Shown here: positions 1-64,000 of the stretch, in pieces
Position numbering within the stretch: position 1 is the stretch's first letter
How the letters are laid out: each line of letters starts with the position of its first letter
Source of the DNA: Cornus controversa
Taxonomy: Eukaryota > Streptophyta > Magnoliopsida > Cornales > Cornaceae
Length of the DNA: 64,000 nucleotides
Reading direction: 5' to 3'
Assembly: GCA_026545225.1 (NCBI GenBank)
Contig: CM048853.1
Coordinates: 54,331,755-54,395,754, forward strand
Notes under the pieces: generated by a model
Told to the model about the DNA's origin: nothing
Databases searched by the model: none
What the model saw: the letters and a program-made list of their open reading frames with translations, nothing else
Program-made: the position numbers and the translations under genes

Positions 1-293
1 GACATTGTACCAGAGAACTAATCTTTATTATTACTTTTCACAAAGTGGCTGTTCTAATACAAACCCACATCATCGTGCTTTTCCAATTCGAAAGTAATAT
101 GTCAACATCAAGAAACAGCAGCTGTAAACCCTGCAACACCATACTGAATATTGGCTAACGCGGATAAGAATGGTGCATATGTCAAGAAACAAGAATCACC
201 AAGTGGTCTTGTAAAACAAGTTTTGCTAATGACAACATTACGATACATGATATCAACACTGTTATCTTCCACTGAAGAAGTTCACAAGCCTTG

Positions 294-667
294 TGACGCC
301 AGAAATATGGAGAAATAGGAGGTAACACAAGTGAACACTCAAGGGATAGGTAAGACTCAAGGGCTAGGTAAGCTCACCATCCAAAGGAATCAACCCAAGG
401 GATAAGAGCAGAGATAACAAGAAGAACTCCATCTTAAGAAGCCAAAGGCTCAAATATCATTCAAATTCATCAAAAACTCATTTCTAATGCATCATTAGCA
501 GCTTAAATAGAGTTGGCATGGAACAACCTTCCAGCCATAGGTAGATTTTCAAAACAAACTACACAAAGACCAAGCAAAGAAAATGAAAAGACACAAGATT
601 TCATTGACTCACAACTAATTAGACTTAATTAAAGAATTAGGGACTTGAAAGTTCATCAAAAGAAGTC
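294..667 (-). repeat. Left LTR (3' LTR, truncated)
   Basis: Nearly the same sequence as 4929-5290 (for example the shared stretch GGAGAAATAGGAGGTAACAC). It has a short extra segment near 350-375 (GACTCAAGGGCTAGGTAA) that the right copy lacks. Homology stops at about 665, where the LINE poly(T) tract starts. Confidence 0.8.
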
Positions 668-1251
668 TTTTTTTTTTTATAAGTAAGAGAAATATAAAAG
701 GTGCTCAAGAGGGAAGCGCTCCAAAGAGAATACACAAAAAGCCGAAAATGGCTACCTATAGTTTCAAGCTATCCACGAACTCCAAAAGATATCCCATAGA
801 TTTACAATTCCGCCCATTAACCCAAAAGAATAAGCTAGACAAGACATTGTATTTGAGAGACCAAACAGGAGTCTCTTCACCATTGAAAGACCTATTTCTC
901 TCGTGCCACAAGCCCCACCATAAACAAAGGGGAGTGGCCCTCCATGCGTCTCTGGCTCGGCTCACCACTGTGCACCCTCTCCAAGCCTATAACATATCCA
1001 CCGTAGAACCGGAGGACACTCAAAGAATGCCAAACACAACCAAGAACATAGTCCGAATGTCTCTCGCTACTGGGCAATGAAAAAGAAGATGGTTCACTTT
1101 CTCCTCCACTTATTTACACATACAATACCAATTAACTACAACGTGTCGCCTTCTTCTTCTAAGGTTGTCTAGGGTGAGGATCCTCCCAGGTGCAGCTGTC
1201 TAAACAAAAAAGGCCAACATTAGGGGGGCTTTCGATCTCCAAATAGGCTTC

Positions 1252-1645
1252 TGTTGCGACAAACAGTCACAAACCAAACACAATCACAAAACACGACTAT
1301 AAATGAAACAAACACCACACACAGAACACAAGAATTTATGTGACTCAGCGAGTTGCCTACATCAACAATGAAGATCTGGCAAAAGTTTTCACTATGCGAA
1401 AATCAGGAGATTACAAGTTCCAACCCCAAACCTTAGCTCTCGTTTTCTCACTTTCTTTCTGCGATTTACAGTGTTCTCTCTCTTAATCCCACTCCAAACC
1501 CTAGATGCCCTTATATACCAGGCTACAAGAGTCCTAATCAGGGTCCAAGACCCGCAAGAAAAAACAGGTCAAAACCCATTTTTCGGGTCAAAACTAGGTC
1601 GCAACATGACCCAGGCCAAGACAAAATTCGGGCAACAACTTAACA
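1252..1645. repeat. Solo LTR-like insertion inside the LINE (394 bp)
   Basis: Begins TGTTGCGAC and ends ACTTAACA (TG...CA). It is flanked by GCTTC (1247-1251) and CCTTC (1646-1650), a 5-bp target duplication with one mismatch. Removing it rejoins the LINE peptide FLWK with PIWRSKAP in the expected order, which supports the boundaries. Confidence 0.65.
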
Positions 1646-1722
1646 CCTTCCAAAGAAATTTGGAGTCAGGGATCTCCACAAGGCTTTGGTAGAAAAGGCA
1701 AACCTCAAAGGCTCCTCTCGGG

Positions 1723-2369
1723 TAGGGGTGCACAAAGAACCGTCGGAACCGGAACTGAAGGGAACCGTACCGAACCGTAGCTAAGGTTCCGGTTCCGGTT
1801 CCTAAAATTAGGAACCGTTACCAACGATTCCGGTTCCTGTTCCGGTTCCGGTTCCAGGACCAGTAGAACCGTACCAGAACCGTTGGGGGTAACGGTTCCT
1901 TGGAACCGAACCGGAACCGGAACCGTTTTATATTAAATATGTGTATATATATATATAATATAATAACTATATATAATATATATATATACATTACATATAA
2001 TAATTATATATAATGTATATATATTATATATAATAATTATATTATCATATATTATATATAATAATTATATTATAATATAATTATTATTTATAATATATAT
2101 ATATAATATAATATAATAATTATATATATATAGGGTGCCATTTTTAGATTGTAGGTCTCACATTTATTTAATGAGAATATATATATATTTTGTATTTTCA
2201 AGCTTCATTAAAAAAAAAAAAAAATCCTAAGGAACCACAGTTCGGAACAGAACCGAGAACCGCGGTTTGGTTCCTCATGGTTCCGGTTCCGGTTCCGAAA
2301 ATCAAGAACCGTTGGTAACGGTTCCGGTTCCACCAAGAACCGTGGGGAACCGTACCGTATGCACCCCTA
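1723..2369. mobile_element. hAT-type MITE (647 bp) with GGTTCCGG-rich ends
   Basis: Terminal inverted repeats TAGGGGTGCA / TGCACCCCTA. The flanking 8-bp direct repeat CTCTCGGG is perfect on both sides (1715-1722 and 2370-2377). Sub-terminal regions are packed with GGTTCCGGTTCC-type repeats in opposite orientation (about 1735-1925 and 2225-2355); the middle is AT-rich. No coding capacity. It sits inside the LINE. Confidence 0.9.
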
Positions 2370-3773
2370 CTCTCGGGGAACCCACTCAAGCCATCTCATC
2401 CATCCCCCCACCCTCCACCACCTGACTATAGAGCACTGCTAACTAAGAACTCCGAAACCTCATCAAGTGCCCAATCATGGAACTCTCCCCGGAACCGCAC
2501 ATCCCAATTCATACTCCCGCTATCAAAACGATAACAGTTAGCTACCAAGGTGTGTTTTTCCGAAGCAATCCTGAACAGCCAAGGAAACCTTTGAGCCATG
2601 CCAGTGTCTCTACACCACAGATCCACCCAGAACGACAAATCAGCCACTCCTGACTTAGAGAACTCATCCCAGCCTTTTCGGATGAGATTCCAAACTCCCA
2701 CACCTGACGAAGAGGTCACCTCCCTAGACATCCACACGCCTATCCCTCCCCACTCCGACAAACAATAACCTTCCTCCAAAGCTTAGTCCTCTTTCTCCCA
2801 AACCTCCAAAGCCATTTGCCCATCAGAGCCTTGTTGAACAAATTCAATCTCCTAATCCTTGCCCCCCCCCCCCCGGTTTTTGAATTAAGGAGCACACCTT
2901 GTTTCAATCTACCAAATGGTACTTGAACACATCACCTATCCCTCCCCAAAGGAACCTCTTCTGAATCTGACTACAGAAATAGGCATCGGAACAAGAGACA
3001 TAAAATATGTTGGAAGATTTGAGAGAGTGCTTTTCATAAGGGTCAACGTCCCCTTTTCGAAAGATATTGTTTCTTCCAACCCACGAGCCTCTTCTCAAAT
3101 CGCTCGATAATTGGATCCCAAATGGAAGACCATCTCGACGAAGCCCCTGACGGCAATCCCAAGTAGGTGATCGGGAAAGATCTAACTCTACACCCCAGAA
3201 TTCGGCAAAGAATCTCATCAACTGCCCCAACTGGGACCAACTCACTCTTCCCGATGTTGATTTTTAGCCCCGAAACTGGTTGGAAGCAAGCCAACACATA
3301 TCTCAGAAACCTCAACTGGTCCTCCCTCGCATCACAGAAGACGATGGTATCATTCACAAAGAGCAAATTGCCAGTTTGTTAGGTTCTCTACCCACAGAGA
3401 AACCTATGATAAAACCTAACCCTTTCATCCTCTGCATCAATCTGCTGAAGGCCTCCATAACAATGATGAACAAAAAGGAAGAGAGCAGATCCCCCTGCCG
3501 AAGTCAGAATGTCATCACAAAACTCACATAAAAATGAATTCATCAAAGGTAGGATTTCATGCTCTTCCCTTTTTTCTTCCGTTGTTGTTGTGGTCACCAC
3601 ATTTTCGGAGCTTATTTCATCAATGATCGCATTGCATTCTTGTTGAGGAATGACTAGGGGTTGTTCTTGATCTCCAAAGATAATCTCATCTTCTTCTAAT
3701 TCTTCTTTAGAGCTAAATGGATCTTCTTTTCACATATCTTCTATGTGGGTTGCATCTATACTTCTAAAGTTAA

Positions 3774-4700
3774 CTAGACACGCACCTTAATCCGCATATA
3801 GGTAATTTGATCTTCATTTCCCAAATCTTCATTAGGGGTAAATTCTTTTTTGGGCTCCTCTTCTACCACCTCTTGAACTAACGCAACTATCTTGCGGTTA
3901 GGACACTCGGAGGCTATATAGCCAAATCCTTGGTAGTTAAAGCAATGACGAGAACTACGACATCTTGAACTAATCACACCATCACGTTTAGGGACTGACT
4001 TTTGATTTAGTGTTCTAGACGTAGGAGAGGATCTTGAACTAGAAGAACTTCCACAGCTAGAAGAGCCTCCTTGGCTTGAAGATGATTGATAACCATGTCC
4101 TTTGTTTTTGAGTTGGCGCTCTACCTTGATTGCCAATTTAAATACATCATTATAGGCTCAATACAGCTGCAATTGAACAATATTCTGAATCTCCAAACAC
4201 AGTGCACCAAGGTAGCGAGAAATGGTTTTCTCTTATGATTTTGATATGTCACGACGCATCATAAGAATATCAAATTTTGTTGTATACTCCTCTATGGGCA
4301 TCTCCTTTTGTTTGAACTTGTGGAACTTGAGGAAGGCATTGTGTCGATAGTGCTCCGAAGAAACTTCTTCCTTAATTTCCTATTCATCTTTTCCCATGCT
4401 ACAATTTTACCCTTCCCATCACGTGTTAACTGCTTCTTAAGATGTTCCCACCAAATAGAAGCATGCTTCTTCAACTTGATGGCTATTAACTTCACTTTGT
4501 GGTATTCCGGAATGTCTTTGAAATCAAAAACTATTTCAACGGTCTAAAACCAGTCTATAAATTCATCCGAATGTTGCCTTCCTTTAAACTCTGAAATGTT
4601 AACCTTGATGTCATAAGCTCGTTGGAAACCATAGTTCCTTCGAGGATGATGATGGGGAAAAGCCTATTCGCTCGATGCGAAACTTCGTGCATGATTGAAG
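3774..4700 (-). pseudogene. Gypsy gag pseudogene with degenerate zinc knuckle
   Basis: Minus-strand fragments encode a gag-like block (ASIWWEHLKKQL, near 4440), a serine-rich linker (4090-4020) and a zinc-knuckle relic CFNYQGFGYIASEC (near 3945). In that relic the second Cys and the His of CX2CX4HX4C are both replaced by Tyr. Stops separate the pieces, so no functional gag is expected. It belongs to the gypsy element whose 5' LTR starts at 4929. Confidence 0.7.
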
Positions 4701-4928
4701 GGTTAACCTCCTCTTCATCATTTGATGCGGCATGCTCTGAACCATGACGAGATTCATATTATCCCAGAGGTTCATAGTGTTGTAAATGCTCCTGGAGTTG
4801 ATGCACTTGTCTCCTTAGATCATCCGTCTCAACGTCTCTTGGGCCTCTTTCACGAGCTGTCAGTTCTTGAATGTTTGGACTGCTACGACGAGGACCAGCC
4901 ATCTAAAACCAAAGCTCTGATACTAATT

Positions 4929-5639
4929 TGACAACAAAAATATGGAGAAATAGGAGGTAACACAAGTGAACACTCAAGGGATAGGTAAGCTCGCCACCCA
5001 AAGGAATCCACCCAAGGGATAAGAGCAAATATAACAAGAAGAACTCCTCCTTCTTAAGAAGCCAAGGGCTCAAATATCATCCAAATTCATCAAAAACTCC
5101 TTTCTAATACATCATTAGCAGCTTAAATAGAGTTGGCATGAAACAACCCTCCAGCTATAGGTTGATTCCCAAAACAAACTAGAGAAAGACCAAGCAAAGA
5201 AAACAAAAAGACACTAGACTTCATTGGCTCACAACTAATTAGACTTAATTAAAGAATTAGGGACTTGAAAGTTCATCAAAAGAACCCTTAAAAACTAGAA
5301 TAATAAACTACAAAAACGGATCAAAAGGAGCTGGAACCGAGAAGAGAGATGAACAGTCCCAACTAACTGTGTAATTCCCAAGTGCAGATTTCTCAGTCAG
5401 CAAAAACACCCTTTACCAAACAGACCATAACTCCCTCTAGGAATGTTCAAATTGAGCACCGTTTGTTGCACTGGAAAGTAGAGTCTTAGAGCTTTCCAAT
5501 CATATATGGATCATCACCCAATTCTTTCCCAATTGTTCTCGGATGGACTTCAAAGTTGGGCTAAAATCCCATTCTGCACTTTCTGAAAAACATAGATTGG
5601 TTGGGCTCTGGTAAGGGACGCTCCAGCGTCACCATGACA
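4929..5639 (-). repeat. Right LTR (5' LTR, 711 bp)
   Basis: Bounded by TG (TGACAACAAA) and CA (CACCATGACA) on the plus strand. Its first ~360 bp match 294-667 closely. The primer-binding-site-like sequence lies just to its left. Confidence 0.75.
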
Positions 5640-8600
5640 CAATACTTTCAGCAAACTCAGACCATAGTTCAAGATCTTACTAAATCCAATGGAATTACCT
5701 CCCTGAATACAATCCCGTCAAATCAATACTCACTACCGCAATCAATATCAACATTGGCCCAACTTATAAATGAGAGCCTTCAACTTGAACATGTTCCCTT
5801 GTTAACATTAAATGCAACAATCGACCTGCTTCCATGTGAAAAACCATCGAGATGAATAAACCTTTCATGCAAGAAAATGATGGCCTTATATTCAGTCATT
5901 TTTAAACCAAACTTATTGAGATTCAAAACGCATGTCCAAATTTAAGCATAGACAATAATAAAGCAAAACAAAGATCTATGCCCACTCCACTCACCCTACC
6001 ACCCCAAATTGACAAGACTGGCACTAGGTAATGGCCCCGTTTTTTTTAATTATTATTATTAAAGGTTGAGCTCATTTAAAAAACATTCATATTCCTGTCC
6101 CTCAACAATATCAGTGTCTTCAGTCATCAACAACAAAAAAACGGAGAAAAAAATAGCAATGTTTTCATCCTAGTTGTAATACACATGAATAATGATACTT
6201 TGCACAATTTTATTTTACATAACCTCAAATATGCATACTTCCAGGGTAGTGCTGCTGTACACTGACAGAAAATCATCACCAGAGCTTAATCTAATGAGTT
6301 ACACTGTTGTCATCAACACCAACCGAACACAATCACCGCCACTGCCCCCCCTCTCAAACCACCATCCAAATAAATGAAAATGAAATAAAATATTTGCTGA
6401 AAAGATAAGGGCAAGCTTCTCATAATCCAATTTTGATATTGTAGTTCCTGATGACGTCTATTTAAACACGGCTGCTAGGCATAGTTCATTGGTCTTATAA
6501 AATAGTGGGAGCTATTATTCAGGAATGCTGGAACTGTTATTCATGGAAGATACTAAAGGAGTCATTGCTACAATCTTTTTACAAAAAACCTCAACCTCCA
6601 CCCCTCAACATGTATCATGCCAATCATTGTCAAATCTGAGCTACAGTGACTCTGGAACCAATATTACAAAACATAAACCAAACTGAAATCTTACGTTTTC
6701 AGTTCCAACCTTCTACACAAATCGACCACTCATTACTCATAAAAGACAATAGAAAGTAACAATTCACCATTCAAACATCTCTTTAATAACAATAACCTCC
6801 CATACCCCATATAATCTTCAGTTGAAATTATTAATGCTAAACAAGACAACATTAACAGTAAATTAAATGCCAAAACCAATAAACTCCTGTTAATTATTTT
6901 CACCTTCACTTGCAACAAGATTTTAATTGAAAATATATATATATACAACAGTGTGGAAAAAAATCTCACAACTCACGTTTCCATGTATATAGCTAAGAAA
7001 ATTGAGGATGTTTTAGTTCCAAACCATCATCTTATATATTTAACATTCATTATCCATGAGCCTAGTGCCAGCAAGGGACCAATGATTTTGTTTAATAACT
7101 GTTCAGCACTCAATATGATTTATTTGACGTCGTCAGAATTATTCATAGCTACTGATGCAATTATTGGGACACTCCAAATTCAATACACTTTAGAAAGTTT
7201 CTTTGCTATTATGAACCAACAAAATATCTTATTATAACTAGGCCAATTTGCCTCTAAATCATATTAATTAACTGAGCTCGGAAACGAATAGTGGATGTCC
7301 AGAATCTCATGTTTGACAGATGCATTTACTAATATGGCAGGATATTATGTGACAATAAAGCTTTAACCATATTGACAACAAAACATCTTTAATTTGTCTT
7401 TTTGTCATGAAAAGGAATGTAGAAAATGTACTACCACAACCTTAAATCTATTTTGCTGGCAGATGGTTGCATTTTGGGACTCAAGAATGAGAAGTCAGAA
7501 GAAAATACCTGTAATGCACGACTTTGCAATACCCTTGGTGCATATGGAAGTGAACGAAGAAGAACCAACAAAAGCTTTAAATATTCAAAGTGAAGGCCAG
7601 AATCATAAAAGTTCAGCCCATCATCTGTTGAAGAAGCATTTATCTGAAACAGAAAGAGGGAGAAGCATTTCTTATTCCCATTGTCAAAGTGTATACATAT
7701 ATAACTTCTGTATAACTTTTATGTGTTAAATATTCAAATTAGCATGTTTAAACTACCAATGGCGGGGCTTAAAAGTCAAAATACAATGTATATCCAAATT
7801 TCATATTAAACCACCTTTAAATAATCATCAAAATTCACTAAAAACTCATATTTAATAGACAATGAAGTTAAAAATTCTGTATCTGATTGTTAGGCCATAA
7901 CATGCGAGGTCATGAAAATTTCATGACCGTGGTGTCTGATACCATTACGTAAGGCCTGTTACACCCCACGCCCATTATGACATTACCCACATGCATTTGT
8001 TAGGAAGTTGCAGGTCCTATAGGAGCATACAAACAACCAATCACCCACCATAAGATTCAAAGGAACCCCTTTAAATTCCTTAGCAGGACCATAAAGAGTC
8101 TACAAAGATAACCTTGTATCCTAGTGTAAGTGATGTAAATTTAGTTTAACTAGATAAAAGAGTAGGGGAGAAGAGAATTGATATTTGATGGCCAAGACAT
8201 TGAAAAGAACACTTTTATAAAATTTTAATTTTTTATAATGAGGGATGGATTCAGAAGGATCTTGCCATATTGTTGAAATTAATGAAGGCAAGTCAAATTG
8301 TAGAGAAGTTATATCATAGTTTAAATTAGCCGTGCTTGATTGGACAAACTATTAAGCAAAAAATAGAGAACGTATTTCAAAGATGACTATTGCTTAAATA
8401 TAAATGTTCAGATAATAAATGGCAAAACAAGAAAGGACAACTTAAAAAACGAAGGCATAAGTGAAATGTTGGAATTATATTCATTGGGACGAGATAAGAG
8501 GAAATGACTAAAATGGGTTGCTATATACAATGAAAACTAATAAATGCACCAGAAATAAAAAGTGATTGAGAGTGTTGCAAGGAAGAAGAGAAGGCTCATA

Positions 8601-10722
8601 AGTGTGTGAACATGGGAAGTGGGTAAGTTAAAAACAAGGTAAAAGATGGTTCAAAATAATATCTTTGATCCCAAACAAGTGGGCCAAAAAAAAAGGAAAA
8701 CTGCAGAAGCACCTCTTTTTGCTCATCAATACCACTCTAATTATGCATCATTATGGCAAATGTCAGACCAGTTAGCCGGACAATCAAGACCTAGAACAAG
8801 AACCTTTTATGGTTTAATAGAACATCCATAACGTTCTAAGAGCAAAACAGAACCAAGGGTTCAAACCATTACATGAGGTAAACTGACACGGCTTCTTGAA
8901 ACCATCTAGCTACAAACTATATCACATAAACCCATAGTGTGGAATCCCCTTTCTGATACCACTATGTTTATGGCTTTGTGTGTTGTCTCCCTTGCTAAGA
9001 GAGTTCCATACATCAGAATTTCTAACGTGGGCCATCTATCCCATCATCTAGATGCCAAAGACCGTTAATGCAACATTCTTAAAGTTACTTTTACATTATT
9101 CTCTCTATTCTTTATCCTATGTTTATTGAGTGTTGATCCTTACCTGTGGTGAATAAATGAGGGAATGCAAAGTCAACTTTGTGCTTACACTAGTGAACAT
9201 CACAGTTTATTCATCACTATTAATTTATTAAATAGAAGAAGACCCAATATACTTTGATCTTGAAGCTTTTACTACTGAACGTCACAGTTTGTTCATCATT
9301 ATTAAGTACAAGACGACTCTATACTCATTCACTTTCCTTATCCCGTGATAGAACAGGTTATTTGAATCCAACCTTATCCTTTTTTCAAAATTCACTCTCT
9401 TGTTTTGTCCAATTGTTTGGTTAATAGATCTTTTCAATATTTTTTACTTTAATTTTCTTCTATTCAATAATAGTTGTTCACATTTGTGAGAATGTCTGTA
9501 CATGATATCATATTACATTTGTTAAATTATTAACTATTTATTATTATAATAGATTATATCAGCATGAGGTCATAGTCCAAATCCATTAAATTATTGAACT
9601 TTGAACCTGTATCTCTTGCAGGGTTGCTGAACCATTCATGTTTGAAAACATTGCTAATGGAAGCATATCCTAAGTTTAACTAGTCCCCACTAATTTCTTT
9701 GTAATATAAAAACGATCCCAAGAAATTTAGTATCATTCCTGCATAAATAGCAGAAGTCCTCGTGGCATTTAATTTTTTCCTTAACAACCCATTAAACTAA
9801 CATATATGCGGAAAGTCAAAAAAATAAATAAATAAAGAGAATCAGAAGTCATAACAGTACTATGTAATGGTAGCATATATCCAACAATGCAAAACTAACA
9901 TGTCCCTTAAGTTAAAATTAGTAAAAGGCTATTACCCAATATATATCCCGCCAATGTGGAATGTCGACAGGGAGGGGTGGACAGGATACAAACCTAATCT
10001 TAGACTCAAACCAACATTCTCACGCTTGGCACTACAAGCATTTTACTGCATACCAAGCAAAGGGCACTTAAAACTAGTAACATGCAAAATTCAAGAACTT
10101 CCTCTTGCAAACCCAATATCAGCTTCAAAATTCAAGAACTCATCTAAGATATCAAGTGAATTTCAATAAGTGATCAAATTTGATGTACAGTGATACCTCC
10201 AAGGACAAAGAAAAATCAAGAAATAGGCATCATAAAAAAATTCACAATGAAAACACAATAACAAGGATATGCAAAAAAAAACCAAAGAATGCAATATATG
10301 TATATATGAAGAATATCTTAAGTCCGAGATGATAAAAAAAAATGACAAAGAAATGGATAACATTTTTGACAAGCTTTAAAGATTTACTTCTTTTGGGAAA
10401 CATTTAGTTCTCCACATTCTCGAAAAGATAAGAGTCCATCAGAAAGTGAAAATGGCATAAAAACAACTGTTTTTCCGAAATCTTGATTGTTTTTGTTTCT
10501 TGATTTTTGAAAATGAAAACAAGATCTTAAGTATCAACTCATTAAGGCATCAAAAGAAACCAAGCAATGGCGGGGGGGAGGAGAGGGAAGAATCCCAAAA
10601 ATAGATTTAACAAAATCATAAGAGTTGGAAAAAACTGAAAATTTTATATTGCATGTACCAGTAATGTTATTTATAAACAGACCAAAAGGGATAGGCAGGA
10701 GAAGAAAAAATAGATATCATAC
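5640..10722. other. No recognisable gene; possible long intron of the BEACH gene or intergenic DNA
   Basis: Open reading frames here are short and match no family I recognise on either strand. I looked specifically for the next expected BCHC exon on the minus strand and did not find it. Around 7938-7975 a CTGATACCAT box followed by TGTTACACCCCACGCCC looks like an eroded LTR end plus primer-binding site. A short imperfect duplication (about 9175-9230 and 9250-9308, shared CACAGTTTRTTCATCA) is visible. Confidence 0.5.
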
Positions 10723-11430
10723 CGCAGCACCTAGTAAAGCCGTGTACACATTGCTGGTCATAAGCCTGTTTGGCGCTGCTTGAAAAGCCTTCTGTAAAGC
10801 AAAAAGTAGAAGAGAAACTTTATCGTCAAACATGGTGCCACCTCCCTCAAGCAAACCCAGAAGGTTGCTTGTCAAATCTAAAGGAGCATGTGAACCAATT
10901 TTCAGATGCCCAGATGTAACTAAAGCACCTAACATTCTAATGATCCCAACAACAGTACCATCGCCTTTGTCAACATTATAGACATTATTACGTGCATTGT
11001 CAGCACTTATAGAAAAGCTTATACCACCCAAATTTTTTATCAAAGGACTCTCAGAGAGAGACGCCATCCTTTCAATATCTGCGCTTCTGGAAAGAGCAAC
11101 AATGCTGCCGCTGCTATTGAAAGACTTGGGTTCAAAATCTTTTCCATAGGAAGTCAAGTCCTTTTCCTCAAAGGATCTTAAATCATCACCATGACTACTT
11201 CCTGAAACCCCACTACCATTGTCTAGTTCAGATCCCATTAATGAGACAGTTTCATCATTCTCAATTGAAAAGTCTGGGTTGTCATGGTCTCCAGCCTTTG
11301 CTTCACGCTGCAGCAGGACAAGAAGTGTTTCTATCCCACCACATGCTATAAATGCCTCTGCAAATGTGTGAGCTCTAGATGTATTCGGCTGCACCACCAA
11401 CCTGTAGATCAGGTGCAACACCCTGGCAAC
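10723..11430 (-). CDS. BEACH gene coding exon 3 (236 codons)
   Basis: Acceptor CTCTTCCAG|GTTGCC at 11430 and donor GGTGCTGCG|GTATGAT at 10723, both phase 0. Encodes [16 protein letters not shown], a Ser/Asp-rich disordered stretch, then an armadillo-like end ([16 protein letters not shown]). The following exon is not recognisable in the window. Confidence 0.87.
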
Positions 11431-14400
11431 CTGGAAGAGGAGAATTATAGAATAGATTCCAAATAGAATAGTTAGAAATTCGCTCACATTGAAGTCTTTA
11501 AGTGGAAAAATAACAATGATAGTTATTAGTATTATTAAGACATCAATCCATATTAAAATCTTGTGGTTTATGGCATCTGATTATTTTTAATTGTGAGCTC
11601 ATAAAGTGCATACTCAAAATGCCAAAGAAATCTAAACTCATGACAGAAGAAAAATATTTAAAAGATAAAGTGAATAGCTGGTATACGAGTTTCTAGAAAT
11701 AGCTGTATGTCGTATCATATATATAGTTAGATTAGAAAGCTACTGAGAAGCACAACCACTTTTATGATATTAACATGTTCCAAATATGTGTGTTGATGGT
11801 ATAACGCCTCAACATTGAAGATAATCGTGCAAATGGCAAATTCAATAAATGAAAACATGTTGAATGAATCCTTCAAAAAAGAATCTCTAAAACCAAATAA
11901 GTTTTAGGAAAATAGATCAATTTTGGTCTGTAATGCATTTCACGTTGTCTTAAGATGCTCTTTGATTTTCAGATGTTTTGAGGCAATGACAAGCTAAGGA
12001 ACCAAATTGGCTAGACGTGTGCTTTCTAGAGTTGGCAAAGTTCCCAAAATTTCAGGAGATGGTCGCAAATTTGCAAGACAATGAATTATCTTAATTAAGT
12101 AGAAAGTGACTAACCAAAAATAAATAAACAAATAAGTAGAAAGTGGTTCAGCAGTTAGTAGTAGAGTGAGATGAAAGAGATTGGCAACTTGGAAGTGCCA
12201 CAATCTATCAAAAAGATAAAAATTACAGCTTGCTAAAATTCGCTCCTTCTCCCATATACATCCTATGATATTTTCTCTATGCAATTTGCTCCGACAACGT
12301 TTGACATGATTTGAGGGAAATTTCAATGGAGTCATATGCAAAAGATAATTTAAGTATCACGTAATTAAAAGGGATCAGATCCTCCAAGGGTTGGAAGGTA
12401 GAGGTTTAGCAACTCAACATATAACTTTTATGAGTAAGGCTCGCGAGAAAATGGTTAAGAGAGTCAGCTAAGGTATCATTATGGTGATCTGTAATACATA
12501 TGCGGTTTTTGGAGAGCGGGTAGTCAATTATGGAACAATTACTGCCCATACATGTAACCTGTCGGAGAACGTCACTAAAGATTATGTCAAATTCAGAAAT
12601 GGTTTTTCAGTCCTAAGACGATTTATGAAAATAGACTAAAAAAGGACCATAAGTGCAACAGCTAAAACAGGATTTCTGCATACATGTTTTTAGCTGAAGC
12701 ACGCTGAGAAGATGTAAATTAGGCTTTCATGATTTTAACATATCAACGTCTATCATGGCACCACTGTTCAAAAGGATTTTTCTAAGTTTGGAGAATGATT
12801 GGAGCAACTTTTACCATCACTATACAACTCTCCACTTTGATGATAAGAACAAGGGAGGATTACTACTAGAGCCAATCTTCAACTCCGATAGCTAGTTTCA
12901 ACTCAAACTAAGAGTAGGGGAAATCAAGTAGGTCAAGTTAAGTTGACCTATACCACAGTCCTAAAGTAGCTTAAATTTGCAGTTTGAGAAGAATCTTACA
13001 ATTGCTAATCATCTATTTATTTGGACACTGAGCTCATGGCATTGAAGGCATGAACTAAAAGGAGGGCCAAACTCTGAAATGAATAACTTTAGCTATATTT
13101 GGACTTCCTCAAAGAAAAGAAATAGACAAATTATTAATGTTCCATAGAGGGCGACCCTTGGCGCAGCGGTGAGGTTGCTCCATTGTGACCTGGAGGTCAC
13201 AGATTCAAAACAAGGAAACAGCCTCTCCGCATGCAGAGGTAAGGCTGCGACCCTTCCCAGACCCCGCATGGTGGGCACTAGGTTTGCCCTTATACATAGT
13301 ACATTGATGATCGATGTGTCCCTCTTTAGCTGAAAACTAAAATAACTTTTCATTTTTCTCTTCTTTATCAATGCTGCATTGTCAATGCATAACATGTGAT
13401 TTGAAATGATATTAATATACTTAAGTTAATTTATCTTCTTTTCTCTCCGTTCAATAAACTTGCGTTCTGTACATGAATTCACACTAATTTTTTCCATAAA
13501 ACCTTTATCAAAATTATTACTCTTTTTTGTTCAACGAACATATACACAAAATTAGCCCATTACTTTTGACCAATATTGGTGTAACTATAAGGAAGTGAAG
13601 GAAGGATTAACAAGCCAGAGGAGAAGAAAAAAGGGTGAACAAGCCTGTACAACCAAGGGTTACTTCGATAATATTCCAACAACCTATTAAAGAATAAGGT
13701 AATAAGAGAAAATGTGCTGTCATCACAATACAATGTCCAATACATATATATTCAGTATTGCTATCTCAAAAAAAAAAATTGTTCTCATTAGTAAGCTGCA
13801 CCCCATGCCTGTTTCTACCATTCCCGAATCCTGTGGTGACCAAGCATACAAAGAGTTGTAGATCATATGCATTACTAGACAAATCAAGAATAATTAAATG
13901 GAAAAAAATAAAGTCATCATTATAATCATCATCCTTGTCTTGTCTCGTATGGATGGGGTCGGCCACATGAATTCTCTTTTCCTTTTCTTTCCTATTATAT
14001 ACTATATTTCCTCTAATATTTAATTTTTTTAAAATCATTTTTATTTACTTCATCCATGTAAGTTTTGGTTGTCCTCTTTGTTGACTTACCATCTAGGCAA
14101 AGAACTCTTCCTCTTCTAGCCAGCAATCTTCAGATCTACATGCATTTTCTCTAATTTTATCATTAATAGGCATTATTCCTAGTTTTCCTCTCACTTGTTC
14201 ATTATTAATCCCATATCTTCTAGTCACCAACAAAAATAAAGTATTACTAAAAGAATAAATAGAATAGGTACCACATATATATTTGTAATTAAAAATGCAT
14301 ATAATCTACGCCGTAATATTACCTGATTGGGTTGTGGACAGTCAACCATGAACCCAAGTAAACATCGGACATCATCCGTAGCCAATGAAGGAGAAGCTGC

Positions 14401-17400
14401 TACAACTAGGAGTTCAATAACCACTAAGAGTTCATCAACCAAAGCATTTACCTCGCCAACAGGCCGTGTTGTTTCATTAAGAGAAAATGTATTCACTGAA
14501 TCATTTTCACAAATAGTCCAATAGCATCTCCTGCAGCCATCAAGAAGCATCTGAATAGCATTAGCATCTCGCATTACAGATGACTCTGTGAAAACCATAT
14601 CTGCAAGTGATGATAAAAGCTTCTTTTGGAGTCCATAGTTACATAAGCTCCAAATCTTCAGATCAAGCAGCAGTGTACTGAAAAGCTGAACTTTGAGAGC
14701 ATGGTTATTTTTCTGCGATTGGCATAAAGAAACAACTGCCGCAACAAGTTCTTCATCTCCTACTCCATCACGCTTACCAACGTCGAGCAAAGACAAAGTT
14801 TGCAGAAGATAATTTAAAATTCTTGACAAAATCTCAGGCCCTCTTATACGGCACAACTCTTCATTATTACTAGGGTGTTGAATGGCAATGGAGATAATTC
14901 TGAATATTGGAGCAGCAAGAGCAGTTGTGGCCAAAGACAAAGAAAAATTTCCTGGTTGTGGTTCCAAGCTATTTCCATGCACATTGCTTACTGCCAGTGG
15001 AAGTAAAGACAAGGGACCTCCATGCGCCAAGGCCCACAGAGCCTCTACGGGCCGCATTCTTGTGGCAACATGTACTTGCCCGAGAACCTCAGCCGGTCTC
15101 CGAAGCAATCCTGAATGCACAAAAATCTTATTAAGGATAGGAAACCCTTCGTCCAAATTCTTTTATGCCATGACGGAGTAACAATAACAAGATTTTCAGT
15201 TGCATGCAAGAGACAGGGCCGGCTCTGACTATAGGCGACCTAGGCGGTCGCCTAGGGCCTCCAAAGTCTAAGGGCCCAAAAAAAATATATATATATATAT
15301 ATATATATATTGTATGAGTTAAAAATAGAGAAAAAAATAGCCCAAATATATTGTATAAGTTAAACACAGAGAGAAAGGGGCCCAAAAAAAAAAATAGTAC
15401 TATATATATTGTATAAGTTAAAGACATAGAGAAAGGGGTCCAAAAAAAAAAATTTAGTTATATATTGTATAAGTTAAAAATAGTCGATATATATATATAT
15501 TTCTTTATTTGCCTCCTTCAATGAATCTATTGACTTTTCTCTTCTTTTTTTTTAATTTTTTTCTCTTTTTCTTTATTCCTCCCTCTCTTTAACATCTTTC
15601 AATTTTCTTCTCCAGCCAAACAATATTGAAGAAAATCATATTCAATATCTCGGCAGAATTATATTTAAAGTTAAAAGTCTTAAGAGGAGTGTTAAAAATT
15701 CGCACTTTATAAAAAAAATTACGCGTGTATAACCTTACATATAAACAAAAAAGCACCGATACGGATACGGGACACGAATACGACACGACATGGACACAGC
15801 GACACGGCAGATCCTAAAAAACTAGGATACGGATACGGCGGGGACACGTGACTAATAAATATATCTTTTTATATATATGAGATCAATCTAGAAAAATTCA
15901 CAAATCATAATAATTAATGAGTTATAACAACAATAAATTTATCGTTTAAAGGACGACACAATTGAATCTACTCCACAAAAATGATAATAGTTGTTTTCTA
16001 AACAAACAAAAAAAATTGAAATATTATATGTTATGACTGCCATATTTTATTAAAAAATTTCAAAGAAGTCATCATATTTACACTTTATACTATCTTTCTT
16101 TTTAAAACTTTCTGAAAACTCCCTAACGATATGACACGCGTGTCGGACACGTGTCTTTGGCGTGTCTATGCCGTGTCCGTGGTGTGTCCAAAAATAAAAA
16201 AATTAGGACACGTATTTTGGCGTGTCCGACATGTGTCGGGGTGTGTCCGACTTGTGTCGGTGTCCGATACGTGTCCGACACGGATTCTTTGACCTTTTAG
16301 GTGTGTCCGTGCTTCCTAGCATATAAAGGGCCTCACGTTGGAAGTTCGCCTAGGACCCCTCGAGATTTTGGTAATATCAGGACCGGCCCTGGCAAGAGAT
16401 ATTCAAGCTGGACTTCCAAGGCTTTAGTTCAGAAGTATACAGTCTTCATTGTAGGAAAACAATTGAAGCCCATTTAATTAGTTACCCCATAAACATATTT
16501 TAATCATTTGAAGCAGGCGAACATAAATTTAGTTGATATGGTTCGGAGTTTGATCAATAAAAAGGAGTAGAATGAGGAGGGAATAAGAAGAAAGAATGTT
16601 AAAAAAGGTAGATATTATTTTCTAACTCATCTCATTCTACTTTTACGAGTTCCAAGTAATCTTAGGCTTGAGAAGGTTTCTCAAGTGTATGCATCAAAAT
16701 GTACTTCAAAGTATCACAAGTTATGCAACAATGGGCTTGCTAAGGATATCATGCTCGGTGTAGATAAAAGTTAGTTGTGATTCTAGTTTAAGTTTTGCTA
16801 GAGAACATAAGAAAGATTTTGAAACCTGTAGCACCACATGGAGAAGCATCTGGACAGTAACGCCCATTAAGTAAACTAGGATGATACAGAAGGTGAATGC
16901 TTCCTCCAATTTCTGCATCCAAAAGTGCACTTTCCTCTGCCGTACTTTGAACATGCTCACTCATTGCTAGCCATGGTAGCCCTGCCCCATTACCAAAAGA
17001 AGGCAGCACATCTCCTCCTCTAGAAGCCAAACGAGTCATCCTCTCTGGCCCAATAGGTTCCTTAAAGATATATACAGGCCCCATCTCAGCAAACAAAGGG
17101 CATTGACGACGACGACGTTGTAAACCAGCCATTGTCGGCGGAGGATTAGTCCCAATGCAACAAAATGCAAGTGGCTTAGAAATCCGTGGGAAATCAAAAG
17201 GACGACTTTCATACAAGGATCCATCAACATACAACCTTAGCTCACTCTCTGTTTTCCCAAGTAGCCCCTGCTTGCAAGTATGCTCCAGACCAATAAAATA
17301 CCAACATTGAGGCTTGAATGCATGAGTAAAATGCAAGGATGCTTTCTTTCCTTTGCCACTACTGCTTTCAACTACCAAAAACTGAGCATGAAAATATGCC

Positions 17401-18863
17401 TCCATACCCTGATTATCAGCAGATAAGAAGCTGAACAGCCGCGGCATGTGTGCAGTGCCTTCACCAGCAAGTGCGCTGGCAGCAGCGGCAGCTGACATGG
17501 CCGATGATTTCCCTGATTTGGCTGCAGCGGCAGCAGCAATTGCAGCAGCAGCAGTTGCTGTATTTAGAGTGTCCGCAAATGATTCAATGTAGATCCAAGT
17601 TGCAAATGCATATCCATTAGTGAAAGGCCAACGGCTCTCTCCTGGACCAAGCAAACCGGAGCTTTCACCATCGAACTCAAATGTACAAGCTGGACCCCTT
17701 GACTCCTTTCCACCAATGGCCTTTTCCAAATCAAGCATTAAACGAGCTGCCCATACAGAGGTAAGTGTCCTCGTGATGACTTGAAACCATCTATGCAAAT
17801 CAATTACACTAAGTGTATGTCCGGCTAGGTACTGGATGCAGTAGCATAAAGGAGTTCCATCCCATCTCAATTGCTCTGTTGAAGTAACATCCTGAACAAA
17901 AATCTTCTCAGCTGATCTCAAAAGAACTCCCAACAAACCAGCCATGGAGCACATCGCTCTGTTTCTTGTGCAAGCACGCAATATAGCAAGCAATCCTCTA
18001 ACCATCCGAGTCCTAGGGGACATGAGGCCGTCGACATCTCCCGGCCACGGAAGCCAAGGAATCAGTTCGCCTGCTACAATGGCAGCCCTGGAGTTCAGCA
18101 TCACACTAGGAGGATTGTTATCCTCATCATCTTCAAAAGATTCAACACCTCCCATTGTGGCAAGAAGCGAATCAACTACCAAGAAAGCAATACTCTCAGC
18201 CTCTTCTCCATTTTCAAAACTCTTGACACCACTTACAATATTCTTCAGTTTGTCCAAGCTTTCGGGCTTCCCCATAATCGCAGAATCTACTAAATGCAAG
18301 AGCTCTGGAGACACATTTGGCAAAACAAGTTTTGGCCTAGGCCTTTGTGGCGAGCCAACATGAGCATATCCACTATCCCCGTATAAATGTGAGGCAGAAT
18401 CAAGACTAGCCGAAGAGGACTGTCGGATGTGATGAACCGATTGTCTCTCAGGCCCAGGGCTCGAACTATATTGATCATGGGGTACCTCTGCAACTGAGGA
18501 AGAATCGAACTCTGAATTAAATTTCCCAGATGAAAATTCATAGGCTTCTTCACTCCCACCAGAAGAGTGTCGCAATTTATCTGAATTTAAAGGTTTATTT
18601 AAATCTATATGACCATCCTGAAAATCCCCGACTTTATCTTTTAAAGAAACCTGCTCAAATTGGTCATCATTCAATGCTGTAGTTACAGTATCAGCACTTT
18701 GCAAAACTATGTTACTTACTATATCATCTGTTTCACCGCCATTAATATTGATATATTCTACATGAGATGTTCCTACCCTTCCATCTATGCCACTGCCTTC
18801 TTCGAGAATATCAGAACCCTTTACAGAAATGCCCCTAGGTTTCTGTGCTTCTTCTTCTTCCAT
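10723..18863 (-). CDS. BEACH domain-containing protein of the BCHC1/BCHC2 type, 5' three coding exons (3' part not in window)
   Basis: Large scaffold protein of the neurobeachin/LRBA/LYST class; plant members act in membrane trafficking and related processes (family knowledge). Coding joins 16826-18863, 14323-15110 and 10723-11430, giving 1178 codons in frame with GT-AG introns of 1715 and 2892 bp. Visible parts: an acidic, Ser-rich N-terminus (1-180), a conserved helical stretch (180-410) and a concanavalin-like/LamG region (about 410-605, including [20 protein letters not shown] and [12 protein letters not shown]). The LamG region contains a poly-Ala insert. An armadillo-like/DUF4704 region follows ([20 protein letters not shown] onward). 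The start at 18863 gives [11 protein letters not shown] and is preceded by a probable 5'UTR intron. The PH, BEACH and WD40 parts (roughly another 1800 residues in relatives) are absent from 1-10722. Either a very long intron follows, or the gene is truncated. The visible exons have no internal stop. The BCHC1/2 assignment is from remembered homologues. Confidence 0.85.
13149..13296 (+). mobile_element. tRNA-derived SINE (Au-like)
   Basis: Starts GGGCGACCCTTGGCGCAGCG. Contains an A-box-like segment, the stretch TTGCTCCATTGTGACCTGGA, and a degenerate B-box (AGATTCAAAAC where GGTTCRANNC is usual). Continues with CAGCCTCTCCGCATGC and ends near GGTTTGCCC. This matches the layout of the plant Au-type SINE as I remember it. 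The target-site duplication is not clear. Confidence 0.8.
13908..14222 (-). mobile_element. RTE-clade LINE 3' end
   Basis: The minus strand reads [24 protein letters not shown], the hallmark C-terminus of plant RTE LINEs (…[10 protein letters not shown]). It ends in a short GATGAT-type repeat (13908-13932). It carries stops and has the same family signature as 35100-35860. Confidence 0.75.
14323..15110 (-). CDS. BEACH gene coding exon 2 (262 codons plus 2 nt)
   Basis: Acceptor TGCATTCAG|GATTGC at 15110 and donor CCAATCAG|GTAATATT at 14323. Encodes [20 protein letters not shown] to [12 protein letters not shown], strongly conserved in BCHC proteins. The phase matches both neighbours. Confidence 0.88.
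15214..16391. mobile_element. hAT MITE with TIR CAGGGCCGG, containing a second hAT element
   Basis: Ends are CAGGGCCGGCTCTGA on the left and TCAGGACCGGCCCTG on the right, near-perfect inverted repeats. The 8-bp target duplication GCAAGAGA is identical at 15206-15213 and 16392-16399. Without the inner insertion and its duplicated site it would be about 596 bp. No coding capacity. It lies inside BEACH intron 1. Confidence 0.92.
15746..16319. mobile_element. Non-autonomous hAT element (574 bp) of the 'AAGCACSGAYACGG' family
   Basis: The right end GTGTGTCCGTGCTTCCTAG is the inverted counterpart of the left end, which is a decayed AAAAAAGCACCGATACGG. The 8-bp target duplication CATATAAA is identical at 15738-15745 and 16320-16327. 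Sub-terminal regions are packed with GACACG/CGTGTC repeats. It is inserted inside the outer hAT MITE. Same family as 39392-41321 and 45325-49050. Confidence 0.92.
16826..18863 (-). CDS. BEACH gene coding exon 1 (codons 1-679 plus 1 nt)
   Basis: Open from the ATG at 18863 (complement) to the donor CTACAG|GTTTC at 16826. The frame ends in phase 1 and joins GGA (Gly) with the next exon. Reading through past the donor adds [11 protein letters not shown] and a stop, which is intron. Confidence 0.88.
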
Positions 18864-19990
18864 AATATTGTTACTATTCGCTTAAACTAGTAAACCCTCA
18901 AGAAAATCATTTACAATCAACTTCACCTGCACATATTTAAACCATGAAAATCAAAGATTGGCAAGATCAATCCAAAAATACCGCCAGTCATATAGAACAA
19001 TGTACGAAAAATGAAATGCAATAAACGATGAACTTGAAAAAAACCATCAATCCAATGTAGTTTTAGCAAAAGAGTAATGATATTGAGACCGACTAAATAG
19101 GGCCAATTTCCTAAGTCGGATTAACCACAACCATTGAATGCATTCATGAAACGGTAGTGATTCAGTTAGTCTGGGAAGTCGGCTCTATTTAATTGCAAAA
19201 AATATATTTGTCTTAGGTCAAACACCACAATATACCAAATTACCAATCAATGCATTAATCACAAATCCAAGCCTAACAAACTGAATTAATGAACTAAAAC
19301 AAGTTTAAAGGATGAGAGAGCAGTCAATATATTTGGTCAGCTTATACTCTCCATTTTGTGCAAAGAAAGTCCACCAAATAACCATAACTGGTCCACCCCT
19401 GATCACCAAGAATATCAATTAGGCCGAACTCTCCGGTCCCCGTTAAACTTAACCTAACACGGCTACCTAAACTAACTGAAACAGCAGACTACGTGTTCAA
19501 TTTGTAATTCCATTCTTATTTTCTTTCCCTCAATTTTGTCTGCAATTTAACAAACAGATACATACAGCAATAAACTCGAAAAGCAAAAGGCAAAAAGAGT
19601 AGGAACCTGATTCGAACCAAATCGACTTTTGCTAGAAGTGACAGATCTAGCTTGGCCAATGTTCTTCCAATCAGTTACCAACTCAAAGATCAATCCCTTC
19701 CAAATGAATGATAAATCACTGCATCAAATAAGTGAAGTGATATATAAAGCATATAGTGAGAAAGAGGAGAGTAATCGCAGAAAAGAAGACGAAAGTTCTC
19801 AGTGGTTCCCTCTGGAATTGGATCAAATACCGTTTTTGAGTATGGTTTGGTGCGTTTGGTGTTGATTTTGATTTGCAGTGATTGATTTGGAGTGAATTGG
19901 AAGAGAAAACGAAATGATCAGACGGATACAGAATGACAGAATCGGAGGATGGGGGTGGTTTCGGAAGCCGGACGACTGGAGCAGTATGCG
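18864..19990 (-). promoter_or_regulatory. 5' leader and promoter side of the BEACH gene, with a probable 5'UTR intron
   Basis: On the minus strand a donor TCAG|GTTCCT (after 19607) and an acceptor TGTGCAG|GTGAAG (before 18926) would define a 680-bp 5'UTR intron (18927-19606). This leaves 63 nt of leader just before the ATG. The transcription start is not determined; it probably lies between 19607 and 19990. Confidence 0.5.
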
Positions 19991-19996
19991 AGTTGG

Positions 19997-20043
19997 GCGC
20001 GAAAGGAAGGCCAATCAGCAAATAGGCCCAATCAAAAAGCCCA
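19997..20043 (-). promoter_or_regulatory. E2F-type site and two Site II (TGGGCY) elements upstream of the BEACH gene
   Basis: On the minus strand: TGGGCT (20038-20043), TGGGCC (20025-20030) and TTTCGCGC (19997-20004), the last matching the E2F consensus TTTSSCGS. Site II boxes are typical of plant housekeeping and growth-linked promoters bound by TCP factors (family knowledge). Function here is inferred from position only. Confidence 0.5.
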
Positions 20044-21494
20044 ATTATTAAAATATGCTATGTACAGGCTCCTTTTATTGCTTCCACTCAAGACACTGTC
20101 ACCAATTATCTTATCTGTGCCGTAGTTCTGTTTTTGACAACGTGCCACTCTTTCTCATGGTCAAAAGTCAACATTGTTAACCGACACCTCCAACTCGCAA
20201 TTATTCGGAGTTTACGATATGAAAATTTTAAAAGATTAAATACACTAACGTCTTGTGTAATTTATCATAATTACATGTAAGTATTATGTTTATAAAATAA
20301 TTATACTCTTTTATTCAAATTTTGATTAGAATGTCTTCTATTTTATAAATATTAAAAAATAATTATTTTTAAATAATAGAGACAAAATAACTATTTTAAC
20401 GTATTAAATGAAGATAAATATAACTATTTTACAGATATAGACAAAACCTTAAGTAACATCAGTACATTTAACCCAATTTAAATCAATAAGTCGAAAACTC
20501 AATCAATTGTTCAAAAAACTATTCCTTGGTTGTAACACCTTGGCAGTGTTCGATATTGTGCCTCACTGTCCCACCTTTCCTTTGAGAATAATATTATAGC
20601 ATTATTATATAATAGTCATCAAAGGAATCTTAAGAAGCTGGAAATATTTTTGAAAACTACAAAATTTGGCCAAAATGTCAATTTTGACAAGAGTCGATAT
20701 TTTCTCTTGAACAAACTAAGCAGAAATTTCAGATCGTTGAACAATAATAAAAAAAGGTAGCTTTCATACCGGTCTACTAGCTATTATTACAAATGTTTTA
20801 TTTATAATATATTGAACCAATTGGGTTGAATTTAGTAGAGTCACTGTTGAGTTAATCTCAGCCGCTTCCAAGACACTATCAAGAAAGGATTTTTTTAGTG
20901 TGAAAACAAATTATTAAAAAATAAACATGAAAGTTAGATCGGTTATAGTGTAAAGAAAGTGAAATTTATCTGTTGTGCAAAAAATCGTTAAAATTAGTAA
21001 ATCAAGTCAGACTGAATGGAATTGTACAGCTTGATAACGTACTATAATAGAACAGTTGATTTAAGTTCTAAAAATTAAAGAACCATTACAATTTGATTTC
21101 GATTTGGAGTTAAAAAAACAAATCAAACCGTTAGTAATAAATATATATTATATATAATACATTTGTTTAATTTGTATTGGTAGAAAATATAACTTATCCT
21201 ACCATACAATACGTCTGATCACCATATATATATATTTAAAATTTTGGTTTATTTTTTATTTTATTAATATGTATATATGCAATATATTACAGAATCATTA
21301 GATATGATTGCTATATTTTTTTATAACTACTTTTTTTACACTTATACAAAGCCCACAAAATTTATTGCTCACCAATAAGCAAGATATTACTACATATATC
21401 TATATCTATATATACTATATACCATTCTATTATAAAAGTGTAAGCATTTTTTTTTATTTCTATAAATTTTTAAAACACTTTTCACTTTTTTTTT

Positions 21495-22390
21495 TCCGAT
21501 AATAGTTGGCAATTCAATGGTTATGCCTTTCCAAGTCTCTTCTTAAATATATTACTAATATTTTTATTTTAAATTAGGTGATATTTCCTTTTTTTCTGTA
21601 TCGTTAACTTAACTTTCCACAGTTTTTACAATTAATTTCTCCACCTATTATGATAAACCTAGGAAGCACGAATACGGGTACTACACAACACAAATATGGT
21701 GATACATAAAATTATAAAAAAAAAAAAAAAGAAAAAGTCAGGGCGAGGATACGGCTATAAAATAATGATATAATATATATTAATTATAAATAAAAAAACT
21801 CATTACAAAAATACTTCAATTCATCGTAAAACAATTAATAACCAAATAAACAAAAATAAACAAATAGATTAAAATAAAATAAAGAACCAAACTTATTTAA
21901 TTCTCTACATATATTTAGCTTAAATTTTTAATCATAAATTAGTCGTGTATAATTTCATTCCGAAATACTTGAATATATATCATTGCTACGAAGTGTCTGA
22001 CACATGTTTGAGAAGTGTCCAAGGAGTATCTGAGAAGTGTCCTAAAAAAAAATATATCAGGACACTTCTACAAAGTATTCGACACGGAACGACATCCCTC
22101 TCTCTCAACTCTAATTTATCTCTCACATGCATAAGATACACATTTCTTTTCCACAATTTTTTTTGTTTTGTTAATAGTTGGCAATTAACAATTATGTCTT
22201 TTCAAGACTCTTTTTAAAATATATTACAAATATTTTTATTTCAATCTAGGTGATAGTTCATATTTTCCATAACGTTAATTTAGCTTTCTACATATTTTAC
22301 TATTAATTTCCTTAGTGAGGATGATGAATCATTCCCTCTCTCTCAACCCCAATTTCTCTCTCACACGCACCGGATACACATTGTTGCCGA
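21495..22390. repeat. Imperfect tandem duplication split by a hAT remnant
   Basis: The block ATAGTTGGCAAT…AGGTGATA…TTTCTCCACC (21503-21658) recurs at 22175-22330. The block CCCTCTCTCTCAAC…GATACACATT (22096-22145) recurs at 22334-22384. The first copy is interrupted by the hAT remnant; the second is uninterrupted. Confidence 0.7.
21659..22085. mobile_element. hAT remnant, same family as 45325-49050
   Basis: The left end CTAGGAAGCACGAATACGGG matches the family TIR. GTGTCC/GACACT-type sub-terminal repeats lie at 21998-22085. The right TIR has decayed. The flanking 8-mers (TGATAAAC, GGAACGAC) are only a weak match. Confidence 0.6.
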
Positions 22391-23251
22391 CAACTACCCA
22401 AACCAACATTGGAGAGCATGCGAAGACAAGTTCATCTAAAAAGTTGATGTTACTAAAAACTGTAGACTAGTGGTACTTTCTCACATTTCAAAGTAAAAAG
22501 TCAAGAATTAAAGTCTCCACACAGGCAATATGAGTGTGTGAACATTTTTTTATTTATTTAAAAAAAAGTGTTAAGGAGATCTCTTGTGCTTTATTCTTGG
22601 GCATTGTGATTTTTATACCCATCCCTTTGTAAATAATGTTTAAAACTCATATGTGAATTTTTTTTGTTTAGCAGCGGTTTATGCTAGCCATGTCATGTAT
22701 AAAGCCCAAAATTTGAAGATGTGATTTTTGGGTTGGTCATATGTGAAATTCACTATTCATCTTATAGATCATGTGATTTTCTTAAATGTGAGTTTCAATT
22801 GATAATGTCAACACAGTTGAATTTCACGTGCAAATTCAATATTTCCGACAGCTGTGATCATGCAAGCATATCCTCTGTTTTCCTCTATCTTATTCATTGT
22901 ATATTTGTTATTAATCACCATGGTAAACAAGGTCTGATATTTATTATGGACCTTTGAAATTACAAGTCCTCCTATAGTGTCGATTATGTATTTTTGTCGT
23001 CTTCTACTGTTTTTTCTCGACGGTGCAATTAACTATGATGGAAATTGATTTATAACAAACTGGTGTGAGGAAAGGAAATGCTTTATCTTATTTACATTGC
23101 AAAGTGTTATTTAAAATAATTTTTTTTAAATTTAACAAAACCCTTGTCCACGTCGATTTGACAAGTATATACCAATTAGGATCCAGTTCTAGTGCTTCCA
23201 GTGATTTTTCACCATCACTCAGTTCTTAATTATTTCATATTTATCAATTAA

Positions 23252-23896
23252 GGCACCAGCAATGGGTTCGCCAGACACAAGTTTGCCAAACCAAATATTA
23301 CTATGCCTAAACAATGGAATAGCTAAAAAATATGGGTCCCACCAATGCTTAGCTTGGTGCTTCCTCGGATTCAGCGAAGCACCAAGGGAACCAAATGCAT
23401 TAATTTATTATTTTTTTGTTTTTACTTTTATAAAAATTCGTGTCATGTATATATATATACATATATGTATGTATCATTTACTTGAATCTCAATAACTTTC
23501 ACTACAAATTGAATTTTTTGATGAAACTAATTGTTAGAAAAATAATTTCGAGAGCTTTAATTGAGTATCATATAGACTATTTTTTGATTTAAAACGAAAA
23601 AATTATGAATTTTTTAAGTTAAAAAAGTATAAAAAAAAATTAACATAATATATGTATATGTATAAAATTATAGATTAATTTAATTGTGTAAGATTATTTA
23701 ATTGTGTGAATAGTGAAAATCTGGAGAACCTGTAGAGTCAAAATTTAGAGATTATGATGTGGCTGGCTAAAATGCAAATCTAGAAAATCTGTTGTAGAGT
23801 CAAAATTTAGAAATCCTGATATAATGATGTGGCTAGCTAAAATGTTGAGGTAATTAGCTAAAATTCAAGTTTGGAGAACTCACAGCGGATGCCCTT
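23252..23896. mobile_element. Candidate MITE upstream of the phytocyanin gene
   Basis: The left end AGGCACCAGCAATGGGTTCG and the right end, read on the minus strand as AGGGCATCCGCTGTGAGTTC, are imperfect inverted repeats. TTA flanks both sides, which would fit a PIF/Harbinger-type 3-bp duplication. It contains internal direct repeats of GTAGAGTCAAAATTTAGA. It ends about 215 bp before the gene's ATG. Confidence 0.45.
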
Positions 23897-24112
23897 ACAC
23901 AGGTTAACTCAGTTGCTTTGCTAAAATTAAAATAAAATAAAAAAATTAAATATGTTAAGAGTCGAGACTTCAGATAAAAATATGGACACCACCGCACCAT
24001 GTGCCCACAACCAACGCAATGTTAGCCATTTAAAAAAGCACGGTAAACAGTAATCAGAGTCACCCCACTTCGTATTTTCAGATCAAACGATCCCAATCTC
24101 AACTAAACAGCC

Positions 24113-24314
24113 ATGGCAGCGGCAACCATGGTGTATCTGACGGTCATCGCTCTTTTGATCACTGCTGTTGCATCGGACACCCCTGCAACCGCATACACCA
24201 ACCACACTGTTGGTGGCGCAGCCGGGTGGTTCTTCAACCTCACCACCAACTCCTCCGCCGCCAATTACTCCTCTTGGTCCGCTAATCAAACTTTCAATCT
24301 CGGGGACTATCTGA
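24113..24314 (+). CDS. Phytocyanin exon 1
   Basis: ATG at 24113; donor CTATCTGA|GTAAGT at 24314, phase 1. Encodes the signal peptide and the first β-strands (HTVGGAAGWFF…). Confidence 0.88.
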
Positions 24315-24802
24315 GTAAGTAAATCCAAACTTGTAGCACACTTTTTTCTCTCATGTCATGATCTGTCGTTTGGTTTGTAAGAAAATGGAGAAAAAGAAAT
24401 AGAAAACCAGCTTCTGAAATATGGTGGTCGAAACTCAAATATATATAAGATGAAGTCTGATTGTTCATTGTTTGGTAACCAATAAAATGCTAGGATTAAA
24501 TTGAACAGAAAATAGCTTTTGATTAGCTAATTCAAGCTTCACTTTTGTCTCTCGATACCTTTTCAATTAAAACTCAAACTTAATTTCCCTCTGTTTGGTT
24601 GCAAAGAAAATTGAGGGGGAAAAGAAAATATATAATTCATTTTATGTTATCAGTTGTTATGATTCCAGAAAGGTGTAAATTTGATCAGTATATATACTAC
24701 ATTCCTTCCCGCGAAGTTTTTTCTTTTCTTGGATTTTAAACTGGATACTGTATAGGATAAGTCTTATTTTCTTCTCCCAAATTCTTAGCAACCAAACAGA
24801 GC

Positions 24803-24841
<39 letters not shown>

Positions 24842-25522
24842 GAAGTTTTATATAAAAAAATGATCAAATACATTATACACACATTATGGAACCAGTTGAA
24901 ATTCGTGCTTTATTATTGATACCTTTCTTCGCTAGCTGTATCTGTCACGAACAATTAAAATTACAAGTCAACTCTCCATTGGTTGCTAAGAAAATTACAA
25001 GTCAACTTTAGGGTTTTTGGTGAAATTACTTCGTTTTCCAACTCTCTAATCGTGAATTTCACTTTTTTATCTTTTTCCTCGTGTTGTGTAGTATTCAACA
25101 CCAATACGAATCTGACGGTGATCCAAACCTACAACGACACGACCTACCGGAGCTGCAGCACCGACGACTCATCGGACAACGACACATTCCAGTACGACGG
25201 AGGCAGCAACCAGTTCAACCAGGCATTGGCCATCGCCGTGCCGTTGACTATCGAAGGTCCGAACTACTACTTCTCCGATGCCGAGGACGGCGTGCAGTGC
25301 CAAAAGGGCATGGCTTTCGAGATCTCGGTGAGCCGGGGGCTTGGCCTCCCTCCGAGCCTCAACCAACCTCCGCCTCCGCCCTACGCGGAGCCGCCGGAAG
25401 ATGCTCAATCGCCGCCTATCACGGTCGTCGTTAACCCAACTGGTGGTGCGTCAAAGAGTGGTGCTAGCGTGCGTTTGGTTATTTTTGTTCTGTTATACGG
25501 AGGTGCTTTATTGTTAGTCTGA
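24113..25522 (+). CDS. Phytocyanin / early nodulin-like protein (plastocyanin-like domain, probably GPI-anchored)
   Basis: Two exons, 24113-24314 and 25092-25522, join in frame (…GDYLI-FNTN…) to 210 aa; the intron is 777 bp with GTAAGT donor and TAG acceptor. Residues 1-21 form a signal peptide (VYLTVIALLITAVAS). A plastocyanin-like domain spans about 28-145, with N-glycosylation motifs (NHT, NLT, NSS, NYS, NQT). C89 and C137 are placed for the family disulfide. A Pro-rich linker (PPSLNQPPPPPYAEPP) follows, then a hydrophobic C-terminal tail after small residues (GGASKSGAS), as expected for GPI attachment. The His, Cys and His that bind type I copper in phytocyanins are not seen (Asn/Leu, Ser/Asp and Gln/Val stand near those positions), so it is more likely an early-nodulin-like, copper-free member. 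Such proteins sit on the plasma membrane/cell wall face; the specific role is unknown. The start context AACAGCCATGGCAG is good for plants. Confidence 0.88.
24807..24838. repeat. (CT)n microsatellite in the phytocyanin intron
   Basis: Uninterrupted CT dinucleotide run of roughly 15 units. Confidence 0.95.
25092..25522 (+). CDS. Phytocyanin exon 2
   Basis: Acceptor TTGTGTAG|TATTCAAC; stop TGA at 25520-25522. Encodes the rest of the domain, the Pro-rich linker and the GPI-type tail. Confidence 0.88.
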
Positions 25523-27039
25523 AGGTAGAATAGAAGTAGAGGCTGTCATTTTTGGTGTTTTGGAGGGCAACTTTAGAATTTAAGTACATGTGTCGGCTGG
25601 TCTGATTGAGACATATAGTCAAAGTTGTTTGGTTCTGTGGGTATGTTTGGTTGCAGGGATAAGGTGATACTTCTCACGATTAACTTTTTTTTTTGGAAAT
25701 AGAAGAGTTATTTCTCGTGCTTTAAAGTTCTTATCTGTTTTTCTCACACTTCTTTGTAACACTAGTGTTAAAAGGCTTTTTATTTTCATTCCTGTGGAAA
25801 CTAAAAACCAGTTTATTTTACATTAAATTGTCATTATCTTTTTTTTTTTCTTGTTGTTGAAATTAATAGATTTATTTGTCATCGGATATAATTCTTCTAA
25901 GAGTAGTTGTAGACGTGTGGTGTTATTACTCACAAATTTGACTATTTTTCAATTTAATCAACAGAGCCTTAGTCACCAAATTTTGTAATTCAACAGTGTT
26001 TTCTTTACTTTTTCAAAAGTAGAATGTTGAAAGTTTAAATCTGATTTGCAAAAAGACAAAATCACCGCTTCTACCGTTTGCATTTATGAGAAATTGAAAT
26101 GGGTATATTAGACTGATTTTCTTTGATATTTCGTCAATGTATACTTATATTTATTTTTATTTGTAAAATTAAATTGAATTCCTTTGAAGTTTGTACTTTT
26201 GTAACATTGGTCTCCCTTCTTGTTTGTAAAATTACACTGATTTTTTTTTTAATTTGTATTTTACAGCGTTTTCTTCCATAAATGGCCATTAAGGGTTAGT
26301 GTGGTCAACGTGTGTACAAGAATCATTAATTTGTGTGATGTTATAAGATTAGAAACGTAATTACACAATAATCGATAATGACATTCTCTTGCCAACTCTA
26401 ACATGGAAGATCGGTCTAATTTTACATAAATATATATATATATATATGTGTGTGTATTAACGAAATCTCACAAAAAAATTTTACCTAATTTACTTCCAAT
26501 TAAGATTGACTCCAACCATATATCACGACTAGCAATATTGTTCGTTTTATGATTTCATGCACCATTCATGCGTGTGTGGTTAGCCTTAGTGTTGTTAGTG
26601 GCATGTGTGACTTTTTTTTTGGAAAGATGTATGTGTGACTTGGCCTTCAAGGACTCCAGCTGATTCCCTTCAATCAGACTAGGATAAAACAAATTTTATA
26701 CTTTCACAAGGCACCAGCTGTTATGCATCTTACCTGTCTTAAAAATGACGTCTAGAATAGTAGTATGCCTGGTTCTTCCACCAGGCAATCCGGGCAATCG
26801 CCCAAGGCATGAGAAAAAGGAATAGAAGAAAAAGAAAGTCTCACTGTATATTTTATTGGGAAAAAAAATAACATTCAGTAACATGACAAATTTGGTTCCT
26901 TTGGTTGGATGAAACGTTTTTCTTATAAAACATTTTACATGAATAATATATATTTTTGAGAATAATACTAGGATGAGTGATATTTGTGAAAAGTTCTCTT
27001 CTTGCACTCTTTTATATAAAAAAATAAAAAACTTTCGAA

Positions 27040-27071
<32 letters not shown>

Positions 27072-28785
27072 GTATTGCTTGTGCCTACAATACTAAAAAA
27101 AAAATTTGTTAGACCGAATTATTTTAGGAGTGAAAAAGCAGATGGATGTGTATGTGAATTTAGGTATAAATGTAGTGGGTGAATCGTGACCGTTAGATCG
27201 ACGATAGATAGAGTTATTTTAGACCGTAGATAAGCATATATATTTTGAACAGTGATATTAGTTTTTTAAGCATTTTTGACTTGTTAGATTATAATTTTTA
27301 TTCTAAGGGTGATTCAAACACAATGCTTAAATGTAATATAGAATAATTATTATTTTTTATTTGAATAAAAAAATTTGAAAATAAATCCTTGTATGGGCAA
27401 TGTGTCAGTGTGGCCGACCACTCACACATTTATGATCTTAGGGTGACAATTCGTGTTCTCATGTTATGTTTGTGTCATGTCGTCGATTTTGTTAAAGAGC
27501 ACAACCCTAACCTGACTCATCATTTAATAATCGTGTCAAAAACCATCAATACTAATCCAACTCGTTTATTAAACATGTTACACATGTCGACCCGTTTAAT
27601 AAGTATGTCCTATAATGACACGATTTGTTTAATAACTTTTTTAATTCGTTTAACTTATATGAATCGAGTTTCTCTACCCTTAAAAATCTCTCATATAAAA
27701 AATAAAATGCATATCTATACATAAATCATAAAATCAAATTATATTATAAATTTTGTATTTATATATAAACACAAAAACATACTAAGGTGATTTAATAACT
27801 GGGAAGACATCGTAACAATCTCATCATTACATTTTATGCCTACATCGGTCTTGTAAACAAATAAATAGATTACAAACAATTGTAATATATATATATGTGT
27901 GTGTGTGTACGTAAGTTTGAATAAAACCAAAATATATGAATAACTCATGTCATAATCTTGTCGTAATTGTATCGGGTTAGACAATTTAAACCCAAATTTA
28001 ACCTAATTTTTGCGTGTCGTGTCCGTGTCGACCCCTTTATTAAACGGGTCGGTTTACCTCAAATTCAAATCCGTTTAACTCGTGTCGTGTCCAATTTTGC
28101 CAATGGCTCCACCACACAGTGGTGGGTCCCACTCACATATATATATAAGTATATAAATCTCAATATATTTATCATTTTCTTAAATGTAAGCATAAAAAAC
28201 CTCGTTTTATAATAGGTGCCTATTTATATACTAAAATATAGTTATATATTTATAAGATCTCAATATATAAACTTGTTTGATAACTCAATTGAACACTTAT
28301 TATTTTTATATATTAAGTGTTTATTCAATTAATTTTGTTTGATAATGCATTTTAAATATCATTTAAAATTTAATTGTCACTTAAAATGAGGTAAAATTTT
28401 AAGTGACAATAATTTCATATATCTTGGACACTTAAAATTCAAAAATATATATAAAAAAAACAATTTACAATTACCACTTAAAACTTGTCCGGATTTAATT
28501 TCCAATTTTATCAAACGCCACCTATATGTCAATTTACTCAACTCCAAAATCTACCTTTAAAACTTTAAAAACTTACACTTAATTCATGAAAAGTTTCAAA
28601 ACTTAAATTTAATTTAGGAAAAATACAATATTTGGACTTTGAATTCTTATAATAGTCGTTTATCTTGGACATATTATAAATGAAAAAGCAACATTTATTT
28701 TTTTAAACGAATAGAGTTTTTGAAATATTTTAACGTTAGAGTTTGTGCTATGTGTGAATTCGCATCCAAAATGTTATATTTTTTT
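25523..28785. other. Intergenic between the phytocyanin and the MITE at 28786
   Basis: No gene recognised. Near 27438 (GGGTGACAATTCGTGTTC) and 28108 (reverse of GGCAAAATTGGACACGACAC) are imperfect inverted ends of a repeat rich in CGTGTC and GACCCGTTTAAT. It is probably an old DNA transposon, without a clear target duplication. Long AT runs lie at 27040-27067. Confidence 0.5.
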
Positions 28786-28957
28786 GGGTAATGCTACTCA
28801 GGCAGAATTCTTAGGCAGAATTCATAGGCATAATCATTTACATCCATTAGATGTATGTGGTAGGCCCCACCACATACACTCACCACATGCATCCAATGGA
28901 TGTATATGATTCTGCCTATGAATTCTGTTTAAGAATTCTGCCTGACTAGCATTACCC
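28786..28957. mobile_element. MULE-type MITE, 172 bp near-perfect hairpin
   Basis: Inverted ends GGGTAATGCTACTCAGGCAG / CTGCCTGACTAGCATTACCC, with inverted pairing continuing inward through the repeated GGCAGAATTC units. The 9-bp flank TATTTTTTT is the same on both sides (28777-28785, 28958-28966), although it is low-complexity. The whole element would fold into one long stem. Confidence 0.88.
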
Positions 28958-29474
28958 TATTTTTTTTCATCTTAATAGTGTTTCTCATATCTAAATTATG
29001 ACAAATTTATTCAAATATAATTTAGAATCAGCAACAAAAAACTGTTCTAGATTAACGGTAAACTTGTACTTAAATTCGACTGGCATAGAATTTTTTAAAA
29101 ATTGAACTTAAATGATATACACATTTTGCGAGTTTTGGTGGTAAAAGGTCTCCCAAATTTTATTTTTTTTAAGAAGCTAGCTCTTAAAATATCAAGTAAC
29201 CATACTAAGATTTTTGAAAACAAACCAATTTGCAATTATCTAATTTGGTAAACTTCATTGACATCCCCTGAAATTCGAGGTACTATTACCCAGCTACAAC
29301 TTTGTGTAATTTTGTCACCAACATTCCTTGACAATTTTTTCATTTAAAAAATGTGTGAAATGTCTAGATTACCCCTTATTATTGAATTAATTTCTAATAT
29401 AAAAATATAAGAATTGCAAAAAGACCAAAAAGCCTATGATAATTACCCAACTCATTTTGTGTATACTCTGATAT

Positions 29475-29505
<31 letters not shown>

Positions 29506-29787
29506 TGTACACCGCCGTCACTGTTAACCACAATCGACACCACCACCACCACTATCAACACCACCACCACAACCCCAACTCACACCGGCAGCACCACAAT
29601 CCCCTTAAAGACCCATCGTCAACACCGCCACCACAATCCCAACCTACACCAACGACATCACTCGCACCTGGGTTTCGGTTCCACCCAACCGATGCCATCT
29701 CCAAAACCGACATCTACAAATGCAGCATTAGGACCTCTGTCTCTGTTTCTCTCTCTACACCTATAAACAGAGACATCAAATATATAT

Positions 29788-32110
29788 TGTCACGCCCCAA
29801 TTTTTGACTCCTGAAAATCGAGGGAGATCAAGTTAATCATGCACACTCTAAACACAATGATTATTTGATATCATGCCCTGATACCATGTTGTCGTGTCAC
29901 TACCTTCTGATACCAAGATTGATATAGAAGGTGAATGTGAATAATGAAAGTCTTACACGGTTTGCACTTATAAACCTCACAATTCTAGAACTTGATTTCT
30001 TGTGTGGTTGGAATTTCAAATTGATTCTTATTCCATTGAAAAGAGGATTAAAAAAATACTCAATTTAAAAAAAAAAAAAACTATGTTCAAACCTGAGCTA
30101 AAAAAAATAAGTTACACCCAATTGAAGTTTAGACTAATTCCGAAACTTGCTCGTAATTATAAGGGCAATTTCGTCCATTAAATCTTAATACACTACCTCA
30201 ATAACTGAATCAATGTAAAATCATAATTACATATATACGTTACTTATGTATGGTTCAACCTCAATAATTCATTATGCCCCCGTACGTGGGCACACATTGC
30301 ATCCCCAAATAATTATTCAATTCTATTTCAATCATACACCCAACCACACATCACGTAGCATCGTGATGTTGGTTACAATGCATTCATGCGTAACATCCTG
30401 CGAAATTCTATGAAAAATGACCCAAATTCTCACATATTTTACGATGTATCGCTAAGTCACTAGTCGACATGCCACGAGTTGGCATGAACATTTTTACACA
30501 TGTCTTAAACATAAAACCTAAAAAATGGAATTCTTTTACTCTATAATCAACTCATGGTTGTACATCCTTAACCACCTCCTTGCCATGTCCTGAAAGTGTT
30601 AGCGTAAGGGGATGAACAATTTCAACGAGCTCAAGGTTAATGTATTGTGCAATTCATTCAATGCCACATTTTATATTCAATGCATAAAACACAACTCATG
30701 TATAACAAATACGTGTCATGCTCCCTAGTATTCTAATCACAAGCTTAAACGCTCAATTCGTTCACATATTGGCATATACATCAATTATAACTTGACAACC
30801 ACATAAAACACATTTTATACACATAACACATTTCCATCATATATATAACATATGACAAAAAAAAATCAAAAATTGGTTAACATCCACGCAAGTCATGTAA
30901 TTCACTTAAGTTACGCATAAGACTCAACACACTCATTCTTTCTCGAATTTGGTTCACACTCACACACAAGATACGTACCGGAGTCCCATATCTCAAGTTC
31001 ATGGTTATTACGGACTACTAACCTATGTGGTTACCACCCATCTTGCACAAGTTTGAAGTTTTTCAACCCCAGAGGATATGTTCCCCTGCTACTTTTCCGC
31101 GAGCCACTTTCGAGACACATCCCATACTCACACAAAATACTTCACATTTTTCATACACATTAACAAGTTCGATGCATTGCACGCATTGTATGTCATAATT
31201 CAATTATAGTATGTCACATAAGAACCATAAGACACATACATAAGATAAAACTCCAAAATTAGGTTTTCATCATTTATTCCAAAAAATTTCATATATGCAA
31301 TTCATGTCCCAAATTACACATATAAACAATTCATGTCATTCTAAGTATATACTAAGCATTTATAACAAGAAAACATATGTGGAACCGTATAGAACAAGGA
31401 TTTCAACCTATAATTCTATATGCATCATATATTTCATGAAAAACATTCATTTTATGATACATAAATGAAATTAAACTTGAAATTAGAAGACACAACACAC
31501 ACTCCCTCACCCAATAGCTTTAGTTTCAAGTTATCCCACACTTTCACCATTCTCAAAGTTACCTAACCGTGACTTTGTTTGATTACAAGTGAAGCCTTGC
31601 CGTTTAGAACACACTTTCCTTTTTCGACGTTCTTTTAATCAAATCCTAACACCTTATAAATCTAGAGAGAAGAAGAATAACACAAAGAGGAGAGAGAAGA
31701 AAGGTTCACGGATGTTTAGAGAGAGGAAATAAGATATAAATATTTGTCTCCCAGATATTTGTAACCCTTAGGGCACAAAAAGACCAAAACGCCCCTAGTT
31801 TACTTAACGTACCTTCCCGAGATTCGTTTTCGAATTTGAAATAAGTTATGGACTCAAAATCACATCTACATCTCTTCAAATATTCTAATTGGTTTATAAC
31901 AAAAAATAAAAATTTTTAAAAAAATATCCGAATTTTCGGAGCCACCCGACCTCTATCCCGGGTCCCAATGACCTAACATTTCAAAATAAGCCGAATAATT
32001 CACAAAACTCTCCAGACCTCTAAACTAATCCCCACATATGTAAATTACATTTAAAACATATGAAGATTATTTAAATTTCTATTTCAGAAAAATAATTTAA
32101 AAAATTTTGG
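29788..32110 (-). repeat. Long LTR-like insertion (about 2.3 kb), minus orientation, inside the MULE
   Basis: Begins TGTCACGCCCC on the plus strand, the typical outer end of a plant LTR read on the other strand (…GGGGCGTGACA). No coding. It sits between two copies of a MULE-internal repeat (29480-29787 and 32111-32245, shared ATTGTACACC and CCTATAAAYAGAGACATCAA). The right boundary and the target duplication are uncertain. Confidence 0.55.
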
Positions 32111-32543
32111 ATATATATATATTGTACACCACCACCAGTGTCAACACCACTGCTACTGTCAACACCATCACCACAACCCCAATCAATACCATCACCACCA
32201 CCTCTTTTTCTGTCTCTACACCTATAAATAGAGACATCAAATTGGGATCAAAAAATCTCCTAACGGCAGTAAAAGAAAACTTCAGCGTTCATGGTAATGG
32301 GATTGGGTTTTCGATTCTATTTTGGACTGTTGATGTTTCAAATAGATGGGTTTTGCGGTGATGGGATTGGGTTTTGACTTGTTGTTTGGGTGGTGGATTT
32401 GAGTTTTGTTTGGTTGTTTGGATGGTGAATGGATTAGGGATTTTGATTGATATGAGAAAGATTGTGGTGTTTGTGGTTAACTGGTAGTGGTGGTTGTGGT
32501 TGGTGGCGGTGGTGATTGTGGTTGGGGTTGTGGTATGCGTGTT

Positions 32544-32555
<12 letters not shown>

Positions 32556-32581
<26 letters not shown>
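32556..32581. repeat. (AT)n microsatellite
   Basis: AT dinucleotide run following a GTGTGT tract; similar runs at 32716-32725 and 32826-32871. Confidence 0.9.
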
Positions 32582-32823
32582 CGTTCATACAAAGAAATTG
32601 ATGGCGATGGTGGTGACTGTGGTTGTGGTGGCGCCGACAGACGTGGGATTGGGGTGGTGGCGGCACCGTTGTTTTGGGTGGTGGATACACATATATAGCG
32701 TGTTTGTGTGTGTGTATATATATATACGTTTGTGTGTTTACAGAGAATTGATGGTGGTGGTGGTGGTGACCGTTTTTGCCGCCTGTGGTGGTGGTGGTTT
32801 CCTCCCCCCCTCTCTATATATGT

Positions 32824-32872
<49 letters not shown>

Positions 32873-33196
32873 GTAATAACAGTCAAATGGGTATGCAATA
32901 ATAGGGCATGGTTAGGGGTATTTTGGTCCATTAGGTAGGGTTAAATAGGTAATTTTAGTATTAAAAAAGGATAGGTCAAAAGTTAAAGGGTAGCATGATT
33001 TTTTCATTATCAAAAAGTGGTATGACACGTCCTACTTCTGACGGGAGGGGGTGTATGTTATATACGGCACAACCTCAGGAGATGTTGATAACAAAATTAC
33101 ACAAAGTTATAACCACATGACAATACTTCAAATCTCAAAAAGTGCCGATGAAGTTTACTCCATCTAATTTGAATCATAGGAGTAGTTATTCGTTAC

Positions 33197-33219
33197 ACTC
33201 GGCGCACCATGCGCCGAGT
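33197..33219. promoter_or_regulatory. Perfect 10-bp palindromic arms with 3-nt loop upstream of CLB1
   Basis: ACTCGGCGCA - CCA - TGCGCCGAGT. A looser echo follows (GCACTCGGTGCACACGCCAA, near 33265-33285). The role is unknown; it may be a remnant of a repeat rather than a binding site. Confidence 0.5.
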
Positions 33220-33335
33220 ACATCCCAATCCCCACTACGTGTGTAGAGCACGAAAAACTGAAATGCACTCGGTGCACACGCCAAGTGCACTTAATATTTA
33301 CATGAGTAATAGAATGCAAAATTAGACCATTTTCT

Positions 33336-33341
33336 CACGTG
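33336..33341. promoter_or_regulatory. G-box (CACGTG) upstream of CLB1
   Basis: TTCTCACGTGCTCA, about 610 bp before the ATG. A core bHLH/bZIP site by consensus; function not shown. Confidence 0.35.
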
Positions 33342-33649
33342 CTCACGGCAAAGTAATTATCTTTAGCTCCAAGTTTATTCACTGCACACTCCAAAGGCCT
33401 CAGTCCAATCCGTCAAAGGATCTAAAAATCTCTTATCCTTGTCGCGGACAGAGAATCAATACCATTATGCCAAAATTTAGGGGTGCAAGTGCAAAATCAG
33501 TTTCTAAGAAACGGACGTGCAAGTGATTTAAATCTGGAAATTTAATGTAGTCTGATGGTTGGAGGCAGTGGCCTACCTGTCTTTAATAGCGTGGCTTTTT
33601 AGTTTTTACACAATTCTTGTGGAGGGAATGCCAAAGAACACGAATTTGA

Positions 33650-33950
33650 TAGAGACGTTCAGAGAGAGAAAGAGTAACGTATAGAGAGAGAGAGGCATTT
33701 AGGGAGATATTATTGAGGGAGACAAAAGTGAGGGTTTGATAACGGTTGACAAGGAGTACTTAATCCATTTGTTATCTATCTCATCGATCCGAATTGCTCA
33801 TTTCATTTGACCGAGTGTACTCTCTGTCTTCCTCTTCGAACTCAGTGTGAGTGTCTCGCTCTTTCTTTGACATTCCATGTTGGATTTGATTTGATTTGAT
33901 TTACGTCTTCACTTGTTTTTCTTAGAAATATCGACTCAAAATCTAAGAAA
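33650..33950 (+). promoter_or_regulatory. Probable 5' leader of CLB1, GA-rich, with a candidate 79-nt 5'UTR intron
   Basis: GAGAGA runs (33660-33700) and a pyrimidine-rich part typical of plant leaders. A GTGAGT donor (33847) and a TTTTTCTTAG acceptor (ends 33925) would define a 79-nt intron, leaving 25 nt before the ATG at 33951. The transcription start was not located. Confidence 0.4.
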
Positions 33951-34055
33951 ATGGGCTTGATTTCTGGGATTCTCATGGGGACGATCTTCGGGATCGTCTT
34001 GATGGCTGGTTGGCGTCATATGATGAGGTACAGAAGCAACAAACGTATCGCAAAG
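33951..34055 (+). CDS. CLB1: CLB1 exon 1 (codons 1-35)
   Basis: [20 protein letters not shown]…; transmembrane anchor. Donor GCAAAG|GTATAA, phase 0. Confidence 0.92.
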
Positions 34056-37000
34056 GTATAATTATTAGTGACAATTTTGCTCTCTCTCTCTAAATTATTC
34101 TCACTAAATTTTCATCCATTCGTGATGTTGGTTTCATTCTATGCTAATTAGAGATTTTAGGGGCTTCACTGTTAAGTCAGACCCGCGAGTACCGAGAATT
34201 GTAATTTATTTGCACTGCTTACAAAGAAGTGACTCAATATCAGGAGTATATTTGTCGCTGTCACTTCAAAGTTAAAATTTATAATTATCCATAGTGATGG
34301 ATTGCAAAGTCTTTCTTGATTTTTTGAGTGCATGCTTTATCATATGCCAAGAGAAGTGTCAGGAAATAAAATGGAGGTTTGCTTGTAGACCCTAGAAACG
34401 TGTTTGAATTTTTTTCTAGAGGTAATCTTTTGGGGTGACAAACATCTTTATTGTTGGGACTTCTTTACCACTTCAGTTATTTTTACAGCATAAATTATTG
34501 CCATTTTTCTAGACATGAGTATACACTGCATTAAATTGTTGTTATTGCAATATAGACTGAGGAATAGCTATGAGGTTCATAGATTTTGGACTAGGAAAAA
34601 GCCAACTGTTGCAACACTGTTTGATCTGCCAGTTCAAAAAACATACTTGTTTTAGGATTGTTCCATGAGAAGAGGTTTTTGCAGTAAAAATATTGATTAA
34701 AACCATATTTTTTTGACTGGATTTACCTCAAGTATTTGATGATATCGCTACGAGGAATTCTTTTGTCATAATATAGTGAGTGGAGAGTCCTGTGAATTGG
34801 GATTTACCACTAGATTCTGATGATCACTTTCAAGATAAAAATATATTGCCTGTGGAAATTTAGATTGCATTGTGTCATGTAATAGATATAGTTTATCCTT
34901 AAGTTGTAGATAGATACTTGATAAAATTATTGTCAACTGAGGATTGTTCAACACTGGACTGGCTTTTATGGAGAATAAGTGAGAAAGAACTGTAGAACAA
35001 GTCCTACAACTGTCGTGAAAGCTTTATGAGATTTGAGAAGTGAAAGAGGTAGACTGTCACATTATCACTCATTAATAGTTGATTTCCTTTTTAATCTTAT
35101 GATTGGTACGAGTAACAAAACTAGAAATGTGTTAGAATTGAAAGGATTGAGAATTAGTCGAACCAAAACCAAGTATATGGAGTACAAATTTAATAAAGAC
35201 TCATCATTGATAATATAATGTTAACACTTCAAAACCAAAAAATTACTCAAAGCAATCATTTTTGATATATCTAGGATCGATAATACAAAAGGATGGAGTG
35301 ATAGATACTACAGGACCATTATTAGACAACTATGTTGTATGGAGCAAGTGTTCCTAAAAAAGAGAGAACGCAGTGAAAAAGAGAATGCTAAGATGGATGA
35401 GTGAAAAATTAGGAGAGATAGGGTCACTAATGAGAGTGTGAGAGAAAAATTAGGAGAGATAGGGTCACTGAAAAAGAGACAAGAATGCCTTCATGTACTG
35501 AAAATGAGAATGCTAAGATGCATGAGTGTTGTATGGAGCAAGTGTTCCTAAAAAAGAGAGAATAATAAGAGTGTGAAAGAAAAATTAGGGGTGACACCCA
35601 TTAATGAGAAAATTAGGGAGAGTAGACTTAGATGTTTTGGACACATATATCGGAGACCTAGAGACACTTCGGTCAAACGAGAAAGACTATGAGAGACGGA
35701 GAGGCCGACCAAAAATTACATGGGATGGGGTTATTAAAAATGATTTAAAAAAGTTAAATATAGTAGGCGAAATGGCATGCAATAGGAAGGATTGGAGAAA
35801 GAAAATTCATGTGGCCGGCCCCATTCATATGGGATTAATGCAAGGATGATGATGATTGGTATAAGTATTAAATAGTAATTTATAAGTTCCCACACAAATC
35901 AATGATGAAAAGCAGGAATATTGATTTGATCCAAAGAAGGTAGATTGAAGGAAAACAAGTAACAGTTACTGAAAAGAATAACCTCTGGATGTAGCAGTAA
36001 CACTTCATGAAAGAACATGCTTCAAACTCAAGGATGGCTTCATTTTGAATAAAACCTCTCCCAAAAATCTATGTGATGCAGGATGGGCAGGAGTGTATTT
36101 AGTTCTTGCGTTGTGCCTTGGTCTCCATCACTGTGCTTGTAGAGGGAAAATGTTGGAAAGTCTTGGGCCCTCTTTTTCCAAAGCAGGCCCGCCTGCAAAT
36201 TTATCTACTGAAAGATCTGTTGTGAAGAATGGAAGGAAAAAATTGGTGATTGCTTTGTCTGCATTGAAATGTAAAACAAATAAAATCTTTTTTATTAGGA
36301 AAAATGCAGGAAAAATTATTACCCTCATTAAAAATGGACTAGACGAGGGTGGATAAATTTAGTGAAAGTTGCAGACAGAATGAATTTTAATTGACTTTCC
36401 GAGCTGCTTTTTTCTTCAGTCAATGACTAGTACCAGTTGTTATGCTTATGATTCTCCTGTTCATATTGCTTGATCAATCCTTCTTTCTGATTGCTGACTC
36501 CATACCTGTTGTGGAAGTACCATTATCAGAGAATTATTGATTAGGGTTTTCTGGCCATATAGATTAGATGGGCTCATACTTTGTATTTTTTAATATTTTA
36601 TCTAACGAATATATTGTTCCTTTACTTTTAAGCAATTACTTCTTTATTTTGAAATATGCATTTGATTTTTGGATGACTGTTGATTATTATAATATTGTAA
36701 ATTCGACTTTTTTCATTTGTCTGACAGGCAGCTGATATAAAACTCCTTGGGTCCCTCAACAGAGATGACCTGAAGAAAATTTGTGGTGATAATTTTCCTG
36801 AATGGATATCTTTCCCTGTTTTTGAGCAGGTTAGAATATTTTTTGTCTGTTCAGTTGCCTATTGAAGTTCTGAATGGAATCTCCCCCCCCCCCTCCCTCT
36901 TATCTTCTCCTACACAATCATGGCCATTTACTTTATTTATGCTGCCTTCAATATTTTAGTTATTATAATCATAATGGTCTTGCTCAGATCAGATCTACTG

Positions 37001-39620
37001 GTTGTTGAACCTTGCAGTGTCTAATATTGGCTTGTTATGACGATGAATGTGTTGCAAAGTTCACCAAATCGTTTGTAGTGAATTCATTTAAGCTGGAGTA
37101 ACACAGCCAATATATATTTTTAAGCACGAATGGTGAAAGATGTTGTTGTGAAGCCTAAATGAATTGCTTTATGAAATGGTTTAAGAGATGTTCATTCCAT
37201 GAAGTTAAATTGATTTCGTTGGTAGTGAATATTTCATGTTAATGTCCTGTTTTTCTTTTTATGGCTCTCTCTTTCAGGTGAAATGGCTGAACAAGCAGTT
37301 GAGCAAACTGTGGCCATATATTGCTGATGTAAGCTCCTCTGCTCGTTTTTCTATGATCTACATAATAAGTAGTAGTATAAGATACATGATATTTATTAGC
37401 TTTAAGAAATGTTTATGGGATAGTGTGCAATGTGCCTTCTGGTCCTTCTGAAGATTGGCATTCTCCGATGGCACCTTACCCACCAATCTCAAAACACAAA
37501 TAACTAATAATTAAGGCAGAACGTATTTCCTGGTTATTAAACGCATTGGTTTAGAAATTCTCTTGGTTTTCTCAATTATTGCCTCTCACTCACTCCTAAG
37601 GCTGCCTCTGTTTTCACCCTACTCCCACCTCCTGAGCTTTCCACCATTCTGAACGGAATGCCTCCATTATGGTAGTAGAGCCCAAATGACCAACACATTG
37701 CCGTAGTAAATGTGAACAGTTACTACTATAGTTTATTAGTAATTGCTGTAATTTACTATAAAACATTTGTTCCTGTATGAGCCAAGAAGCAATTTCATGA
37801 TCAAAGAATTTATAGCAATAGAAACAATAAAGTTGAAGGCAAAAGAGATTATAGATTTAGGATCTTATATAATGCTATGGTTTCTGGTACTTCTCAATAG
37901 AAATTGGTTGTGATAACCAGTTTATATGTCATACATATGCTTTAAAACTATGTAATTACAAAATAAATATTAGTGATATACCTTTAAAACTATGTTGGTA
38001 TCTTAAAATAGTGACTGATTTAAGGCATTATGCAATTTCAAAATTGTGATTATAAAGGGACCGGCTGTATAAAGTGGTTTGGGTTTTGTTATATGTTATG
38101 TGTTTATTTGCATTTGGCAAACAATAGCTGCTTGGGAATTTAGTTTTAGGTGGTAGTATGTTTCCAAAGTAATTTCAGGGTACAATTTTCACATATGGCT
38201 GGAAACCTCCTAGAAACTTTGTGGAAATGCTTTTGAACAAATGTGGTGCCTCAGAAATATTTGAAGTAGACCTAAGATGTCCTCTCTCTCTCTCTAACTC
38301 GTGTGTGTGTACCCATGTTTGAGTGCTTCTTTCTTATTGGAATTCAGTTCCTTCAAGTGTCTTCTCTGTAGCCTGTAGGTGACTTTTTCTGTATCAGTGT
38401 TTTGCTTTGTCATAGCTTCAGAATTAGTATATTCAGAATTATTTACTTGCTTTATTTTTCTTATTTATTATGTGGGATCACTTCTTGCTTTTTTTTTTCC
38501 TATGATGCTTGCCTAACATTTTATTATGGTAATGATGTGGCAAATAACATCTCTGAGCATTATTCTTTATTGTTTTTCTTTTTTTATTGGAAATGGATAT
38601 ATTTTGAACTTTTCATGAAAGATGGCATTTGACTTTGCCTTCTATATGATGTACTTTGGTTGTTGCTTTTATTTTCTAAATCGAATTTATCCACCAAGGG
38701 GAGTGCTGCGTTGTTGAAGGGAGAGGAATAGAGAAAAGAGGAAATAACATGACCATTAACAATATGCCATGCATTAGAATTAATTTCATTGCAAATGTAT
38801 TGTAAGTACCATTATTTTTGCATGTGTATATGCATGTATGTAGAAGGTTTAAAAATAAAGAGATAATTTGATGAATAAATTCTTGCATAGAGGAACTTTT
38901 TGACATCATCTAATATCTGATTAGATCATAAGATCTATTAGCACATCATTGCTACAATCTATTTCATTTTTATTTTGGGTTTTCAGCAGTCCTCTCATTC
39001 TTATTTCAATAGTTCAAATCTAACTTATCCCACCCCTCACTCCAGAAAGAAATCATAAGAATGTTTGTTGTCTTCATTTTCAGGCAGCCACGGCAATAAT
39101 AAAAGAATCTGTTGAACCTTTGTTGGAAGAGTATCGGCCTCCAGGGATTACTTCCTTGAAGTTCAGCAAACTGACTCTTGGAACCGTGGCACCCAAAATT
39201 GAAGGTATGTATTAACAGGCAGTCCTTTTAGAACTCATCAATATTTTGCTCAACCTATCATATACCTGGTTTCTTGTATTCTTACATACATCATGGAATG
39301 GCCTGCAAACTCTACCATTTTTCATACAAGTTAAATTTAGTTACCGGCATTTGAGATTTATTTAGTAAATGATGTATGGCAAAAATTCCTGCTAGAAAGC
39401 ACCGACACGGTAGTGGAATGCAACGTGCTAGTGTCGGACACGTGTCCGACACGGACACGCCTATCCAAGGCTCGGACACGTGTCTGACACTCAATAGAAG
39501 TGTCCTATTTTTTTAATTTTTTTTTTATGGATCAGATACCGCAAAGGATATGTCGGGACATGTAGTAGGACACGACACAACGATGGATTTTTTTATAAAA
39601 AAAAAATAGAGAGAAGAAGA

Positions 39621-39680
<60 letters not shown>

Positions 39681-42600
39681 TCATTCTCTATATGTAATAC
39701 ATAAAATCCTAAGATTCAACATACAAACTATAAACTAATACATTATAGCTATATATACATAGCATAGGCTTTGACGTCGTTGGCCTTGACTAGATCTGAT
39801 GATCAAGTCGATTTAGACAACCCAAGGGTGGGCACATGGTGACTGTCACGACCACTTGATCTGCGAGGTCTTGGTGAGAAACAAGATGGGGAAGAGCCGG
39901 AGAGGAAGGACTTTAGGAATGTGGAGATGGAGAGGATGAGAGAGAATCAGTAATGCCGGAAGAGAGAGAGAGTGACATGTGACTGAAAGACGGAAAAAAT
40001 AAAGATTATAAAGTTGGAATAGAGAAAGACGTATCAATTTAATAGAGAAGATAAGATTACAACTTATTTCCTTCACACCTTGTTTGGTCATAAACATAAC
40101 TTGTGACTTTTGGATTTAAAAATAATTATCTGTTTATATGTTTTTATAAAGAAATATGAGATGCATGTGGGTCTAGTTAATTTAAATGGGTTATGTTAAT
40201 AAGGAATTGCGAAAAATTAATTATATATATATATAATAATAATAAATTATTTGGTAAATATCACTGACACCTCCTGAGGTTTGATGTATTGACACACGGC
40301 TACAACTTTGTGAATTTTCGTCACCAAAACCTCCTGTTAGCTTTTTTATTTTTTTAATGTGTGAAATGTCTTGATTGCCCTGATTATTTAAATGTATTTT
40401 AATACAAAAATATCAGAATAGAAAAATGACCACAATATCCTTCATGATAATATGCATTGACAACTAATTTTTATTTTATGTTAATATTATTATTTATGAA
40501 AATAAATAATTATATATATTATAGTGTATATATAGATGAATATTATTATTTATGAAAATAAATAATTATATATATTAGGTTATATATATTATAGTGTAAT
40601 ATAGATGAATAGAGAAAAAGAAAGAGAAATTTGATTACTTTTTTATTTTATGTTAACATTATTATTTATGAAAATAAATAATTATATATATAGGTTATAT
40701 ATATATATATATTATAGTATTTTGTGTATATATAGATAGATAGAGAAAAAGAAATAAATTTAATTACTTTTTTATTTTATGTTAACATTATTATTATGGA
40801 AATAAATAATTATATATATAGGTTTTATATATATATATATTATAGTATTTTGTGTATAGATAGATAGATAGAGAAAAAGAAATAAATTTAATTACTTTTT
40901 TATTTTATGTTAACATTATTATTATGGAAATAAATAATTATATATATATATATATTATAGTGTGTATATATATATAGGTATATTCAAAGGGGTATTTTGG
41001 TCCATTAGACAGGGCTAAATAGATAAATTTAGTTTTCAAATGGGTTAGGTCAAAAGTCAAAGGGCGACATGGTCATTCACCGTCAAAAAGTGCTTTGACA
41101 TGGTGTACTTTTGGCAGGAGGAGGTGTTGGTGATGAAAATTCACAAAGTTGTAGCCGCATGTCAATACATCAAACCTCAAGCGGTGTCAGTGATATTTAC
41201 CCTAAATTATATTATAGTTTTATTGCCGTATCCTTGCTCTGTCCTATTTTTTAAAAATTTGTTATATAGCCGTGTCCGTGTCGTGTCGTGTCATACCCAT
41301 GTCCGTGTCCGTGCTTCATAGAGTTCCTGTAAGTAGTATCTTCCATCACTGAGTTAGGCTTTCGACACCACCAGTAGGCCCTCCTGCAAGTATTTTGATG
41401 GTTCTTTGTCAATCTGACTTGAGAAAGATGTATTGCATTCCTCTAATTTCTTAAACGACATTAATGTAAAGATTGTAACCTAATGGAGTATCAAGATTCT
41501 TGGGTTTGGATATGTCACTTTTGCCTTCTCAAATTGGGTGTGACTTGTTTGGGGTTTTGTGGATTGGCTCGAACCAAGAGTCCAACAAACCTTGAATTGG
41601 GCCCACTTCTAATGGGATCACATCAAACCAACCATAGTTGTTGAAGGCTTAAGGCGCACTAAGGCGCTAAGGCTTCCTGGAGCCTGAGGCGCGAGACGCA
41701 GGCCTGACTGAAGCGAGTTAAAAAAACTTTAGAAAATCTAATTGTTGACCTCAAAAATCAAGATCAATGGTCTTTAGATACATTGACTTAGACTTTGAAC
41801 TCATTTGACTCACTTTATAAAGTTTTATCATGCATTCATTGTTTCAAGAACTTGGCTCAGAAATTTGGCCAAGTGTTAGATTCTAGGGGCAAAATTGTAA
41901 ATATGAATTTTTTTTAATGAATTATGAAATCAAAATTCCGAGTAATTGTACCCCATGATTTATCAGGATCATATGAATGTTCTCAACTCTAAATGACTTG
42001 ATTTGATCATTCAAATTCAAATTGCAAGATGATTTTTTAACTAAGCTGAAAAATTTCATTTTGTACTAAAACTGAAAATCAGATTTTGATTCACTTGGAA
42101 TTTGATTTTGAAACTATTTTTATTGAATTCAAATGGGGGTACTTTCCTTATTTACATTGAATAACTTAAAGTAAATCGAGATTTAACTTAAAGTAAATCG
42201 AGATTTACTTATATGTTTTCAATGTAAATAAGTAAGCAATGAGCAATAGCATTATGTGCACCACTGAAATTTCAACAAGTGTTAAAATTAGCTAAAAAAG
42301 AAAGGTTTCAATCAGGTGCGCCTAGCCAATAGCCGCGTGCCTAATTGAAGGCACCTCGCCTGAGGCTATCTCTGCACTTGTGCCTTGTTGCGCCTCGCGC
42401 CCCAAGCAAATTACATATATATCAATGTCAACTCAAGATTTAAGAAAAACATTAGGCAAGAATAATTAAGAATTAGAGCCAAAATGTTTTACATCATGAC
42501 TCTATTGACACTTTCTTATATTTCCACTAGGGGAGTTCCTCCATGCTTTTGTATATTTCTTGTTGTCAAGAATATAGGCTAAGTTGAGGGAGAAATCTTA

Positions 42601-45600
42601 GAGAGGGAGGAGAGAAATAGACAGTTTTATTGTGTATTCAAAGAGTGGCTACAATCTGAATTTATAATGATCTACAGAACAAAAATAAGGAAAACAACAA
42701 TATATGAAAAACAATGTATATGGAAAGCAGTGATTCTGCCCCTAATTAAGGAATAATTGATATAACCCTAATTAAGGAATAGTTGACTGACGATAATTGT
42801 ATTCTATTCATGACACTCTCCCTCAAGCTGGAGAGTAGATGTCAACAACTCCCAGCTTGCTGCAGATAGAATCAAAGACATGCTTTAGAAGTGCCTTAGT
42901 AAAGATATGTGCTAACTAATTACCAGATGATACAAACGAAGTCACAATTTCTTTGGAAGTCACCTTAGAACGAATGAAATGACAATCAACTTCAATATGC
43001 TTTTGTGATTATTCCAGAAGAAATGAAACAAAAGATACGGTAGAGCTAGGATAGTTATTGTATGAGGTCTACCCAATGCTAGATGCAGAGGCGCATAATA
43101 GATCGATATGAACATCATGAGTTGTCCCGTATTCGCTCGTGAAAACTGGATTATTGACAATGTAAATAGCTGCTTGGTTATCACAATAGAGAATAGATGG
43201 GTCTTGAACTGAAAACCCAAATTCTTGTAATAGAGTTCTCAACTAAGTTAGCTCACAGGAAGTATGTGTCATGGCATGGTACTCAGCTTCAGCACTGGAC
43301 CATGCCACAACTGACTTCTTCTTACTTTTCAAAGTTACTAGATTGTCTCTTATATCATTACTGTCTGTCTGAGGGAGAACTTGCTCAATCAGCATTAGTA
43401 TAACTTTCGATGCGCAAATGTCCAGACGACTGACAGAAAAGACCATGACTTGGAGCCCGCTTAAGATACTTCAAAATTTGTATAACCGCGTCCATGTGAG
43501 GAATTCGTGGGCTAATTATAAATTGGCTCACAACACTGACTGCATAGGCAATATTTGGACTAGCAATGGTTAGGTAAATTATCTTACCTACAAGACATCG
43601 GTACATCTCTGGATCATCAACCAAATCACCAACCTCAGGCAGTAGCTTCAGATTAGTCTCCATGGGGGTTGTTGCAGGTTTAGAACCAAGATAACCCGTA
43701 TCTCTTAAGAGATCAAGAGTATATTTTCTCTGAGATAAACTAATTCCTTTATTTGATTTAGCAACCTCTCAATACCAAGAAAATAACGGAGCTTGCCCAA
43801 ATCTTTAGTGAGAAAATTCAAACCCAAATGATGAATCAAGGTCTGAATTCCCTCCCAGTCACTCCCAATAATGACGATGTCATCCACATAGACCACCAAA
43901 ATTATAATGCCACACTGTCTTTTAAAGAAAATTGAATGATCGGCTTGACTTCTAGTCATGCCATGAGCAACACCGCCTGTTAAACTTATCTAACCATGGA
44001 CAAGGTGACTGTTTGAGTCCATAAATAGATTTCTTGAGATGACAAACACACTCCCCTTGGACTCAAATCTAGAAGGCTGAGCCGAGCCATGTACACTGTC
44101 TCGGTAAGATTAATGTGAAGAAAAGCATTTTGGACATTGAGTTGATGAAGAGGCCAGTCAAGATTGGCAGCAAGAGAGATAATTATGCGAACAAGGTTGA
44201 GCTTAGAATGACCTAGAACCCTAGGTGTCATGCCCCGAAATCCGGATTGCCGGGATGCCCCCGGATTGACCCGAATTCCGAGTGTGAACCCGTTCACTCA
44301 ACCCCGTGAACGACATTAACCACACTCATACGATAGTATCAAGCTCTGATACCACTCTGTCACGCCCCGATTCCCAGATCCCTAGAACCGAGGTGTGAAC
44401 CCGTGAGATTACCCTCACGATATAACCATCACCTGATCATACAATCTCAATTTCCTATCATTTTCAAGAAAATTAGGCATCACTCATTTGAATAAATCAG
44501 ATCCTGATGTGTCATTCATACTTTAAACCTAATTTGGACACTTTTGGACACGTGTCCCCCCATCATTCACATCTAGAAGTTAAAATGGACATTTTTGGGC
44601 ACGTGTCCCCCCATCCTACACATTTTAAATTAAAAATGGACACTTTTGGGCATTTGTCCCCCCATCTTTCACATCTAATACATTTCTATAACATGAATAA
44701 TACAATTGAAATATAACTCAGTCTCTGAATGTCCGTCTCATAAACATACATCAAATGGAATGTACAAGTTACACATATAATAATGTAACTACAGCCTCAA
44801 AGCAATGTCACATGCCACAAGCCGGCATGGATAGCTACCATAATATGGTGTAAGCTTAATCTTTAAAATTCAATTAGATGACCTCGGGCTCCTTTTGAGT
44901 CCCAAAACTTCCACAAGTGACTATGAAGTCCATTTTTCATCCAATCTTGGCGCACAACTTGAAAAATGTTGGGGGGAGCGGGGTGAGCACCATGGTGGCT
45001 CAGTAGAGATACCCCAACCCACCTAAGCGCCAACTCGACGCCAACTTACATGAATGCAAGTCATGGCATCCCTATCGGCTACATGGCATATGATAGAGCA
45101 TTTAAATATACATAGCATAATCATTAAATGCACGTAAGCAATATCTATCATATAGACAATCCCAAGCAATGCATGCTTCACCTCACAACTTAAATCATGC
45201 ACATAACTATTTTGTCAACCACTATGTATACAACATATTCATGTACAATGCTTACACTTCATGGATAATTATAGATAACCACAAGCATTATCAAGTCAAG
45301 CATTTTGCATACATTCTTCAAAACCTAGGAAGCACGGACACACCAAAATGGGTGAAGAATTCGTGTTGGACACGCCAAAAAACGTGTCTGGAATTTTTTT
45401 TTTTTTTTGAATTTTCGGACACGACATGGACACGCTAAGGATATGCGTCCGACACGGCATGAGTGCGTGTCCGACACGCGTGTCTCATTCTTGGGGCATT
45501 TTTACAAAAAATTTTAAAAAAAACTGGGTTCAAGTGTAAATATAAAGAGTTTTTTTAATAACTTCTACTTCCTATTTTCTTTCTTCTTCTTCTTCTTCTT

Positions 45601-48600
45601 CTTCACAAACCCTAATTTTTTTTCTCTTTTTCTTTAACCTCTTGTTTCCATAAATCATTTTTTTTTTCCATGGATTCTTACTTTATGTTTCACTAAGCCC
45701 TAATTCTTTTCCAAACAAAACTCTAATTTCTTTGTTTTTTTCTTCTTCTTTCTCTTGCTATACACTGTCAGTCTGTCAACTGTTATCTTCTGCTGGTTTT
45801 TGTGTATGGATTCTTACTTTATGTTTCACTAAGCCCTAATTCTTTTCCAAACAAAACCCTAATTTCTTTGTTTTTTTCCTCTTCTTTCTCTTGCTATACA
45901 TTGTCAGTGTGTCAACTGCTATCTTCTGCTGGTTTTTGTGTTTGGATTGGTGGTACTTTGTACTTGTTATTTTTTTGCATGCAAACCTGCTACTCGTTGT
46001 GTTTAGACAAATATGTGTTTTATTAATGGCAATTCAACATGCAAAGCTGTTGAAATTTTTTGTTTCCTTTGATATTAATTTATACCAAACCTGTAGTAAC
46101 CTGTAAACAAATAGGAAAATACTTTGTTGTTTCTTCTTTATTCTTGATTTTTTAACATACAAATAGGATTATGAATTTTTGTTCTTTTCATTTTATGTTA
46201 TAGGGAATTAGATTTTTCAATATGATTTCTTCAGCTGCTAGTAGTACTCCTCCTCCCGAACAAGATGAGACCAAACCACTTTGGAACTATGTCACAAAGT
46301 TAGAGAAAATTGGTGAAGGAGGAGGAAATTTTTTGTTCTAATGCAACTTTTGTCACAAGACTTGGAAGGGATCTTATACAAGAGTTAAGGCCCACTTGTT
46401 GAAGACCTCTGGTTGTGGTATTCAAGTATGCCAAAAAGCCACATCTAATGATATTGCAGATATGCAAAAAGTATTAGAAGAAGCCGAATTGAGAATGAAG
46501 AACTCTAAACCAAAAAGAGTTCCTTTGCCCCCTTCTAGTGCACATTGGGTAATTTGGGTGGTACAACTAGTTTCATTCAAGAGGGTTATGCTCTAAAGAA
46601 AAGAAAGGTAGGTGGGAGTGGAACTAGTAGTGGAAGCGGGAGTGCCATTGAGAAGGCATTTAATCTTGGGGCTTGGGAACAGTTGCACTCAGAGATTGCT
46701 AGGATGTTTTATTCTGCAGGCTTGCCATTTCATTTAGCAAGAAATCTATATTATGTGAGTTCATACAACTTTGCTGCAAGCAATCATATTTCAGGTTATT
46801 TGCCTCCGGGTTATAATCTGTTGAGGACCACTCTGCTTCAAAAAGAAAAGACAAATGTTGATAGATTATTGCAACCAATTAGGGGCACATGGAAGGCAAA
46901 GGGTGTTAGCATTATAAGTGATGGTTGGAGTGATTCGCAAAAAAGGCCACTAATTAATTTTATGGCCATGACAGAAGGGGGCCCTATGTTTTTGAAAGCT
47001 ATTGATTGTTCTGGTGAAGTTAAAGACAAGTTTTTTATTGCCAACTTGTTGAGGGAAGTCATCCACGAGGTTGGGCCCGAAAATGTGGTCCAAGTGATTA
47101 CGGACAATGCCCCAAATTGTAAAGGAGCGGGGCAACTAATTGAAGGACAATTCCCTCACATTGTTTGGACACCTTGTGTGGTCCATACCCTCAATCTTGC
47201 GCTAAAAAATATTTGTGCCGCAAAAAATGTGGAAAGGAATGAAATAGTATATGAAAAGTGTGGTTGGATTGTTGATGTTGCTGGGGACGTTACAAACTTA
47301 CAATGATAAAGAATTTCATCATGAACCATTCAATGAGATTAGCTATTTTCAATGAGTTTGTTTGCTTGAAGTTGCTTTCGGTTGCGGAGACACGCTTTGC
47401 TTCGATTATTGTAATGCTCAAGAGATTTAAACTTATAAAGGGTGGTCTCCAAGCAATGGTAATAACTGATAAGTGGTCTTGTTATAAAGAGGATGATGTA
47501 GGAAAGGCCAAGTTTGTGAGAGATAAAGTGTTGAATGATGATTTGTGGAAACACATTGATAGTATCCTTTCCTTTACTTCACCTATTTATAACATGCTAA
47601 GGGCTTGCGATACCGATAAGCCTTGTCTTCACTTAGTTTATGATATGTGGGATACAATGATTGAAAAAGTGAAGATGACAATATATAGGAATGAAAAGAA
47701 GCGGCTAAGTGAAAGTTCTTCCTTTTATGATGTGGTGTATGGGATACTTGTAGATCGTTGGAACAAGAACAATACTCCGCTTCATTGTTTGGCACATTCA
47801 CTAAATCCAAGGTGAATCATTAGATCTTAATTCTTAAGCTAGTAAATTTTTAATCTTAATTTAGACTTGGGAAATTAAATTATGAAGTTAATGCATTCTC
47901 TAAATTATTGTAGGTACTATAGTGATGCATGGCTTAGTGAGGACCCAAGTCGAATTCCACCACATAAGGATTTGGAGATCTCACGAGAGAGAACAAGGTG
48001 CCTAAAGAAATATTTTAGTAACCCACGAGAGCGTTCAAAAATCCAAGTGGAGTATGCTAATTTCTCATCAAACTCGGGGGAATTCGGGGAGAGTGATTCT
48101 ATTTGTGATAGATATACCATGGATCCGAAGAGTTGGTGGGTTGTACATGGTTCATATGCTCCCATGCTTCAAGAGTTAGCTTTGAAGTTGCTTGTCCAAC
48201 CTTCTTCCTCGTCATGTTGTGAGAGGAATTGGAGCACTTATTCTTTTATTCACTCATTGAGAAGGAACAAGATGGCACCACAACGGGCTGAAGATTTGGT
48301 TTTCATCCATAGTAATCTTCGTCCTCTATCAAGGAGAACCCAACAGTACAATCAAGGACAAACTAAGATGTCGGACATTGCAGGAGATGCATTTGATTCA
48401 TTCGGGGATGTTGGGGTGCTTGAGGTTGCAAACCTTTCACTTGATGAGCCGGATTTAGAGGCAGTAATATTTACTGATGATGGAAGTGTTGGTGATGAAG
48501 ATGATGAGACAAATGAAGTTGGGGTCAAATGCTGAATAGGAAAAGATGAATACTGATCTGTTTTTGTTTTTTGTAAATGAAGTTGGGTCAAATATAGGAA

Positions 48601-51600
48601 AAGATGAATACTGATCTGTTTTTGTTTTTTGCAAATGAAGTTCGGTCAAATGATGAATGAATAGAATATAGATGAAAACTGACCTGTCTTTGTTTTTTGT
48701 TTTGGACTAGCATTTTGGTTTTTGTGAATGCTTAGTCTTGAATGTAAATAATTAAAATGATGGTTGATGATGCATGTTAGAAATGTATGGTAGTGGTTTA
48801 CATGTGACATTGTTCTCTACTTTATGACTTATGATTTGTGATTTTTTTTTTGTTAGGTTGATGAAAAATAATTTTACCAAAATTAAGAGTACAACATAAT
48901 ATATATATATATATATATAAAAATAAAAATATATATTTATTATTTGCTGTGTCCTCGCCGTATCCGTGTCCTAATTTTTTAGGATTTGCCGTGTCGCCGA
49001 GTCCGTGTCGTGTCGTATTCGTGTCCCGTATCCTTGTCCGTGCTTCTTAGTTCAAAACCATACATTTTAACATGAATTCACATACTTTAAATAAACATAA
49101 ACTCATGCTTACAGATAGCATCATCTCAAGAATATCATACATGTTCACATGTCTCATATTATCACATAGAGCACACATACATATCAAATTTAGCATGCAA
49201 TTATCACAAGAGCAACTAGGAATTTAAAGCCCAAATCCCAAATCTACTATGCAAGCTAACCCACCAAGGAAACCACATAATTCCTATAGAATTGACGTTA
49301 GGGAGGAAGGAATACCCCTACCTCAAATCTCTGTAGAAGTCCCAGCACCACCACACCTCAAACTGTGAACAAATCATTTCAACTTCATCATCATTGAAAC
49401 CGACATTACCTAAGGCCACCCACAAACTCAGCCGTGAAAACCCAGCCTTCACCAACCAACTGCCCAACTTTCACCTTCACTAAGCTCCACCATTGGAGCT
49501 GCCATCACCATTAACACCAATCTCCATGGCAGCCGTGACTAACCGTGAAAATCCAGTCACAAACCAGCCAAAATTAGTCTGCAATGGCCACCCACTTTAG
49601 CACAACTATCATCATAGCTACCATACTCAACCACTACTTCAATTAAACCAGCTGAGCACCACCAACCATGGCTGGAACAACCTTCACCCAAGGCCACAAA
49701 ATTGAACACCATCAGCCGAAGACCCGATAACGAGGCCACCGTTAAACACCTAACCGTGAGCATCACCACCACCACGGCCAGCCCGCCATGGTCACACCAA
49801 GACCACGCAAACAGGCCATTCCCGGCCACCACCGTAGAACCCATGTGCGATCCTCACCACCAACCAATTCAGTCCAAAACGACCACCCATGGAGCCTCCA
49901 TGATCAGACCACCAACCAACTAGCTCACAGCCCAATCGTGCGCCGAGTCCACTAAAAAGTCCCAAAAATTGGACCCAAATCAACTCACCTCAACAGACCC
50001 AGCGACCCAAACCAGTCAGCCCCACCGTGACCCCCACTTGCCACCGAACCCAAACCAGCTTCATCGCCGGCACCATCCGAAACCCAATTGTGGAAACCCA
50101 TCCCCTGATCGTCGACCACCATGGCCAAACAGACCCTTGACACGTCCTGTAGGAACCATGCCTGCAACGACGCAGCCATTTTCTCCCTCAAGCTACTGCC
50201 GAGAGCCATAACAGCCGCTAGTAGCCACCGTCCACCGTCTCCCAGCCGAAGCTCCACCGTGAGCACCACCAGCCTAAGCTTCTTCCTCTCTCTATTCTCA
50301 GTTCTCTTTCTCTCTCTAGTCGTCTCGGCTTTCTCTCTCTTTCCCTCTCCACATTCTCTCTCTAACTTTCCCTTCTCTCCTCTTTTTCTCTTTTCTTCTT
50401 TTTCTTCTTTCTCTTTCTTTTCTTCTTTTCTCTTCAGCCGATTCCCTCCCTTCTTTTCTTTTTATCTTCATTTGCTTTGGTCCACACGTTTTTGTGTCCC
50501 CTCTACTCCACAAGATTTATATATATCATATATAAATATATACATATTACACCACATGGGTTATAACCCATTCCCAGCCATATGCAAACATATATATTAT
50601 ACATATATAACATCATATAAAACATATACCCATATGTTTATTTATATACATACAATACTATACACAATTACATGTATTTATTATATACATGCACCCCCAT
50701 ATATTGATAATTAAATGTAAATATATCCCCTATATATATATATAACCACATCCTCCATCTATATATGAAATCCCACATATATGAACATCCACTTCCTATA
50801 TATATATAATTCCATTTATATATATATATCCACATATTTTTCGAAATTAATAATTCGAAAAAAGAAAACCCGAACAAAGATCATCCGGAACCGGTTTAAA
50901 TAATCTGGGTTGTTACTCTAGGTCTCCAAAAAAAAAGAAAAAAAGAAAAAAGAAAGTTGTTCTCTGTAATTCTGGCAGAGATGACTTAAAAAAAAAACAG
51001 AAAATATTAGGTTCTTTCTCTATTTCATGTTCAATATTCTATAATTCTCTCTCTTGTACTTGGATTGTCTTGTCTTGACTATCATGGGTGACAAATCGAA
51101 AAACAAGGATTCTCTCTTTTTCGGCTCGATAACTACTACCAAATTAAAGGGTTCCAATTACCTTCAATGGTCTTGGGCAGTCCAAGTTTTTCATGAAATC
51201 TTGTGGAAAACTTTCTTACATCTTTTCACCCAAACCCAAGGAGGATAAAACAAATTAATGCACGGTAACAGGAGGATGCACATATTATGACTTGGCTATG
51301 GAATAGTATGGAACAAGAGGTGTTTAATAATGTTTCGTTTCTAGAGTCTACTAAGGAGATTTGGGACACACTCAAAGAAATGTACTCTTCAGAAAAGTAT
51401 ATTTCTCGCATTTACCAGTTGTACTAGGATATCTTTTCTCTTCAATAAGGTGACCGATCGATTGAAGAATACTACTCGGAATTGAAAGGCATCTGGGAAG
51501 AATTTAATGTTTATTAGCCTTTGACTACGGATTTAGAGACTCATAAACAACACAGAGAAGAATTTCGGGTAGCAAAATTTTTATAAAGACTTTGGCTAGA

Positions 51601-54600
51601 ACTTGCTCCCATCAGTTCTCAGATTCTCTCAGGCAAAGATTTGCTAACTGCTAGTGAGACTTTTGCCCTTATTCGACGTGCCTCTATCCACTCTTCTACT
51701 ATAGAGATTCAGAGGAGGAGGATCGTTTTGCCTTCGTTGCTCTAGCTGAGTGATTAGATACTTCACGTGGTGGTCGAGGGGGACATGGTCGTCCTCATAC
51801 TAGCAAAGGTGGTCGTTGGTGGAAGAGGTGGTCGTGGTGGTAGAGGTGGTTGTGGTTGCAGGACTTGTACACACTGTGGCCGCACCAATCACTCTGTTGA
51901 TTACTGTTGGGAACTTCACGACAAGCCTGCATGGGCAAATCAGGCTATGGTTAAGGGGAAAAATCCTAATCTTGCTGCTGAAGAATAGGTTCTTATATCC
52001 AAAGCTGAGTATGATTCAATTGTCAAGCGTGCCAATCCTCCATCCACTTTCACAGCTACTTTTGGTGATTCATGTAATACTTGTTTTCATTCTTCCTTCA
52101 GTACACCTTGGATTATTGATTTCGGGGCCTCAGATCATATGACAGGTAACTCTTCTCTTTTGTCTGACATTACTCGTGTATCTTCTCCCTCATTTGTTAC
52201 AATAGCTAATGGTATCAAGTCTCCAGTCCAAGGAATTGGTACCGTTAGTACATCTAGTCCAACCTTCTCTTCCATTTTATATCTACCTCAATTTCCTTTT
52301 AACTTGTTATCAGTTCGTAAGATTACTTCTGCTCTAAATTGTTCGGTAACATTATATCCTACTCACTGTATCTTTCAGGATCTAAGGATGAAGAGGATGA
52401 TTGGTGAGGGATTTGAGAAGGATGGGCTCTGCAACTTTCAATTGTTTTGTTCACCTATTGCATCTGCACTCCATACCTCGACTTCTCCGTATCAGTGGCA
52501 CTGTCGTCTTGGACATCATTCATCTGACAATCTTCAGTGTTTAGTTCCTTTTTTACCAAAATTTTCTAGTTTTAATTGTGAAACGTGTGAACGTACTAAG
52601 CATCATAGGGCTACTTTTAAGTATAGAACTGATGAGCTTTGTTTATGCCCTTTTGAGCTTGTTCACTCTGATGCTTGGGGTCTAGCCCGAACTATTGGAT
52701 TAGCTGGTGCTCGATATTTTATTTCCTTTATTGATGATTATTCTCGTTTGACTTGGTTATATATTCTTAAAGATCGATCTCAAGTCTTTCATGTGTTTAA
52801 ATCTTTTTATGCTGAGATAACTAATCAGTTGAATGCTAAGTTACACATTCTTCGAATTGATAATGCCCTTGAATATAAGGATGGTCTCTTTTAGCAATTT
52901 CTTGAGTCTAGAGGTGTCACCCATCAAACTTCCTGTGTTGATATTTCCCAACAAAATGGAATTGCTGAAAGAAAGAATGGACCAATTCTTGCTATTGCCC
53001 GGGCTTTGATAATTCAAATGAATGTGCCTAAGCATTTTTGGGGAGACGCAGTTCTTACTGCGGCATATCTTTTAAATGTAATGTCATCTTGGGTCCTTAA
53101 AGGAAAATCACCTTTTTAGATAATGTTTCATAATAAAAATTTATTTTCTCTTCCTCCAAAAGTGTTTGGGTGCATTTGTTTTATTTATAATTTAAATCCA
53201 AGACGAGACAAACTTGACCCTTAAGCTCACAAATGTATATTTTTGGGCTATTCTCGCACTCAGAAAGGATATAGGTGTTACAGTCCATCTTTGAGAAAAT
53301 ATTTTGTGTGTGCTGATGTGACATTGTTTGAGCATATTCCATATTATTCTAAGGAGGGTAGTCAAGTGGAGGAACTTATTTTTCCAGACATTGTTCTCCC
53401 ATCTCCGGTTCTTGATACTACTCTCGCTCCTAGGGTTTATACTCGACATGCTCGCAAGAATACTGCTTCTGCTTCTACCACTGCCAGGACGAATCTCTTA
53501 TGCCACCTGCTCCAGCGATTGAACATGTAGAGCCTTCCTTGCATCCTCCATCATCTTCCTCAGCGCTTATAGATCCAGTTGTTCATCCTTCCGAGTCTGA
53601 TCTTCCCATTGCACTTTGCAAAGATAGAAGGGTTTGTACTAATCATCCGATATCTCATTTTGTTTCTTATGACCATTTGTCTTCTTTTCGAGCTTTCTCT
53701 TTATCATTGTTATTGTTATGTGTTACTGTTCTAAGTCATATAAGGAAGCTCTTTTCCATCCTGGCTGGTGGAAAGCTATGGAAGAGAAAATGCATGCCTT
53801 ACAATTGAATCATATTTGGGATCTTCTTCCAAAGCCAGCAGTTGCTCTGATACCATGTCAAGAATATAGGCTAAGTTGAGAGAGAAATCTTAGAGAGAGA
53901 GGAGAGAAATAAATTATTTTATTATGTATTCAAAGAGTGACTACAATCTGAATTTATAATGATCTAAAGAACAAAAATAAAGAAAACAACAATATATGAA
54001 AATGGAAAGCACTGATTTTGCCCCTAATTAAGGAATAATTGATATAACCCTAATAAAGGAATAGTTGACTGACGATAGTTGTATTCTATTCATGACACTT
54101 GTTATTGATCATTTTGTGCTTATTCTTCAGTTTTTTGTGTGCTCCTAATTATATAATTGATCAGGTATCCGTGTTCAGAGCCTTAACAAAGGTCAGATCA
54201 CTATGGATATTGACTTCCGATGGGGTGGTGATCCAAACATCGTTTTAGGTGTTGAAGCTGCACTTGTTGCTTCAATACCCATTCAGGTTGGTCAATTAAT
54301 TCTTTAGTTTTTATTTGAGTTGTTTTCCTTTACATTTTAGATTCAATGCTATTTTACTTATCATCATTTGCTACTCAAATCGTATTATATAGGACAATAT
54401 TACTTTTTATAATGTCATTACACTATTGGTTGTAGTTCAAGGACCTTCAGGTTTTCACTGTTGTTCGTGTTATCTTCCAACTTTGTGAAGAGATTCCTTG
54501 CATATCTGCTGTTGTTGTTGCTCTGCTTTCTGAGGTATGTCTTAAGCATATTTTTTGTAGTGCTTGCAATTTAGTGGGTGACGATGTTCAGTTATTTTCA

Positions 54601-57600
54601 GTTGTCATTAACTACATGCGAGTTAGTTCAGTATGTATATGGTAAAGATGCAACATGGTCAGAGAGTTGAATCTGATTCAGATACTTATTCTTTTTTTAG
54701 CTCAACAAAAAAGTTGGGGTTCATGGATTTGATAGAATATGATAAATGCCCAATATATAAAAACTCATATACGGTGAGTTTATGGCTCAAATAAATGGTT
54801 CCATGTTTAACAATGATGAAAAGGTCTTATTTTCAGGTACGTTGTGATGATATCTTGGATATCTTTTTAGTTTTGTATTTGAGAAAGTTGTACTGACAAT
54901 ACAGTGCAACATCATAGAATGAAGAAGATATATATTAGCAATTCTTGGGGAAAGGTAGAATTTTGAATTGTTTATATGTCCTATCAATTTAAGAGTATAT
55001 TGATAATGGGAGCTCCCTAGATCATAGTTTGACAATATTTTGATTTAGTAGGGTGTCACTGTTAATCTTGATACTAGGCCAACCATTCCATTTGGTTGAA
55101 ATGGTCCATTTTGTTGAATGTCAATTCTTCTATTGCCATATGATTGTGCAAAGAAGTTGGGTATCTGATACTAGTGGAAGATTACGAGGAAGTAAACCTG
55201 TCTTAGATTTATGCTGCATTTGGATAAATTCAATGGATTTGAAACGAAGGGATTTCAGTTTAAATAAGAGATTTGCTATTGAAATTGGATTCGGAAGCTT
55301 GTGAGAATGTTAATTTAGAGGTATATAAGACATTTTTTTACAAGTGAATCCATGCATATTGTTAAAAATTAAAAGTAAATTATAAAACTTTAATCCAAAG
55401 CATACTCCTTAAATAATTGAACTTGTTAAACCGTGAGATCATTACTCAAGAGTATGAGCGGTAATTTCAGTTATTTTTAGATATTTATGCTGACTGTGAT
55501 TTGAATTTTAGTTTGTATCCGTTAAATTTCAAATTAATTCATCACATCCGCTATAATACAGAAATAAAAAGCAAAGTAGAGCATCGACACCAAATTTTTA
55601 CGTGAAATACTCTTATTAGGAAAAATCATGGGACCTAGTTTAGTTAGAAACAATCCACTATCCGAGAAAGAAGTTACAACTAGGTTTACAGTTCCTACAC
55701 CCTAGAACCCCTAGTAATGGGAATTTCACTCTCTTAGGGACTGTTTGGTAGCCGTTTTCGTTTTGCATTTTTGTTTTCGTCCGAAACAAAAACAACGTTT
55801 TTGTTGTGGAGTGTGTTCAATAGTGATTGGAAGCATGCTTGGTAATGTAAAATTTGTTGCTAAGATTTTTGGAAGCAAAAACATGAAAATATGTTTGGTA
55901 AAAAATGTTGCAAGATTGAGCAACAAAATGACTAGTTAAAAAAGGTCACCTGGAGTTTTTTTATTTGGCATTGTTCACTGCTACAGAGCGAAAACATTAG
56001 GAAACACCAATTTGGTGTTTTTCTAGACAAGATTCACATATTGGTATAGGCACCTCTGCCACAACAGGTAATTAACCTACTAAGTCAACTCTAGGAATAA
56101 TAACAAAGAAAGATGTAATAAAAAAAATAAGACAAAGGAGAACAAAATGGCAGACGAGTAGAAAAGCCAGAGAAAGCCTAAGCCAAAATGTTGAATAGTA
56201 GGAGATGGGCATACCGTCCGGAAACTTTTAGTTGTCCCTCCGTAAGTAAGTTGTTCTATTTGGACTTCTTTTCAGCAACAAATGCGGTACTATTCAAATG
56301 GAAATAAAAGTTACCAAACATGTTGCGGTGTTTTGCTTCGCTATAGTACACCACTAGTAACACAAAACACAAAACAAAAACAATTGCCAAACAGGCCCTT
56401 AAAGATTTTCTCTTTAGATGATCAGAGGCTTCAAATCATGACTAGGCTTAACCACCCTATATTTATAGCCAATACATTTAAAGAAGCATGCTTGGTAACT
56501 TAAAATTTGTTGCTATGATTTTTGGAAGCAAAAACATGAAAATATGTTTGGTAAAGTTTTTTTTTATTTTTTTATTTGGTATTGTTCACTGCTATAGTGC
56601 GAAAACATTAGGAAACACCAATTTGGTGTTTTTCTAGACAAGATTCACATGTTGGTATAGGCACCTATGCCACAAGAGGTAATTAACCTACTAAGTCAAC
56701 TAAGGCATAATAACAAAGAAAGATGTAATAAAAAAAATAAGACAAAGGAGAATAAAATGGCAGATGAGTAGAAAACCTAGAGAAAGCCTAAGCCAAAATG
56801 TTGAATAGTAGGAGACGGGCATACCGCCCGGAAACTTTTAGTTGTCTCTCCGTAAGTAAGTTGTTCTATTTGGGGTTCTTTTTAGCAACAAATGCGGTAC
56901 TATTCAAATGGAAACAAAAGTTACCAAACATGTTGCGGTGTTTTGTTTCGCTACAGTACACCATTCGTAACACAACTCAAAACAAAAATGATTGCCAAAC
57001 AGGCCCTTAAGGATTTTCTCTTTAGAAGGCTTCAAATCATGACTGGGCTGACTATAACCCTATATGTATAGCCAATACATGTAGCCCATATGTTTTGGTA
57101 AGTTAAATCCTTGTAGAATCAAATGGATAATCTATCATGTGGGCATTTAAAGTAGCATTTTAGAGCACATAAATGGCCATACAATAAGTTTTCGGTCGGC
57201 TGAAATTCTCCCTCTCTTTTGATACTCTGTTGATGAGGGTTGTTTCTGTTTTGAGAGAGTTTTCAAATACATAGGTCCGAGGGGTTCAATTGATTGAGGC
57301 TTCAATCAACACCACCTGGAGAGTCTTCGATAGATCGAGCCATTGATCGAGGCATTCTGCATCTCAAAATATTATTATGCGAAAATCTTGATTGACGACA
57401 TTTCAGTCAATGCTCTCAGGATTTCAAACATGCAATTTAGACATCCCATCAATCGATCGACCATTCTATCGGCACTCTCGGGAATTTGCTTGATATTGAT
57501 CGATATATTCTGTTGCTCAATTAAAACATAAATTTGGAATATATTGAAATCCTTCCCTTTTGAAAAGCTATTTTTTCCAAAACACATTTAAAACAAAATC

Positions 57601-60600
57601 TTGAGCTTCTCCAAGATCAATCGAGGTCATTAAAGGTCCTAAGTCAATTTACCAGTGCCCTAGATATTTGATTGAGTATGCGAATTTATTCTTCACAATT
57701 TTTTGCGTGCATTGTCTTCAATGGTTGTACTCATATGACTCAAGACACTTTGAGACATTACAACCCAAGTTTTGAGTAGAAAATTGCCAACATAAGACTC
57801 TAATTCCTAACATTTTCCCCCTTTGGAAATTTCGAAACAAAACTTAAACAATACATGTATAAGAATGACTAACGCAACTGAAAAACAGAATCACACTTGC
57901 ATATACATAAAAAGAAAATAAAAGACTCAAAATCTGTTCAATCACTTGGTCTTGAATCTTGTTCAACTTCAGATTATGCTCTCTGTTGCCTACGAGACAC
58001 AAAATGACAAACATAATCAAGCATAATACTGACCAAGAAAATAAATATAAAAACATGATATATAAAACAATTATACAAAAAAAAAAATGAATATCAAGGC
58101 TTTATTATATCAGAAGGGTCAAAACATCTCTACTTATAAAAAAAAATAAGTGTCAAAACATCTCCCTCTAAATATATTAACCAATATTTTCTACCATTTC
58201 TCCTAATTTTTTGTTACGGAATTGACAAAAAGATAAAACACTTCAGAGAGAGAACCAAAGAAAAAAAGAGAGAGAAAACAATATATATAAAATGTAAGTC
58301 TTTTTATAATTTTATATAAAAGAAATATAGATAAGCTTAGTTATCGTGCACAAGAAAACTTTCTTGTTACCGAATAACATAACGACACTTCGATTAAAAA
58401 ACACGACTTTATTAAATATCAATCAAAGTATCTTATTTTATTACAGAAGAAAGTCTCAACAAGTTTAATTCACTTTTCATTGTTTTTAACCATTAGAAAG
58501 ATCTTCAATTTTATTTCCTTGTATGTGAAAGTGAACTAAATGATCAACTTAAACTATAGTGATTGGAGTCTCAACAATGTTCATGTTACTCAACAATCAT
58601 AGTTATCAATAGCCCAAACATGATTATAAAAGAAATTCAAGTAAAATTTTCAACCAGCTCCTTTGAATTTCTCTCTCTCTCTCCACAAACCTTGATGGCT
58701 TTCACACTAATGGGCAACCAACTCTTCTGAAAACAATTTCTATAATTATTGTGATTTTTCATTTCTCTTTTGTCTTGATACAAATCCCATATTTAATCCT
58801 TTTAAAAGTTGGGTATGCATCAGCACTTTTCTTTTGTAAACTCACTGATGCTATTTTGCTGTCGTGTATTTTTTCTTTTTCTCTTGGTCTTTTGTCATGC
58901 ATATGGTCATCTCAATTCCCACAATTACCAAGATAACAATCCCATGGCTCAACAATAATAAAAACATTGATTGTTTAGTGTGCTTGTGTGTTTTACAAGA
59001 TAAACTCCATTGAATCAAAATCTAATCGAAGAAAAGTAAATTAACTACGAATCAACTTAACTCCAAAGTACTTCTTTCCATATCATTCATGTGTCTTGTA
59101 TATTGTCATCTTAGTTCAATTATGCTATTCAACAACTTAAAGTGTTCACATATTCATGAGACCGAAAGTAAAATAAAACAAATTCAAAAAAAAAAATATA
59201 TTGATATATAGATATTGTACAAGTAAACAAAAGGATGAGAATTAATTATCTTAAGCAACCACACCCTTTAGCCTCCCTAAGGTATCCATTCTTAGTTGGG
59301 TCTAATGGTTTTGTCAATATGTCTGCCAATTGATTTTCAGTGTTTACTTTTTCTTAGTTTATTATGTTTTGTTCCACACAGTTCATGAATAAAATGTTGT
59401 CTTATATCTATATGTTTAGTTCTAGATAACACTTGAATTATCACAAAATATAGACGGTACTTCAAATATATAACCATTTTACCACCTGATTAGGAAATTG
59501 CCCACATAAGACTCTAATTCCTAACAGAACCTAAATGCATTTGTTTTCAAATCCTTCAATCCAAATGGAGCCTAAAATTTGTGGATTTATTTTGTGATAG
59601 TAGTGTTGTTTGGTTAAGATTGACTAATTTATTATTCTTTTAAAAATATACTTTAAATATATAGCCATTTTACCATTTTTTTCCCACTTAATATATGCTA
59701 AGTAACCATTTTTATGGTTTCAGTCAAATCTTTTGAAGTTTTTCCTTGCTGACTGAAGTTATCATTTTGATCTTTGTCCTGATGATCAAGTAACTTGTTT
59801 GTGTTATTTAGTATGATGTTAAAACTTGCAAAGATTAAATTTATGAATGTAAATCTCGGATTAGAAATGAGATGGCACTCTGTTATACTATGAGCAAACA
59901 AAGCTACATCGTAATTGTGAGCATTTTATTACTCACATTTACTATTGAAATGATTAATTCTCGTGTGTTCAATCAGCCAAAGCCTAGAATTGATTACACT
60001 CTGAAAGCTGTTGGTGGAAGTTTAACTGCCATTCCTGGAATATCAGATATGATTGATGTAAGTTTTGATTAGGGAGTCAAAATGCTGTATTGTCATTATT
60101 TTTGTGAACTGTTATTTATTGTTACTTAAGCTCATTTGTTTTCATTTTGTTACTTTGGTTAGGATACTGTGAATTCCATCATTACAGATATGCTTCAATG
60201 GCCCCACAGGATTGTCGTTCCAATCGGTGGTATACCCATTGATTTAAGGTATTTGTGTTCTTTATTTTGATTCAAGAATATATGTTTCCTGATGATTCTT
60301 ATTTCTGACTATTCCTTTTATTTTATGCTGCATCAGTTGAATCAAGTGATTATACAAATTTGATATGAAACTGTGTTTGCTTCTTTCAATTCCACGTGGT
60401 TACTCCAACCGAAAATTGATAAATTAAGGAACTTCAGCTAAGCAGCCAAATCTGGTATAATGGATATGAAGCTCAATGTGATGCTAATTGGATCACACTA
60501 AACCTCTTATAAATAATTTGTAGTCTCTTTGTTTATCCTTAAAAATTATTGAACTAAAGCAATATTTACTAGTTTTAGTTTATATAACTTGAACGTTGTG

Positions 60601-63600
60601 GCTGCATGCATGATGCACTCAATCACGCCCATTCATGATAACTCCCATGATGCACTAAGTTAATGAATTAAAGCAATATTTACTGGTTTTGGTGTATACA
60701 ACTCGAAGATGGTGCCAGCATGGTTCGCTGAATCACTCCCATGTAGAGAGAAACAAAAGGGTGTTGCGAAGTGGAGGGAGAGGGGTTCAATTGCTTTTAA
60801 TTACATTTTTGTACGATTAATGATTTTATATACTGAACAAACCAAATGATTTAAGGTGGGTAGTTGTAGATGTAGGTTTTTCAGAAGCCATATGGACAAA
60901 TGTGACACGTCACTTTAACCTCAATACCATATCTCCTCAGTATCAAAGATTCTTTTCAAGAATGACTATACGAGGCAATCTCACAAACTGATATGTATCA
61001 ACCTCTTTAATATGGGCTCAATTGCCATAAAGGCATAGTTCTTCCTTCTTTTCCAAAAAGAACCTAGACCATTTATAATAGTACACTGAAGTGCACTTGC
61101 CTGTGTCAGACGGTACTTAAATTATGATATGACTTCAGTATCAAGTTGTAATTCTTGTGGTCTTTGTGTGAGAGAGTTGCAAGTTGTGACCCTAGTGATC
61201 ACGATGTAGTCCATGTACTACATTGTGATTGTTTCAGTTTCCAAATTATGCTACCCTCTTTGTACCACCAAGCATCAACTTGAGTGGTTTCTCCTCCACC
61301 TTCCAACGGAGAAGTCAGTAATTCTGGTCCCAAATGGGTAAAGGTGGGTTCATGAATGTGATTGCATCAAGAAGTTGAGTGTCCTAAGGAAGACCACAGC
61401 CAATGAGTATATGTCGCCTTCTGAGACATAGGAAGTTAGAAACAGGAGGCTTGGTAAGATCTCCTTTGAACTGAGAACCACATTTAGATTTATTTGGTCA
61501 ACAATCTGCTACAAGAAAGCTGGCAGATTCCAGGTTCCATTCTCAGATGTTTGATTCATCACATGAACGTTAAGTACAACTTTTTTCTTTTTTAATGTAT
61601 CTTTTTTTTTTAATTTCTTTTTGCCTATCATGCAGCGAATTAGAGCTTAAACCACAGGGCAAGCTTACAGTAACGGTAGTGAAGGCAAATGATCTGAAGA
61701 ACAAAGAAATGATTGGGAAATCTGATCCTTATGTGGTTGTGTACATCCGACCATTATTCAAGGTCAAAACAAAGGTTGTTGAGAACAACCTGAATCCTGT
61801 TTGGGATCAAACATTTGAGTTGATTGCAGAAGACAAGGAGACACAGTCGCTTCTTATAGAGGTTTTCTTCTGCTATACCCTTTCTCTTTTGCTTGGACAC
61901 TCTCTATTTTCTGTATTGCCAATTCTGAGTATGGTGCTTCACTGTAGACTGTCAAGTAAAATAGCCTTAGTGTCTTGATCTTGGGTGTTATTTATTTGTC
62001 TACTTTTTATGTAGTTGATATTGTGTTAAATTTAAGTAGTACAGACTAATATTGTAAAAATTTAATTAAACCTACTAGGAATCGCACTTCAGAGAGAGCA
62101 ATTTATAAATGATGGTTTTTGTACATACTGAGATTCAAGAACATACACTTGATAATGCTTCCTTGGCTAGGAAGGCCCCTGAGAACTTTATAGCTGTGAA
62201 CTGAGGGGAGCTGGAGGAGGGTGGGAGCAATCACACAGGTTGGAATTATGGGCTGGGTTAAGTAGTGAAAATTTAGCCCTGAAAAATATGAGCTGTGATC
62301 AGAGTTCTGATGTTATGGAAAGTACTTTTGTGGTTTGGAGCCAGGACTTGGATCTTTTTTGCAATGACTTTGACTCTTCCTTCCAATATTTTCATACCTT
62401 GTAAATCCTTGCAATCTCATGGTTTGAAGTTCTGATTACATAATTTTTCTGTCTCTCAATCTCTCTCTCTATTTTTTCTTCACTTGTTGAAATATTTACG
62501 GATTCTGGATTCTCTGTACATTAAAGGCCGTTATCCATAGTTCCACCAATGGGTTTTGGAATGGATCAACTTGGTATAGTCCTAAACTTTAGCATTATTT
62601 GCATGGAGTGGGCTGTCCTCATGGTCAAACCATATTGTTGGGCTTAAAGCCTGAGCTTTTGCAATGACAAAGAGTGACCTGCATTTTCATAAATTCTGTA
62701 CGGAATTAAGGATAATCTTCTTGGGGAGCTAAAACAGTTGTCTATCACCATGTTAGGCTTGTGTTGTTAAAATTGTTTGATTCTTCAAAACTTGTGATCA
62801 GGGCTTGCATTTTTTTCTCTTTTTCCTTCTCCCTCTTTTTTGTTTTTGTTTTTTTTTTGTTTTTTGTTTTGTGGTTTAGGCTAGGATATGTTAGCATTTT
62901 CTGAATTGCTGAGTCACAGATAAATATGTGGACCATGTCTTACTAGTTTCAAAAAAGCTGCTCATGTTGTTAACTGAAATTGTCATTTGATCCTTAAAAC
63001 TGCCAAAATTTTCTAATTGTTTTTACCCTGTTACGCTCATGTTCGTGGATCCTTCAAACAGGTTTTTGACAAAGACATTGGAGAAGACAAGCGACTGGGA
63101 ATGGTGAAATTACCTTTGAATGAGCTGGAACCTGAAACGCCAAAAGAGGTTGAACTGAGACTGCTACCATCATTTGACATGCTTAAAATAAAAGATAAGA
63201 AGGATAGAGGAACTATTACAATTAAGGTGCAGTATACTCCATCTTTGATGAACCGTTGTTCTTTCCTGTATCTTATTTACTTGACGACATAGGGTCTCCT
63301 TAATATCTTCTATTACATGTTTCATTTGATAGTGTGCATCTTAAGAAAGCATGCACTGCTTGTTGCTTAACTAGGAAAGTGGAATTTCAGATACTCTATC
63401 ATCAATTTAACAAGGAAGAACAACTGGCCGCTCTGGAGGAAGAGAAGAGGATCCTAGAACAGAGAAAGAAACTGAAAGAGGCAGGAGTTATAGGGAGCAC
63501 GATGGATGCTCTCGATGGAGCTGCATCCCTGGTTGGTTCTGGGGTGGGGTTGGTGGGTACTGGCATCGGTGCTGGAGCTGGGCTGGTGGGAAGTGGCATT

Positions 63601-63768
63601 GGTGCTGGAGTTGGGATGGTTGGGAGTGGCTTTGGGGCTGTCGGCAGCGGCCTGAGCAAAGCAGGAAAGTTCATGGGCAGGAGCATCACAGGGCAGTCCA
63701 GCAAGAAGAGTGGTACTTCGACTCCAGTGAATTCTGTTCAAGAAAATGGTGGTGTGAAGCCACTGTAG
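33951..63768 (+). CDS. CLB1: CLB1/SYT7/NTMC2T4-type calcium-dependent lipid-binding protein (N-terminal membrane anchor, SMP, C2)
   Basis: Eleven coding exons join in frame to 511 aa, about the length of Arabidopsis CLB1/NTMC2T4 as I recall it. Exons: 33951-34055, 36728-36829, 37278-37328, 39084-39204, 54165-54286, 54436-54534, 59977-60057, 60163-60248, 61636-61861, 63062-63226, 63391-63768; all introns are GT-AG. An N-terminal transmembrane helix (3-21) is followed by an SMP lipid-transfer domain (about 65-250, [17 protein letters not shown] onward). A single C2 domain (about 256-386) keeps candidate calcium ligands D275, D286, D334, D336 and D340. A charged coiled-coil (390-415) and a Gly-rich repeated tail ([15 protein letters not shown]…, 430-480) follow. 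Relatives tether ER and other membranes and bind lipid in a calcium-dependent way; Arabidopsis CLB1 was also reported to bind a promoter and act in drought/salt response (family knowledge). Introns 1, 4 and 6 are inflated by transposons, yet every exon and phase is intact, so the gene is probably functional. Confidence 0.93.
34056..36727 (+). other. CLB1 intron 1 (2672 bp)
   Basis: Contains an RTE LINE fragment (35100-35862). The remainder shows no recognisable feature; a 103-codon open frame at 36045-36356 matches nothing I know. Confidence 0.85.
35100..35862 (+). mobile_element. RTE-clade LINE fragment, 3' end
   Basis: Encodes RT-like [19 protein letters not shown] (near 35130-35190), then [20 protein letters not shown] and [14 protein letters not shown], the C-terminus typical of plant RTE LINEs. 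It ends in GATGATGATGATTGG. Stops and an internal duplication (GTATGGAGCAAGTGTTCCTA at about 35338 and 35530) show it is dead. Confidence 0.82.
36728..36829 (+). CDS. CLB1: CLB1 exon 2 (34 codons)
   Basis: [20 protein letters not shown]…; acceptor TCTGACAG, donor GAGCAG|GTTAGA, phase 0. Confidence 0.93.
37278..37328 (+). CDS. CLB1: CLB1 exon 3 (17 codons)
   Basis: [17 protein letters not shown]; start of the SMP domain. Acceptor CTTTCAG, donor GCTGAT|GTAAGC, phase 0. Confidence 0.93.
37329..39083 (+). other. CLB1 intron 3 (1755 bp), no recognisable insertion
   Basis: AT-rich, U-rich intron sequence with a short CT run at 38282-38296 and nothing else identifiable. Confidence 0.75.
39084..39204 (+). 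CDS. CLB1: CLB1 exon 4 (40 codons plus 1 nt)
   Basis: [20 protein letters not shown]…; donor ATTGAAG|GTATGT, phase 1. Followed by the 14,960-bp intron 4. Confidence 0.93.
39630..39661. repeat. (AT)n then (GT)n microsatellite
   Basis: AT run followed by ATGTATGTGTGTGTGTGT, inside the hAT element. Confidence 0.9.
40253..41202. mobile_element. MULE-type element (about 950 bp), same family as 29247-33161
   Basis: The left end GGTAAATATCACTGACACCT and its inverted right end (GGTGTCAGTGATATTTACC) continue through GGCTACAACTTTGTGAATTT. Both ends match the larger element at 29247-33161, including the shared GGGGTATTTTGGTCCATTAG. The flanking duplication is imperfect (TAAATTATT / TAAATTATA). The centre is a minisatellite. 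Confidence 0.8.
40469..40975. repeat. Minisatellite, about four units of ~125-170 bp
   Basis: Each unit starts near TTTTATTTTATGTTAAYATT and continues through AAATAAATAATTATATATA and GAGAAAAAGAAATAAATTTA. Units start near 40469, 40641, 40769 and 40898; the last two are almost identical. Confidence 0.85.
41645..42412. repeat. CG-rich-ended dispersed repeat, probably a hAT-like MITE
   Basis: The left end has GGCTTAAGGCGCACTAAGGC and GAGGCGCGAGACGC. The right end has inverted counterparts (GCGCCTAGCC, TTGCGCCTCGCGCCCCAAGC). The middle is AT-rich. Boundaries and target duplication are not resolved. Confidence 0.45.
42564..42815 (-). repeat. Copia 3' LTR (252 bp)
   Basis: TGTCAAGAATATAGGC … CTATTCATGACA on the plus strand. 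By eye about 14 substitutions and one ~10-bp gap against the other LTR (roughly 94% identity), so the insertion is not recent. Confidence 0.93.
42830..44220 (-). pseudogene. Copia reverse transcriptase (C-terminal) and RNase H, broken
   Basis: Minus strand in order: RT piece [20 protein letters not shown] (near 44150), the catalytic box YVDD (near 43890), [20 protein letters not shown] (near 43600), RNase H piece [15 protein letters not shown] (near 43290), and a C-terminal [20 protein letters not shown] (near 42960). Stops and frame changes separate these. The N-terminal RT part is on the opposite strand at about 53838. About 45 residues of RT are missing between the two parts. Confidence 0.88.
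45325..49050 (+). mobile_element. hAT transposon (3726 bp) with broken transposase
   Basis: Terminal inverted repeats CTAGGAAGCACGGACA and (minus strand) CTAAGAAGCACGGACA. The 8-bp target duplication TTCAAAAC is identical at 45317-45324 and 49051-49058. Sub-terminal GACACG/CGTGTC clusters (45330-45485, 48950-49045) match those of 15746-16319 and 39392-41321. It encodes a BED-DUF659-hATC transposase relic. It is inserted in the long LTR at 44226-50917. Confidence 0.95.
46221..48534 (+). pseudogene. hAT transposase pseudogene (BED zinc finger, DUF659, hAT dimerisation)
   Basis: Starts near [20 protein letters not shown] (46221). A BED finger follows with W, the pair CNFC, then H and C (46280-46430). 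A catalytic-type region has [20 protein letters not shown] (46900-46960) and [13 protein letters not shown]. The C-terminal dimerisation part has [20 protein letters not shown] (48210-48270). A 102-bp GT-AG intron (47812-47913) keeps frame through NPR-YYSDAW. Lesions: a TAA stop inside the BED finger (about 46339), a frameshift near 46545 and another near 47300. It would have been a cut-and-paste transposase acting on the CTAGGAAGCAC ends. It cannot make a full protein as read. Confidence 0.9.
51084..53838 (+). pseudogene. Copia gag-protease-integrase-RT start, inverted relative to its LTRs, broken
   Basis: Plus strand in order: gag start [20 protein letters not shown] (51084), zinc knuckle [14 protein letters not shown] (51870-51911), protease [11 protein letters not shown] (about 52110-52145; family DSGA, here Ser replaced by Phe), integrase zinc region ([10 protein letters not shown] … [10 protein letters not shown]), and core pieces [25 protein letters not shown] and [12 protein letters not shown] then begins ([11 protein letters not shown]) and stops at about 53838, next to the reversed primer-binding site. 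In-frame stops are present (for example near 51427, 52893, 53119 and 53223). Confidence 0.9.
53856..54097 (-). repeat. Copia 5' LTR (242 bp)
   Basis: Same ends as 42564-42815. Ends 67 bp before CLB1 exon 5. Confidence 0.93.
54165..54286 (+). CDS. CLB1: CLB1 exon 5
   Basis: Completes Gly, then [20 protein letters not shown]…; acceptor TTGATCAG|GTATCC, donor ATTCAG|GTTGGT. Its acceptor lies only 67 bp after the end of a copia LTR. Confidence 0.93.
54436..54534 (+). CDS. CLB1: CLB1 exon 6 (33 codons)
   Basis: [20 protein letters not shown]…; acceptor GGTTGTAG, donor TCTGAG|GTATGT. Confidence 0.93.
55737..56398. mobile_element. PIF/Harbinger-type (Tourist-like) element, 662 bp
   Basis: Ends GGGACTGTTTGG and CCAAACAGGCCC, with a TTA flank on each side (55734-55736, 56399-56401), the hallmark of this group. 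It lies inside the 3' LTR of the second copia element. No transposase. Confidence 0.82.
55829..57085. repeat. Tandem duplication, two copies of about 600-655 bp
   Basis: GAAGCATGCTTGGTAA begins copy 1 (about 55829) and copy 2 (about 56484). The match runs through CACCAATTTGGTGTTTTTCT, CCGTAAGTAAGTTGTTCTAT and the Harbinger right end (56398 and 57006) to TATAGCCAATACAT. The duplicated unit covers most of the Harbinger element plus about 85 bp of flanking LTR. Copy 2 lacks some bases (for example at about 56555). Confidence 0.9.
59240..59460 (-). pseudogene. Copia RNase H C-terminal fragment
   Basis: Minus strand reads [16 protein letters not shown], a frame break, then [20 protein letters not shown] and LREAKGC. 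The relic is next to the truncated 5' LTR. Confidence 0.85.
59977..60057 (+). CDS. CLB1: CLB1 exon 7 (27 codons)
   Basis: [20 protein letters not shown]…; acceptor TTCAATCAG, donor ATTGAT|GTAAGT. Confidence 0.93.
60163..60248 (+). CDS. CLB1: CLB1 exon 8
   Basis: [20 protein letters not shown]…; end of the SMP domain. Donor TTAAG|GTATTT, phase 2; Ser is split across the intron. Confidence 0.93.
60249..61635 (+). other. CLB1 intron 8 (1387 bp)
   Basis: No recognisable insertion. A short repeated phrase (AAAGCAATATTTACTRGTTTT near 60558 and 60670) is the only structure seen. Confidence 0.7.
61636..61861 (+). CDS. CLB1: CLB1 exon 9
   Basis: First half of C2: [20 protein letters not shown]…[16 protein letters not shown]. 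Acceptor ATCATGCAG, donor ATAGAG|GTTTTC. Confidence 0.93.
61862..63061 (+). other. CLB1 intron 9 (1200 bp)
   Basis: No recognisable insertion; a T-rich run at 62810-62870. Confidence 0.75.
63062..63226 (+). CDS. CLB1: CLB1 exon 10 (55 codons)
   Basis: Second half of C2: [20 protein letters not shown]…; acceptor TTCAAACAG, donor ATTAAG|GTGCAG. Confidence 0.93.
63391..63768 (+). CDS. CLB1: CLB1 exon 11 (125 codons plus stop)
   Basis: [20 protein letters not shown]…, Gly-rich tail, ending …[10 protein letters not shown] and TAG. Acceptor GGAATTTCAG. Confidence 0.93.
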   Translation: MLYHQFNKEEQLAALEEEKRILEQRKKLKEAGVIGSTMDALDGAASLVGSGVGLVGTGIGAGAGLVGSGIGAGVGMVGSGFGAVGSGLSKAGKFMGRSITGQSSKKSGTSTPVNSVQENGGVKPL

Positions 63769-64000
63769 TGTTCTCACATGTCTATTGATGAATTGTGTGA
63801 ATTGGAAATTGTATTTTAGGCTGTACAATTCGATTGAACTAAGAAGTAACTAAATTGATCATATTGTTCAATATTTCAGTTTGGAAATTGATTTAAAAAT
63901 GGTAGTTGTCAAACTCTGTTTCATGTGCATCATCCTGAAGCAAAGTTTTTCTTCTATTGTTCTACTTTTTCTTCCTGAATGTGAAACTTTGACCATTCTG
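63769..64000 (+). other. CLB1 3' untranslated region and downstream flank
   Basis: AT-rich sequence after the TAG. No canonical AATAAA; TTGTAT- and TGTACA-type elements near 63810-63825 could guide polyadenylation, but the end of the transcript cannot be set. Confidence 0.5.

Follow-up and report, generated by a model that had tools for sequence, protein, structure and literature searches.

Internal inversions have been reported as a class of defect in integrated HIV-1 proviruses (passages cited from PMC8473067), and so have a likeness to the LTR element described here. In plants, retrotransposons found partial, deleted or chimeric in centromere 10 of maize have been explained by the repair of double-strand breaks, in many cases with microhomology (passages cited from PMC4806543), and in the Triticeae complex LTR insertions ascribed to template switching are flanked by a target site duplication (TSD) and have abnormal interiors (passages cited from PMC1950507). 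A literature search covering titles and the opening parts of abstracts found no internally inverted plant LTR element among the papers listed; subscription papers lay mostly outside its scope, so that examples may exist in print. Here we analyse a window of 64,000 nucleotides from Cornus controversa (contig CM048853.1, positions 54331755-54395754) that contains such an element.

It was found that positions 42564-54097 of the window form one Ty1-copia insertion on the minus strand, in which an internal block is reversed between the element's own LTRs. The 3' LTR (42564..42815, 252 bp, minus strand) matches other copies and is a direct repeat of the 5' LTR (53856..54097, 242 bp, minus strand), and identical copies of the TSD CTTGT can be read at 42559..42563 on the left and 54098..54102 on the right. 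A primer-binding site (53844..53855, minus strand), which we take to be of the initiator Met tRNA type, adjoins the right LTR, and a region that by its motif is presumably the polypurine tract (42816..42835, minus strand) adjoins the left LTR. By reading, this is the layout of a minus-strand element. The TSD and the positions of both priming sites are thus as stated in the initial annotation, which had also given a net size of about 4.8 kb; without a hAT-like transposon that it carries, the element is 4845 bp long. The LTR pair with its 5-bp TSD, an RVT_2-type reverse transcriptase (RT) together with a gag-pre-integrase domain, and the primer-binding site and polypurine tract beside the LTRs are all those of a Ty1-copia element, but the order gag-protease-integrase-RT-RNase H is not kept on a single strand, the block being on the plus strand and the rest on the minus strand.

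The two LTRs differ at 14 of 242 aligned sites, with a further 10 gap columns, which corresponds to a K2P divergence of 0.061. Divergence was also determined for eight LTR pairs of sibling copies, with ends placed by hand from BLAST matches, and lay between 0.055 and 0.076 in six of them; the two outliers, L044 (0.026, with 54 gap columns) and L036 (0.194, one LTR being a partial match), come from poor or partial alignments. As the value for the window copy resembles that of the six siblings, this copy is not young. At a rate of 1.3e-8 substitutions per site per year, which is not specific to Cornus controversa, its insertion would date very roughly to 2.3 million years ago. The window copy is old, broken and dead, and appears to represent a one-off rearrangement within a common family and no novel type of element.

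On the minus strand, in normal orientation, lie RNase H and the C-terminal part of RT (43132..44206), as previously proposed. RNase H was assigned by eye, and the RVT_2 pieces were run through Pfam separately: 43705-43989 scored 40.7 bits against a cut-off of 31.6 and 43986-44297 scored 31.5 bits, marginally below it, while the minus-strand piece 43385-43768 returned no Pfam family. The inverted material on the plus strand (50915..53847) comprises 5'UTR, gag, protease, integrase and the N-terminus of RT, as judged from Pfam and sibling alignment. Pol_BBD and gag_pre-integrase matches fall within 51989-52894 and a retroviral SH3 domain within 53225-53530, both on the plus strand. The assignment of gag, protease and the integrase core comes from inspection by eye and from sibling alignment, and not from a family match. 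The initial annotation had placed the gag-to-RT block on the correct strand; its limits, however, needed to be revised, because the block reaches 53847, includes part of the 5'UTR, and has its other end at 44205-44207 and not near 51084. Without the hAT-like insert the inverted block is 2954 bp long.

For comparison we used 16 sibling loci from elsewhere in this genome, picked from the similarity matches of the window copy. Fourteen of these carry the gag-to-RT block, L029 and L042 being without it, and several are themselves deleted or bear insertions. L029 (G000:C3:76634000-76636500) is about 0.8 kb long, with both LTRs and little interior, and could be a TRIM-like miniature or an internally deleted copy. 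In all 14 block-bearing siblings the block is collinear with RT and RNase H, and when the window was used as query the matches to the sibling block were on the strand opposite to those of the LTRs and RNase H, again in 14/14. The siblings are therefore collinear in the element's own sense and it is the window copy that is inverted, in keeping with the single, internally inverted insertion originally put forward. Apart from losses, the two blocks of the window jointly cover the sibling element once. DNA identity to the siblings is about 80-93% in the longer pieces, and identities between the block and individual siblings are too even to discriminate an origin from another family member.

Comparison with the siblings placed both ends of the inversion exactly. 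At the first junction (J1, 53843..53847) RT passes into the primer-binding site, a feature present in most of the siblings displayed and missing in L031. Most siblings read GGTGCTCATG on the RT side and GATGCTCTGATACC on the primer-binding-site side, and the window reads GTTGCTCTGATACC; the overlap is therefore the 5 bp TGCTC. All 12 siblings that were checked have the RT-side motif, and only L043 departs from TGCTC, which the other 11 keep unchanged. Two of them, L038 and L044, have GATGCTC on the RT side, like the primer-binding-site side of most siblings displayed, and the overlap in the parent element could therefore have been longer. At the second junction (J2, 44205..44206), where RT meets 5'UTR, siblings have GAGCTTAGCC in RT and GCAGAATGACC in the 5'UTR and the window has GAGCTTAGAATGACC, leaving 2 bp (AG) in common. 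J2 is followed by a 19 bp remnant of inverted 5'UTR (44207..44225, plus strand), which matches the sibling 5'UTR in the element's sense. By arithmetic, with equal base use, a random join would have an overlap of at least 5 bp with a probability of 0.0046 and of at least 2 bp with a probability of 0.16. Both edges of the block fall within internal copia sequence. The initial prediction of one breakpoint immediately inward of the 5' LTR, which is where the primer-binding site lies, and of another in RT is thus borne out by the siblings.

Sequence was lost at both places. Relative to 11 of the 12 siblings that span the RT break, 128-138 bp of RT are missing (138 bp in eight cases; figures were slightly adjusted where alignments end a base or two early), which agrees with the approximately 45 RT residues first reported as absent; against L039, which is itself deleted at the RT break, the loss is about 16 bp. 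In the 5'UTR, 103-153 bp are missing relative to eight of the nine measurable siblings (11 were taken), and 21 bp relative to L041, itself deleted in the 5'UTR. A search for other copies with the same breakpoints, as had been suggested, was made across the 772 Mb genome (61 contigs): at up to three mismatches the J1 pattern matched only the window, the J2 pattern likewise matched only the window, and the reversed-pattern control gave no match in either case. With 601 bases across J1 as query, the window gave the only spanning match among the best 40 of 653 candidates. An inversion-sharing subfamily was thus looked for at this stringency and none was found; since siblings differ by about 10%, a diverged copy sharing a junction could escape pattern searches of this kind. 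Apparently, then, the inversion is private to the window copy.

The two coding blocks are separated by a hAT-like DNA transposon of about 6.7 kb (44226..50914, plus strand, its right end uncertain by about 3 bp), which lies in the inverted 5'UTR, 19 bp from J2. It encodes a DUF659 domain (E 1e-49) and the hAT dimerisation domain Dimer_Tnp_hAT (PF05699, E 1.8e-12). The left edge is common to many copies, with 32 of 46 other match rows starting at 44225-44228 and 23 exactly at 44226. Against the 8-bp TSD expected of a hAT element, the flanks ACCCTAGG and ACTCTAGG agree at 7 of 8 positions, a figure to be read with the uncertainty of the right end and hence of the TSD length. At that end six of seven rows from other copies read TTACA, among them L056 and L057, which also match the flank beyond, and the window reads TTACTCTAGG; the exact end of the transposon and its TSD are therefore uncertain. 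5'UTR sequence is present on both sides of the insert, within what by eye is a short inverted repeat (GACCTAG-AACC-CTAGGTC). Inside the transposon there is a tandem pair of 136 bp units that are 94% identical (45661-45932). A further insert of about 129 bp is found in the RNase H region (43003..43131), where all 16 sibling alignments skip from 43002 to 43132-43142, and is thus absent from 16/16 siblings. It has 12 matches in the genome including the window, of which three others are near full length, at 93, 91 and 81%. We considered whether this could be the missing piece of RT and rejected the idea, as there is no resemblance by eye.

An exon-like reading on the plus strand (54165-54283) starts about 60 bp downstream of the element's end, and matches a second plus-strand reading at 39075-39206 that is followed by a GTATGT donor-like site. 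Pfam gave no SMP match for these two short exons; a C2 domain was found within 61574-61978. We take the flanking exons to belong to a synaptotagmin-like SMP/C2 gene, and the element probably lies antisense in an intron of this gene, with the 3' splice site some 60 bp away. Elsewhere in the window there are long, exon-like open frames on the minus strand at 16788-18881 and 10717-11580, which we assume to resemble exons of a large BEACH-type protein.

The likeliest account of this structure, and one that we consider probable, is that two breaks were made in the integrated element and that the middle was flipped during microhomology end joining. A normal Ty1-copia element would have inserted once, probably antisense in the intron, and would later have suffered double-strand breaks at two places, in RT and in the 5'UTR beside the primer-binding site. 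Each break would have cost some 100-150 bp, and end joining via the 5 bp and 2 bp microhomologies would have religated the intervening segment in reverse. The hAT-like transposon would have inserted in the 5'UTR portion, whether earlier or later than the flip, and the 129 bp insert would have entered RNase H. In favour of breaks and end joining are the collinearity of 14/14 siblings, the exact junctions with short overlap and the loss on both sides; each junction pattern matches the window alone at up to three mismatches, which is what an event confined to a single copy would give, and the copy is not young and bears two further insertions. No special steps are needed if two breaks, loss of sequence and rejoining at microhomologies produced the structure. 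However, nothing places the inversion after integration, as an inverted cDNA that was dead on arrival would be equally private. Microhomology is predicted by break repair and by template switching, so that an overlap of at least 5 bp fits either route, and J1 coincides with the primer-binding site, which has a special role in reverse transcription. That position would be explained if the minus strand had left the RNA in RT, copied minus-strand cDNA from 5'UTR to RT and returned at the primer-binding site, the rearranged cDNA then integrating with a normal TSD. Such a double template switch, the main rival and one of the routes proposed initially, would leave the same structure and also agrees with the intact outer LTRs and TSD, and 'internal inversions' do appear as a defect class in HIV proviral classification (in the passages cited from PMC8473067). 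We nevertheless regard it as possible but doubtful: it requires switching twice to a strand with the opposite polarity, and at up to three mismatches no other copy with its junctions was found, although a dead copy need not have any.

Self-integration, also proposed initially, leaves LTRs inverted or produces deletions, and connects one end of an LTR to a site in the interior. It fits poorly and was rejected, as the LTRs are direct and terminal and there is no LTR end at J1 or J2. The hAT-like transposon might itself have caused the inversion, through breakage or aberrant transposition at either end, and its distance of only 19 bp from J2 is close for a block of 2.95 kb. This seems unlikely given that 5'UTR on both sides and a short flanking duplication are as in an ordinary insertion, and that at J1 RT is followed directly by the primer-binding site, transposon sequence being absent. 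Very improbable is a mimic of the inversion by two separate insertions or by misassembly. On the evidence of the assembled sequence, the window contains no N, both junctions are in a single 57 Mb contig, and the blocks cover the sibling element once apart from losses. A second LTR or TSD around 51000-53840, which had been named as a test, would point to an independent insertion, but a self-repeat search found no second LTR pair and both block edges lie in internal copia sequence; with the blocks also complementary, two nested copia insertions were rejected. What the sequence shows is a single TSD-flanked insertion, its inversion, both junctions with the loss at each, and no second match to either junction in this assembly at up to three mismatches; we infer that the flip followed integration and came about by end joining.

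The closest relatives of the window copy are its collinear Ty1-copia siblings (for example L030, L035 and L036), which can be aligned with it in the LTRs and primer-binding site, in the 5'UTR, and in gag, integrase, RT and RNase H; they differ in having the block from 5'UTR to RT in normal orientation and in being without the 129 bp insert. The inversions of maize centromere 10 are chromosomal, near the centromere and not within one element (in the passages cited from PMC4806543). Unlike the window copy, the complex insertions of the Triticeae contain an internal LTR and two complete cores (in the passages cited from PMC1950507), and by word counts 'inversion' and 'inverted' are absent from the text on these insertions. 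The window copy provides a case in which the internal inversion of a plant LTR retrotransposon with a flanking TSD is resolved to the base, and cautions that a gag block and an RT block annotated on opposite strands may belong to a single insertion. Surveying junctions of this type could separate clustering at landmarks of reverse transcription, such as the primer-binding site or polypurine tract, from random placement. The HIV-1 proviruses are a different element, and the passages cited from PMC8473067 give no mechanism for their inversions; if template switching did produce the window copy, it would be the equivalent in plants of retroviral proviruses with internal inversions.
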